From assembly GCF_030463535.1 (NCBI RefSeq), contig NC_132888.1:3107980-3171979 (forward strand): a stretch of 64,000 nucleotides of DNA, read 5' to 3'. Shown one piece after another: positions 1 through 64,000 of the stretch. Within the stretch, counting starts at the first letter, position 1, and each line of letters begins with the position of its first letter. The position numbers and the translations under genes are program-made. A model generated the notes under the pieces. That model had not been told where the DNA came from, searched no databases, and worked only from the letters and a program-made list of their open reading frames with translations. This DNA comes from Salminus brasiliensis (taxonomy: Eukaryota; Chordata; Actinopteri; Characiformes; Bryconidae).

Positions 1-655
1 CCTATTGGTTTGTAAGCGATCCATCACACCTGCACACGTCCCGTCACTCTCCAGCGAGCTCACAGCAGACGTCTGTAGTCTAGTATGAAGACTGTGTCCG
101 TGGCAGAGACTCAAGAGAGCTGCAGTGAAACGTCCCGACTAAGCCCCACATTTACATTCCAATAAAGCTTATTGATCACACGCCTCTGAAGTCTGACTTT
201 CTGCAGCTTTACTAAACTTCAAGACAACGACTCCTCATATTTTCCTCCATGAAGCTCATGTTGATGCTCAGTAGAGCACAGAGACGCTCCTTTAATAGAG
301 CTGATATTACTGAAATGCTTCATTTTCAATGGGCAGATCTGCAGCTGAAACAGGAGCCTAGTGCAGCCCAACATTTTTAACATCAACATTTTAATAGATC
401 ATTCTCCTCATTATGACTTTTAGAGAAATGGGTTTTGGGGGGGTAGTGCACTATAGACCCCTGTGGCGCGGCCTAAGCTTTCGGCCTTTGTTTTCCTTCC
501 ATTACTTTTACTTTTCTACTTGAAGTGGTTCTGAAACCAGTACTTTTACACTTTTACTGGAGTAAAAAGCTTCAGTTGATACTTCAGCTTCTATAGAAGT
601 CTTTTAAAACCTAGTATCTCCACTCACTTCTACCTGAGGAATGCATGCCAATACT
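1..655 (+). mobile_element. hAT-like non-autonomous element, copy 1 (left end cut by window)
   Basis: Near-identical to 53401-54066 in the same orientation and to 14303-14960 inverted. It carries no transposase ORF. The family call rests on the CAGAGGTGTCAAGTA-type terminus of the third copy. Confidence 0.65.
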
Positions 656-1181
656 TTTGACAGCTTTGGGTGTTGGAGAGGATGTCTAATCATGTGCCTG
701 AACCTAATTTTATGCACTTATTAAAGTTTAAGATTAAGACTGGTCATTTAAATATACGTACGTTCAACAAAACACCTAAAATATTAAAATATACAAATTA
801 TGATATATATATTTTTGTGTTTACTAATAAGTACAAATTTGATCAAGGGTCAGTACAGTAAATACATATATGTGTAGATATGCATATGTTCATATGTGGT
901 CAGCTTTAACAGACGCTGACTCTGACTCTGCTGTTAATACTGTTATTTAGACGAGTATTGAAGTTATTCCTCACTCTTTAAGGGGAATGCACACTCGGGC
1001 AGGTCTCAGTGGAAAGCAGTGTCGCCAAGCTCTTCAGAGGGAAGTCAGGACATGCCTGCGATGTCATCCTCCTGAATTTACAGCCCACCACCAGCGCTCT
1101 CACCTCACTCTGCAAGTGCAGTCTGCATGTATAGAGCTGTAATCAGGGGGATTTCTGTGCCCTCCCCCCCCCTCCCCTTTA

Positions 1182-1372
1182 ATGCAATTTTTATTACATA
1201 TTATATCTCTTCTTTAATAAATACTCTGTTATTGTTCATGATCTGGGCCTTTATAGCAACAAAGCATACAACAACAAGCATAGGAAATGGACAGAACCAT
1301 TTTCTGTGCTTTTTGTTGCTATAAACAGTGTATTTATTAAATAAGATATATAGTATGTAATACAAATTGCAT
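1182..1372. mobile_element. Palindromic miniature element
   Basis: Left arm (AATGCAATTTTTATTACATA) pairs with the right arm (TATGTAATACAAATTGCAT), and an inner pair TTATAGCAACAAAGCA / TGCTTTTTGTTGCTATAA also folds back. It would form a nearly full-length hairpin of about 190 bases, as expected of a foldback MITE. Confidence 0.6.
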
Positions 1373-1379
1373 GCAGTTT

Positions 1380-3285
1380 ACCTACCAGCTCATTTAGTCC
1401 ACATCAGATAATAATCATGTCCAGCTATTCAGCCTACAGCAGTTTAGCCCTGCCCATCCACATAGATGTAGCCAGGACTGCTGACCTAACCCTTATTTAG
1501 ACTGCATTGGTTTTAAATGGGGGGGGGGGATGTAATCATTACCAGATTCTCTCAGTGATTTTAGTCACTAGACTAGGGACACAGACGGAATCCAAGCAAG
1601 TTGTTAATTAACAAAAACCAAGGTAACATAAAGGGGCGAACGAGCAACGACTACTGGGTACAAATGTAAACACAACACAAACCTGACAAACGTGAGGGCG
1701 AAACCAAACGAACCTGGGACTGGGAGGAACTGGGAGCTGAGCTGGGGAAAACGGTGAGCACCAAGCTGACGAGAACGAAATCCTACAGGCAGGGCCTGGG
1801 TTAACAGGGGTTAACTGAAGTTGCGCTTGACCGGTGCTATAAAGACAAAAGGGGGAGAGCTGGGGAACCAGACACCAAGCAAAATGGCAAGGCCGACCAA
1901 ACCTGCTCTGAGCGCCTGTCGCCTTGCTGGACGTGGGTAGCCAGTGAATCCTGACGGCAAGCGAGCGAGCCTCGCTGATAGCGTGGATTGCAGAGTGCCC
2001 TGCTCCTGAACACGGATACTGAGCCCAAGCTGACCTTAACACACCTTAGTAGTCGTACGGGGAACCTCTCGAGTGACCTCATACAAGTGAACAGAACCGA
2101 ACACACATGAACACGAACATGACGAAGGTAAGGACTAAGGTAGAAGTCCTTATTTGGGCCTGTGGGCAGTGGCTCCGGCGATACCGAGGGGCTGACACAC
2201 GTCAGTCATTGTAATGGCCTGTGTGCTCCTGCCTCAGTAAAGATCCTGGTGCCTTTTACCGTCTGTAGAACGAGCCTCGGCTTATTTGAATCCTGATCAT
2301 ATCTGCATGTGGGGAAATATTCCATCATATTATATGGAAAAGAATTTTTTTTGCATTTCTTTTTTTTTGCAAGTCAAGAGGCGCTCAAGGAGGCATTTAG
2401 CTTCATTCAAGTCTGTGGCAAACCTCAGTCAAAGCCAGAAGATGAGCCAAAGGACTCCTCAGAGCAGCTTTAGGCAAGTCATTGTTGCATACGGCTTATA
2501 AACGAGTAGCTGCTAATTTTCATTATTACTGTAGGTGGGTTAGAAGACTGGTTATGGAGGTGGGGGCAGCGCATAAATCGAGTAGCCACTCCCTTCCTGG
2601 ACATTTATGCTGGGATTTCTGATCCCGTATGTATCGGTCATTACTTTTACAGGCGTCCTGTAGTAAAATTGCATTACTCCACCTCCCCAAATTGAGCATT
2701 ATAAGCACAGTCACAAAGGGTCTGAGGGTCATTTAAAAATTGTAAAGGCCCACATATGTGGACTTCAGGACTAAGAAAAAAGGAGAATGTAGGATTTGGG
2801 CCTTTAAATCTGTAAATCAGCAGAGTTGCCAGTTTATTTCTTCATTAATCTGAATGGTCTACATCAGTCCTTTGTTCTCAAAGCCAGTTTTAGGCCTTTT
2901 TAAAAGCCACTGAATGAGGAAACCTAAATTTACCAGCTGTTCGTCTTTTCTACTGTCTACTATTATAACAGCTTTAATTCCAAAACCTGGTCCCACTTAC
3001 ATAAACTGCCCTCCGTCCTCCAGTCACTCTAACCTGTAACATAACCTTATGCTTCCACAAGTCTTGCAGTTCCACCAAATCCCCAAATCAGTCCTGACGA
3101 CCCCACACTGCCCCCCCCCCTCCTTTGTGCTTTACTCCACAGCATACTTGATTAAACTCATTATGAAGTTGACAAGCTTTTACACGTCCCACTGCAAACA
3201 CAACAGAGCACGGCCGAGCCATGTGCGATACCTGGCAGGGCCGGGAGGAGAAGACAGCGCATATAAAGCGGCGTACTGCCTTTCT
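1380..3285. other. Intergenic sequence, no gene recognised
   Basis: About 1590-2280 is GC-richer and keeps reading frames open on the minus strand, but their translations lack any domain-like pattern. The end of that block (CAGTAAAGATCCTGGTGCC) could be part of an old retroelement; I could not classify it. Confidence 0.35.
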
Positions 3286-3288
3286 AGA

Positions 3289-3351
3289 GAGTGTCCAAAT
3301 GTTTGTGGACACAAAATGAATGATTGCTGATTGCTGATGCAGATGTGCAAA

Positions 3352-3385
<34 letters not shown>

Positions 3386-3932
3386 TGCAGCTTGTGTAGA
3401 CCCTGTAGAGAAGCACTAGCCAATAGAATAGGACTTCACCATGCATAATGCTAAGTGTTGGACTAGAGGGCTATAAACAGGGGCGCAGCTTGTATAAACA
3501 GGATTATTCTAAAGAGGTCTGGGACTGACCCAGAATCCCTGGAGGTGCCCCCTGGGTATAAAGCCCCCCAGCATTGAGGAGCTGTGGATCAGTGGAAGAG
3601 CTGTGCTCTCTGGAATGATGGATGGTGGAGGAGCTCCATCCAGGACTTTTGGATGGGATGAGTTGAGGAGTTGGAGATGATGAGGTGGGGATGGTGATCA
3701 CCATCCAACATCCTGACCTCATTAACGCTCTTGTGGCTAAATGCAATCAAATTCTCACAGCAGTGTTGGAACAACAGTGTTGTTCCAAAATCTAGTAGAA
3801 AGCTCTACCTCCTCCCTGGACAGTAGAGACAGTTACTCCAACAAAAGCGGGATCAGCTCTTTTTTAAAAGCCTTGATTTCAGGCAAAAAACAATAAATAA
3901 GCAGGTGTCCCAATACTTTTGTCCATATTGGG
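3289..3932 (-). mobile_element. MITE family A, copy 1
   Basis: Ends are GTGTCCAAATGTTTGTGGACAC on the left and CCAATACTTTTGTCCATATT on the right, imperfect terminal inverted repeats. The body has the family landmarks: CA repeat, GTATAAAGCCCCCCAGCATTG, and TTACTCCAACAAAAGC. The family is mariner/Tc1-like in style but non-coding. Confidence 0.75.
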
Positions 3933-4188
3933 TATCTCCATAATGGCAGCTTTACAGAAGACGGGAAAGTATCTTTTTAACTTTTAATGGAAGTTAAAGT
4001 AAAAATATATATATATTTCAAGTCATTTTGGAGCATTTCTATTGGTCCATTTGATTTCAGTTAAAAGTTAAAAATGATACAATATGAGGAACATCTACCA
4101 GATTTGCTTTATGTATGTGTCTATGCTAAAAACTCAACCCTGTAACTAATTAATTTATTTATTTAAGCCAATAAATAAATCTTCAAAA

Positions 4189-4459
4189 GGTAAAGGTGCA
4201 CGTATTTGTCACTGTACAGTGAAATGTGTCCTCTGCATTTAACCCATCTGGTAGTGAACACACACTCACACACACACGTGTTAGGGGCAGTGAGTACACA
4301 CACACCCAGAGCGGTGGGCAGCCAACTCCAGCGCCCGGGGAGCAGAGAGGGTAAAGGGCCTTGCTCAAGGGCCCAACAGTGGCAGCTTGCCGAGCCCAGG
4401 AATCGAACCCACACCCGTTATCAATAGCGCGGCGTTCTAACCGCTGAGCCACCACTGCC
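4189..4459 (-). mobile_element. tRNA-derived SINE
   Basis: On the minus strand it opens GTGGTGGCTCAGCGGTTAGA (box A like) and has GGGTTCGATTCCTGG (box B), then a body with GCTGCCCACCGCTCTGGGTG and a TG-rich tail. tRNA-like promoter boxes with an unrelated tail are a SINE signature. Confidence 0.75.
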
Positions 4460-4734
4460 CCAAACAGAGCTGTGTAAAACAGGCCAATTCCAAAACCCCA
4501 GAACTGTTACATCACAGTCTTGATAAATTAGCATCACGTTTTTCAGAGGTGGTAGCTAATGGTAAATCAATTAGCCACTCCCAACAAACTTTACGCTCAT
4601 CTCCTTCCTCTTCTTCGGACCACCACTCTAATGGGGGTGGGGGGGTGGACAGGCTTTGCACACAAACCACGGAAAGCCGACTCGGACTCCTGGCCAGGCC
4701 CGCCCTCCTTTTCCACCTCAGGGTGTGGTCGGCA

Positions 4735-5690
4735 CTCGCAAATGATCGTTGTACTGTGCTAAGCTATGCTAGGCTAGGCTATGTTAGGTTAGGATAGGCG
4801 TCACCGTGCAGTAAACCAGTCAATAAAAGCAGAGCTCTTCTTTTTTTGTTGTTCCCCGTAGTTTTACAAGCCCACCTTAAAAGGAAAGACATTGTACAGG
4901 GCTGTCAATAACAGGGTTGTAAATAACAGGGTTGTAAATAACAGGGTTGTAAATAACAGGGTTGTAAATATGCATTATTAATTTTATAAACTGCATAAAT
5001 GCATACAATCACACCCTTTAAGGCAAGTTCTCAACTCAGCGTTTGATCCCTCAGACGCCAATCAACCAGTTCGCCCCGCCCTGTGCCCTGCACTAGCAAA
5101 TGATCTTTGCACTATGCTAAGCTATGCTAGGCTAGGCTATGTTAGGTTAGGATAGGTGTCACCGTGCCGTAAACCAGTCAATAACAGCAGAGCTCTGCTT
5201 TTTTTGTTCCCCGTAGTTTCACGAGCCCACCTTAAAAGGAAACCATTGTATTTTATTCTGGGGTAAAATAACAGGGTGGTAAAATAACAGGGTGGTAAAA
5301 CAACAGGGTGGTAAATGAAGTCTTTTTTTGCCCCTGAATGAAACCCAATCTCAGCATTTTCACCCCAAAGGTCACACACTTACTGTTAATGTATGCACAG
5401 TTGGGGTAATAAAATAACAGGGTTGTAAATAACAGGGTTGTAAATAACAGGGTTGTAAATATGCATTATTAATTTTATAAACTGCATAAATGCATATAAT
5501 CACACCCTTTAAGGCAAGTCCAAGTCCTCAACTCAGCGTTTGATCCCTCAGACGCCAATCAACCAGTTCGCCCCGCCCCGTGCCCCGCCCACTCCCCCTC
5601 CCCGCGCTCCTGCAGGTTGGTGCCTCCTCCCTCCGCCGGGCCCGCGCGGCATTAGGGCTGCAGCAGCTGTCCGCGTTTCTGCCCCTGAGC
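4735..5690 (+). promoter_or_regulatory. adamtsl2: Putative adamtsl2 promoter within a tandem duplication
   Basis: Two copies of one block, about 4740-5090 and 5108-5590. Each has, in order, a GCTAGGCTAGG-type stretch, a run of short AACAGGG(T/G)TGTAA units, an AT-rich segment and a CCAAT box (5058-5062; 5555-5559) followed by a CCCCGCCC GC box. Only the second copy continues into the GC-rich sequence leading to the start codon. No TATA box is seen near it. The transcription start is not fixed by sequence alone. Confidence 0.5.
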
Positions 5691-5691
5691 C

Positions 5692-5760
5692 ATGCAACGC
5701 TGCCTCACACACACACTGCTGCTCAGCGCCTGGGTCCTACACACAGCGGCCAGCGGCAAG
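5692..5760 (+). CDS. adamtsl2: adamtsl2 coding exon 1 (signal peptide)
   Basis: Encodes residues 1-23: start Met, hydrophobic core LLLSAWVL and small residues AASG, a typical secretion signal. The donor is AAG|GTAAGA, phase 0. This ATG is chosen because it opens a signal peptide directly downstream of a GC-rich promoter-like block. Confidence 0.85.
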
Positions 5761-8422
5761 GTAAGACGAGCAAACCGGCGCGAGACTCCTCATGCACTTC
5801 ACACACTTCTCTCTGCACACGACATGCACGTGCGCGGAGCGAGCACAGTGCAACTAAAGCACAGTTGTGCAAACCTCGGACTGTCCAGAGAGAAAGTGTT
5901 TAGCCCAACGCTTTTGCTTGCTCTCTCTCTCTCTCTCTCTCTCTCTCGCTCTCTCTCTCCCCCTTTTCTTGCACAGAGTTTGGCCTCTCTAGCCTCTGCA
6001 GATCAAAGCCCAGCTGGAGCCTTTTTGTCTCTGTGGAAGTTGTTAGAGAGCACAGGGTCTGAGACTAATGAGGCTAAAGCGAGCAGGGCTCAGCACTGAA
6101 TCACTGCACGAGGAAGGAACCTTACCTAACTTCTAACAAAGAACGTTTGAAGAACGTTCAGCAACGTTTTCTAAAGGTTCCTTGCAACCATAACGTTGCA
6201 GAAAGAACGTCCCAGCAAGGTTCTGAAATACAACGTTAGACGAACACTGCATTAACGTTATGGAAACGTTATGGAAACATTCCCAAAACATGTGTTTCAG
6301 TTTTAGTTTTTGGGAATGTTCCTTCAGAGAACTTTTTATAAAAACGTTCAGCAACGTTTTGAAAAGGTTCCAGGAAGGTGAGCCTTCTGTGACGTAATAA
6401 TGGTATTAGAATATTATTAGAATGTTTTAAAAATGTTTCCCAGTTAAACAAACATGAACATTATAGAAATGTTTCATATAACTACATTTCCAAAATAAAA
6501 ATAAATAAAAAAAAACACAAAACCACTGATGCATATATTTAATCAATCCGTGTTTATTTTTAAGTTTTAAGAATGTTTCTTCAAACGTTTTGGGAATGTT
6601 GCTTCAATCAGAGACCATTATAAGAACGTTTAACAACATTTTATAAAGGTTCCAGGAGGGCGAGTCTGTAACGTCACAGCAATAACGTTCTAGGAACATT
6701 CTGAAAACGTGTGATCAAATAATAGTTCAGATCACAACATTATTAGAACGTTTCTTATACCATTATCTTAGTTAGACAAACATTCCCAAAACAAAAAATG
6801 TAAACAATGATAGAAACATGTAATATTTTTTGAAGACTTTAGGCATGTTAGCCTGTAATGTTACAGCATTAACATTTCAGGAACGTTCTGAAAAAACAAC
6901 ACCTGCCCAGTTAGAAAAACATTATTGTTATGAAAATGTTATGGAAACATTCTCAAAACATGTTTCAGTTTATAAAAACGTTCAGCAATGTTTTGAAAAG
7001 GTTCCAAGAAGGTGAGCCTTCTGTGACGTTATAATGTTATTAGAATATTATTAGAATGTTATTAAAATGTTCCAGTTAAACAAACGTGAACATTATAGAA
7101 ACGTTTCCTATAACTACAGTTCCAAAACAAAATATATATATGTGTTGAGAATGTTTCTTCAAACGTTTTGGGAATGTTGCTTCAATTGGAGACCATTCAG
7201 AAGAACATTCAGTAACATTTTATAAAGGTTCCGGGAGGGCGAGTCTGTAACATCACAGCAATAACGTTCTAGGAACATTCTGAAAACGTGTGATCAAATA
7301 ATAGTTCAGATCACAACATTATTAGAACGTTTCTCACACCGTGTTCTTAGTTGAAATAACATTCCCAAAATGTTTGAAAAAACATTCTCAACACTAAAAA
7401 AGAAACACTGTACGTCTCTATCAAATTAAACATTGATATATCAGAAAAATTTTATATTTTTAGAATACTTCGGGCATGTTAGCCTTTAATGTAACACTAT
7501 TAACATTCCAGGAATGTTCTGAAAAAACAACACATGCCCAGTTAGAAAAACACTAACGTTATAGAAACGTTTGAAGTAACATTCCCAAAAACATTCCCAA
7601 ATGAAACAATGTCGAGCTGTTATTTTTTGGATCATGTTTTCTGAATCTTATTCATTTTTATTTATTTATTTTATTTTAGAATCTGTCACGATTTCTAGAT
7701 GTTCCTTGAACGTTTTGAACATTCTAGTAATATTTATTTGTTCAATCCAGATTTTTCTCATTTGGTAGACAAGTAATGGAAGTTCATCACTGAAAATGTA
7801 TTATCAGTGAAAATTTTGGTGATAATCTGGTCGATGTTTAAAAACAAATGCTAAAATTCATTAGTTCGGAAAACGTTTTATGACATTCAATAAATGTTAC
7901 GTATCAGTGAGATTTCAGTGTGATTAAGTATCAGTTTAATCAGTGTTTTTAATGTAACTTCAGACATTTCCATAAAGTTAGTGTTTGTCTAACTGGGAAT
8001 GTTGTGAGAGAAACTCAGTATTTACTACACTTTTATAACGTTGTTGTGACTCAAACCATTATTACGTTACACGTTACAGTAACCTTCCTAGAATCTTCCA
8101 ATGAGAATGCTGCTGAATGTTCCTGTAACATTTTCTCTAGCTGGGTTGATACAACTGATACATAACGTTTACTGAATGTGACATAAAACGTTTTCCATAA
8201 CTGAAAAAAACGGACCATTTATTTAAACATAGAATTGAATATTTTACGTAATTTACACTGATAATAAAAAAAAAAGTTTATATGATCAACCAAAAGACAA
8301 AAAAGAAAAAAGCCCTTTATAAAATGTTGTCGGAAACATCTAGAAAACTTGACAGATTGAACGTTTGACGAACCAAAAGTTGTAAAGTTCTACTAACCAG
8401 TAATTTGCTAAGTGTGGTTGTA

Positions 8423-8512
<90 letters not shown>

Positions 8513-11500
8513 TATATTATATTATATTATATTAGGGCTGCTGTGTGTAGATGTATGTTAGAATTACTGGTTCCTATCCTGTCAGGCATCTTTTCCCAGC
8601 ATCAGCAGACTAAGCTCTAGCGACGTTACAGTAGCCGTAAACTGCAAACAGCATCACATATGTAATAGCATGTAAACAGAACTATGTACTTTCAAGTTAT
8701 TGAACCGAAATTGATCACTGTTGTCATCAGTGCTGTGTCTTCTGGACTCTTATAGGTCTGTAAATGTCCAGAGTTCTGATTGACTCATTAGAAAAGCAGT
8801 CCAGGCTGGTTCAGGGCTTATAACCGCTGTAGGCCGAATGATTGAATATACAGTATATGGATGCATATGCAAATGCAAAGAGATTTTTATGACATCACAG
8901 AAACAATGAATTTAGAACTGTGTGATGTCATAAAAAAACTAAATCAGTTACAGTCATCTACACTCCAACTAGAATTTGCTGTCTTTTGTGATGTCATAAA
9001 GATCAAAGCAGTTACATACATTCATCTACAGCCCGTTTGAATGTTGCTGTTTTTTGTGATGTCATAAAGATCAAAGCAGTTACATACATTCATCTTCAGC
9101 CCGTTTGAATGTTGCTGTTTTTTGTGATGTCATAAAGATCAAAGCAGTTACATACATTCATCTACAGCCCGTTTGAATGTTGCTGTTTTTTGTGATGTCA
9201 TAAAGATCAAAGCAGTTACATACATTCATCTACAGCCCGTTTGAATGTTGCTGTTTTTGTGATGTCATAAAAATAAAAGCAGTTACATATACTAATCTAC
9301 GGCCTGTTTAGAATGTTGCTGTTTTTGTGATGTCATGAAGGTAACAGCAGCTACATGTATTAATCTATGGCCTGTTTAGAATGTTGCTGTTTTTGTGATG
9401 TCATGAAGGTAACAGCAGCTACATGTATTAATCTATGGCCTGTTTAGAATGTTGCTGTTTTTGTGATGTCATAAAGATCAAAGCAGTTACACACATTCAA
9501 CTTTTAGTCCACTCCAACCTTTAAGGCTGAAGCTAACAGGAGTATTTAGTATTTCCTCCAATTTTGTTTGAGGTGTATTGATATAAGGCAGCCAATCAGA
9601 GCAGAGGTAATTTACATAATCAGATTTAAAGGCACAGCCTGTTTAATTCTGAGGGGTAAAAACTTTTAGATGTTAGAAATGATCACAGAAAAATGAATTA
9701 TGACTGTGTTTGGTTCATAAACCCACACAGAACCTAAGATATGGGCCCTTTAAGAACCCTCCAGTTTATGGATGCCTCCTTCTTGTCCCTGTTCTAAACT
9801 TTGTTGGGGGGGCTGGGGTGGAGGGGTGGTCTTTGAGGCCCTGAGGTTAAGAGGCTGGTGGTGCATTAGAAAGTATCTGCGGAGAAGGCTTTTGTCTACT
9901 TCACATCTAAACATCCAAAGGAGATTCGGACACAAAACATATGGGCATGCAAACTCTTGTTTGGACAAGCTTAAGGTCCCTGCTTAAGGTGGGGGTTGGG
10001 GGTGGGGGTGAGTGGCTCTCTCAGAGTTATTCGAGCTTCATGGAGCGGGTCTGCAGAGCATTATGCACTTTATAACCCATCATGTACACCTTTGACTGTC
10101 AGTTTTTTCCCTGCTGAACTGCTGTGGAAGCTCCACAGAGCGTAAATGGCAAACAACCGTAACCCTGAAAACACCAACCAAAGGTTACTTTATGTTTAAA
10201 GTCCTGCTCAGGAGTTGACCTATGGACGCCCCAGGACTAGCCCGGAGTTCGCTGACAGAGTATAGCACACATACAGGCTGTAGATTTGTATTGAGGGTGT
10301 TATATTGAGCTGGAATGAAGAACTGGACAAATCACTGTCGCACAAAAACCTTGTACACTACATTGACAAAAGTATGTGGACATATTATCCTACTTTTGTT
10401 GAGTAACTGTCTCTACTGTTCAGGGAAGAAGGCGGCTTTCTGCTAGATTATGGAGAAGCATTGCAGTAAGGATTTGCGTTTAGGGAGATGTTGGATGATG
10501 ATGATGATGATCACCACCCCAGCTCATCTCCAACCACCCAACTCACCCAAATGTATTGGTGGTGGATGGAGCTCCAGAGAACACAGTTCTTCCACTGCTC
10601 CACAGCTCCTCAATGCTGGGGGGCTTTATACCCCTCTATAGCCCACACCTGGCGTTGGGCAGCATGGTGCCAATAGGTTCATGCTAATCTGCTTCAGAGA
10701 GTCCTATTCTATTGGCAGTACTTCTCTACTGGGAGTAACATTTGGACATATAGTATATGTTGTAGTGTAACTGAACTGAGCCCAGTTTCCCAAAAGCATC
10801 GTAGTGTTTAGATCATCTTAACTAATAGAGAGAGTGTTCAGCGTGAAGCTCGCTCGACCCTTTAAGAGTCATCTTTGTGCTGAGATGCCTTCAGGAAACC
10901 CAGTCCTGTTGGTTCTCTGTTGGGACGTGTCTCCAAAACAGAAAGAGCAGGTGTCAGCAGTGGTTTAAGGAGAGACCAATCACAAATTAGCAACAGGGTG
11001 TTGGCCGCCCAAGGCTCATCGATGCACAAGGGATAGAAGGGCTAATATGGCAGACCAGTCAAAATGCCCATGCCAACCCCTGTCCACCACTAAAAGTGCC
11101 TTCAGTGGACCTTTGGAGCAATGGAAGAAGGTGGCCTGGTCCGATTTGTCCTGTTGTCTTGTATATCTTGTATATCTTCTGCCAGGTGTGTGTGTGCACC
11201 ATTTACCTGTGAGATGTTACAGGTTCTGAGCTAGAACAAGAACGTTGTGGAACCTGCTGGGACAGCTTGATGCCAGATACCACAGGACACCCTCAGAGGT
11301 CTTGTAGAGGGAACTGATTTGGTGTCATGCAGAGGACCAACAGTACATTTGACAGGTGGTCTTAATCCCCCCCTATTACAGCTTTATTAGAAGGTATTCT
11401 TTCTAATAATACCCCCCCCCCCCTTAGTGTCGAGTCAGAGGACCCTAACCCACCTGAGCTATAGTTAGGCGGTTCAGTGCGAATGTGAGCTGGGGTGGAA

Positions 11501-12452
11501 ACTGGACAATGTCTGGGTCAGACATCTCTAAAACATCAGGCAGGTCTTGTGGGGGGTCAGTACCTACCAACAGTGCTCCAAGGGCAGTCTAGGCTAATTG
11601 ATCATTTGACCCATTAAGGTTCGACCTCAAACCTTACAGGACTTTACAGGATCTGTCGCTAACGTCTTGGTGCCCCTGGAGTTCAGTTAAATCCATCGTT
11701 TAAGAAACTGAGGGAATACACACATGCAAATCTGTGTGTGTGACCGTGCAAGAAGGGGACTAGTGAGCGAGGTCATCAAGAGGCAGCTACTGGCACCAGC
11801 TGCCTGCTGGACCTCTGTTGGTTGGAAGGGGGTGAATATTTATGCACTCACTTATTTTACATAATGTTTTTTAAATAATTTAATTTAATATATAAATTGG
11901 AGCTGGGCAATATGACGATATTTGATCTTATTGTGATGAATTTTGTTATTGTGGTACACTGAATATGCTTTTTACAGAGTGTAATCAAATATACTGTACT
12001 CCATTCAATTAAATACGACTGAAGTAAAATTCACAGTACTCAGTATGGGAGAGGATTTGGTGTCAGTTTAAAAAAAAACAATTACGCTGATGGAGCATTT
12101 TTTATACATGAAAAAATATTGTGATAAATATTGTATATCGGGGAAAAATGTCTTTAAATATCGTGATATACATTTTTTTGCATATCGGCCAGCTCTATTA
12201 ATTAAATTCTAACTGCATCATCAATTCCATATAATTTTTTTTTATTATATTTAATTATTATATCTGAATAATTCATATATTTAATATATTCTCATATTAC
12301 CCTTCTTGTATTCTAGATTTGTAAAAAATATTATTATATTTATTCAATAATTGCTCTTTGGGTGTAATTGGAGCCTTGAGATCTCAATTTCGTTCCACCC
12401 CATGTATCACAATGACAATAAAGTCTCCTCAAATAAATTATAAATTTCAATT

Positions 12453-12510
<58 letters not shown>

Positions 12511-12854
12511 CATGATTACAATAAAAAAACAACAATAAATGAGAAATGTTATTATATATATTATATATAATATTTTAAAATACTTTTAATAAGAGAATGT
12601 GTGTATACCCACCTTGGTCATATCAATGTCTATTACTGTAAAAAGTTAAGGTAGGAAAAGGTGACCCGGTTTCTAAAAGGTATAAAATTAAAGATTTATT
12701 TAATATTTTTAATAAAAAATAACCGAAAAGGAAAAAAAACCCTGAAGCAAAAGTTTGGGCACCCTGCGTAGTCAGTACTTTAACGATTGCAGCTTTTATT
12801 ACTTTTATTAGTCTTTTTATTTCAGTTAAGAGTCTTTCGGTTCTTGTCTGTGGG

Positions 12855-12887
<33 letters not shown>

Positions 12888-13369
12888 TTTGTCCATTCTT
12901 CCTGCAAAAGTCCTGGTGTCCTGGTGCTGTAGGGTTAGGCCGTCTTCCTGCTCTAGCTGAAGCCGCTTGGCTCTCTGCACTAATGGCTCTGCACTGTGGA
13001 GCGTGTTGAGGTGGAGGTGGAGGCTGAGGAGGGTGTGTGTGATGCTGCGCCTGGCTGTTGTTAAAGTGCACTGACGCACGCTGCAGGGCGGAGTGATTAT
13101 CCTGCTGTCTAGACAACAGGAGTCAGTGTAATTTGCCTGCAGCCGCCGGGCCTTTCATCTGCCCGGGCCGTTTGGGGCCTCCAGCCGGTCCTGTCTCCGC
13201 TTTCCTTCCTTCGCTCTCTCGCTCTCTCTCTCTCTCTTTGCTCTCTCGCACTCTCTTGCTCTCTTCTCTCATGGCCTGCTCTTAGAAACCTGGAGAGAGC
13301 AGAGGGGGTCTCTCTCTCTCTCCCTCTCTCTCTTTCCCCCATTCTCCAATTACGTCGTCATGTGTGTGT

Positions 13370-13407
<38 letters not shown>

Positions 13408-13494
13408 ATGGCTTGCTATTAGAAACCTGGAGAGAGCAGAGGGGGTCTCTCTCTCTCTCGTCCTCTCTCTCCCCCATTCTTCAATTATGTTGTC

Positions 13495-13541
<47 letters not shown>

Positions 13542-16500
13542 CCCATTTGTCTCTCATTCCTCATTCTTCTCTCTCTCTCAACTTTCCCAAAGCTCTTAAA
13601 GGGTTGCTCTCTTTACCTGAGGCAAACCCATCAAAACCCGCTTCCTCCAGCACAGCTGTTTGGTGTTGAGGTCTCCTCGGTGCTGTGCCTCTATATGGCT
13701 CCAGCGAGCGCTGGGAGGGAGGTGTTGTTTTGAAACCCACTGATTGAGTTTACATTTCTGCTGCCCTGCGACAGGTTAGCCGCACCGGTAGCATTCATCA
13801 CCGCAGGCTGCAGCACAGCCGAGTACGGTACTCGCACGCCCGTCTTTCCTTCTGTGTCTGGGTTGTGTGCCCTGATCTGCACTTGTATTACTTGTAGTCC
13901 TTCGGGAAGTATCCAAGGGGCCCTCTGATGCACTCTGGTCCTGAAATCTCGAACCTGTTGTAAAATACACAATATGCACACTGCCTTACAGCTAGGCTTG
14001 GGCGGTATCCACTTTCATAGCCTTATACCATCTAAAACAATACCCTGGTAGACGGTACTACAGGTACTAGTTAGCAGGATAACAGTCTGTTCACCACCTT
14101 TAGCCCACTCGCCAAGCCAGTCTTTGCTTAGCTAGCTCGGCTACAGCTTCACAGAGTATCCGACGGCCCAGTGCAGCTGCTGTTGGCTAACTGCTGAGCA
14201 CTGATAAAGTGCTGACCATAAAAACTGATGTCCGAGAGCAAAGTTGGGCGACTGATTCTGCTGTTTGGACTTTGAGAAGTTAGCTAGCAGGCCTAAACGT
14301 CTTGACATGCATTCCTCAGGTAGAAGTGAGTGGAGATACGAGGGTTTAAAAGACTTCTCTAGAAGCTGAAGTATCAACTGAAGCTTTTTACTCCAGTAAA
14401 AGTGTAAAAGTACTGGTTTCAGAACCACTTCAAGTAGAAAAGTAAAAGTAATGGAAGGAAAACAAAGGCTGAAAGCTTAGGCCGCGCCACAGGGGTCTAT
14501 AGTGCACCACCCCCCCCTCCCCAAAAACCCATTTCTCTAAAAGTCATAATGAGGAGAATGATCTATTAAAATGTTGATGTTAAAAATGTTGGGCTGCACT
14601 AGGCTCCTGTTTCAGCTGCAGATCTGCCCATTGAAAATGAAGCATTTCAGTAATATCAGCTCTATTAAAGGAGCGTCTCTGTGCTCTACTGAGCATCAAC
14701 ATGAGCTTCATGGAGGAAAATATGAGGAGTCGTTGTCTAGAAGTTCTGTAAAGCTGCAGAAAGTCAGACTTCAGAGGCGTGTGATCAATAAGCTTTATTG
14801 GAATGTAAATGTGGGGCTCAGTCGGGACGTTTCACTGCAGCTCTCTTGAGTCTCTGCCACGGACACAGTCTTCATACTAGACCACAGACGTCTGCTGTGA
14901 GCTCGCTGGAGAGTGACGGGACATGTGCAGGTGTGATGGATCGCTTATAAACCAATAGGGAGTCAGAATGGTGTCTGTTTATACTTCTCATCCAATCAGG
15001 ATCAGACTCACACGATTTATCTGGAGAGGGTTTTTATTGATGACGAGCTGGAATGAAAACTAAGGGAAATGAAATAGGAGAACGAGGCTGTTTTTAAAAT
15101 GTAAGGAGGAGAAAGTTCAGATAATTGGGGGAAAATGTAAGAAGTAGAAGTAAATAATTTCTCCAGTAAAGTTTAGAGAACCAACATTATAACTTCAGTA
15201 GGATACAGAAGTGTTTGTACTTCATTACTTAACCCCTCTGAACAGCACAGGCCGTGTTCCAGCTAACTGAGGCTCAAATCTCACCTGTTTAGAGGATAAA
15301 GCCTCATATCTGAGAGCACAGATTTGAGTGAGTGGATCTTAGATCTTGTCTTGAGTGTTTTTTAAGGAGCTTGACCTCACTAATCAGTGGCTACACACAG
15401 CGCCCCCACCCTGTGGCTCTCTTAAATGCACATTGAGGGTGGATGAGCTTTTTTGGCTACATCAGACACGTCATAATTTTTAAATACTGTGGTATTTACG
15501 GCATTACCGTTATACCGCCCAAGCCTATACCACATAGATATACCTATAAGCGAGGAAATATTGCAAAAATCATGCAGCCACGTATCCAAGACTGGAGTAA
15601 ACTAAACAATATTTAGCAGATATTACTGACCTGGTGTCTAAATGAGGAAATTCGTCCGAGGTCATTGCGATGGCGATGCTGAAACGCTATATCGAGCAGC
15701 ACTGTAGAAATACAGTGGGAGAATGGCTGATCCTTTAGTGTGGGTCAACAGCAAATGTGTGCAAATGGAAACCCAGATCATGTTCTCATAATGAATACAG
15801 TATCCGCTTTGACCCTGACTGGAAACAAATAGCTGGACAGTCTAATACAGGCCTTGCATGTATTAAAGCTCGAGTCTGATCAGTCTTTCCTTTAAGGCTC
15901 TAATGAATAGAGCTATATGGGCAAAGGATCAGCGCTTTTCTGAGATGCCTCACACATATGGGCTTTGACTGTTGTTTGTGGATGCCCTTCAGAGGCACGA
16001 TCCGAGTTCCTTTCTGTCTGAAGATCCTCCAGCGTCGTAAACCCTCTCGTTAGCGGAGCGGCCTGGAGCCAAAGGCCTCTGCCAGCTGCTGCTGCATCTT
16101 ACAATAAGGGCCACTGTGGTGGGTTTATTATACAGTAAACATGCAGTTTCTTTAACTTTCCTCTCGCAAGCCCAGCTGAAAGGGGGGGACGAGAACAATG
16201 TCGGAATTTTAATCATCTTTTTCACAGGCTTTTCAGTTGAACCTCAAATAAACAAATTAGGAGGGACTCACAAATGGCACGTAGCCTCCAAAAGCCGACC
16301 TTTTATGAACATCTGCACATCTGCACATTGGAGTAAACACTAACTTCGCTAAATATGCTTTTTGGTCCCTCTGCAGCGTCTTCTCCTGATTTTTGGCCTA
16401 ATAGCCATCCATGCTGTTCGATGCGGTCACTTGCTTCTAGCTTGTACCCCCCCAGAATTACTCCACTATTGCCCTTCAAAGACGAAATGCCATATGTCCA

Positions 16501-19500
16501 AATATTTGTGGACACGCCTTCTAATGAATGCATATTTTAAGTTGCAGCTTTTGCTGATACAGATGTGCAAATGCACACACATACCCTGCGGGTCTAGTCC
16601 CTAATGCCAGGCGTGGGCTAGTTGAGGGGGTATAAAGCCCCCCAGCATTATTGAGCTGTGGGGCAGTGGAAGAACTGTGAACATTCCATATTCTCTGGAA
16701 TGATGGATGGTGAAGCTCCCTTATCCAATACTTTTAAGATGAGCTGGGAAGTTGGAAATGAGGTGGGATGGTGATCATCTAGTCTGGCTGCTGAATGCAA
16801 TCAAATCCTCACAGCAATCCTCCTCCAAATGCTAGTAGAAAGTCTTCTTCCCTGGACAGTAGAGACAGTTACTCCAACAAAAACAGGATAGACTCTTTTT
16901 AAGACCCTTGATTTCAGAAGAAGCAGTGAATGAGCAGATGTCCCAATACTTTTGTCCCAATAGTGTACTGTCAATGTGTTGTGCTTTGTGCAGCAGTGAA
17001 GCAATGTGTCTCTGCCTCCGTCAGGACAGCAGTGAGGGGAGGTCGGAGCTCCAGCCGGATGAAGTAGCTCAGTGGTGGGGCGAATGGAGCAGCTGGAGCA
17101 CCTGCAGCTGGACCTGCGGAGGAGGAGTCCGCTCCCAGGAGCGTCACTGTCTGCAGCAGAGGTAGACCACCAGCAGCCTCACTAACACTGAGAAACCCCT
17201 CGCAGTGGTGGACTGTACACTGAGCAACACTCGACACAGGCCCAGTCTGTCTGAACCCGACTAGAGCCCGACTAAATTCTGTCTGAACCCGAATAGAGCC
17301 TGACTAAATTCTGTCTGAACCCGAATAGAGCCTGACTAAATTCTGTCTGAACCCGAATAGAGCCTGACTAAATTCTGTCTGAACCCGAATAGAGCCTGAC
17401 TAAATTCTGTCTGAACCCGACTAGAGCCCGACTAAATTCTGTCTGAACCCGACTAGAGCCCGACTAAATTCTGTCTGAACCCGAATAGAGCCTGACTAAA
17501 TTCTGTCTGAACCCGAATAGAGCCTGACTAAATTCTGTCTGAACCCGACTAGAGCCCGACTAAATTCTGTCTGAACCCGAATAGAGCCTGACTAAATTCT
17601 GTCTGAACCCGACTAGAGCCCGACTAAATTCTGTCTGAACCCGACTAGAGCCCGACTAAATTCTGTCTGAACCCGACTAGAGCCTGACTAAATTCTGTCT
17701 GAACCCGACTAGAGCCCGACTAAATTCTGTCTGAACCCGACTAGAGCCTGACTAAACTCTGTCTGAACCCGACTAGAGCCCGACTAAATTCTGTCTGAAC
17801 CCGAATAGAGCCCGACTAAACTCTGTCTGAACCCGACTAGAGCCCGACTAAATTCTGTCTGAACCCGACTAGAGCCCGACTAAATTCTCTCTGAACCCCG
17901 ACTAGAGCCCGACTAAACTCTGTCTGAACCCGACTAGAGCCCGACTAAACTCTGTCTGAACCCCCCCCGACTAGAGCCTGACTAAATTCTGTCTGAACCC
18001 GACTAGAGCCCGACTAAATTCTGTCTGACCCCCCCCCCCGACTAGAGCCCGACTAAATTCTGTCTGACCCCCCCCCCCGACTAGAGCCCGACTAAATTCT
18101 GTCTGATCCCCCCCCCCGACTAGAGCCCGACTAAATTCTGTCTGAACCCGACTAGAGCCCGACTAAATTCTGTCTGAACCCGACTAGAGCCCGACTAAAT
18201 TCTGTCTGAACCCGAATAGAGCCCGACTAAATTCTGTCTGAACCCGACTAGAGCCCGACTAAATTCTGTCTGAACCCGAATAGAGCCCGACTAAATTCTG
18301 TCTGAACCCCCCGACTAGAGCTGGACTAAATTCTGTCTGAACCCCCCCGACTAGAGCCCGACTAAATTCTGTCTGAACCCCCCCGACTAGAGCCCGACTA
18401 AACTCTGTCTGAACCCAGACTAGAGCCCGACTAAACTCTGTCTGAACCCGACTAGAGCCCGACGAAATTCTGTCTGAACCCGACTAGAGCCCGACGAAAT
18501 TCTGTCTGAACCCGACTAGAGCCCGACTAAATTCTGTCTGAACCCAGACTAGAGCCCGACTAAATTCTGTCTGAACCCAGACTAGAGCCCGACTAAACTC
18601 TGTCTGAACCCGACTAGAGCCCGACTAAACTCTGTCTGAACCCGACTAGAGCCCGACTAAATTCTGTCTGAACCCGACTAGAGCCCGACTAAATTCTGTC
18701 TGAACCCGACTAGAGCCCGACTAAATTCTGTCTGAACCCGACTAGAGCCCGACTAAATTCTGTCGGAACCCGACCAAAAAATACCTGTGGGATTGTTTGA
18801 GGTCTGTATGAATACCTGGCTGCTATTGGGTTTGGAGAGACACTTTAATCCACCCTCAACCCCCCAGTCCAACCCGTTTGGACTCTGCTCGCTAATTAGT
18901 GGAGAAAGGTCTGATGGGCTGCTCTCCGGTGTCTGAGTGCCGTCAGCCTGACCCTGCTCTGAACCCTCCTCACCCTGGGTAGCGTCACTCACCATCAACT
19001 TGTAGGTTTAAAATGCATTTCATGTGGGATTATATGGCCCTAAATGCTCAGTGCCTCTACAGTAACCCCCCCCCCCCCTCCTCCGAGCACTTCACCAACT
19101 CCATTAACAGCCTCCGTTTTCAGAACCGGTTCATTCTGGGTTTCTCTTCCAAAGCTGTGTCCAATTTAAAGCCCCTCGTGCTCATTAAAGTAAGGGAAGG
19201 AGGAAAGTGACAGTTGGGAAAATTACATTAGCTGGATGTTTCCTGATGAAACACAGTGTTGTGTTGTAACCAAACACTCAGCCTAAAGTGGTGAATAATT
19301 ACAGCTAATTAGAGCCTCAGTCTTCCCTTCATTAAAGATAAATACACTATATTGACAAAAGTATTGGGACACTGCCCATTCATTGTTTCTTCTGAAATCA
19401 AGGCCATTAAAAAGAGTTGATCCTGCTTTTGTTGGAGTAACTGCAATCTCTACTGTTCAGTGAAGAAGACTTTCTACTAGGTTCTGACTGACTAGACATT

Positions 19501-19762
19501 GCTGTGAGGATTTGATTGAATTCAGCAAGAAGAGAGTTAGTGAGGTCAGAATGTGGGACGATTATCACCACCCCACCTCATCATCTCCAACTCCACAACT
19601 CATCCCAAACATATTGGATGGAGCACTATTCATTATTCCAGAGAACACGGTTCCACTCAATGCTGGGGGGTTTTACACCCCTCTAGCCCACCCCTCTGGC
19701 ATGGTGCCAATAAGGCTCCATAGAGTCCTATTCTATTGGCATTGCTACAGGGACTAAACAAG

Positions 19763-19828
<66 letters not shown>

Positions 19829-21136
19829 ATGCATTCTTTAGAAGGGGTGTCCACAAACATTTGGACATATAGTGCACTGGGTCTTTGCATGAAAACGATA
19901 TTTATTTATTTATTTATTCATTTATTTGTTTATTTATTACCATTTACTGTAAAATTACTGCAAAATACTGTAAATATTTTAAGACTGCAAAAAAACCTGA
20001 TAGCTTATATAATGAGTACACAAATTATAGTGATTAGCGCAGGGGCGTCATTAGATTATCGGTTAAGAGTCATGGATTGATCTCATGGATTGTTGAGCTG
20101 AGCTACAGAACACACCACTAAAAGTACTACCTTTCCCATAATGCCCTGCCACCGCAAAATAAAGTACAATTTCACATGTAGTTTTTTTGCTGCCAAGGAA
20201 ATACTTCAGGCATGTGTGTGACAGTAAAAATGCTAATATACTACATTTTTTCAAAAGTACTACATTTCCCATAATGCCCCGGCGTCTTTCCAAGAAGTTT
20301 GAGCAGCTAGCTAGCTAACATGAACGGGTGATGCAAGGTCAGGTTTTATTTAGCAAAAAGAAATATTTAATGCATGTGTGTGACTAATGTTGCTAATATG
20401 ATTAATAATAATAATAATCATAATCATAATAATTATTATTAATGAATATTATTACTAGCATTCTTGTTAACAAAATATTTGAATATTATTATTATTATTA
20501 ACTAATAATTTGTTATTATTGCCTAGACATAATATTATTAGGCAAGCCGAGGGGTACAGCTGTGGACTGCGAGTAATCCAGAAACACCCCTAGGGTAGAC
20601 TGGTTTGCAGCACAGTAATTGATTTGTATTGATTTATTAATGATAATAATCATAATAATGATGATATATGACTTTGTGTCCCAAACCACGTCTTCACATG
20701 TCCTTCGTTCTCTAAATCCACCAGTATTTCAGTCCCTGAACAAACCAGGTCTGAGTCGGACCTTCCTCCTCCTACAGCCTGACTAATGGCATGTGGCAGG
20801 ATCATCAATTTACCGGTCACTGGCCCACATGACACCAGCTACTCCGGTCAGAATGACAAACATATTTATAAAATGCCTTTTAGAGCAAATGGCCAGCCAG
20901 TCCGGGAAGATTCCTCTGCAGATAAGGGCTTATGTTGAGCTAGGCCAGCTGGCCCCCATTAGCACTCCCCTGTGTGTGTGTGTGTATTGGGGAGAGGGAG
21001 GGGGTGGGGTGTAGTGAAGCAGAAAGATGAGGAGGACACACATCTGGAGTGGGCTGGAAGGGGTGGTGCAGGATAGCTGTGAAAAAGCCTGGGAAAGTTC
21101 CACATCTGTAGACCAGGTAGGCTTTTCATGAGAGGC

Positions 21137-21174
<38 letters not shown>

Positions 21175-24100
21175 CCAAGGCGAGGAAGGACGGCTTGTGC
21201 TGCCAAACATCAGCGCTTACAAAGAGGTTAAGGATGTCTCAGCTTTGAGTTCATGGACTGATCAATTGCCTATAATGGCAGTCTGCTGATGCTCCGTCAT
21301 TCCTACTCCGGGCCGGAATGCTGCTGCTACTGCACTATGGAGCTGCAGGTGGTGGAGCTGCAGGTGGAGAACCTCTCCAGAACTGTCAGCGTAACACTGC
21401 GTAACCCATAGAGTCATATTAGTGTAAAATCCTGTAGTGTTACTGTACCACCTCTACAGTCCACATGCTTCTCCACCTTCAGATTAAGCTTCTGCAGCTC
21501 TCAGACTGTCCATGAGGGGGCGCTCACAGCATGATTTGTATTTACTGCTGTGGAGTAAAAGTGAATCACACTCCGCAACTGTAGGGGGAGCCCTGGAGCT
21601 AGAAATACAAACTGTCCATGAGGGGGCGCTCACAGCATGATTTGTATTTACTGCAGTGGAGTAAAAGTGAATCACACTCCGCAACTGTAGGGGGAGCCCT
21701 GGAGCTAGAAATTCAAATTAAAACTGCGGATTTTGCTCGTATTTCCATTGGGGGGCAGTGGTGACCTATGAAGCAGAGAAGTCTCTGATTGGCTCTGTTC
21801 TACCCTGGCCACTCCTACCTACCCAAGCCCCGCCCCTGCACATGCTTGTCATCAACCCCCTGAGAGTTTCTAGTCTAGGTTGTCGGTCCCAGTGCATATG
21901 GTCAGACAGTAGTCGCGTTTGCTGACTCATCCACACTGGATGCCATTGTAACTCTATTTGTCCAAATGTTTGTGGACACCCCTCTTTAAGTTGCACCCAA
22001 TGCTGACACGGATGTGCAAGTGCAGACACACACACACACACACACAGCCAGCTTGTCTAGTCCCTGTAGAGAAGTACTGCCAATAGAATAGGACTCTCTG
22101 GAGCATAGGATAAATATCATGAACCTATCGGCACCATGTTGCCTAATATTGCCAGGCGTGGGCTAGTAGAGGGGTATAAAGCCCCCCAGCATTGAGGAGC
22201 TGTGGAGCAGTGGAAGAACTGTGTTCTCTGGAATGATGGTGGTGGAGCTCCATCCAGTACTTTTGCGATGAGTTGGTTAGGGAGTTGGGGATGAGGTGGT
22301 CTCACTGACACACTTGTCGCTTAATTCAATCAATCAAATCCTCACAGCAATGCTCCTCCAAAATCTAGCTGAAAGCCTTCTTGCGTGGACAGTAGAGACA
22401 GTGGAACCAACAAAAGCCGGAGAAACTCTTTTAATGCCTTTGATTTCGGAAGAAACAATGAAACAATGGGCAGGTGTCCCAATACTTTTGTCAAAACAGT
22501 GCATGACTAACGTAACTGTAAATGTCTCTTTCTAGGCTCACCACCACGCAGAACATCAATAGCTCCTTCTGCATTGGGTCCCCCAAGCAATACCAGTTGT
22601 GCACGAACCAGGTAGGGCACAGGTTTCACCTCGCCTTTACGTGATGTTCCAGATCTCCCAAGTCGGAGGTTTCTGGGTATAATTAAGCGATAAGCAGAAA
22701 TGAGGGGAATCGTGTAAGCATCGCCCGGGTTGGAATATTCCGCCCGAGCCAGCTGGCATGCCCCGGCATTCTCACACGTGTTAGTTAAAGGCTGTAATAT
22801 CTGCAAACTGTTTGACATGCTGCCTGCTCTCTGAGCTGCGTCTTTATTGATCTGTGGATCCGTGCCTAGCCGTGCCCCAACAGCCGAATCGGCTTCAAAC
22901 AGCACCAGTGTTCCCAGTTCAACGCCAAAGCCTTCAGCAGGAAGCATTACGAGTGGGTTCCCCTTTACCCAGGTAATAAATCTCAGCTCTGTTCACTCCT
23001 CTACCCTCTGCTTCTCTCCATCTCTCTCTCCTTTCTCAACCTAGATGCTCTCCTCTTTCTTTCTTTGCCCCTCCAACCCCCCCTCCTCCTCTGACCCTCT
23101 CCCTGTTTCGCTCTGTTGCTAAACACAGAACTTCCACTGATCTTTCATGGCTTCAGGCCAGCCGGTCCAGTCTTATATCTGGCAGATGCGCGTTTGAGGT
23201 TATTTCCGAAAGCCGTGGCCTCTAAGGAACAAAAAGGGCCTTTCTGTAACACAATGAGGAACTTCTATCTCCACTGGAGCTCTCCAAAGCCTGGAGTTTA
23301 GCAGCACTAATGATGTCATGTCCTGTCCAGATGATTACATCAGCATTTCCAACAAGCCGTGCGACCTCCAGTGCACGACCACCACCGGAGAGAGGCAGCT
23401 TTTGGTTCCAGCTCGCGACGGGACCTTCTGCAGGGACGGCGTCTATAAGGGGGTCTGCATCGAGGGCCGTTGCCAGGTACGGCATGTCGCACTGACCCCT
23501 GAGGTGGAAACCTCTGACCCCATAACAGTTGAAGTCCAGGTTTCCAGCCTCTCTTTGTCCCTCAGACTCTCAGGGCTGTTTTTTGTTACTGTGCCTTTAA
23601 GATTGAACTATATGTAAATGAACTCTGCTCTGATTGGCTCTAGCCTACAGCAGTTAAGCCCCGCCTCTTCATGGTGATGTGATGTATCGCAAAAACAGTG
23701 AATTCAGGATGAACTGTATGGCCTTTTATTTGGTGGGGTGGGGGGTGGCATGTATTATACACTATATGGACAAAAGTATTGGGACGCTTGCTCATTCATT
23801 CTTTCTTCTGTAATCAAGGGTATTAAATGAGTTCATATTGCTCCAAAACTCAATTTATTAGAAGAGGCTATGTCCAAATGTTTGTGGACACCCATTCTAT
23901 TGAATGCATTTAGGCACTGTTTAGGTTGCAACCATTGCTCTCACAAATGTGCACACACACACACAGCTTGTCTAGTCCCTGTAGAAAAGTACTGCCAGTA
24001 GAATAGGAATAGGATTAGAGCATGAACGTATTGGCACCATGCTGCCTAATGCCTGGCGTGGGCTAGAGGGGTACAAAGCCCCCTAGCATTGAGGAGCTGT

Positions 24101-27100
24101 GGAGCAGTGGAAGAACTGTGTTCTCTGGAATGATGAAAATACTTTTGGGAGGAGTTCACTGCAATGCAAAAATCTAGTAGAGAGCCGTCCCTGGGTAGTA
24201 CAAACAATTACTCCAATGAATGAGCAGGTGTCCCAAAACTTTTGTCCATATTGTTTAGGTATTTTTTTCAATAAAAAATTAGCAAATACTATATACTGGC
24301 TGCACAGTGGTTTACCTCTTCATTTAGCATCCTGGTGAAGCAGATTCCTACTGCTCTTGCTTATAAAGCGCTAATATGGTGATAACTAGCTGGCCGCTGT
24401 AAAGTTTAAGGGGATAATTGTGGCCCTAAGGGGTTCAGGCAGGTAGGTCTCAGTAGTTGTTACCTCTCAGACTCTTGTCATTAAAGTAAACCCGGCTATT
24501 TTCACTGTGTTTATTTGAGAAACTATAGCTTGACTTTGCACATCTGTCTGCGCTAATGTCCCGTGTCTGGCTCCATGTAGGTGGTGGGATGTGATGGGAA
24601 ATTGTACTCCAGTAAAACCGTAGACAAATGTGGCGTCTGCGGGGGAAACGGAGACTCTTGTTACCGCGTCTCAGGATCTTACCGGAAAGGGATCACACAG
24701 TTAGGTATATCTTATACTGGCATTAAGAGGTCACAAAAGAGACTCTGTTTTCCAGCCAGTTCCACAGTTCCCATGCTGCTAGATCACACTGCACAATTCA
24801 CGTGTATCCTCTGAAGCCACTCTGCAATCTGCTAAAATGGGATCATTGTATTTACACACAAAACAACTCAAGAAAAAAATGTTTATTTGATAATTACATT
24901 TTGTTACACTATTTGTATATATTTAATGATGACTTACTAATTACTTACTAATTTGCAGAGATATACAGTAAGGAAGTAGAACTACTTCACTACTGTACTT
25001 AAGTACTAAAGTACTGTATCTGTATCTACTGGAGGATTATTATTTCTCCTACTTTTACTGGATGAGTTTAATACTTTTACTCTGTTACATTGTTTGTTTA
25101 TGTGCTGCATCGTCACTCGCTACAATTATAAAAACAGTACGAATCATTTCAAACCCACATTATCACCTCCAGAGCGCTAGATGGCGCTGTCACCGGGTTT
25201 GATTAAGCCGCCTTTCCAGAAGAAACACCTCCATCTTCACCTCCTGCAAATACTCGTATGTGTTGGAATGGGCTGAGATCTTTCAGCTGTAGTTGAGTTT
25301 ACAGAGAGTGAAGCTCAGGGGTTTGAGCTGCTCTCCTCACTGGTTCTACAGATGAAACTCTTGTATGTGGCGGGTCGAGTCAGGTCTGCTCAGCTCTCTC
25401 TCTCTCTCTCTTTTGGGCGAGAGAGTTTGTTTAGAGAGTGAACTGAAGACTCGTGTTCATGAGCTCTGTCTTCTACAGTCCTGTCCTTCTCCTACAGCCA
25501 GAGGAACTGAGTCAGTGCTCAAGTCTGAGCATCTGAACTAATATAAACACTGATACCCAAACTTTTGACTGCTGTCTGTAAGAACTACAGAACACAGTAC
25601 TGTACTTTTACTGTCAGTACTTAAGCAGTACTTTTTAGAATACTAAACTACTTGCAGTACTTAAGTACAGAAAATCTTGAACACTTTAGTACTTCTACTT
25701 AAGTCTGGAGTTTAAAGAACTTCTACTTCTACTCAAGTCACTTTTTTTAGATTGAGAAGTCTGGGTCTAATCTGTAATTGTTAATGTTGTCTGTGATTGA
25801 TCAGGCTATGCCTTTATAACCAATATACCTATTGGAGCCACGGACATCCAGATCATTGAGCGACGGAAGACTGAAAACATATTGGGTAAAATCTCTCGAA
25901 ACCTCTAATCCAACATTAGATAACTGCTAGATTAGACACATCAATAGCATGAGTGTGTAAGACGCTCATGTAGTTCTGTGGTCAGATGCACTAATAATTC
26001 ATCTCCGGTCCCCTCTAGCGCTGTCGGATGAATCTGGTCACTTCTTCTTTAACGGAAACACAGCGATCGACAATCCGCGGAACTTCCACATCGCAGGAAC
26101 AGTGTTTAAGTACAGGAGGCCGGCTAACCTCTTCTCAGATGGCTTCGAGTACATCATGGCCCAGGGCCCCATCCAGCACGGGCTACACGTCATGGTAGGT
26201 ATATAGGTATGTACTTCTGCTGTTAAGTGTTTTCGCTTTGGTCTGTCGTGAAAGATCATTTATCCCGTTATCCAGTTGGTTTATCAGACGTTCTTCTCAG
26301 AGCGACTTACAAAAGAGCTTCACTGTTCACTCAGAAAATACCCTCAGGTAGTTCGTAAAAGCTAGGATCCAAAAGACCTCTCTTAGATATACTTAGACTC
26401 TACTAAATACAGAAGTCAATATGGAGACCATAGTACTCTTCTCTTCGCCTGAGTACTCTCAGAAGAGGAGGAGGGTCTTCAGTCTGGGTTTGAGGACAGT
26501 GAGAGTTGGACTCTGCTGTTCGGACACCCAGGGGAAGTTCGTTCCACCACTTCGGTGCAGGACAGTAAAAAGTCTGGACGCTCGTCTTCCGTGGATCTTA
26601 AAGGATGGCGGGTCGAGCCGAGCCGTACTTGAAGCTGGAAGGGCTCTTGGTGCAGATCAGCTTTTGACCATCGCCATCAAGTACGGAGGGACTGGCTGGT
26701 CCAGTCTTTGTAGGCCAGCGTCAGGGGTCTGCAGCAGAGGAGTTACTTGGCTTAAGACAACTCTACATTTTGATTTATGCCGTGTTGCGTGGAGTGCATT
26801 AGGTACAATGTACTGTATCATGTGACCTCAAGTATTGTAAAATGTCTTCAAAAATAGAGATGTTTTTTTTTTTTTTTTTTTTTTTTATATACTCCCACCC
26901 CTACATACAATCTCAGTCAAATGTTTGGACTCACCTATTCATAATTAATGGCAGTCAAGACCAGAGACCAAGTTTATTTGTTTAGCACCTTAAACCATAA
27001 ACAGTGGCAATTAAAAGAGTATTCACATAGAGAATGCAGCTTATAGTGTCCTGGCACCTCAGAAAGGATTATACAAGACAATTACAATTACCAGAAACTT

Positions 27101-30100
27101 GCAAAAATAAATTACAAAAAAAGTTTTAAATAAAAAATTAAGAACATGAAGTAAAAACAAAGGAAGATTACTAAAATTGTAAAACATCAATTAAAATAAC
27201 AATACATGCAGGAATGGTAAGAAAAAATATAAAACAGTCAGTAGGAATAAAGGAAATCAATCCATGTAAAAATAAAAAATATATTTATTTATTTATTTAT
27301 TTTTACATGGGTACGTCATGGTACTCGGTATGGGAGATTATTTGGATAGCAGTTTCAAAAATTGTACGCTGTTGGTGCGTTTTAGTCTACATTACAAAAT
27401 ATTGCGATAAATATCATATCGTAAAAAATTGTCTTTAAATATTGTGATATAATTTTTTTCCCGCCCAGCTTTAGATGTAACTAAGCAATAAGTAATGGTA
27501 ATTGAGAAACAGTCAAATAGTGAGGATATCATTTAATAAGTCTTGGGGTCAGGAACAGTAGTAGGCGTGGCTAGAGGCCTCTGCCTAAATGTCAAGTGGA
27601 AGCCAGTTGTATTGAAGACCTTTTGAATCCCAGTGCAAGAGCATCTCTGCTACCAATAAGGGATAAACATGACTGTGTGGAAGAGCATCTCCAGCGAGAA
27701 GGTCAGTGGCACTATCCCTGGGGAGATGTGGAGGCAGACATGTGGCTTTGGTTGTGCTGAATACCTCCATGAGATCATGCATAGGTTGGTTGGAGACTTG
27801 AGGACTCTTAATGAAGGTGGATATACAGGCCAGCTTTAGCTAGCTGGGTCCAGTTAATGGTTGGGTTATGTTGCTGAGGCCATGGGGGCCCTAAGATGAG
27901 TTAGTGGGAGGGTGAATATAGTGCTAAGGAGGACGGTGATTTCTTGTGTATGGTCCTGTTAGTGATAAGGGCTCCCGTACCTACTGGCCTTCTATCCAAG
28001 GCTCAAACATAGTGTAATCCCTATAGAGGACAGCAGGTCAAACGCAGGGAAGGTGTAGGGTTTCTAACTTGGTCACATGTCCTTCCACACCTCTACTACA
28101 AGAGCAGGAGACTTGGTGACGACCAAAGCCAAATGATGAAGGTATTAGTGGAGTCCGGTTTAGTTTGTACCATGGATCAGGTGTGTGAATTGAAGATCTG
28201 ATGATCAGTAGGCAGCAATGCAGTGCACAAAATTGCTGGAGGAGGCATGAAACCCAGTGAAGGGAAGGCGGTAGAAGAGTTATATGGCTGAACATGGCAA
28301 TGGTGACGGTTGAATTGGGCTGGTGTTTTCTGGATCAGCTGGAGGGAATTATGGCACACATAGGAAGACCACATCAGGCCCCTGCAGCTGATCCAGAATG
28401 CAGCGGCACAGGTCGGGTCGTCTTCTGCGTTTCGAAGTTCAGCCATGTTCAGCTCCTCCTCATCTGCTGCTGAGTTCTCTCTTCACTGTGGCTTCTTGTA
28501 GCTGCTGCCCAGGTCATTAGATTCAGACCCCTGACTCTGGCCTACAAAGCCAAGACTGGACCAGCCAGCCCCTCCGTACTTGATGGCGATGGTCAAAAGC
28601 TGATCTGCACCAAGAGCCCTTCCAGCTTCAAGTACGGCTCGGCTCGACCCGCCATCCTTTAAGATCCACGGACGACGAGCGTCCAGACTTTTTACTGTCC
28701 TGCACCGAAGTGGTGGAACGAGCTTCCCCTGGGTGTCCGAACAGCAGAGTCCAACGCTCGCTGTCTTCAAACCCAGACTGAAGACCTTCCTCTTCTGAGA
28801 GTACTTGGGTGAAGAGTAGAGTATTATGGGCTCCATACTGACTAGAGTCTAAGATTAGAGGAGCTTTGAATTTTAGTCTATTTAAACTAGCTGAGGTTAT
28901 TCTTGAGTAAATAGTGAAGCTCTTTTGTGGAGAAGAGCGTCTGTTAAATGCCATAAATGTAAATATATGTGCTGAAGAACATCTGGCATGAATGGTTCTC
29001 TGTCTCTGAATGGTTCCAGAAATATGGCTTTTCGTCTGTGGCTTATCTAGTCTTTGGATGCCAACTCTATTGAGCATCTTTGATAGACAATGGAAAGGGC
29101 TATTTAGTTGGCAGCAACTGCACACAGCATCTACAGCATCTTGCAGAAACTATGGTCAAGCAAATTCCTGCTAAAGGCCATGGAAAGTTCAGTACAGCAC
29201 TAGACAGGTGTGCCTAAAAAATTGTCAGGCAGTGTTCAATAGAACCTTTGACTGGCATTTCATTGTAGCTCATTGTCTTCATCATCTGTCGTCTTCATCT
29301 TTAACTTGAATAACTATCCTTTTGTCTCTGTTTTCAGTACTACAACCTCAACGGAAAAATGCCTCACATCACGTACGAGTACACAGTGCCTCGCATAGAA
29401 GACCCTAGGACGTCCACCCCGGCCTCCTCCACCCTGGAGCAGCCTCAGCTGGGCAGTCTCATGGTGGCAGCACTCAAAGCCCCAGCTGTTCCAGAGCTTG
29501 CAACCAACGCCTCCTCTCCAGTCCTCCCTTTCTCCGAAAATGAGATTGAGGCTCGTGGACAGTTAAAGAAGGAGGTGAACCAAAGCTCTCCTGCTGCTTC
29601 TAAGGAAAGGTTGGAGGTACGTGGCGGTCCTGAAGATGTGCGGTGGGAGCTCCAGGCCCCACATAACCTCAGCAAACCAGCAGTGGTTCTGCCCTTCAGA
29701 CCGGCTGAGCTCCACAATGAGCTGGAGAGCGGTGTACACCGTCCTGCCTTTGGTAAGCACAGATTTTAGACATCAGTTAAGAGCAGTGAACCTTTTAGAC
29801 CTTTTAAAGGCCTGTTTTTTTGGGCCACACTTCAATCCCTAACTCTCAGAACTGCATAATGTCTGTAAAGTAGTACAAGTATATCAGTACAGAGGAAAAG
29901 TCTAGCCCATCCAGCTTCAGGAACCTTGGGAACACTTCATGACTTTTAACCCCTGCCATAATTTCCATTAGTTTTTAATAGGGCCTAATATAGAACCCTG
30001 AGGGACTCCACAGACTCCGCTAAGCTAAACAGCTGTGTAGTAGATTACACTTCAGGATTAATAACTTAATTGTTGACCCAGGGTTTAAGAGGTTAAAGTG

Positions 30101-31975
30101 GTTGCAGATTATAAAAGACTGTGTATGTCACACGTCCCGATTTGAGTTTTGCTGATTGGTATTGATAAAACGTCCATCGCACGCTAAACAACTAGGGATC
30201 ATCTGCTACACAACCCCAAAACAGGTTCCCGCAGCTATTTGCACTGCCCCAAAAGGAAAGAAATGGGGGAAACTGCCTTTATGTGAGGTTGTGGGTGAGA
30301 AAATAGAGTTTGCATGATCTGTACAGACTGTAGAGAGAGTTGTAGGTACAGCACATACTGGAGACTACCCTACATATGTTGGCTTCTTATACAAATTTCC
30401 CTTCCAAATGGGTGATGTCCCAATACTTTTGTCCATATTGTTTACTTTGGTCTCCTCCAGGTTCAGACTCCAACCTCATTGAAGGTGACTCCTCCAGCCT
30501 GAAGAATGAGACCCAGACCGCTGGCCAGCCTGTGGCGAAGGGTCTCGTCTATGAGCTTCTATCCCAGGCCACAGGCCCCCAGCTGCCATGCACAGACCCT
30601 GCGGCTCTCTCTGACTGTGCCCTCCTGAAGCTCAACTCCAGCTCCTCTCTGGATAACAGCCTGGCTCTGGAGGTCTACCCCGGCAGCCTGGACCTGCACG
30701 CTTCTGAAGGAGAGCTGGTGTTGGGGCAGCAGTCTGAGGCCAACAGCACAAAGGCCCGCCAAACTAACCTCCTCCGGCTCCACCAGGTAGAGCCAGTGCA
30801 GGTCCCTCACACTGAGAGGTAAGGGGCGTCCATGTCTTTAGAGATGGAAAGTACAGTGCCATGATGATGATGATGATGATTTTGGAGGCTTAAGCTGGAG
30901 GTTTTTGCCATGGCCTTCACTGCCCCCCAATATAAACATCACTGCAAATCTGTGGATAGACTTCAAAAGAGCAGAGCAGCAAGACAACCCTTAAATTTAA
31001 CAGATCTGAAGGCCTTTTACAGGAAGAATGATTGGCGCAAATCCCCCAAGCAAGACCATGCAGTGCCCAAACTTTTGCTTCAGATCTGGAAATAAAGTAG
31101 TAATTAGTGGGTTTTTTGCATACATTTTGGGGTGTCCAAACTTTTGCATACTACTGTAATTATACTTACTCTTGTTTCTTTAGTGCTCAGTTGACTTCAA
31201 ATAATGCTGCCTTAAGGAAACACCAGGGTATGCTTATTATACTATATGGACAAAAGTATTGGGACACCTATCCATTCATTGTTTCTTCTGAAATCCAAGA
31301 GTATTAAGCATTTATCCTGCTTTTGTTAGAGTAACTGTCTAGACAAGAAGGCTTTCTACTAGATTTTGGAGGAGCATTGCTGTGAGGATTTGATTGCATT
31401 TAACAACAAGTGCATTAAAGAGGTCAGGATGTTTGATGATGATCACCACCCCACCTCATCATCCCCAACTCCTCAGCTCATCACAAAAAATATTGGATGG
31501 AGCTCCACCATCATCATTCCAGAGAACTCAGGTCTTCCACTGCTCCACAGCTCCTCTAGCCCACGTCTGGAATTAGGCAGCATGGTGCCAATAGCTTCAT
31601 CATGCTTATCTGCTCCAGAGAGTCCTATTATATTGGCAGTACTTCTCTACAGGGACTAGACAAGCTGTGTGTGTGCATTTGCACATGTGTGTCAGCAATG
31701 GGTGCATCTTAAAATAGCTGAATGCATTCATTAGAATAGGTGTCCAAAAATATTTGGACATATGGTGTATATTATATTAAAATTGCTTCCTTATTTTCTC
31801 TCTCTCCACTGCAGTAATGAGTTTGACGTGGTGTCTCTCGACCATGACGTCAGTCTGGCTGATATGTACCGATGGAAGGTATCTGCGTACGCACCCTGCA
31901 GTTCAACATGTACCACAGGTGCAATTATGAACCACCACCACACAGACAGTTCAAGTACAGTTAGTGCAAGTGTAC

Positions 31976-32019
<44 letters not shown>

Positions 32020-32294
32020 AAGTGTGTACAGATCAACACACTGTTACTAACCCAGCGAATTACACACTTGGGCACCTCAGTCTGAACTCCCCTCTGTCTC
32101 TCTCTGTCTTTCTCGTAGGGATCAGCACCTCCTATGCTTTGTGTGTGAGGTATGATGGCTCAGAGGTGGATGAGAGCTATTGCGATTCTTTGACCCGACC
32201 GGAGCCCACTCATGAGTTCTGCACAGGCAAGGAGTGCCCACCAAGGTCAGGGAGAGCAGATGCAGTGTGTGTCTGTCATGCAGTGCATGTGTAA

Positions 32295-32373
<79 letters not shown>

Positions 32374-34895
32374 GCTGCTTGAATGTAGTAGTGTGTAGTC
32401 TGTGTTTGATTATGTCTGATATGCATTTCTACATTTATATATATATATTTTGGTCGTTAATTTACATTTATTTATATATTATAATCTTTATTTATGCACA
32501 ATTAGATTTGTATGTGAAAATCACTAATTGTCTTATTAGCTGTAAAAAAAAAAAGCACTGATGCATCATTTTATGCAAATTACTGAGCATGCAGTATTAC
32601 GTGTTATTAGGGTGTAATTGGCAGCACTTTGATTCATGTGGGCTGTAGATAGTGGAACCTTTATTAATACAACAAGAATTGTTCTATATTTTAAAGTGAA
32701 GTTCACATCATGACTAATTTAATGAGTCTATTAATTAGTCCATTATCTTTAGTATTCATGATTCTTTGGTTGTAAAAACAATTTATGTTTCTGTTATATC
32801 AGTATGAGTTCAGTCCATGTAAGAGTACAGTTTATCAGGCTTGGTTCTGCCCAGCATGTATTACACTGAAAAATACACTAAACAATAAATAGAATAAAGA
32901 ATAATAATATATAGAAGTACTAAAAGTAATAAAGGTTAAAAAAAAACATATATATATATATATTACTTTTAGTACCTATATAAGTAAATGTATAAATATA
33001 TGTAGAAGTACTAAAAATAATAATGGATGTAAAAAAAAAATACAAAAAAATCTGTAATCGTCCATATGTAGCCTGAGTAGACATCTATCTACAATTATTT
33101 GTACAGATATAATGATCTGTATATACAGCTGTACAAATAATCATAGTGCAAATGCTATGCATGTTATGTATCAATTCCAATCCTTTTGTTTGTATAAATA
33201 ATAATACAGCCACACACTTTAGATAAGAAGATAGGAGCTGCTAAATCCTAATTAATACTGAAATAAAAACACTTTATTTTTAACAGCAGTTCCTATAATG
33301 AGACATTCTGGACTGATTGATTTAGTTTAGCTGTTTCTAGTCTAGATTCAAGCGGCTCACTTTCAGTCAAAGCTCTTGAACCACAGATGGATATTTTCAT
33401 CTTCCACAGTAAAATATTTCCACACTGCAGCCTCTAACTGTTCTGTTGCCTTCTGAGAACGAGCCTCACTGCTGCAGGCAGGGAGTAATGTGCATTAGTC
33501 CAGAGGGTCTGCTAGAAAAAAATATCTGTTGGGTAATATAAGCCTGATTCAGTTCCGATCCTTTGTTTTTACCGCTGTGTTCTAAGGGAATGTATGTAGA
33601 AAATATATAGAATACCTCACCTATAATAAAGACACTCCGTTCGCTGAACTATATGGTTGTTTTCTGTGCCAGTGTTACTGATTTGCACTAATTAGAGATT
33701 TTACTTACTGTTTGATGTTAAATTAAAGAATATAAATCAGTATAAAATGAAATCAAGTCATTGAGGCCTGCTGTTCTGGACCTGTGTGTAAGGTGGGAGA
33801 CGAGCCGCTGGAGTGAATGTTCGCGGACGTGTGGCGAGGGTTTTCAGTTTCGGACGGTGCGCTGCTGGAAGATGATGGCCCCGGGGTTCGACAGCTCTGT
33901 GTATGATGACCTGTGCCACGCTGCAGAGCTGCAGAAGCCCATGGCTCGCAAGGCCTGCAAGAGCAAATCCTGTGGCCCTCAGTGGGAGGTGTCCGACTGG
34001 TCTGAGGTCAGCACTGTGTTCACCCTAGAAGACCTCTTGCTGTACTTTATATCACTCTTTAAGTTCATACCATGCGTTTGTTAGTAGATTATGTTTATTA
34101 CTTCGGTTAATTATGTTATTGTTTGGCATCAAAACCACTCATACACATTCAAACGTAAATATAGTTCATTATGTAAAGCAGCAGAATGAGCTGTTTAAGG
34201 GTCTTCTGTTTTGTATGTGTATGATCAGTCGTATTATCCCTGATGTCAGAATTTGGTCTAGATTGCTTGCATAGTTTGCTGACTATTGTACTCACTTAGA
34301 AAAGGCCACTACTTATTATTACTACATTTTTTTATCTATTAATTTTTTTGATAAAGTGGTTCTATACAGAATTTAATTTAAATGTTGTTTTTTTGCTTTT
34401 ATATATAAAAAAAAACCTTTTGTCTCCATTTAATAAATTTAAGCCACAGGTTATTATATACTGTAGGTGAAAAAACTAATGGGTTGGTTTTAACTAGCGT
34501 TGCAAAGAAGTGGAAAATTTCTGATAAATGTCCAGTAAATTACTGTTATCTATACTGGGCACTTTAGCTTGGGAACTTTTTCTTTACTTTCCATAGACAT
34601 TTTGAGAACTTTGGGAAATTATGCAAATTTATTAAAATGTATAGGAAATATTGGATCATTTAAATTAACTATACCATACACTCATACACTACTATCATCA
34701 ATTCAATTCAATTTTTTTTTTTTTTTGTTTTGTTTTTTTTTGTCAACAATACACATTAAAGCAGAACAATACAAATTAGAAATCATCTGGACAGATGCTG
34801 TACATGTGATAGAGGAATGAACAGTGAATGCAGGGGGTGTGGTTTTCTCAATAGCCATGCAGTGTGTAATCTGAGTTAACTGGCTGAACTCCCAG

Positions 34896-34956
<61 letters not shown>

Positions 34957-36444
34957 TATCGGAGTGTAAGTGTAAGAACTCGTGTGTTTGCTGTGCTGCA
35001 GTGTTCGGCGCGCTGTGGAGGTCGTGGTGTGAGGAGTAGGGAGGTGCGCTGCTCAATGGACGCTCGCCTGTGTAACGAATCTACTCGTCCTCCCAGCCAA
35101 AGGGAGTGTGAAGGGCCACCGTGTGACCGCCGATGGACGGTCTCTGACTGGGGGCCTGTGAGTTTCTCTGTGTTTTTGCTGGGATATTTTCTGTAGCATT
35201 AACAGTATTGTTCACCGTGGTATAGAAGGACGCCCCTGTTTTACACCCTCAGATTATTGTTTATTATTAGTTGCTATTATTTGCTTTATTTGATCATTTT
35301 TAAAGTCTAATGTTTCCTAATGTGAACTTCAATCAACTAAAGTTTACAATTTTTGCATAATTGAGTCATTTTTGATAAATTAATCACAGTATCTGACATT
35401 CTTTGCTGAGTATACACTATGTCCAAATATTTGTGGACACCCCCTCTAATGAATGCATTCAGTTACTTTAGGTCGCACCCATTGCTGACAGAGGTGTGCA
35501 GATGTGTGCGTGTGCACAGCTTGTCTAGTCCCTGCAGAGAAGCATTGATGGTGCTCCATCCAGTAGTTTTGGGATGAGTTATGGAGTTGTGGATGAGGTT
35601 TGGGTGATGATCATCCAACATCCTAAGATTAAACACTCTTGTCTTCATTGAATACAATCAAATCCTCACAGCAATGTAGACAACCTTCTCTGGACAGTAT
35701 AGATTACAGTTATTCCAACAAAAGCAGGATTAACTCTTTTTAATAGCTTTCATGAACAGGTGTCCACATACTTTTGTCCAGATAGTGTATCATAAATATC
35801 GCTATAAATAGTCTTGGTTAATTGGATTTAATTTAAATATAAAATTGAATAGAATAAAATGACTTTCAGTGAGGAAGCCTTTACAGGCATTACGCTCCGT
35901 TCACCAGCACTGTGAACTGTTCCCTGTAATTAAGCAGATCTTTGGAATTCCTCGTTGTCTTGCCTCTAATGCTTTGATTCATTAGTATTAAGCTGTCTGT
36001 TACCATCTCTTCACCCCCGGATCTGTTCGCCGGTTCTGCCCTCGTTCCTCCTGGCTGCTGTCGAAGTGCTCAGGGTCGTGCGGAGAAGGCCGGATGACCC
36101 GGTACGTGGTGTGTAAGAGTGGGAATGGTAAGGTGATCTCAGATGGCCAGTGTGACCCGGACCTGAAGCCCCTGGCAGTGCATCCCTGTGGAGACCGAGA
36201 CTGTCCCGCCCACTGGGTGGAGCAGGAGTGGGAGCAGGTAACTGGATTTGCCTCTGATTTTCAGCTTTCAGAAGTTTTGGCTGCAGAGGGGAAAACAGTG
36301 GAACAGCTGTTTGACTAAATTGTAATGTTTTGTCATTAATTTCCATGTACAATTACCTATATTAATCATTTTTAATACATATATGTAGTTGTTCAGAGAG
36401 AGAGATACATTAGTACAAATAATAAAAATATAATAAATATGGAG

Positions 36445-36483
<39 letters not shown>

Positions 36484-36558
36484 TTATTTATTTCTATTTA
36501 TTGTTTAGTGTATTTTTCTCTTAGTGTAATACATGCTGGCCAGAACCAACCCTAATTA

Positions 36559-36632
<74 letters not shown>

Positions 36633-37765
36633 TTAATTAAATATATATATTTAATTATATCTTGCATTAAAATTTTTTTTAATGTAAGACAATTTAATAT
36701 ATATATTTAATTTTATAAATACATATAAATATGTATGTATGTGTGTATATATATATATGTATGTATGTATATATGCCTTGCATATCTTAAAATTGAAATA
36801 TAGATATTTCTATTTTAAGATATTTATGTGTGTGTATATGTATGTATGTATATATGCCTTGCATATCTTAAAATAGAAATATATATATTTTCATAGTTTT
36901 ATAAATTAATGACAAAACATTACAATGTACATCATAAGTTGCTGCACTATATCTAGCTCTGTGTGTGTGTGTGTGTATTTATATATAAATTATACACATA
37001 TGTATATCTCATTTTAAGTAAAATGCTAAGGCTTTGTGCGTAATATATGTTATGTTTTTTTATCTTATATATATATATATATATAAAATGTTATGTATTT
37101 TGTATAAATGTGCTGTTTCTCTGCTTTGATTATAAGCTGTTCTTGGCCTCATTTTTTTTTAGAAATATTCCATATGTATCAATAAATTAAAGAGCCCCAT
37201 CAACATGTGTAATAAAGCAGTATGTAAACATTGGTAAAGTTGCGTGGCATATTCTTTCATAGCATTTCCCAAGTCTGTGCGGTCCACAAACGAAGCTGCC
37301 TATTTCCAGTGTAGTGTGTTTGTGCTGTCACTAAAATTCCCCGAATTGTGTGCAGTGTAATGCTACCTGTGGCCGTGGGGTGAAGACCCGGCAGGTGGTG
37401 TGTGCTGGACTGGAAACCGGTGTGTTTAAGGAGTATCCGGAGCACATGTGTGCCGGAGCGCTGAAGCCCGAGCAAAACACCGCCTGCTTTGAGAGACCCT
37501 GCTCCAAATGGTTCACCACGGCCTGGTCCCAGGTAACACTGCTCTCTTTCAGCTGCTGGGTGGAGGGGGGTTATTTAAGCAAGTAGTTTGACCTAAAATC
37601 CTCCGGTTCACATTATAGAATTTACAGCTTGTGAGCTGGTGGCGGGGCGGTAGCTACGTTAGGATGTGTGGTCAAGCTATTCATTAAAGCATGTGCTTTA
37701 TAATGCACTCCAGAGACTGGTGTTTACATTGTATAATAGATCTTAGAGCTCAGACCTTTGCTTTA

Positions 37766-37798
<33 letters not shown>

Positions 37799-38874
37799 AT
37801 TGTGTGTTATACAGTGCAGTAAGACCTGTGGGAGTGGTGTGCGGGTGAGAGAGGTGAAGTGCTACCAGGGGGAGGAGATTGGCCATAGCTGTGATTCAGT
37901 TCTGAAGCCACAGGCCAGACAGAGCTGTGAGGTACAGGCCTGTCCCACCGAGGCACCAGGTAACTAACACACACACACGCACACACACAACCACACACTG
38001 CCACATGTCTACACTCATTGGTTTTGTGGGTTTTAAAATACTGACCGTATTTATCAGCCCCCAAATAATGAAAAGGGCCTCCCCCCTTATATAGCATATG
38101 GACAAAAGTATTGGGACACCTGCTCATTCACTGAATTCTTCTGAAATCAAGGATATTAAATAGAGTTTCTCCTGCTTTTGTTGGAGTAACTGTCTCTACT
38201 GTCCAGAGGAGAAGGATAGATTTTCGTGGAGCATTGCTGTGAGGATTTGATTGCATTCAGCGACAAGAGCGTTAGTGAGGTCAGGATGTTGGATGACCCA
38301 CCTCATCCCAAAAGTATTAGATGGAGCTCCACCATCTATCATTCCAGAGAACACAACTTTTCCACTACTCCACAGCTCCTCAATGCTGGGGGGCTTTATA
38401 CCCCTCTACTAGCCCACGCCTGGCATTAGGCAGCATGGTGCCAATAGGCTATAGGCTATGTAAATGAGCTCTGTTGTGATTGGCTGCCCGGCATTCTGTG
38501 CCTCCTTAGAAAAGCAGTGAGTACTGCCTATAGTATAGGACTCTCCGGAGCAGATAAGCATGAACCTATTTTTGGGATGAGGTGGGTGGTGATCGTTATC
38601 CAACATCCTGACCTCACTAATGCTCTTGTTGCTGAATACAATTAAATCCTCACAGCCAATGCTTCTCCAAAATCTAGTAGAAGCCTTCTTCCCTGGACAG
38701 TAGAGATGGTTACTCCAACAAAAGCAGGATTAACTTAGAAGAAGTAGTGAATGAGCAGGTGTCCCAATACTTTTGTCCAAATAGTGTATCTGCTCAGTCC
38801 TGTGTCCTGTGACTGTAAACTTCCAGAGTGCAGCTACAGGGTAAAAGCGATGATGGCATATTGACAGGAGATGG

Positions 38875-38937
<63 letters not shown>

Positions 38938-39121
38938 CTGCACCCTTTGCAACTCTACTTTCTACTTACAAGCTTTGGTCTGTCCTGTATCTCCTCCAGC
39001 TGAAGACGCTTGTCAGGACAAGGCGACGGCTAACTGCGCTCTGGTCCTGCGGGTGAAGCTGTGCACACACTGGTACTACAGAAAGGCCTGCTGTCTGTCC
39101 TGCAAGACGAAAGGCCAGTAA
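5692..39121 (+). CDS. adamtsl2: adamtsl2, ADAMTS-like protein 2 (complete, 18 coding exons)
   Basis: Secreted matrix glycoprotein. Known family role: ADAMTSL2 binds LTBP1 and fibrillins and restrains TGF-beta signalling; it has no protease domain. Exons 5692-5760, 17025-17161, 22536-22611, 22870-22972, 23331-23476, 24581-24704, 25805-25885, 26019-26194, 29338-29752, 30461-30818, 31815-31918, 32119-32245, 33793-34006, 35002-35157, 36067-36237, 37356-37532, 37815-37959 and 39000-39121 join in frame to 966 codons plus stop, with GT-AG at every junction. Human ADAMTSL2 is about 951 aa. Order: signal peptide 1-21; TSP1-1 about 40-97 ([14 protein letters not shown]); Cys-rich to about 218; spacer to about 318; variable linker to about 575; TSP1-2 to TSP1-7 about 580-925; PLAC 929-966. 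The TSP1-2/-3 stretch (DMYRWK, CVRYDG, FDSSVY) is what separates ADAMTSL2 from THSD4 and ADAMTSL4. Introns were placed by reading. Confidence 0.93.
5917..5960. repeat. (CT)n microsatellite in adamtsl2 intron 1
   Basis: A near-perfect CT run beginning about 155 bases after the exon 1 donor. Confidence 0.9.
6130..8170. repeat. AACGTT-rich diverged repeat block in adamtsl2 intron 1
   Basis: About 2 kb dominated by AACGTT/GAACGTTC motifs in both orientations. Long segments recur: the ACGTTCAGCAACGTTTTGAA unit near 6155, 6345 and 6975, and TTCTTCAAACGTTTTGGGAA near 6570 and 7150. It carries no ORF of interest. Confidence 0.8.
8430..8535. repeat. (TG)n(TA)n microsatellite
   Basis: A TG run passes directly into a TA run and then TATAT-type pentamers. 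Confidence 0.95.
8880..9500. repeat. 68-bp tandem repeat in adamtsl2 intron 1
   Basis: Units start near 9011, 9079, 9147 and 9215 at exactly 68-base spacing, flanked by more diverged copies. Each holds GTGATGTCATAAAGATCAAA and GTTACATACATTCATCTACA. Confidence 0.9.
10354..10757 (+). mobile_element. MITE family A, copy 2 (shortened)
   Basis: Starts ACACTACATTGACAAAAGTA and ends TTTGGACATATAGTA. The CA-repeat side of the body is deleted. Confidence 0.7.
11505..11700. mobile_element. Fragment of TIR element family D
   Basis: AACATCAGGCAGGTCTTG and GTCAGTACCTACCAACAGTGC match the element at 51431-51871; both ends are missing. Confidence 0.5.
11899..12198. mobile_element. hAT-like MITE with GAGCTGG-type terminal inverted repeats
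   Basis: The left end GAGCTGGGCAATATGACGAT and the right end ATATCGGCCAGCTC are inverted repeats about 300 bases apart. A partial relative lies at about 27300-27475. Confidence 0.6.
12457..12506. repeat. (AT)n microsatellite
   Basis: An uninterrupted AT run of about 50 bases. Confidence 0.95.
13200..13580. repeat. (CT)n-rich compound repeat with internal duplication
   Basis: Three CT tracts are separated by two copies of a segment containing AACCTGGAGAGAGCAGAGGG (about 13287 and 13423). It gives long spurious Leu/Ser and Arg/Glu frames. Confidence 0.85.
13990..15530. mobile_element. TIR element carrying a nested hAT-like element
   Basis: TAGGCTTGGGCGGTAT at the left (about 13993) and ATACCGCCCAAGCCTA at the right (about 15515) are inverted repeats. 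Most of the interior is the inverted hAT-like copy at 14300-15240, so the outer element was the host of a later insertion. Confidence 0.6.
14300..15240 (-). mobile_element. hAT-like non-autonomous element, copy 2 (inverted)
   Basis: Reverse complement of 53124-54068 over nearly its full length. Confidence 0.75.
16489..16972 (-). mobile_element. MITE family A, copy 3
   Basis: Left end TATGTCCAAATATTTGTGGA, right end CCCAATACTTTTGTCCCAAT. It ends 53 bases before adamtsl2 exon 2. Confidence 0.75.
17025..17161 (+). CDS. adamtsl2: adamtsl2 coding exon 2 (TSP1-1, first part)
   Basis: Acceptor CGTCAG, donor AG|GTAGAC, phase 2 end. Residues 24-69 include W41-x2-W44-x2-W47 (C-mannosylation pattern) and C50-S-W-T53-C54-G55 (protein O-fucosylation pattern), followed by [15 protein letters not shown]. 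Confidence 0.92.
17240..18772. repeat. 32-bp minisatellite, about 47 units, in adamtsl2 intron 2
   Basis: The unit reads GTCTGAACCCGACTAGAGCC then CGACTAAATTCT. Variants alternate GACTAG/GAATAG, CCCGA/CCTGA and AATTCT/AACTCT. A middle section (about 17960-18380) has the CCC stretched to 4-11 C. It begins about 80 bases after the exon 2 donor. Confidence 0.97.
19344..19875 (+). mobile_element. MITE family A, copy 4
   Basis: Starts ACACTATATTGACAAAAGTA and ends TTTGGACATATAGTG; includes an internal (GT)n at 19765-19826. Confidence 0.78.
21505..21716. repeat. 106-bp direct duplication
   Basis: ACTGTCCATGAGGGGGCGCT recurs at 21505 and 21611, and the whole unit through GGAGCCCTGGAGCTAGAAAT is near-identical. 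Confidence 0.9.
21955..22503 (-). mobile_element. MITE family A, copy 5
   Basis: Left end TTTGTCCAAATGTTTGTGGA, right end CCCAATACTTTTGTCAAAAC. It ends 32 bases before adamtsl2 exon 3. Confidence 0.78.
22536..22611 (+). CDS. adamtsl2: adamtsl2 coding exon 3 (TSP1-1, end)
   Basis: Acceptor TTTCTAG, donor CAG|GTAGGG. It completes R69 and encodes the C-terminal half of TSP1-1, with two cysteines (SSFC, YQLC) and an N-glycosylation sequon NSS. It ends in phase 0. Confidence 0.9.
22870..22972 (+). CDS. adamtsl2: adamtsl2 coding exon 4 (Cys-rich start)
   Basis: Acceptor GCCTAG, donor CAG|GTAATA, phase 1 end. Encodes PCPN then [12 protein letters not shown] and HYEWVPLYP, the conserved opening of the ADAMTS-like Cys-rich module. 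The intron before it is only 258 bases. Confidence 0.9.
23331..23476 (+). CDS. adamtsl2: adamtsl2 coding exon 5 (Cys-rich)
   Basis: Acceptor TGTCCAG, donor CAG|GTACGG. Encodes [15 protein letters not shown], then [11 protein letters not shown] and GVCIEGRCQ, the cysteine spacing of the Cys-rich module. Ends in phase 0 at residue 177. Confidence 0.93.
23757..24262. mobile_element. MITE family A, two copies in opposite orientation
   Basis: A forward fragment (23757-23865) is followed by an inverted, internally deleted copy (23870-24262), so the pair shares termini facing outward. Confidence 0.65.
24581..24704 (+). CDS. adamtsl2: adamtsl2 coding exon 6 (Cys-rich end)
   Basis: Acceptor CATGTAG, donor TTAG|GTATAT. 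Encodes [10 protein letters not shown] and [13 protein letters not shown], then [11 protein letters not shown] and CGVCGG are hallmark motifs before the ADAMTS spacer. Ends in phase 1. Confidence 0.93.
24955..25750. mobile_element. hAT-like element, second family
   Basis: AAGTAC-rich ends (GTACTTAAGTACTAAAGTAC at the left; TACTTCTACTTAAGTCTGGA at the right) form the terminal inverted-repeat style of fish hAT elements. No transposase is present. Confidence 0.55.
25805..25885 (+). CDS. adamtsl2: adamtsl2 coding exon 7 (spacer start)
   Basis: Acceptor GATCAG, donor TTGG|GTAAAA. Encodes [20 protein letters not shown] plus RKTENIL, the first beta strands of the cysteine-free spacer. It lies between a hAT-like element and exon 8. 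Confidence 0.92.
26019..26194 (+). CDS. adamtsl2: adamtsl2 coding exon 8 (spacer)
   Basis: Acceptor CTCTAG, donor ATG|GTAGGT. Encodes [14 protein letters not shown], then [10 protein letters not shown] and EYIMAQGP. No cysteines, as expected for a spacer. Ends in phase 0 at residue 304. Confidence 0.93.
26265..26735 (+). mobile_element. Retroelement 3' fragment (L2-like LINE or related SINE), copy 1
   Basis: It shares GAAGTTCGTTCCACCACTTC, GTCTGGACGCTCGTCTTCCG and the CAGAGCGACTTACAAAA segment with copies at 28480 and 40990. The last motif is a common fish LINE/SINE tail. Clade assignment is inference. Confidence 0.6.
26750..28470. other. adamtsl2 intron 8, no gene recognised
   Basis: Contains a T-rich run near 26861-26886, AT-rich sequence, and a truncated GCTGGGC-type MITE at about 27300-27475. 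Open frames here are short and lack family patterns. Confidence 0.5.
28480..28965 (-). mobile_element. Retroelement 3' fragment, copy 2
   Basis: Reverse complement of the copies at 26265 and 40990; its tail reads AAGAGCGTCTGTTAAATGCC. Confidence 0.65.
29338..29752 (+). CDS. adamtsl2: adamtsl2 coding exon 9 (spacer end and linker)
   Basis: Acceptor TTTTCAG, donor TTTG|GTAAGC. Starts [19 protein letters not shown] (spacer end), then runs into a Ser/Pro/Ala/Glu-rich linker with no cysteines and sequons NAS, NQS and NLS. The linker is the least conserved part of the family. Confidence 0.9.
30413..30442 (-). mobile_element. MITE family A, terminal fragment
   Basis: GTCCCAATACTTTTGTCCAT is the end of the family, 18 bases before adamtsl2 exon 10. 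Confidence 0.65.
30461..30818 (+). CDS. adamtsl2: adamtsl2 coding exon 10 (linker)
   Basis: Acceptor CTCCAG, donor GAGAG|GTAAGG. About 119 residues of acidic, Ser-rich linker with sequons NET, NSS and NST and only two cysteines (LPC, SDC). A fragment of a miniature transposon ends about 20 bases before this exon. Confidence 0.88.
30900..31145. mobile_element. Tc1/mariner-like remnant in intron 10
   Basis: Contains GAAGAATGATTGGCGCAAAT and CCCCCAAGCAAGA, phrases typical of Tc1-like transposase genes, plus the terminus GGGTGTCCAAACTTTTGCAT. Heavily decayed. Confidence 0.5.
31239..31768 (+). mobile_element. MITE family A, copy 6
   Basis: Starts TACTATATGGACAAAAGTAT and ends TATTTGGACATATGGTG; it ends 46 bases before adamtsl2 exon 11. 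Confidence 0.77.
31815..31918 (+). CDS. adamtsl2: adamtsl2 coding exon 11 (TSP1-2 start)
   Basis: Acceptor CTGCAG, donor ACAG|GTGCAA. Encodes [20 protein letters not shown] and TTG. The DMYRWK start of TSP1-2 is specific to ADAMTSL2 as I know the family. Confidence 0.92.
31978..32016. repeat. (CA)n microsatellite in intron 11
   Basis: CA run in the 200-base intron between exons 11 and 12. Confidence 0.95.
32119..32245 (+). CDS. adamtsl2: adamtsl2 coding exon 12 (TSP1-2 end)
   Basis: Acceptor TCGTAG, donor CAAG|GTCAGG. Encodes [27 protein letters not shown] and [15 protein letters not shown] repeat starts about 50 bases after the donor. Confidence 0.93.
32296..32371. repeat. (GT)n microsatellite in intron 12
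   Basis: 76-base GT run beginning 50 bases after the exon 12 donor, giving (UG)n in the transcript. Confidence 0.95.
33793..34006 (+). CDS. adamtsl2: adamtsl2 coding exon 13 (TSP1-3, TSP1-4 start)
   Basis: Acceptor GTGTAAG, donor GAG|GTCAGC. Encodes [20 protein letters not shown] (C-S-R-T-C-G O-fucose pattern), [17 protein letters not shown] and [12 protein letters not shown]. Ends in phase 0 just before the first cysteine of TSP1-4. Confidence 0.94.
34898..34955. repeat. (TG)n microsatellite before exon 14
   Basis: 58-base TG run ending 46 bases upstream of exon 14. Confidence 0.95.
35002..35157 (+). CDS. adamtsl2: adamtsl2 coding exon 14 (TSP1-4)
   Basis: Acceptor GCTGCAG, donor CCT|GTGAGT. 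Encodes [30 protein letters not shown] and [12 protein letters not shown]. From here each exon carries one TSP1 unit starting at its first cysteine. A 58-bp TG tract ends 46 bases before the exon. Confidence 0.93.
35413..35790 (-). mobile_element. MITE family A, copy 7 (internally deleted)
   Basis: Left end ACTATGTCCAAATATTTGTG, right end ACATACTTTTGTCCAGATAG. Confidence 0.72.
36067..36237 (+). CDS. adamtsl2: adamtsl2 coding exon 15 (TSP1-5)
   Basis: Acceptor GTCGAAG, donor CAG|GTAACT. Encodes [16 protein letters not shown], the Lys/Gly segment with [17 protein letters not shown], and [12 protein letters not shown]. Phase 0 at both ends. Confidence 0.92.
36448..37090. repeat. AT-rich microsatellite tract in intron 15
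   Basis: Several (AT)n runs (36452-36478, 36563-36625, 37070-37084) and a duplicated TATATGCCTTGCATATCTTA segment (about 36770 and 36850). Confidence 0.85.
37356..37532 (+). CDS. adamtsl2: adamtsl2 coding exon 16 (TSP1-6)
   Basis: Acceptor TGTGCAG, donor CAG|GTAACA. Encodes [16 protein letters not shown], a linker with [13 protein letters not shown], and [16 protein letters not shown]. Phase 0 at both ends. Confidence 0.93.
37767..37795. repeat. (TG)n microsatellite before exon 17
   Basis: 29-base TG run ending 19 bases before exon 17. Confidence 0.95.
37815..37959 (+). CDS. adamtsl2: adamtsl2 coding exon 17 (TSP1-7)
   Basis: Acceptor TATACAG, donor CCAG|GTAACT. Encodes [20 protein letters not shown] and [19 protein letters not shown]. 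Ends in phase 1. A GT tract lies 19 bases upstream of the acceptor junction. Confidence 0.93.
38092..38788. mobile_element. MITE family A, inverted pair in intron 17
   Basis: A forward copy (38092-38455) and an inverted copy (38515-38788) share GTATTGGGACACC / GGTGTCCCAATAC outward ends, giving a palindrome with arms of about 270-360 bases. Confidence 0.72.
38876..38936. repeat. (CA)n microsatellite before exon 18
   Basis: About 60-base CA run ending some 63 bases before exon 18. Confidence 0.95.
39000..39121 (+). CDS. adamtsl2: adamtsl2 coding exon 18 (PLAC domain, stop)
   Basis: Acceptor CTCCAG. Encodes [29 protein letters not shown] and a short basic end, then TAA. Six cysteines in the PLAC (protease and lacunin) pattern close the protein. 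Confidence 0.94.
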
Positions 39122-39429
39122 CGAGCTGCTGGACCCAAGCTGTGGCATTCCACACAATGTGAACCCCCCCCTCACCCCACACACTGGGCGCACTGTAAAC
39201 CCTGCAACCTGCATAAAGACGAAGGTGCTATAAGAAAGGGCTCTGCTCCACAGGCCCCTACAGGCAGCTCCCGTGACTGGACTGCAGTCTCTGGCCCACT
39301 GGTTGAGAAGGCACTGCATGTGGTTGACCACAGTTAACTGATGCTGTCTTGTTACACTGAGAAGAGCGATGCATTGAATCTACTTGCTTCAGATTTGTCC
39401 ACACGAAGCTGCGTGCACTGCTTGTTTAA

Positions 39430-40690
39430 GGTCTGTCCACCATGTTTCTGTGATGTTTAGGTTTGAGGACTGTGAGGGCCATCTTAAAGGTTCTAGGTGG
39501 TCCCTCTAGGTGGTCCATGGCGTCTTTTTATTATTATAATTTTTTTTTTTAAGCTGTGCTTTGGATCTTTTCAGCCTTTCAGATGTTTTCTAGCAGATGG
39601 TTTGACATCCAAGGTCTGCTGGTATGATGGATCCACCCCCGTTCTTCACAGTGGGCAAGGTGTTCTCTTCATTAAATGCAGTTCCTTTTCTTCTCCCAAA
39701 GTACACTACGTGGACAAAAGTATTTGGACACCTGCTAATTCATAATTTCTTTAGAAATCAAGGGTATTAAAAGAGCTGATCCTGCTTTTGTTGGAGTAAC
39801 TGTCTCTACTGTCCAATGAAGAGGTAGAACTTTCTGCTAGACTCTGGAGAAGCCTTGCTATGAAGGTTGCAACATCCTAACTGCACTCAGGATGTTGGGT
39901 GATCATCACCTCATCTTGTCCCCAAACTCCCCAACTCATCCCAAAAGTACTGGATGGAGCTCCACCATCCATCATTCCAGAGAACACAGTTCTTCCACTG
40001 CCCCCCAGCTCCTCAATGCTGGGGGTCTTTATACCCCTCTATAGTCCACCCCTGGCATTATTAGGCAGCATGGTGCCAATAGATTCATGATGTTTACCTG
40101 CTCCAGAGAGTCCTATTTTATTGGCAGTACTTCTCCACAGGGACTAGACAAGCTATGTTTGTCAGCAATGTGAGCAGCTTAAAGTAGCTAAATCCACTGA
40201 CCAGACAGGGTGTCCATAAATATTTAGACATATAGTGTACCTTTGCTGAGGTCTATTTTAACTTCATCAGCCCACAGCACCGATGAGGCTCCTCTAGATG
40301 TTCTTTAGCCTTCTTTTAAGCGGCTGCAAGGCTACAGCCTACCAGGTCGCAGGTCAGATTTCCTTCTTATGGCTCTTCCGTGAAGATCATGTCTATGAAA
40401 GCAGTGCTGCACAGTGGAACAGAAGGGGATTTGCCTTGCCTTTCTTGCCAGCATATGAGCGGTTATCTCAGTTGTCTTGGTCTTCCAGACCTGAACTTGA
40501 CCCTTGCCTTTTCTTTCTAACATTCTGTGCTGTAGAAGCCTTCCTCACAGCCTTCCTCTGCCTTATGGGCACCAGTTACCCTAGGACGTTGCTTAGAGGA
40601 GGCCATAGTTGATGGTTGAGTCAGAGAACTTCTTAAGCTTGGGAATTTGAGCTTCTGCAACACTTGGGGTGTCCGTGTGAAAATGATGTG
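39430..40690. mobile_element. DNA-transposon remnant interrupted by a MITE
   Basis: Outer pieces (39430-39700, 40250-40690) carry transposase-like phrases such as GATGGATCCACCCCCGTTCT and CAGCCCACAGCACCGATGAG, with stops in all frames. The MITE at 39703-40240 sits between them. Confidence 0.45.
39703..40240 (+). mobile_element. MITE family A, copy 8
   Basis: Starts ACACTACGTGGACAAAAGTA and ends TTTAGACATATAGTG. It lies inside the presumed adamtsl2 3' untranslated region. Confidence 0.77.
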
Positions 40691-40796
40691 TACATTTGAG
40701 TCAAGTAAATTCAGTGCATGGCTTTTTTTTTATGTTGTCGGTGTGCCAGTGTCTGGAGCAATCTACATTTGGTTGTACTGTATCGTTGAGTCTACT

Positions 40797-40801
<5 letters not shown>

Positions 40802-40833
<32 letters not shown>
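40802..40833. repeat. (CA)n microsatellite
   Basis: CA run about 75 bases before the candidate poly(A) signal. Confidence 0.95.
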
Positions 40834-40835
<2 letters not shown>

Positions 40836-40906
40836 TTTGTTACTTGTACAAAGTTTCTTTTGTTTTAAATGTGTTTTGTTGTCACCTGTGATGGATGAAA
40901 CAGTGA

Positions 40907-40912
40907 AATAAA
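40907..40912 (+). other. adamtsl2: Candidate polyadenylation signal of adamtsl2
   Basis: AATAAA followed by GT-rich sequence; I see no canonical AATAAA between the stop codon and this point. The 3' untranslated region would be about 1.8 kb and would include transposon sequence, so a nearer non-canonical site is possible. Confidence 0.4.
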
Positions 40913-40989
40913 GTGTTTGGTGCTAATCAGTACACAAGACAAGTGGTTTTGTGAGTAATTCCTTCAGTAATGCAGGTCAGTACAGTGCA

Positions 40990-41396
40990 TTCACGGCATT
41001 TAGCAGGTGTTCTTCTCCAGAGCGACTTACAAAAGTGCTTCACTGTTTACTCAGAAAATACCCTGAGCTAGTTCGTAAAAACTAGGATCCAAAAGACCCC
41101 TCTAATCTTGGGAAGTCCTCTCAGAAGAGGAGGAGGGTCTTCAGTCTGGGGTTGAGGACAGCGAGTGTTGGACTCTGCTGTTCGGACACCCAGGGGAAGC
41201 TCGTTCCACCACTTCGGTGCAGGACAGTAAAAAGTCTGGACGCTCGTCTTCCGTGGATCTTAAAGGATGGCAGGTCGAGCCGAGCCGTACTTGAAGCTGG
41301 AAGGGCTCTTGGTGCGGATCGGCTTTTGACTAAGTCCGGAGGGGCTGGCTGGTCCAGTATTGGCTTTGTAGGCCAGAGTCAAACACTGTTAGGCTA
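40990..41396 (+). mobile_element. Retroelement 3' fragment, copy 3
   Basis: Same family as 26265-26735: GAAGCTCGTTCCACCACTTC and GTCTGGACGCTCGTCTTCCG are shared. Confidence 0.65.
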
Positions 41397-41939
41397 AGTG
41401 AGGGACATTGTCCTTGCACAATAGACACGAGACAGGATGCATAGACAATAAGTACAAATATGTGCATGGGGAAATGTGTGCTGAAGGCTGGATGGTTAAG
41501 TCCTGACTAGGTTACTATACTAGCAGTAAAATGGAGTAAATATGTAGAGCAGTGATGAGCTGTGTGTGTAAATTTAGAGCAGAGTTTAGGTGTGTATGCT
41601 GAGGTAGACCAGACTGGTGTTGTAAACGAGGTGAGAGAGAACAGTACACTGCTTGTATACAGCAGGGGGAGTCCCTGAGCTAGTGGAGCTCAGTGTGGGT
41701 ATGATGAGTGAACAGTGCAATGAAGAAAAGGCTGTAGCATGGATTGTAAACTTAATCAAATGTGAACCTGACATACATAAGCAGGATATGATGAGTATGA
41801 TTATGATAAAATACTAAATAGACTGTACTGGGGACACTTTATTCTAAATATTCTAAAACACAGATTAGGGGTTTATTAGAGTAGAGAATAAAAGATTATT
41901 CTCTATGCATTATACTTCGTTTATTATGTGATGTGGAGT

Positions 41940-42610
41940 TCTGTTATGTAAAAAAAAAAACACTAATCATTGCATTATCAGTTGTAATAATGCACAATAA
42001 ACAATGCACCAACCAGTTATGTCAATTATTAAGCATAATTGTATCTTTATCAGTACACAATTGGAGTTTTATGTGAAAAAAATTGCATTATTAGTTTAAT
42101 CAACAATTTACCATCCTGTTATGCAAATCAAGCATAGAATTGCCTTTATCATTACATAATTGGAGGTTTGTTATTTGAAAATGGCATTATTAGTTGTTAT
42201 AATGATGCACAATAAACAATGTACCACTCTGCTATGTCAATTAGTAAGCATAAATAGCATAATTGGAGATTTGTTATGTATAAATCGCTAAAAATTGCAT
42301 TATTAGTTGTAATAATGCACAATAAACAATATACCACCCTGTTATGTAAATTAAGCATTAAATTTTTTTTTTTCGTACATAATTGGAGGTTTGTTATGTG
42401 AAAATCGCTAATAATTGCGTTATTAGTTTTAATAAACATTTTACCACCCTGTTATGTAAATTATTAAGCATAAAAGAACCTTTATCAGTACATAATTGGA
42501 AGTTTGTTATGTGAAAATCGCTAATAATTGCATTATTAGCTGTAATAACACAATAAATATGCACAATAAACAATATACCACTCTGCTATGTCAATTATTA
42601 AGCATAAATA
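41940..42610. repeat. AT-rich tandem repeat, units about 100-120 bp
   Basis: The CATAATTGGAG(G/A)TTTGTTATG landmark appears near 42057, 42157, 42259, 42378 and 42492, each followed by AATTGCATTATTAG and CAATAAACAAT. Confidence 0.85.
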
Positions 42611-43045
42611 TACTAAGAAATTGTCATATGTGTGATCTCTGTAAAGCTGTTTTGTGACATTCGTTGTGAAAAGCATAAATAATGATGATCATCACATGAC
42701 AGAGCTCCAATATTGTACTAATATAGGCCATTAGATCACACAAGATGAACCATAATAAACCCCTAATTTGTGTTCCTTCAAATAGTGTTACCACACTGTT
42801 AAAGGTATTGAAACTGTGGACTCTTAAGGTGCTTTGAGGAACCTTCATGAAAAGGTTTTTAGAAGAAAAAAGAGGTTCCTCTATTATTATTACACCCTCA
42901 CACCTAACCATGTCTAATGTAAATTGTGCATTTTGGTACACAACACAAAATAGTGTAGCCATGCAGTGATGGAAAGAGACCCAACAGTCGATTAGATGCT
43001 TGCACTGTAGTCCACTGTAATGAGGATTGTAAAATCTGAAAGTGG

Positions 43046-43665
43046 GCAAAATTTAAAGAGACAGTCCATAAGATTTGGGTATTTGCGGATTTGGAGACCT
43101 CTCTGGTGAGAATGTGTAATTGCAGCAGGCAGGGCGGAAGAGCACTGTTAAAATGTGCGCTGTGGTGCGTTCTCCTTTCAGAGCGGATGAATTTAAACAC
43201 TGCGTGTTTACATTTAGTCAGTTTCTCCGGTCGGACAGGGGGTGAATCAGCAGATGAAGGCTAAGTTAGCCGCTCTGATATCTCCATGTTCGCAGCAGCT
43301 CTCACATTAGCTGTTCTGTCTGTATCAGCAGCATTAGCAGCGTCGTGATTACTCAGGTAACCAGTGAACGGTGCTGGATCCTCTTTTAGAGCCTGTACAT
43401 GTGATGGAAGTATGTAAAGACGTGACAGGGCCAGGAAAGCTCCCATGAAAACCTACCAGACCAAAATTTAAAGAGACAGTCCATAAGATTTGGGGATTTG
43501 GAGACCTCTCTGGTGAGAATATGTAATTGCAGCAGGCAGGGCGGAAGAGCACTGTTAAAATGTGCATTGTGGTGCGGTCTCCTTTTAGTCAGTTTCTCTG
43601 GTGAGACAGTGGGTGAATGAGCAGATAAAGGCTCCCATGAAAACCTACCAGACCACTCTGTCTGT
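43046..43665. repeat. Direct duplication of about 420 bp
   Basis: AAATTTAAAGAGACAGTCCA begins both copies (about 43048 and 43467); the second copy is shorter by internal deletions. Confidence 0.85.
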
Positions 43666-44089
43666 TTTTAGAAAAAGGAATATATGAGGCTGTGCAGGGA
43701 CGGTCGCTCAGCACACTGATACTATTGATTACAGTAGTTTTGCCCCTCCCCTCTCAGACAGACCACTTGATTGATAAATTAAATGAAAAAAAATATTAAG
43801 GACTGCTGCTTTAAGCTGTTTGCATATTGTAGCAGGTCTTTATTTAGTCTTAAAACAAATACTCATTGTATTCTTAGCTCAGGCCACCTTAGGAACCCAG
43901 TTCTGCTCATTTGGCTCACTGGATTTCAGCTTGATGCAATAACAAACATGCTTTATAAAGAACAGCATCTCAATCAGACATTTTATTATACAACATTAGC
44001 ATGAAGTAAACATATGCTTATAAACAATACAGCCACAATACGCTAATATCAGTAATCTGGCTAGATGCTCACCAGACGTTCAACTAATA

Positions 44090-44349
44090 TTCACCCGTTC
44101 CACAGTTCCACTGCTTCACAGCTCTATGGCCCACACCTGGCATTAATAGGCAGCATGATGCCAATAGGTTCATGTTGTTTATCTGCTTCAGACCATCCTA
44201 TTCTATTGGCAGTACTTCTCTACAGGGACTGGATAAGCCTAGACTGCAAAGCTGTGCATATGTGTGTGTGTGCATTTGCACATCTGTGTCAGCAATGGGT
44301 CCGACTTATAGTAGCTGATCAGATTGGGTGTCCACAAACATTTGGACAT

Positions 44350-44357
<8 letters not shown>
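44090..44357 (+). mobile_element. MITE family A, copy 9 (right half)
   Basis: Retains the CAGTACTTCTCTACAGGGAC and GGTGTCCACAAACATTTGGA landmarks; the left half is missing. It ends 62 bases beyond the stop of gene B. Confidence 0.68.
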
Positions 44358-44392
<35 letters not shown>

Positions 44393-44418
44393 ATATATAT
44401 GCTGTAGGTCTGTGAAGC

Positions 44419-44647
44419 TCAGTGCCTGTTAGGGAAAGTCAGGAGCAGCAGAGGGAGCAGTAGGAGAAGAGAGTGGCTGAATGACAGTGAGGGGCTGCTG
44501 TTCGGCGTGGTGGGGGTAGAGTTTCCGAGGCCTGGAACCGTAGTCGTTCTGGGAGCCTCGGTCGTGTTTGGAATTACGCCAGTAAACAGAATCTGAGCGC
44601 TTCGCACCCCGACCCAGAATGTGGAGAAGTTCTGTACAAAGGTAGCC
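44419..44647 (-). CDS. Gene B coding exon 4 (linker, tail, stop)
   Basis: Acceptor CTTCCAG. It encodes ATFVQNFSTFWVGVRSAQIL, a linker with sequons NTT and NST, a leucine-rich hydrophobic tail and a TGA stop. Confidence 0.87.
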
Positions 44648-45186
44648 CTGGAAGACAATGACAAACACAGTATGACCCCCTGTCCTCGTCGCGAACCGTA
44701 CGGCCTTCAGTAAGTGTGAAGTCTTAGAGCACGCCTACCTGAACTCTATATCCCTGACCCCGCTGGCCGGGGGCGTCCATGTAGCCTGGACAGTTGTCTT
44801 CATGCTGCTGGATGTGTGACTGACTGCTGAGGCCTGGGGAGGAGGTCATGTAAAAGTGACAGTAATGAATGACGCTGCTGTGCTGTTTTCATGTTATCCT
44901 GAATGTATTTGGGGCAGCTGTGACTTTAAGGATGGAGACACAAGCTTAGGACTAGAAGGTTGCTGGTTCAATTGTCAGGAGCAGCATCCTTCCCTCGAGT
45001 GAAGCACCTAACCCCAAATTGTTCCCTGGGTGTTTAAGGTGGCTGCCCACCACTCTGGATGTGTAGCTCTAGACAACTTGCATAGTTTGAGTATGGGAGG
45101 ATCCAGTCAGCAGCTCATCATTGTAGGTTATTGTATATAGAATTAGTTCCAAATATATTTTGGAATATTATATTATTATTATTATT

Positions 45187-45223
<37 letters not shown>

Positions 45224-45803
45224 TATATATTAGTATTTCATAGTATTTAAGCATCCTTTAGAGTAGGGCTGGGCAATTCTGGTACTAGAGGGCTGGATTC
45301 CTGCAATCAGCTTATATATATATAGATTCCCACATTTTAGGGAATTTGCAGTGGTCAGCACATCCACCGTTGTGATCATGGTCACACAAAAACCTCATAT
45401 ATTCAAAACAGCCAATTTATAGGAGGAGGAAAGAACCCTCTTCACTTTCAATGGAAGTCAAAGTCATTTTAGAGCATTATTATTGATCCATTTAGCAAAA
45501 AACAACGGCCACATTCACATCATGGAGAAAAATGAGATCATTTCTGCAGTTTACAGTTTGAAAACACTCACTCAACACATTCATTGTGTTTAATTTTTAG
45601 AATAATAAATGTGTCAATAAGAGTAGCTAGTTTTTATCTCTTTGTAGTTTTGACACACTGTGTGTGTTTGAGAGTGAGACAGAGATAGTATGAGAGTTAA
45701 TTATGAGATTTAAAATACCAGATATATATACACTATTTTAATATATATATACACTATTTTAATATATATATACACTATTTTAATACTATATACTATAATA
45801 TTA

Positions 45804-45868
<65 letters not shown>

Positions 45869-47176
45869 CATATAATATATATATAATCATATATTCACAT
45901 AAACGTAATTCCAAACCTTTACAAAGGTATTTAAGCATCCGTTAGAGCAGGGATGGGCAATTTCGGTCTTGGAGGCCTGTGCTTTTTCCTGCTCAAGCTC
46001 AGCTGATTCCTCACCAGTTCATTTTCCAGGTTTAGTAGGTCAGTCAGAGCACTGAAATCAGTACACTGTGCTGGACTTCAGCCCCTTTTGCCCACTGCTG
46101 CTTTACAGGATGCTACAGAACAGCTGCGAACAGCTACGAACTACAAACGCCCCCTAGTGGTCCATGAGCCTACAGCCAGAGCAGCCAGAAGCCAGTATGA
46201 ATCCAACAAAAAGGGGAAAAATAGTGTTTTTAAACAGAAAACTGTATAAATTGTCAATGTTATGCAAAAACCTTGTATCTCCACCATTGCAGTTTTTCAT
46301 TTTTTTGTTATACACATTGTGACCAAATTTTCCTGATGAATGGACCAATAGAAGCGTTCCAAAATGACCCGGAATACAATCTCCAAATGTTTTGGAGACA
46401 CAAGGTTTTTGCGTGACCATGATCACAAAGGTGGTTGTGCTGACCACTGCAAACTCCCCAACTGTGGGAATCTCGACTGTATCAGTTCTGAAAGTAAGGG
46501 GGCTGCTTTCCCACTCATCCTTAATTCTTCAGTGGCAGTGTCGGCTCAGTGGTTGAAGCACTCCATTATTGGTCACAGGGTTGCGGGTTCGATACCGGGG
46601 TCTGCTAAGCTGCCCCTGTTGGGCCCTCTCTCTGCACCAAGTGAGCTGTAGCATGCACTCTGACCCTAGCTGTCTAACCTGAGAAGCCTCTAGTTCTACA
46701 TTAAGGGAAAACATTAGGAACCCTGCCGCAGAAAGAGGGCTCGCTTACTTCCCCGCTGCAGTCGAGCAGCTGAGCTTCACTCCCCATCACACTGAACATC
46801 CCGACCGGCCCCTCTCCCGTCACTGCGTCTCGAGCCTGAAGTAGAAAACCCCTGAACGCCGTTTGGTTGGCCTGCAGGGTCACTGTGGAGAAAAGCACAC
46901 CATCAACCTTCATCCATCTGACCGTGGACTCAGTGAGCCTGCAGGATCTGGACAGACCGTCCTCTCTGCTGTGATCCCACCTGTAATCTTCTGGCCAGCC
47001 ATGTAGGTCAAGTTGCCTGATACCACCGAGAAGGGTGGAGGGGTCGAGATGGGAGCAAGGCCATGACCTGGTGTCATTCCAACACAAGCAAGAGTTACTC
47101 TACCATTCGAGAAAGCTGACACTCTGGAGAGAGAGGAGCCTCCCAGCAAAACCAGGAAAATGAAGGCACCGTGCAT
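44419..47176 (-). CDS. Reeler-domain protein, short, probably GPI-anchored (gene B)
   Basis: Coding exons on the minus strand 47176-46981, 46882-46749, 44833-44739 and 44647-44419 join in frame to 217 codons plus stop, all with GT-AG introns. Residues 1-21 are a signal peptide ending SRVSA. The Reeler domain follows: AFSNGRVTLACVGMTPGHG, TAFRGFLLQAR, AVSHTSSS, then TFVQNFSTFWVGVRS. After about residue 165 comes a Thr/Pro/Ser/Asn linker, then a tail of ten leucines and one proline closed by TFPNRH, which resembles a GPI-attachment signal. The family includes FRRS1 (Reeler, DOMON, cytochrome b561) and insect Reeler-only defence proteins; here nothing follows the Reeler domain. Function unknown. 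The start codon directly follows an acceptor AG, so the 5' leader lies in another exon. An AATAAA on the minus strand at 43987-43982 is a possible poly(A) signal. Confidence 0.85.
44739..44833 (-). CDS. Gene B coding exon 3
   Basis: Acceptor CCCCAG, donor TTCAG|GTAGGC, phase 2 end. It encodes ASAVSHTSSSMKTTVQATWT and PPASGVRDIEF, matching the Reeler motif H-x(n)-K-x(n)-W. Confidence 0.85.
44944..45065 (+). mobile_element. tRNA-derived SINE fragment
   Basis: GTTGCTGGTTCAATTG (box B like) is followed by GGCTGCCCACCACTCTGGAT, shared with the SINE at 4189. Confidence 0.55.
45715..45870. repeat. TATA-rich microsatellite in gene B intron 3... of coding series (intron 2)
   Basis: Repeats of TATATACACTATTTTAA lead into a (TA)n run, between gene B coding exons 2 and 3. 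Confidence 0.85.
46533..46645 (+). mobile_element. tRNA-derived SINE
   Basis: GGCTCAGTGGTTGAAGCA (box A like) and GGGTTCGATACC (box B like) with the shared CTGCCCCTGTTGGGCCCT phrase. It lies in gene B intron 2. Confidence 0.65.
46749..46882 (-). CDS. Gene B coding exon 2
   Basis: Acceptor CTCCACAG, donor GAA|GTAAGC, phase 0 end. It encodes VTLQANQTAFRGFLLQARDA and LLDCSGE, the Reeler core with the conserved FRGF and QAR. Confidence 0.87.
46981..47176 (-). CDS. Gene B coding exon 1
   Basis: Begins CAG|ATG and ends ACAG|GTGGGA in phase 1. It encodes the signal peptide and the Reeler opening (AFSNGR, CVGMTPGHG, GNLTYMAGQKIT). Confidence 0.85.
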
Positions 47177-47379
47177 CTGAAACAGCAGACAGACCAATGC
47201 TGTAAATACAGACAGATGAACATTCCCCGGCCTGAGACTAGAAGATTAGAGGGCCCATTTCACCAGCTTTCAGAACTCTGTTCATTCCTGAGTCCAAAAA
47301 CTGCCCATTTCAAATCCAGTATGTTTGTGATGTCACCAAAACAATGAGGCATTTCCCAGTATCCACCTACCCAGCTAAT

Positions 47380-48244
47380 AGAGAGCGATATAAGATCGTA
47401 AGAAAAAACGCTTTGATAACCTAAAATGAGCTCCTCGTTAAAAAAGCGTTAATTAATAAACATTAATTTAGAAATGTCTTTATTATTATTACATTATGTT
47501 TTGAATATAAACATTGATACTTTTCCTTATATATTTATATGTACATATATATATTAAAGGCAATACTATATTCGATACATAAATACATATATATCATAAT
47601 AAATTAGATTATTATATTAAATAAGGTAGAATAACATTATTCCAGATCATGATATCGGAGGTTTTGGACTTATAAGAAAGTTAAAAGATGAGCTCCTTGT
47701 AACGCTGCAGCAACATTACCAGAATAAAAAAAACAAAACATTTAATTTAATTAAAAAAAACTTTCTAGGAATGTCTTAATTATTATTAAATTATGTTTTG
47801 ACCAGAGATATTTTTACTTTTCCTTAGTAATACATACATGAACATGCATGCAATATTATATTGTATTTTGACTACACACCTACACACACATTTATATATA
47901 TATATATAATATATAATATTACCATTACATAAGTTTTAATAATTAAAATTTCAATAACATCATACCAGATCATGAAGTTTTGGACTTTTTTTCAACAATC
48001 AACAATCAAAAAACGCTTTGACTACTTAAAACCCAAAAACGAGCTCCTCATAATGCTGCAGCAATGTTTACCAGAATGTTAAACAAACGCTAAATCAAAA
48101 ACGTATTTAATATTATTCCCTTTTTTACTATAAATACTTTTCCTATTGTAATTTATCTATAAAAATCTATAATCTATATTGTAATCTATATTCCCTTGTA
48201 ATTTATATGAATTAAATGCACATTGTCATATTGTATTTTGATTA

Positions 48245-48320
<76 letters not shown>

Positions 48321-48560
48321 GAATAATTCCAATTAGAATAACATCATACCAGATCAAGATACCATAGATATTTGGATATGAATGATATATATATGAATAT
48401 TTAATTGTATTTTGACTATATATATATATTTATATATATATACTATAATTGATTATATAAATATATTTGCTATATACTATTATGCCATTAAATAAGTTTT
48501 AATAATTTAAATAAAAAAAAAACATCATACCAGATCATGATACCTGAAGTTTTGTATTGT
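47380..48560. repeat. Diverged AT-rich repeats upstream of gene B coding exon 1
   Basis: CATACCAGATCATGA-type motifs recur near 47640, 47965, 48345 and 48529, and AACGCTTTGA / GAGCTCCTC blocks near 47409 and 48006, suggesting old units of about 320 bases plus (CA)n(TA)n at 48247-48316. Confidence 0.6.
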
Positions 48561-48628
48561 TAATTGATTGTTAATTAAATATTGAATAATAAAACAAAAC
48601 AAAAAACAGGGTTAGACAGCAGGCCTAC

Positions 48629-48731
48629 CTTCTCAGAGTCGTTATGAGTGTGCTATAGTCCAGCGTGTGTAAGTAGGACTGATATCTGTGTATCTGTGTA
48701 TGTAGGATGGCCAGATGAGTGTGTATATATA
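48629..48731 (-). promoter_or_regulatory. Possible TATA box and 5' leader exon of gene B
   Basis: On the minus strand a TATATATA (48731-48724) lies about 95 bases upstream of a good donor, GAGAAG|GTAGGC, at 48629/48628. Spliced to the acceptor at 47177, this would give a short untranslated first exon of roughly 65 bases. It is inferred from the CAG|ATG start of the first coding exon; no transcript data. Confidence 0.35.
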
Positions 48732-48739
48732 CACACACC

Positions 48740-49600
48740 AGCTCTTTCTCCTAAACACACATCCTCATTACTGCGGCCTCTGGAAAGGAAGGAGGAAACA
48801 GCCGAGATATGGCGGAAGCACACGGGCTAATTCCTGAAATACTGAGGTTGATTTAGGTTATTACACTCTCAGGAACAGCCACTGGTAAACACTGAGTTAA
48901 TGAGTGACCTGGTTGGGACGAGGAAAGTAGCCGGGCGTCTCCACTGTGTGACGAGATGATGAGTTGTTCTGCCATACAGTAATAAACGATTTATCATTTG
49001 TTCCATTTCGACATGATTAGGGTTGTGTGTATGAGGTATTTTGGACACCCTTTGCATAATTAGACTTTCGGTTTATTGAGAAGTAGTACATTCAGCCTTG
49101 GCTACGGGCCTAAAAATAAAGGTGCCTTGAATGGTTCTTTGAGGGATACCATAGAAGAACCACTTCTGCTTCCATAAATGTTGTGTGTGAGTGTGGAAAA
49201 ACCTCTTAAAGCTCTCAAGAACCTTCATTTGTTGGAGAAGGTTCTTCACACTCACTCATCTCTATCACATCCTCATGGAACTACAAGTGGCTCTTCTATG
49301 GCGTCCCTCAAAGGACCCTTCGAAGCACCTTCATTTTTATAACATTTTCTCAGAAATCCCAATGAACAAATTTGAATGATTCAAAGCGGGCTGTTCAAAA
49401 GTTTGGATACCCTGTGACTTTGGACAAGGTCTTACATCGAACTCTTCAAACCTTGCCAAACAAGCACTCGTCAACCTGGACTCCTATGAGCAGCTGTCTA
49501 ACAGTGGTGCACTGTTCTACTGTGCAGCGTTGCTTGCCCAACATTAAAAAGGGAACCTTAATCCTGACCTTGTTACAAACCTATGTGCTTTAGATATGCT
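48740..49600. other. Intergenic spacer between the divergent Reeler genes (left part)
   Basis: Holds a foldback MITE at 49108-49345 whose arms (AAAAATAAAGGTGCCTTGAA and its near reverse complement) flank a short centre. Nothing gene-like is seen. Confidence 0.55.
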
Positions 49601-49619
49601 ACAGAACGTTAGCTGTGGG

Positions 49620-50660
49620 GTTCCAACCCCCTACACCTTTCCATGGTCCAGGCCTACACTTAGGAATGTCTGGGGCCGTACCTTAGAGGCTCTGTCACAG
49701 TGCTTCCTCCCTAATGGGACTATTGGGTACTGCCAGGGCCGGGGCCAGTTTTCGGACTGGTGACATCAGCTCCTCATGGAATTCCTTATTTACTGCAAGG
49801 CATCACTACCCTTCCCCATGGGACGCTCTGAGCCTGCCTATGGTGGTTCCCAGGTTCCCTCCTCTCCCGTGGATCCACACTGCCCAGAATGACTCCAGTT
49901 TTAGCGCCTCAAGGGATTCCTGTTCCTGCTCTCGAGATGACTCTACTAGGTTTCTGATCTGTGCTCTGACCAGAACTCCATCCCTTTTTACAGGGAAATT
50001 TGTGAACTGCCCTTTGTAGTGGACCTTCTCCTTGCACCAACCCCCTACACCTTTCCACGGTCCAGGCCTACTGTCTGGGGCCATACCTTAAAGGGCTCTG
50101 TCGCAGTGCCTCCCCCCTAACGGGACTATTGGGTACTGCCCAGGGCCAGGGCCATGTGCGCTGCATTTATTATTTATTTTTAGACTGGTCACTTCACCTC
50201 CCCCTCCTGGACTCCTTATTTACTGCAACGCATCCCCTTCACTTCCCTTCCCTTCAAGTCGCTCTGAGCCTGTGGTGGTTCCCAAGTCGCAGTGCCCAGA
50301 GTGACCCCAGCTTTTGCACCTCAGTGAATTCCTGTCCCTGCACTCTGCAAGGTCATGACCCTTTGTCCCTTTTCAGGGGAAAATTTGGGAAACTGCTCTA
50401 TGCAGTGGACCTTCTCCCTACACCAGCCGTGCCTTTCTGTGGTCCAGGCCTTCCTTCCATCCTTCCCTTTGGTGCTTCTCGAGCCGTACCTTACAGGTCA
50501 GGCAATGCCACAATAGCTCCCCCCCCCCAATGGGACTATTGGGTGCTGCACAGGACCAGGGCCATGTGCATTGAGTTTGATTTCTGGACTGGTCACTGGA
50601 CTGGTCACTGTTTTGGACGGCTCCCCCTCCTGGGCTACTTATGTACTGCACATGTCCTTG
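49620..50660. repeat. About 400-bp tandem repeat, three copies
   Basis: CCCCCTACACCTTTCC(A/C)(C/T)GGTC begins units near 49628 and 50040, with a third, diverged start near 50420. Units share GGGACTATTGGGTACTGCC and CTTATTTACTGCAA. Confidence 0.8.
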
Positions 50661-51239
50661 TTCTGTGTGTTTGGACTGGGCAGGTCGTTTGTAGCCTCAC
50701 TTGTGTTCTGCCTCTTCTTGGTGGTGGTTTCTTACTGCTTTTTGCTCAGGCTGTGTATTTCGAGTTTCGCAGACTGTCCCTGCCCAGTGTTTTGTGTTCT
50801 GGATTACTTTATGCTTCAGTTGAATTAATGACTGTGGCTCTCAGGTTCCCTCAATTGAAGCTCTTATGCACATACAACCCACCAGTTCCTCGCTACCATC
50901 GCTACAAACACAAACTGGACACTGCTCACATCGTTATTATAGCTCCAAACTGGTCGGGCTGCATGAATTCCACTAAAATTAGCCTGAAACACAAGATGCT
51001 TCTTTCACGCCCACATGAAACTGAAGCGCTTGGTTTAAAAAGGGTTGCGATCCCGTTCTCTCCTCATTACGTCTCTGAGTTTCTCTCACTGTTACAGCTG
51101 GAGGTCATAGCATACAGCAAAACAAGAAGACTGTGGAAGGTAAGTCAAGGGTCTGATACTATTAGGATACATACAGAACCATTAACCAACTCCACTCTAA
51201 CTGGAAAACGGCAGGATTGAGGAAACGTATGAAGAAAAG

Positions 51240-51306
51240 GTTTCTTTAAATTCCTTAAATTCTTTAAATTCCTTAAATTCTTTAAATTCCTTAAATTCTT
51301 TAAATT
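51240..51306. repeat. 18-bp tandem repeat
   Basis: CCTTAAATTCTTTAAATT repeated between three and four times. Confidence 0.85.
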
Positions 51307-51430
51307 GAACATTTCTTTATAATTGAATTCTAGAAGTTGGGCTTCGGTGTGAAATTGAGGGTCATTATAGAGGCTTCGTTGCGGCGGTGTTGATAGGAAC
51401 CAGGTTCTAGATTCACAAAAGTGAAGGAAG

Positions 51431-51871
51431 AAATTCAGCCATAACATTAACACCACTGACAGGTGACGTGAAAAAGATATAGACTTGATCTCGTCATCTA
51501 CGGCGGCTCCAGTCAAAGGGTGGATAGTAGGTGAACGGTCAGTTCTTGAAGGTGCTGAAGCAGGAAAAATGGACAAGCGTAAGAATCTCAAACACTTTGA
51601 ACCAAACTGTGAGGTTCTAGATAAACGACTTGGTCATTAGATCATCTCCACTAAAACATCAGGCAGGTCTTGAGGTGGGGTGTTTCCAGTATGCAGTGGT
51701 CAGTACCTACCAAAAGTGCTCCAAGAAGGACAACTGGACAACTGTTGACAGGGTCATGGGCACCCAAGGCCTCAAGGGTCCCACCTGACGACTTACAGAA
51801 CTTGTTTTAAAGGGATCTTGTGAGGATCTTAATGTGAGGCAGGGGGTGTTAATGTTGTGGCTGACTGGTGT
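51431..51871. mobile_element. TIR element family D, copy 1
   Basis: Left end CAGCCATAACATTAACACCA, right end GTGTTAATGTTGTGGCTG: inverted repeats about 440 bases apart. Non-coding. Confidence 0.7.
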
Positions 51872-51994
51872 TTGCTTCATATTTAAGTTATGATATGTCA
51901 CCAGGTTTATATCTTTTGAGTCCTGATCTGGTTCTAAATGACTCTCAGGCTTCTTTGTTAGGGACTTTGAAACGCGTCTTGCTGTCGTGGATAT

Positions 51995-52310
51995 CTTAAG
52001 ATAAGATAAGATAGTCCTTTATTAGTCCCGCAGTGGGGAAATTCACATTTCAGATGTTCCTTCACACTTCAGATGTTCCTTCACTTAAAATGTGGTTGAC
52101 TCAGATATCAGACCTCTTTCCACTACAGAAGCTTATCTTTGAGATTCATAAGAGGCAGCAAAGGTTTGGGAAATCTGGTCATCAGTCGGGAGGATATTCA
52201 GGATTAGAATCAGAATCAGATTCAGAGCCAGAATCAGATTCAGATTCAGAATCAGACTCAGAATCAGATTTATTGGTCAAGTATGTTCACACACACAATG
52301 AATTTGTTCC
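51995..52310. repeat. Simple-repeat-headed fish repeats
   Basis: A GATAA run followed by AGTCCTTTATTAGTCCCGCA, then (GAATCA)-type hexamers and ATTTATTGGTCAAGTATG; both phrases are common dispersed fish repeats. Confidence 0.55.
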
Positions 52311-52435
52311 AGCTGTTAGCATCTGTCTAGTATTAACAATACACAGCTACTCTACATATAATTTACATACAATACACAATATACTGTGATAAATGATCTA
52401 TGTCTGTTATACTGCCCTGAATGCTGTTTTGCCCC

Positions 52436-52437
<2 letters not shown>

Positions 52438-52488
<51 letters not shown>

Positions 52489-52510
52489 GTAGTAGTAGTA
52501 GTAGTAGTAT
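52438..52510. repeat. (TTA)n(GTA)n microsatellite
   Basis: Triplet run of TTA changing to GTA. Confidence 0.95.
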
Positions 52511-53073
52511 CTTTTCTTTGTTTTACTCAATCAGCTATTCAATTCATATTGTATGGGAACCTCCCGCTGTTTTTGCTTTGTATATTTCAAGCTCTGTAAA
52601 TCAATAAATTTACAATAAATACATACAAATAATAACAAAATACAATATATACAATAAATGTAAGTCAATAAGCATACAATTATAAAAAAGCTAAGGACTG
52701 ATTATTCTTTAAAAAAAATCCTAAGATTTATTTTTTCATATTTTTCATATTTTGTTCTGTTCTGTTTTTTTTGTTTTGTTTTTTTTAATTAAGAACAACA
52801 AAAATTATTTTTTAAATATTTTCTTAATCTTGCGACGGCCTCACACTGGTTTTAGACTATAAGCCTCAAAGCCGATCAGTTTAAGTAGTTAAATTCCAGA
52901 ATTTTTCTCATTCATTGTAATTTAACCGGATTAAAGAAGGAAATTGGTCGTAAAGTAACGTACTTCTTAAGAAATATTAAGAAATAAATTAAAACTTTAA
53001 GAGAAGATTTGACTTGTTTAGTGTTTGTTTCAAGATTCCTCATAAGATTTGTCTTAGGAAAGTTTTTGTGAAC

Positions 53074-53106
<33 letters not shown>

Positions 53107-53123
53107 CCATTATATTTACTATC

Positions 53124-54068
53124 CAGAGGTGTCAAGTATTGAAGTACAAATACTGTAAATTCTGTATCTTACTGAAGTAATAATGTTGGTTCTCTAAACT
53201 TTACTAGAGAAATTATTTACTTCTACTTCTCAAATTTTCCCCCAATTATCTGAACTTTCTCCTCCTTACATTTTAAAAACAGCCTCGTTCCTCCTATTTC
53301 ATTTCCCTTAGTTTTCATTCCGGCTCGTCATCAATAAAAACCCTCTCCAGATAAATCCTGTGAGTCTGATCCTGATTGGATGAGAAGTATAAACAGACTC
53401 CATTCTGACTCCCTATTGGTTTATAAGAGATCCATCACACCTGCACACGTCCCGTCCCTCTCCAGCGAGCTCACAGCAGACGTCTAGTCTAGTATGAAGA
53501 CTGTGTCCGTGGCAGAGACTCAAGAGAGCTGCAGTGAAACGTCCCGACTGAGCCCCACATTTACATTCCAATAAAGCTTATTGATCACACGCCTCTGAAG
53601 TCTGACTTTCTGCAGCGTTACAGAACTTCTAGACAACGACTCCTCATATTTTCCTCCATGAAGCTCATGTTAATGCTCAGTAGAGCACAGAGACGCTCCT
53701 TTAATAGAGCTGATATTACTGAAATGCTTCATTTTCAATGGGCAGATCTGCAGCTGAAACAGGAGCCTAGTGCAGCCCAACATTTTTAACATCAACATTT
53801 TAATAGATCATTCTCCTCATTATGACTTTTAGAGAAATGGGGTTTTGGGGAGGTGGGGGGAGGGGGGGTATAGAGCACTATAGACCCCTGTGGTGCGGCC
53901 TAAGCTTTCGGCCTTTGTTTTCCTTCCATTACTTTTACTTTTCTACTTGAAGTTGTTCTGAAACCAGTACTTTTACACTTTTACTGGAGTAAAAAGCTTC
54001 AGTTGATACTTCAGCTTCTACAGAAGTCTTTTAAACCCTCATATCTCCACTCACTTCTACCTGAGGAA
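53124..54068 (+). mobile_element. hAT-like non-autonomous element, copy 3 (longest)
   Basis: Begins CAGAGGTGTCAAGTATTGAA and ends near CTACCTGAGGAATG. It closely matches 1-655 (direct) and 14300-15240 (inverted). It ends about 175 bases before gene C coding exon 1. Confidence 0.75.
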
Positions 54069-54243
54069 TGAATGTGAATAAAAGTTGGATGGATTCTGCA
54101 TTAGGACTAATAACTGAATCATAAACCGAGGGGTTATTTGTGTTAATAATCATTAATATTAATGCACCCGTTTGGCCAGCTTTTAAAAAATGAGCTTTTT
54201 TAGACTTGCATTGTTTCTCATGTGTCTGTTTTTCTTTTTTCAG

Positions 54244-54433
54244 ATGGGTCTTCTGCTCTTGGTGTTGGTGGGGATGAGCTGTATGGGGTTCAGTTCTGCT
54301 TACTCCAATGGATCTGTGAGCAGTGTGTGCGTCTCCATGCTGCCAGGGCATGACAATGCTGCTCAAACCACCGCCCCACTGTACCAAGTCAGAGTCAACA
54401 GCACCTCCTATAGACCTGGCGACTCCATCATGG
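54244..54433 (+). CDS. Gene C coding exon 1
   Basis: Begins TTTTTTCAG|ATG, as in gene B, and ends ATGG|GTCAGT in phase 1. It encodes the signal peptide and the Reeler start. Confidence 0.85.
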
Positions 54434-57400
54434 GTCAGTCGAGCCTCCTCCTTCTGCAGATATATAATTCTAAGCTTTAATCTAATCTAAAGTGCACATA
54501 CACTAAATTGACATAAGTATTGGGACACCTGCTTATTCGTTGTTTCTTCTGAGGTCAAGGGTGTTAAAAAGAGTGTATCCTGCTTTCGTTGGAGTAACTG
54601 TCTCTACTGTACTCTGTCTCTACTGTAGGGAAGTAGAGCTTTCTGCTAGATTTTGGAGAAGCATTGCTGTGAGGATTTGATTGCAATCAGTGAGGTCAAA
54701 ATGTTGGATGATCAGCACCCCAAGTCATCCCAAAAGTATGGGATGGAGCTCCACTATCCTTCATTCTAGAGAACACAGTTCTTCCACTGCTCCACAGCTC
54801 AATGCTGGGGGGCTTTATACCCCTCATTGACCAAGACAACCAGACAGAGACTTTAACCCATCCATGCGATTAGTACACAGGCCCGGAGCAGTGGGCAGCC
54901 TCTGTCACAGCACCCATTGAGCAGTGAGTGTTAGGGGCCCAACAACTTGGCTAACCCCGGTATAGAACCCACAACCCTGTCATCAATAACCCAGTGTTTA
55001 ACCACTGAATCACAGTACCTCTCTACAGGGACTAGACAAGCTGTGTGTGTGTGTGTTTGCACATCTGTGTCAGCAATGGGTGCAACTTAGGGGTGTCCAC
55101 AAACATTTGGGCATATGGTGTATGAATACCTTGTCCTGTATGGCTGTTTTTACTGGATAATAAATGAAGGTAGGTGTCCAAAAACCTTTGGTGGGCAGTG
55201 TATTCATGTAACTGTGTAAAGTCAGTGTTAACATGGAATGACCCTCAGTGTTACATGAATGCTTACCTTGTAGTGATGCTGGAGGCAGTGGATAGCGGGA
55301 CTGGCTTCCGGGGCTTCATGCTGCAGGCTCGCAGGACAGCGAACGGGGCGGCCGTGGGCTCCTTCAGCTCCGCAAACACCAGCCTGTTCAGACTCCACGA
55401 CTGCTTCAGTGGGATGGTGCTTATAGCTATTACTGTATTACATAGTACTAGATGCACAACAGCCTTTTGCAAGTACGGCCCCACTGTTGGCGTTGGCCGT
55501 TGGTGGCCCCTGGATAAAATGGTCCCACCGATGGGATTTTCAAACACAGCGTAATCGAACAAGCTGGCCTACTTTGGCTTAGGCTGGTTTCTGATACCTG
55601 GTATATGTGTTAGAGTTACACGGATTAGCCAAAACATTATGACCATTATAACATGCTGTTGGTCCACTACGTGCCACCAACACAGCTCACTCTACAAGAC
55701 CTCTGAAGGTGGTATCTGTGGTATTTTGCACCAACACGATCCAGCAGATCGTTTAGGTCCCGTAAGTTGGACGGTGGAGACATACTGTTTCACCTGGACT
55801 GTCCACCTGTCCAAAATTGCATCACATGTCCACTGTTGACATTTTCGAAGGCAGACAGGTGTTAGCATGGGCACTCCAACTGGTCGGTTGCTGTACAGTG
55901 TATTGTGATACGTTCCTCCCATCGCAGATCCCAGTAGTTCGTCTGTCATGGCAGACCCAGCGGGATAGCCTTCGTTGCTCTCGCGCTTCGCTAAGTCCAG
56001 TGGCCAGTACGTGGTTTGTTTGTCCCGCCTCAGACCACTGACTCACCACTGTTCCACCTGGTGCTGTCCATGTGATGGAAAGGAAACTTGCTTCACTGCA
56101 AAGTCCAGTTCAGATGCTAGCATGTCCACTGTTGATGTTTTCGAGGGTAGACAGGTGTTAGCATGGGCACTCCAACTGGTTGATTGCTGTACAGTGTATC
56201 AGGACACGTTCCTCCCATCGCAGATCATTTCGGAGACGTTTGGTAAAGAACCAAGAATCAAGTGGTGGTTCTTTAGATCCTTTGTTTCTGTTACCATGGC
56301 AACCACCCATTTTTTTTTTACTTTAAAGGTTTATTGAGGTACTGATATCTGGAACTGAGATACCAGCCCATATGTAGATACAAGCACCTGCCCCGCGTGT
56401 CCCATGGTGCTGCGCCGATACCTCCGTCCGTCCCGGGACCCAGCTGACTAAATTACATGGGGCACTCAGGGCAGCCGCCCCCTTAGTTGCTCCTCAGACT
56501 CAAAGAGAGGGTGGAGCCCTGTTGACTTTCGGGGTGTGTGCTTGGCCAAGGGGCCACTGGTGCAAAGCTCCAATCTGTAGGATTATGACTGCATTTGTGG
56601 ATCTACCACTGGTAGACCTGAGGACTTGTGATTGGTCAGGGGTATGCTGATGTAAACCTGACCCACTTTTAGAACCATCACTTTAACCAAATTAAAGGTT
56701 CTCCACACATTCACTTCTATTACAGACACGGTTCTATTACGGTTCTAGAACCGAAAGTGGTTCTTTCATGGCATTGCTTGAAGAACCCTTTGAAGCAGCT
56801 TTATTTTTAGGAGTTATCGCCAGAGTGGTCATAATGTTTTGGGGCTTTGGTGTACAGACTGCAGCAGGCAAGCCAAGCTGAACTACGTTAAGCTGAATGC
56901 ATTCAGGTTAGAACATGTTCTGGTGGACGAAGGCGACCCAAGGATCGCTGGTTAGAATCCCGGGTCCAGTTGCTCGCCATCAGCAGTCGGAACTAGAGTG
57001 AGCACAACTGGCCCTGCTCTCTCCAGGTGGGTAGATGGCTCTCTCTCTTCCTATACACATCACATAGCCAGCGTGGTCGTCTGCTAGCCCATGCTTTAGA
57101 GTTGGGTACCTGGCGCAGTCTTCTGAGCGTGCTGGTTGCCTGATGTCGTTGCATTCGAGGCAGTTGGAAAAGAGGCGGTGGCCTCACCCTCTCAGTGTTG
57201 GGAGCATTACATGTGATTGGCTGGATCATTAAAAATTGGGTAAAAATTAGATATGCAAACTTTAATGTGGCCACAAGCCTTAAACCTCTCTCGTTCCTGC
57301 CTCCAGAACTCCACCATCAGCCATGCCTCTGACAGAAACAAAACAAACTTTGAGGCCACTTGGGTTGCACCTCTAACATCTTCTCCAGGCAACATTGAGT

Positions 57401-57728
57401 TCTGGTAATCAATCAGCCTCATCAATGGATAACCCAGCCATAACCGGGTTCCACTGACTAATTACAGGGTTCTGTGGTTCTGTTTCAGTGCAACATTTGT
57501 AAAGAACTACTCCCACTTCTGGACCATGGTGAGGAGCCCCATCGTCACCTCAGCCAGTTCAGTGGTGAGCAATGTCTTCCAGTCCATAATCCATAAATGG
57601 GTCACTTGTGATTCGCAGCCAAACAGAGTTTTCCTCATTTTTGCTGTCGACAGGTTTCGCTTTCGGCCCAGGTCACGGGTTTCTGCGTCCTGACCGCACT
57701 TGCTGTTATCTTCAGCTCAGTCCCTTAA
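54244..57728 (+). CDS. Reeler-domain protein, short, probably GPI-anchored (gene C)
   Basis: Exons 54244-54433, 55274-55416, 57307-57404, 57489-57564 and 57654-57728 join in frame to 193 codons plus stop. Residues 1-19 form a signal peptide (MGLLLLVLVGM..FSSA). The Reeler domain runs through AYSNGSVSSVCVSMLPGHD, SYRPGDSIM, TGFRGFMLQARRTA, HDCFSGM, STISHASDRNKTNFEATW, IEF and CATFVKNYSHFWTMV. The last exon encodes a hydrophobic end (VTGFCVLTALAVIFSSVP) like a GPI-anchor signal. It matches gene B in order and in exon breaks 1-3, but has one more intron near the C-terminus and almost no mucin-like linker. Function unknown. AATAAA lies 49 bases after the stop. The exon 2 donor (ATG|GTGCTT) is weak, so that junction is the least certain. 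Confidence 0.82.
54500..55122 (+). mobile_element. MITE family A, copy 10, with nested SINE
   Basis: Starts ACACTAAATTGACATAAGTA and ends TTTGGGCATATGGTG, in gene C intron 1. A reverse tRNA-like SINE (about 54826-55018; GGTTCTATACCGGGG on the minus strand) interrupts it. Confidence 0.72.
55274..55416 (+). CDS. Gene C coding exon 2
   Basis: Acceptor CCTTGTAG, phase 1. It encodes VMLEAVDSGTGFRGFMLQAR, then RTANGAAVGSFSS and HDCFSGM. The donor GTGCTT is unusual; it was chosen because it gives phase 0 into exon 3, as in gene B. Confidence 0.78.
55616..56853. mobile_element. Large TIR element related to family D, in gene C intron 2
   Basis: Left end TTAGCCAAAACATTATGACC and right end GGTCATAATGTTTTGGGGCT are inverted repeats. 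Inside are two direct copies of about 105 bases (CATGTCCACTGTTGA... near 55825 and 56120) and part of an AAGAACC-type MITE. Confidence 0.6.
56920..57240 (+). mobile_element. tRNA-derived SINE, second family
   Basis: GGATCGCTGGTTAGAATCCC (box B like) is followed by a body with GGTGGGTAGATGGCTCTCTC, ending about 65 bases before gene C exon 3. Confidence 0.55.
57307..57404 (+). CDS. Gene C coding exon 3
   Basis: Acceptor GCCTCCAG, donor TTCTG|GTAATC, phase 2 end. It encodes NSTISHASDRNKTNFEATWV and APLTSSPGNIEF, aligned with exon 3 of gene B (SHTSSSMKTTVQATW, DIEF). Confidence 0.82.
57489..57564 (+). CDS. Gene C coding exon 4
   Basis: Acceptor GTTTCAG, donor GTG|GTGAGC. It encodes ATFVKNYSHFWTMVRSPIVT and SASSV, the last Reeler strand. 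Confidence 0.83.
57654..57728 (+). CDS. Gene C coding exon 5 (hydrophobic tail, stop)
   Basis: Acceptor GTCGACAG. It encodes VSLSAQVTGFCVLTALAVIF plus SSVP and a TAA stop: a hydrophobic stretch ending within a few residues of the C-terminus. Confidence 0.8.
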   Translation, partial: VSLSAQVTGFCVLTALAVIFSSVP

Positions 57729-57776
57729 ACTCCACTCATAGGTTGGTCCACTTTAGCTCATGGAACCTCAAACATC

Positions 57777-57782
57777 AATAAA
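57777..57782 (+). other. Polyadenylation signal of gene C
   Basis: AATAAA 49 bases downstream of the TAA stop, implying a very short 3' untranslated region. Confidence 0.6.
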
Positions 57783-57984
57783 AACATGTGACAACTTTAT
57801 TACCCTAACTGGAAGAGAACCTGGAAGTAGCAGCACAACCCGACGTGGCCCAATAACATGTTTACTATCAAACCTTCTACCGGTTTCTTCTGGACCAACC
57901 AATCATCTCACTGTCTTTAACCATGTGTATAATATTGGACACATATGGAAGTTTTTTTTGAAGACCTTTTTAAATACACGAATA

Positions 57985-58800
57985 TGAACAATAACATATA
58001 AAACATAAAAAAATAATAATTGTGAATTACATAAAAGAAAAAAACATGTTTTCTGCCCCCTGGGGGATTATCTGTGCACTGCATGCACCCAAAAAATACA
58101 TACAGATTCTAATTTCATTGAGTACAAATTTTAGGTATCTCCAAGTACAAGGAGTTCATTAATAAATGTGTTCTATAATTGTGTTTAAGTAAAAAAAACA
58201 ACAACTATGAGCAATAAATTCCACATGTATCAAATATAATACAAAATAAAAGTCCTATAAACAAAAAAAGTGTTCCTTTCTTTCTTTCTTTCTTTCTTTT
58301 TTTTTAAATAATTGGTCAGATATAAATAAACAGTCCAGTTCTGCAGAATTCAATTCATTCATTCATTCATTTTTGGACAATTTGAACCAATCGATGGTTC
58401 AGGCTTTTAAAAGGGTTAAAATCACCATCAAAAGGATTCATAGAAACTCTGAAACACTCCCAGTGAGTCGGTTCTTGTTCGTCTGCTTCTGAAAGAGACC
58501 AAGCTGATCCTCTATAGCTATTACACAGCAGTGCTGCAGAATTTAGCCTTACATTTAACCCAGCCATGGCAGTGAAAACACACACATACACACACACACG
58601 TATGTGCTCACTGCATGGATGGGTTAAAGACGGAGGCCAAATTCCATGTGTCGAACACTAAAGGTAAATGGTTTTCTAAGGCAGCGGTGCGGACGTTCTC
58701 AGAAGGTAAATAAAGGAGTTGAGGTTCTGCAGTTTTACAGTGGAACCTAAAAACAAACCATAATATCAGACCCTTTAAGAAACTCACTGAAATTCTGTTT
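57985..58800. other. Intergenic sequence between gene C and agl (left part)
   Basis: AT-rich; includes a (CTTT)n run at 58277-58298, and a SINE tail at about 58556-58640 (ATGGATGGGTTAAA, CA repeat). No gene seen. Confidence 0.5.
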
Positions 58801-58819
58801 ATTTTATATTAAAAAAAAA

Positions 58820-59310
58820 AGAAAATTGCAGAATTATGTTGTGGGGCCCAGTGTATATTAATATTAATATTAATAATAAATAATTAAGAATAAAAATGAA
58901 AAAAATTTGGACACAGTGTATAATAATAATAATAATAATAATAACAGCAATAATAATAATAACAAATAATTAGAATAAAAAAAACTGGTCAGAATTATAT
59001 TGTGGAACCCAGTGTATAATCACATTAATAATAATAATAATAATAACAGCAATAATAATAATAATAATAAATAATTAAGAATAAAAAAATTGGGCAGAAT
59101 TATGTTGCGAAATCCAATGTATAATCACATTAATAATAATAATAATAATAATAACAGCAATAATAATAATAATAATAATAAATAATTAAGAATTAAAAAA
59201 CTGGGCAGAATTATGTTGCGAAATCCAATGTATAATCACATTAATAATAATAGTAAATACATAATTAATTAAGAATAAAAATAAAATAAAAATGTGGTCA
59301 GAATTGTTTT
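58820..59310. repeat. Tandem repeat of about 110 bp built on (AAT)n
   Basis: CAGAATTATGTTG landmarks at about 58829, 58991, 59093 and 59206 alternate with (TAA)n-ACAGCAA-(TAA)n and AATAATTAAGAATAAAAA. Confidence 0.85.
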
Positions 59311-59934
59311 GTGGGACAGTCCTCTTATTGCAAATAATACACAAAACAGAAAAGGAACCACTGAGTAACTCCAACTTTCCAAATGGGAGAACATACAAAC
59401 TGAGTTTTCCCTCTTAGATTAGAGGAAATTCCCAGTTCCCACTCTGGAGCACTGGACTGCATGTAGATTGTATTTGTCATCTAAATAATAATAATAATAA
59501 TAAAAAAGAGGCTGTAAGAGATCTGAGGATCTTACCCATCCAACTTTGTTATTCAACAGTTTTACAGAATCAGAAATATAATCTTTAAAAAGAATGTTAT
59601 TAAAGTTCATATTTATCAGGGATCATAACATAACGGACACATCACCACTATGCGTCTTCGGGTGCGCCAGGGTGTTCTCAATTCCGATGTTGAAAAACAT
59701 AAGTGAGTTCGGGCTGGAGGGAGGTCGGGATGTGCAGACTTTGAGGGTCGGGGTTAGTTGGGAGTGAGAGTGAACTGTGTGGTTGAGGTCTATCAACTTC
59801 ACACCCACCTCACCACAGAGGGCTCAGAAAACCAGCGTTACCAGCTTATGGACATGAAAGGTCAGCTGATTGAAAGTGTGAATGTCCGTAATGCACATGT
59901 CATTGTGTATTTGTGGGCTATAAAAAGTGTAACT

Positions 59935-60140
59935 GACACTGTGGGGGAAGGTCTTTGCAGATGCAGTTCTGCATATATAACACCACTACCTGGGGTTCGA
60001 TTCCTGGTCTGGGTGACTGGGTATGCTGCACTACACCAATAAGAGTCCTTGGGCCAGACTCCTAACACTACATTGGCCCTCCTCTGTAATACCAGTAACC
60101 TTGTAAGTCGCTCTGGATAAATTCTGTAAATGTAAATGAA
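59935..60140 (+). mobile_element. tRNA-derived SINE
   Basis: GGGGTTCGATTCCTGG (box B) and the tail CTTGTAAGTCGCTCTGGATA followed by AAATGTAAATG, the common SINE/LINE tail of fish. Confidence 0.7.
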
Positions 60141-60334
60141 GTGGTCCGCCAGCGTTACGCTGAGTGTTTATCTACACTCCTAAAACCGACTGATCGATCT
60201 TTAAGCACCGAGAGCAAATACGACTACCACAGAAGCTGGGCTGAAAGGCTCATCTTCAATTTAATTTATTTTCTTTTACCTTGTTTAAACTTTCTTAAAA
60301 CTTTTTGTCTTAATTTATATTTTTTCATCACTAT

Positions 60335-60547
60335 TCAATTTTTTGCGTCCAGCGGTTTCATCCAATAAACTGGCCGAAATTCCTCAGCCGGGACTGTTTC
60401 TACACCACCATCTTTCCATTTTTTCAAATATCTCACAGGCCTAATCAAATAAAGCACACTGAAACCATCTGGATCTCTCTCTTTATTTTCCGAGTCTCCA
60501 GTGTTTTCTAATCGTACACGTCTATGTGTAAATTCCATCAAGTGCAT
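60335..60547 (-). CDS. Unidentified 70-codon open frame
   Basis: Starts ATG and ends TGA, encoding a charged sequence with RYLKKWKDGGVETVPAEEF, then RPVYWMKPLD. Composition looks protein-like (W, Y, K, E, D mixed; no simple repeat), unlike neighbouring frames. I do not recognise it. It may be a fragment of a transposon protein or a chance frame. It lies just downstream of agl on the same strand. Confidence 0.2.
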   Translation of the reverse strand: MHLMEFTHRRVRLENTGDSENKERDPDGFSVLYLIRPVRYLKKWKDGGVETVPAEEFRPVYWMKPLDAKN

Positions 60548-61452
60548 TCACAGGTAAGACACAGGTAAGACACAACCAGCCCTTCTAAATTAAACACACA
60601 CAGTAAACACACAAGCAAACCACGAAGACACACGGTTACAGAAACAGCAGCAGGACTACGGCCGTCGGTTCGATCACTGGAAGGGAATTCCGTGTTAGAG
60701 GAAGACTAAACTAGGAGTCGAAGGCAGTTCTTCATCTGCTCGTCTGCTGGGACATGTGAAGTGGGTTAGGCCAGGGATTGGACATCCTAGTAATACTGGC
60801 AGAGCACAGGTGTGTGTAACTTACAGTACCGTACAGTGTAGATGTACTTTATCTTACGCTGAGTGGCCAGTTTATTTAGTATACCTACCTTGTGCCTACG
60901 CTTGCTGGTCATTTTATTGGAAACACCTACCATATGGATGCATCTGTTGCTGCACAGTCTATTAGCCACCATGGAAGTGGAAGCGGCGTGGTTGTGTGTA
61001 AAAGGCATATTCTTCATTATACAGTGGCCACTTTATTGGAAACTCCTGTGTTTCTTGCTCCATTAGCTGGTGTCCTGCTGCTTAGACCAGTGTTACCTGG
61101 ACGCTAATCCTAGCCTAGCTGTTTTTGGAGAAAGGTCCACTACTCAAAATAATATCTGGTCAGCAGATGGATAACCAAGAGGTCTTATGGTGGTCCTCCC
61201 CCACTCACAGACTCACAGGGTCACACGGTAAAGCTGGGCTGATAAACTGTACTAAAGCAGATGAGCTACAGTGTAGGTAGGCCCTAATAAACCCAACAGG
61301 TAGGTGACACAGGTAGGTGAGACAGGTAGGTGAGACAGGTAGGTAGTACCTAATAAACAAGCAACTCAGTGTACACCGTTTCTACTGCCTCCAAGAAGCT
61401 CAGGTGCAACCAGAGGAACACCCAAGTCTGATGCCTCTCAGCTTCTGAAAGC

Positions 61453-61570
61453 TCACAGGTCATGCAGGACCTCCAGGACAGTAGCGATGGACCAGGCCTG
61501 TGACTCGCAGCTGAAGGAGCAGTACTGACCGTTCTCATTGGTCAGTTCTGGGAGACCTTTCCAGGGGGAC
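61453..61570 (-). CDS. agl: agl last coding exon
   Basis: Acceptor TTAAAAG. It encodes [20 protein letters not shown] and [18 protein letters not shown], then TGA. Confidence 0.94.
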
Positions 61571-63882
61571 CTTTTAAAGAGACAGGAGAGTATTTTAGAG
61601 GTCATGGGGTCGAGGGAACAACCAAAACAGATGAACTATGGGATGAGAATCATTTTAAGCATTTATGCTACACCATATGTCCACATTTTTGTGGACACCT
61701 CTTTTAATGAATGCATTCAGCTACTTTAAGTTGCACCCACTGCTGACACAGCTTGTCTAATGCCTGTAGAGAAGTACTGCCAATAGAATAGGACTCTCTG
61801 GGGCAGATCAACATGACCCTGTTGGCTCCATGCTGCCTAATAATGCCAGGCGTGGGCTAGTAGAGGGGTATAAAGCCCACCAGCATTGTGGATCTTTGGA
61901 GCAGTGGAAGAACTGTGTTCTCTGGAATGATGGATGGTGGAGCTCCATGTAATATAAGTTGGGGATGATGAGGTGGATACCAAAAATATGGTCACCCTAG
62001 TATTTGGATCCAATATTTATATCCAAAGACTCTTTAATACCGAAGAACCATGAAATGCTGAGATGTTTGAAATGTATACCACAATGGTGGGCAGCGTAGA
62101 ACCTTCTGGTGTCTTCTGAGGGTCTCTGAACCAGGTTTGTAATAGAGATGTATGTGTGCAGAACCTTTAAATTAGTGAGGAACCTTAACATCAGGAAAGG
62201 TTCTTCACACCCATACATCTCTACTCTAAAGCAGTGGTTTATTAAGGCACCAAATACGGTTCTTCTGCAGCATCACTTAAAGAACCTTTATAGACACCCT
62301 TATTATAATTATTTATTTATTTATGAGTGTACCATCAGTCACACTGCCTCACACATCCGTACTGAGTGAGCGCTGGCATGATTACCTCTCCAGATGGACA
62401 TAATGACGAGAGAGGACGTTCTTCACCAGGTACACCGTCTTGTCGTAGGTTTCCTTCCCAAGTTTCTTGGCGAAGTATAGCTTGGCACGGAGGAAGTAGC
62501 CAACAGGCCAAAGCCATTCCTGGAGAGGGAAACCCAATTAAACATACAGGAGATAAGAATCCCGCTATCATGAATCAAGACGTAAACAAAAACAAGGAAA
62601 CGTCTGGATATTTGACGGCCATGAGGAAGTGAAGCTGGTGTTTGCTTACGGGGCCTTGGTGGTAGTTGAAGCCTCTGGCTAGGTTGTAGTTGTCGTTGTC
62701 AAGAGAGTTGTCATAAACGCCACAGTAAACCATGTCACTGTGAAGAGAGAGGTCAGGAAAAATGGTGACTCAGGACAGGAAAGCGCTAAGCTTTACTGAC
62801 CGACTAAAACAACATCATTACTGACTTACTGACTTACACCAATCAGCCATAACATTAACACCACCTGCCTAATATTGAGTAGGTCCCCCTTGTGCCGCCA
62901 CAACAGATCTGACCCTTCTAGCCATGGGCTCCACAAGACCTGGGAAGGTGTCCTGTGGTATCTGGACCACAGGACCACAGCAGACCCAAATCAGCACAGT
63001 AAACAGTCCTTCATATTGGTTCAGCAGTTTTACAAACCAGCTAATGTGCCATCGGAACCACTAAAAGCCCAGAAGACAACATCTCCCGACTGACCGACCG
63101 CATGCCTCTCGCTTCTGTTGCATTTTGCACCTCCAACCATCTGCTCTGGTTTCCCGGTTGTCCTTCCTTGGAGCACTTTTGGTGGATGCTGACCCCTGCA
63201 TACTGGAAACACCCCTCAATACCTGCCTAACCCAGTTGTCCAGAACATCACAGTCCGGTTCTTGTCACTGTTGGCTCTGATTCTTTTGCTTGGTCGTTGT
63301 TCCTGCTTCCAACACATCGCCTTTAAGAACGGACTGTGGTGCTAATCTTATGGCTGATCAATAAAAATAAAATAAAATACACTGACATGACCTAAATCAT
63401 TTTTGCGGACCTTGATGCTGCTGATTGAGCTAATTACTGTGAAAGAGCTGGTGTGTCCATTTTGATTAAAAACAAAATGTGGTTTTATTACATTTATATT
63501 TTATGTATTTAGGAGGCTTTAACATTTTTATACTCCAATTTTATGTCTGAATATTTTTTATTTAATATTCAATATTAAAGTTTAATAAAAACGTTTAAAA
63601 AACCTTTATGTCTGAATATTTTTAAATGTAATATTAAATATTAAAGTTTAATAAAAATGTAAAAAAAAAAAAACTTTATGCTGCATATTAAAATGACAAT
63701 AATATCATTTATCACAATTATTTCTGGGACAATATATCCCCACCCCCCCCTCAAAAAAATAAATAAAAAAAGGCCTAATCTTACTCTGGATCTAACGTCT
63801 TCATTCCCAGTGGTCCCAGCAGCTTCTTCTCAGCAATGTTCAGAGCCTCCCAGGCCCTCTCAGCTGTGAACAGCTCTGGAGC
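61453..63882 (-). CDS. agl: agl, glycogen debranching enzyme, C-terminal part (cut by window edge)
   Basis: Minus-strand exons 63882-63785, 62737-62650, 62519-62386 and 61570-61453 join in frame to 145 codons plus TGA. They encode the C-terminal end of the amylo-1,6-glucosidase region: [117 protein letters not shown]. This is nearly colinear with the human AGL C-terminus (about 1,530 aa in full). AGL is the cytosolic two-activity enzyme (4-alpha-glucanotransferase and amylo-1,6-glucosidase) that removes glycogen branches. The upstream exons are off the right edge. A minus-strand AATAAA at 61037-61032 is a possible poly(A) signal. Confidence 0.94.
61668..61985 (-). mobile_element. MITE family A, copy 11 (truncated)
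   Basis: Left end ACACCATATGTCCACATTTT; the right side stops after the AGCTCCATG landmark. It begins about 95 bases upstream of the agl last exon, in its last intron. Confidence 0.68.
62386..62519 (-). CDS. agl: agl exon (second from last)
   Basis: Acceptor CTCTCCAG, donor GAGAG|GTAATC. It encodes [37 protein letters not shown] and RHYVHLE. Confidence 0.94.
62650..62737 (-). CDS. agl: agl exon (third from last)
   Basis: Acceptor CTTCACAG, donor GGCCCC|GTAAGC. It encodes [20 protein letters not shown] and RGFNYHQGP. Confidence 0.93.
62836..63361. mobile_element. TIR element family D, copy 2, in an agl intron
   Basis: Left end ACACCAATCAGCCATAACAT and right end GCTAATCTTATGGCTGATCA are inverted repeats; internal TAGGTCCCCCTTGTGCCGCC is a common fish repeat phrase. 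Confidence 0.72.
63785..63882 (-). CDS. agl: agl exon (fourth from last)
   Basis: Acceptor GTGTGTAG, donor CCAGA|GTAAGA. It encodes [20 protein letters not shown] and [12 protein letters not shown], phase 0 to phase 2. Confidence 0.92.
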
Positions 63883-64000
63883 CTACACACACAAAGGGAA
63901 TAAGCTTAAAGCTGGGTATTTACTATCCTTTAATAACTATGTAGTAACACATGAATAATGCACACATCCCATTACGGTGAAACAGCAGTTTTATTACATT

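Follow-up and report, generated by a model that had tools for sequence, protein, structure and literature searches.

Two divergent Reeler-only genes beside agl in Salminus brasiliensis, probably reduced members of the FRRS1 family

FRRS1/SDR2 proteins (CYBDOM) have a ferric-reductase-like architecture in which a Reeler domain is combined with DOMON and cytochrome b561. In Noduler, Hdd11, BmReeler1, PcReeler and LvReeler the Reeler is the sole recognised domain, and to our knowledge such arthropod Reeler-only defence proteins have no membrane tail. Arthropod proteins with a single Reeler are reported to bind bacteria and to be induced upon immune challenge (PMC12113285). Fish proteins annotated as ‘putative defense protein Hdd11-like’ or ‘putative defense protein 3’ would, judging by these names, be Reeler-only as well, and for this reason Reeler-only fish proteins are probably present in the databases already. 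A Reeler is also found in REELD1 and F-spondin.

In the stretch of 64,000 nucleotides analysed here (the window; contig NC_132888.1 of Salminus brasiliensis), two Reeler genes, designated A and B, were predicted. These and the neighbouring features are as follows:

44419-47176, minus strand: gene A, coding span, four exons, 217 aa (splice sites, open frame, Reeler match)
46981-47176, minus strand: A exon 1, signal-peptide-like start and beginning of the Reeler, ends in phase 1 (gene model, hydropathy)
46749-46882, minus strand: A exon 2, Reeler, ends in phase 0 (gene model)
44739-44833, minus strand: A exon 3, Reeler, ends in phase 2 (gene model)
44419-44647, minus strand: A exon 4, end of the Reeler, Thr/Pro/Ser-rich stalk and hydrophobic C-terminus SHSLLLLLPLLLLTF, continuous to the stop (gene model, hydropathy)
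48629-48700, minus strand: possible non-coding first exon of A, donor GTAGGC, start inferred (sequence)
48724-48731: TATATATA box above the possible first exon of A (sequence)
51034-51041: TTTAAAAA box above the possible first exon of B (sequence)
51066-51139, plus strand: possible non-coding first exon of B, donor GTAAGT, start inferred (sequence)
54244-57728, plus strand: gene B, coding span, five exons, 193 aa (splice sites, open frame, Reeler match)
54244-54433, plus strand: B exon 1, signal-peptide-like start and beginning of the Reeler, ends in phase 1 (gene model, hydropathy)
55274-55416, plus strand: B exon 2, Reeler, ends in phase 0 (gene model)
57307-57404, plus strand: B exon 3, Reeler, ends in phase 2 (gene model)
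57489-57564, plus strand: B exon 4, end of the Reeler, ends in phase 0 (gene model)
57654-57728, plus strand: B exon 5, 24-residue hydrophobic C-terminus VSLSAQVTGFCVLTALAVIFSSVP (gene model, hydropathy)
57777-57782, plus strand: AATAAA hexamer resembling a poly(A) signal, about 50 bases past the B stop (hexamer match only)
61471-64000, minus strand: 3′ part of agl, the gene continuing rightward (GDE_C matches)

All seven introns of the two models are GT-AG and both frames are open, in agreement with the first-pass annotation of two complete small genes at these coordinates. Its description of a divergent pair about 7 kb apart and adjoining agl was likewise borne out: the two ATGs lie 7.07 kb from each other with the genes pointing apart, and minus-strand GDE_C matches, located at the window's right end and further right, show that the 3′ end of agl faces the pair. 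Pfam analysis revealed, as had been proposed, one Reeler (PF02014) per gene, matched over its full length (profile positions 1-131 of 131) at residues 31-154 of A (E 2.2e-33) and 29-156 of B (E 2.6e-33), with no other family above the cut-off; the domain makes up 124 of 217 residues in A, besides the stalk and the tail, and 128 of 193 in B. An acceptor immediately precedes the ATG in both genes, and two donors look weak, namely GTGGGA after A exon 1 and GTGCTT after B exon 2.

The A and B proteins share 46% identity over 144 aa (E 2e-32), which excludes chance similarity. The first three coding exons had been said to match; order and phase do agree, but the corresponding exons are in fact four, since introns 1 to 3 have the same positions and phases (1, 0, 2) in both genes. 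The same phases are found in the Reeler parts of three FRRS1-type genes of this genome, namely frrs1a, which starts about 45 kb to the right of the window on the far side of agl, frrs1b, located on a different contig, and a third, divergent gene, C, which is unlinked to A and B. Moreover, B shares with frrs1a, frrs1b and C a phase-0 junction after exon 4, and its exon 5 takes the position of the first DOMON exon in FRRS1-type genes, whereas exon 4 of A is without this intron. A and B resemble FRRS1/SDR2 in the Reeler, the phases and the agl and frrs1a neighbourhood, but end in a hydrophobic segment in place of DOMON and b561.

Hydropathy analysis confirmed the signal-peptide-like start and the hydrophobic C-terminal tail in both proteins, the last 30 residues of which include a single K/R/D/E in A and none in B. 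The earlier term ‘tail-anchored’ is unfit in its strict sense, because both proteins start signal-peptide-like; what fits is a GPI anchor or a short membrane segment at the C-terminus. Judged by hydropathy, both have a GPI-type layout, that is an N-terminal signal and a terminal hydrophobic segment, and small residues usable for GPI attachment were seen by eye ahead of both tails; the C-terminal anchor is probably of the GPI type. Six N-glycosylation sequons occur in A and six in B. With their tails and FRRS1-type Reelers, and the additional stalk of A, the two differ from the arthropod Reeler-only proteins, and neither has the soluble, tail-less form of the arthropod defence proteins.

The Reeler-only character of A and B was upheld over the window together with 20 kb to its left and 40 kb to its right, where no DOMON or b561 exon was found. 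When 17 exon peptides covering the DOMON, linker and b561 parts of frrs1a and frrs1b were searched against this region, none gave a convincing match (three at E ≤0.5, the best 0.088, all short and dissimilar), although all 17 found their own gene and all 17 the other frrs1 gene in the control. Five gene C peptides, all with a match at E <0.05 in one or both frrs1 genes, yielded a single low-complexity match (E 0.095) in the same region. Six-frame Pfam analysis of 40720-44418, 47180-54243 and 57730-64000 (E ≤1) detected GDE_C and one sub-threshold AF-4 match only; as Pfam by itself is a poor detector of b561 when its exons are split, the verdict on b561 is taken from the exon-peptide tblastn with its positive control. 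Because no DOMON or b561 part was found and a hydrophobic C-terminus stands instead, A and B have no redox part and fall outside the FRRS1 ferric reductases as a functional class, while the Reeler match and the intron positions and phases place both in the FRRS1 family by descent.

Reeler identities to frrs1a are 40% for A and 35% for B, to frrs1b 42% and 36%, and to C 52% and 38%, so that A is nearest in sequence to C, A and B being 43-46% identical to each other. C was considered as a third Reeler-only gene and rejected, as DOMON exons and a b561-like exon lie downstream, identifying it as FRRS1-type; a search for a hydrophobic-tail last exon behind its Reeler gave nothing convincing, and the one b561-like exon of C that was read had no Pfam b561 match. 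Joined peptides of frrs1a and frrs1b matched DOMON (4e-19 and 1.6e-14, respectively) and Cytochrom_B561, for which frrs1b was above the cut-off (2.4e-5) and frrs1a below it (E 0.036). Other Reeler genes of the genome are more distant. Those resembling Spondin-1 share 25-36% identity with A and B and have at least one break elsewhere, as seen in tblastn pieces with exact splice sites unread, and A and B have neither the Reeler sequence nor the exon breaks of the Spondin type. In a gene on a further contig (C14), which we take to be REELD1-like, exons 2 and 3 form a single exon, and identity to A and B is 28-31%. A separate gene, D (contig C1), is presumably closer in look to the Hdd11 type. The Reeler of reelin itself was absent from the Reeler search matches in this genome.

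The relationships of A, B, C, frrs1a and frrs1b were examined by comparing all 15 possible trees under WAG and a codon model. The best tree grouped A with C, apart from B. The 12 trees lacking the frrs1a+frrs1b split had p-AU ≤0.018 under both models, although the SH test spares two of them, with A and C joined and B placed with an frrs1 gene (p 0.28 and 0.12). In trees of seven or nine Reeler sequences, to which REELD1-like, Spondin-like and D sequences were added, support was mostly low and A+B was never recovered; in one low-support Reeler tree A+C was not recovered either, C being placed weakly beside the Spondin-like genes. A recent origin of A and B as copies of the linked frrs1a was rejected, as they are about equally far from frrs1a and the unlinked frrs1b, and the rejection of all trees that part frrs1a from frrs1b (p-AU ≤0.018) also opposes it. 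Inverted duplication, which the first-pass annotation had put forward as the origin of the pair, was not borne out: blastn of the A region against the B region gave seven matches at E ≤1, none within coding exons and the two best resembling dispersed repeats, no inverted repeat spanned A or B among the 25 longest of 223 pairs, and A is nearer in sequence to the unlinked C than to B.

Taken together, A and B are best explained as FRRS1-family genes that were reduced to the Reeler, anchored C-terminally and maintained by selection, a reading we hold to be probable. Both would have retained the four Reeler exons alone; in B a small terminal hydrophobic exon in phase 0 would replace the start of the DOMON exons, and in A exon 4 would extend into the Thr/Pro-rich stalk and then the hydrophobic end. 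Both proteins would be routed through the secretory path, where the C-terminal signal may be swapped for a GPI anchor or kept as a short membrane segment, and the N-glycosylated Reeler beta-sandwich could then be exposed on the cell, serving in adhesion or recognition without catalysis. GPI anchoring, glycosylation, surface adhesion or recognition, and the order in which the parts were lost are what we infer here. As the tails differ (read-through of exon 4 in A, a separate exon 5 in B) and the best tree joins A to C, the DOMON-b561 part might have been lost independently in the two genes, an electron-transfer protein thus becoming a GPI-anchored Reeler display protein twice beside agl; this we put forward tentatively, and if true, fishes would have a family of FRRS1-derived surface receptors.

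In a rival reading, A and B would be partial FRRS1 copies on their way to pseudogenes, or mis-modelled ends of longer genes. A partial duplication would yield the loss of the catalytic part, the two weak-looking donors point the same way, and the trees do put A and B with the FRRS1 family, as expected of broken copies. The genes are nevertheless intact, with frames and splice dinucleotides preserved in both despite saturated synonymous change; after 0.5 neutral substitutions per site the A frame was open in just 6 of 2000 simulations (substitutions only), and remnants of lost exons were not found in the window, the 20 kb to its left or the 40 kb to its right. We regard this reading as highly improbable. 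Divergence between A and B (pS 0.72, pN 0.38) indicates that both are apparently under purifying selection on average, and since synonymous sites are saturated this estimate is an average that may include time as a full-length gene.

As to function, A and B might be the vertebrate counterpart of Noduler, Hdd11 and LvReeler and bind microbes on skin or mucosa, in keeping with the bacterial binding and immune induction of the arthropod proteins. A ‘putative defense protein Hdd11’ of the innate-immunity class was reported to be about 25-fold down in the fins of lice-parasitised salmon (PMC7177938). However, the salmon and cichlid changes are decreases and not induction, fish ‘Hdd11’ names are homology labels not tied to A or B and may refer to gene D, and intron pattern and sequence mark A and B as FRRS1-type, which makes a defence role unlikely. 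The persistence of frrs1a, frrs1b and C in the genome, and the location of frrs1a on the far side of agl, would suit regulatory partners or decoys of FRRS1-type reductases, a lone Reeler sharing a ligand or pairing with the enzyme on the same cell to tune ferric reduction; yet the job of the Reeler in FRRS1-type proteins is reportedly not known (PMC10691727), and we consider this decidedly improbable. A place on the egg or sperm surface, where GPI-anchored, glycosylated proteins are common, was proposed in the first-pass annotation alone and is extremely improbable: neither the sequence nor the papers examined point to the gonad, and the few name-matched fish reports consulted concern fin and skin. 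Neither a gamete nor an immune role is supported here.

A and B are new, if modest, variants within a known gene family. They represent a natural separation of the Reeler from the reductase, and their ligand, tissue distribution or knock-out could reveal the role of the Reeler. They also call for caution: a fish gene that bears the name of an insect ‘defense protein’ might derive from FRRS1 rather than be an immune gene.

We do not claim A and B as pigment-cell genes, as the cichlid hdd11 is under-expressed in egg-spots and the reported genes are not identifiable with A or B; selected zebrafish papers on pigment, neural crest and skin contained no mention of Reeler, reelin, ‘defense protein’ or the zebrafish locus name looked for. 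Frog DFP1 is named in a chromatophore figure legend, and the goldfish ‘putative defense protein 3’ had values of 0 in white, 22.97 in yellow and 9.53 in brown skin.

The gene pair adjoining agl, which the first-pass annotation had described as encoding Reeler-only proteins, was rebuilt from the sequence as follows:

44419-47176, minus strand: gene A, four coding exons, 217 aa
54244-57728, plus strand: gene B, five coding exons, 193 aa

The pair proved to be real and intact. All seven introns of the two genes show GT-AG borders, each protein matched the full Reeler profile of Pfam, and a hydrophobic stretch is present at both the N- and the C-terminus of each. No non-Reeler Pfam family was matched above the cut-off by either protein, B giving one sub-threshold match to DUF6348. 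The cysteine pair of FRRS1-type Reeler domains is present in A and B, as are six N-glycosylation sequons in each. The proteins share 46% identity across 144 aa (E 2e-32), and the likeness of their first coding exons in order and phase was confirmed, introns 1-3 occupying identical positions with phases 1, 0 and 2.

The window occupies C11:3107980-3171979 of a 1.07 Gb genome. A search of this genome with the Reeler family yielded six matches at E <= 1e-3 from 19 scored candidates, while protein B gave 13 matches at E <= 10 from 15 scored candidates. Five of the latter were exons of B and one was an exon of A; frrs1a, frrs1b, gene C, gene D and the gene on C14 contributed one piece each, and the remaining two matches were weak (E 1.8 and 5.6). 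The Reeler genes located outside the pair were:

contig C11, first coding exon starting ~45 kb beyond the window, past agl: frrs1a
contig C5, 16.77 Mb: frrs1b
contig C5, 2.56 Mb (C5:2554800-2566800): gene C
C1:2857043-2857207, minus strand: gene D, exons 1 and 2 read, Pfam Reeler E 1.8e-11
contig C14: a REELD1-like gene
contigs C13 and C19: two Spondin-1-like genes

Since reelin was absent from the matches of the genome's Reeler search, this list is a lower bound. Duplicate copies of both the Spondin-1-like gene and frrs1 would fit a teleost. The sequence of gene D presumably resembles the insect Hdd11 type; a stretch downstream of this gene reads N.

Comparison of the two loci showed that in frrs1a and frrs1b alike the four Reeler exons precede a corresponding run of exons for DOMON, linker and b561. 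The Reeler intron phases of both genes equal those of A and B; no start codon was identified for frrs1b. Taken singly, the exons of these two genes gave only DOMON pieces below the Pfam cut-off, and the joined peptides of frrs1a and frrs1b matched DOMON at 4e-19 and 1.6e-14 and Cytochrom_B561 at 0.036 (below cut-off) and 2.4e-5 (above cut-off), respectively. Gene C likewise has these four Reeler exons, and behind them lie DOMON exons (46.7% against the first DOMON exon of frrs1a, E 2.6e-17; joined Pfam DOMON 1.4e-9) and one exon resembling the first of the b561 exons (50% against frrs1b, E 1.5e-10). Gene C, as far as it was read, is therefore a third, divergent FRRS1-type gene. Its intron 4 holds a minisatellite-like stretch, recognized by eye. 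Downstream of frrs1a on C11 and of frrs1b on C5 lies a further mutually alike stretch (best E 2.7e-17), perhaps palmd; the likeness suggests that the two places belong to duplicated blocks.

The intron after exon 4 is of phase 0 in B, C, frrs1a and frrs1b; beyond it, the three FRRS1-type genes continue into DOMON and B into a 24-residue hydrophobic last exon. Gene A is devoid of this intron, and its exon 4 reads on. With 17 frrs1a/frrs1b and five gene C peptides, no DOMON, linker or b561 exon was detected in the window, 20 kb to its left and 40 kb to its right, the four matches returned (E 0.088 to 0.42) being chance-like; in the control, all 17 and all five peptides found FRRS1-type genes. 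Pfam scans in six frames, covering the A-B interval and the two flanks, agreed, giving no DOMON or b561; over the DNA searched, the Reeler-only character of both genes was upheld.

The closest relative of the A Reeler domain found in the genome is that of gene C (52%), followed by B (43-46%), frrs1b (42%) and frrs1a (40%), and that of B is 38% identical to C, 35% to frrs1a and 35-36% to frrs1b; frrs1a and frrs1b share 54%. Among four sequences, a tree joining A and B against frrs1a and frrs1b was favoured by 15.6 log units (p-SH 0.02 for both alternatives). When gene C was included and all 15 trees were compared under WAG and a codon model, the best tree joined A with C, then B, against frrs1a and frrs1b. 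Trees with A+B (behind by 5.6 log units under WAG, 3.4 under the codon model) or B+C (5.7 and 3.3) retained p-AU values of 0.12 to 0.31; the remaining 12 gave p-AU <= 0.018, two of them (A+C, with B beside one frrs1 gene) still passing the SH test. Runs of four trees under LG, JTT and LG+I+R2 were in agreement. A and B are thus placed by their sequences in an FRRS1-type lineage separate from frrs1a and frrs1b. Trees including distant Reeler domains were poorly resolved, never recovering A+B and in one case missing A+C. The inverted duplication invoked for the origin of the pair was not borne out by the exons of A and B, in which no inverted DNA homology was seen either among the longest 25 of 223 inverted-repeat pairs or by blastn of the gene regions; such a duplication is a possible origin.

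Both genes look maintained, judging from a saturated pS of 0.72 against a pN of 0.38 between them and from reading frames that are nowhere broken. The predicted product is likely a secreted, glycosylated Reeler domain whose surface attachment would rely on a GPI anchor or on a short segment at the C-terminus, and likely without any redox part. In the literature, the role of the Reeler domain in FRRS1-type proteins is given as unknown (PMC10691727), and arthropod single-Reeler proteins are described as bacteria-binding (PMC12113285).

No study of vertebrate Reeler-only proteins was among the papers listed by the literature searches, which covered a minority of subscription journals. Name-matched reports mention lower expression of a tilapia 'putative defense protein Hdd11-like' in cichlid egg-spots (PMC5012078), hdd11 ~25-fold down in lice-infested salmon fins (PMC7177938), 'putative defense protein 3' in goldfish coloured skin (PMC9854719) and, in the legend of a figure on chromatophores, frog DFP1 (PMC11640764). 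These reports suggest that some gene of this name is expressed in fin or skin; none is assignable to A or B, gene D being an equally good candidate. Since such fish reports exist, fish Reeler-only proteins as such are probably not new, and A and B are a real, intact variant within a known family; the present analysis adds their descent from FRRS1, the two distinct ways of forming an anchor, and a comparison with the FRRS1-type genes that the genome also contains.

To the right of the pair, GDE_C matches on the minus strand mark agl, its 3' end toward the pair. In both A and B a splice acceptor immediately precedes the ATG. Further features of the region were:

16863-39121, plus strand: ADAMTSL-like gene left of the pair, 3' end toward gene A, with TSP1 repeats, ADAMTS spacer and PLAC domain
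about 48.63-48.70 kb: inferred candidate non-coding first exon of A with donor, below a TATA-like box
about 51.07-51.14 kb: inferred candidate non-coding first exon of B with donor, below a TATA-like box

Eight of ten open frames of the ADAMTSL-like gene match TSP1, ADAMTS cysteine-rich, ADAMTS spacer or PLAC, some below cut-off. The putative promoters of A and B would be arranged head to head with about 2.3 kb between them. This interval contains a degenerate repeated stretch (49540-50700), in which the motif GGGACTATTGGGT was seen three times by eye and which the tandem-repeat finder did not give as one array. A segment of about 100 bases directly beyond the stop codon of A (44261-44359) resembles a segment of B intron 1 (55042-55124) at 76%, both having the same orientation, and probably represents a dispersed repeat.
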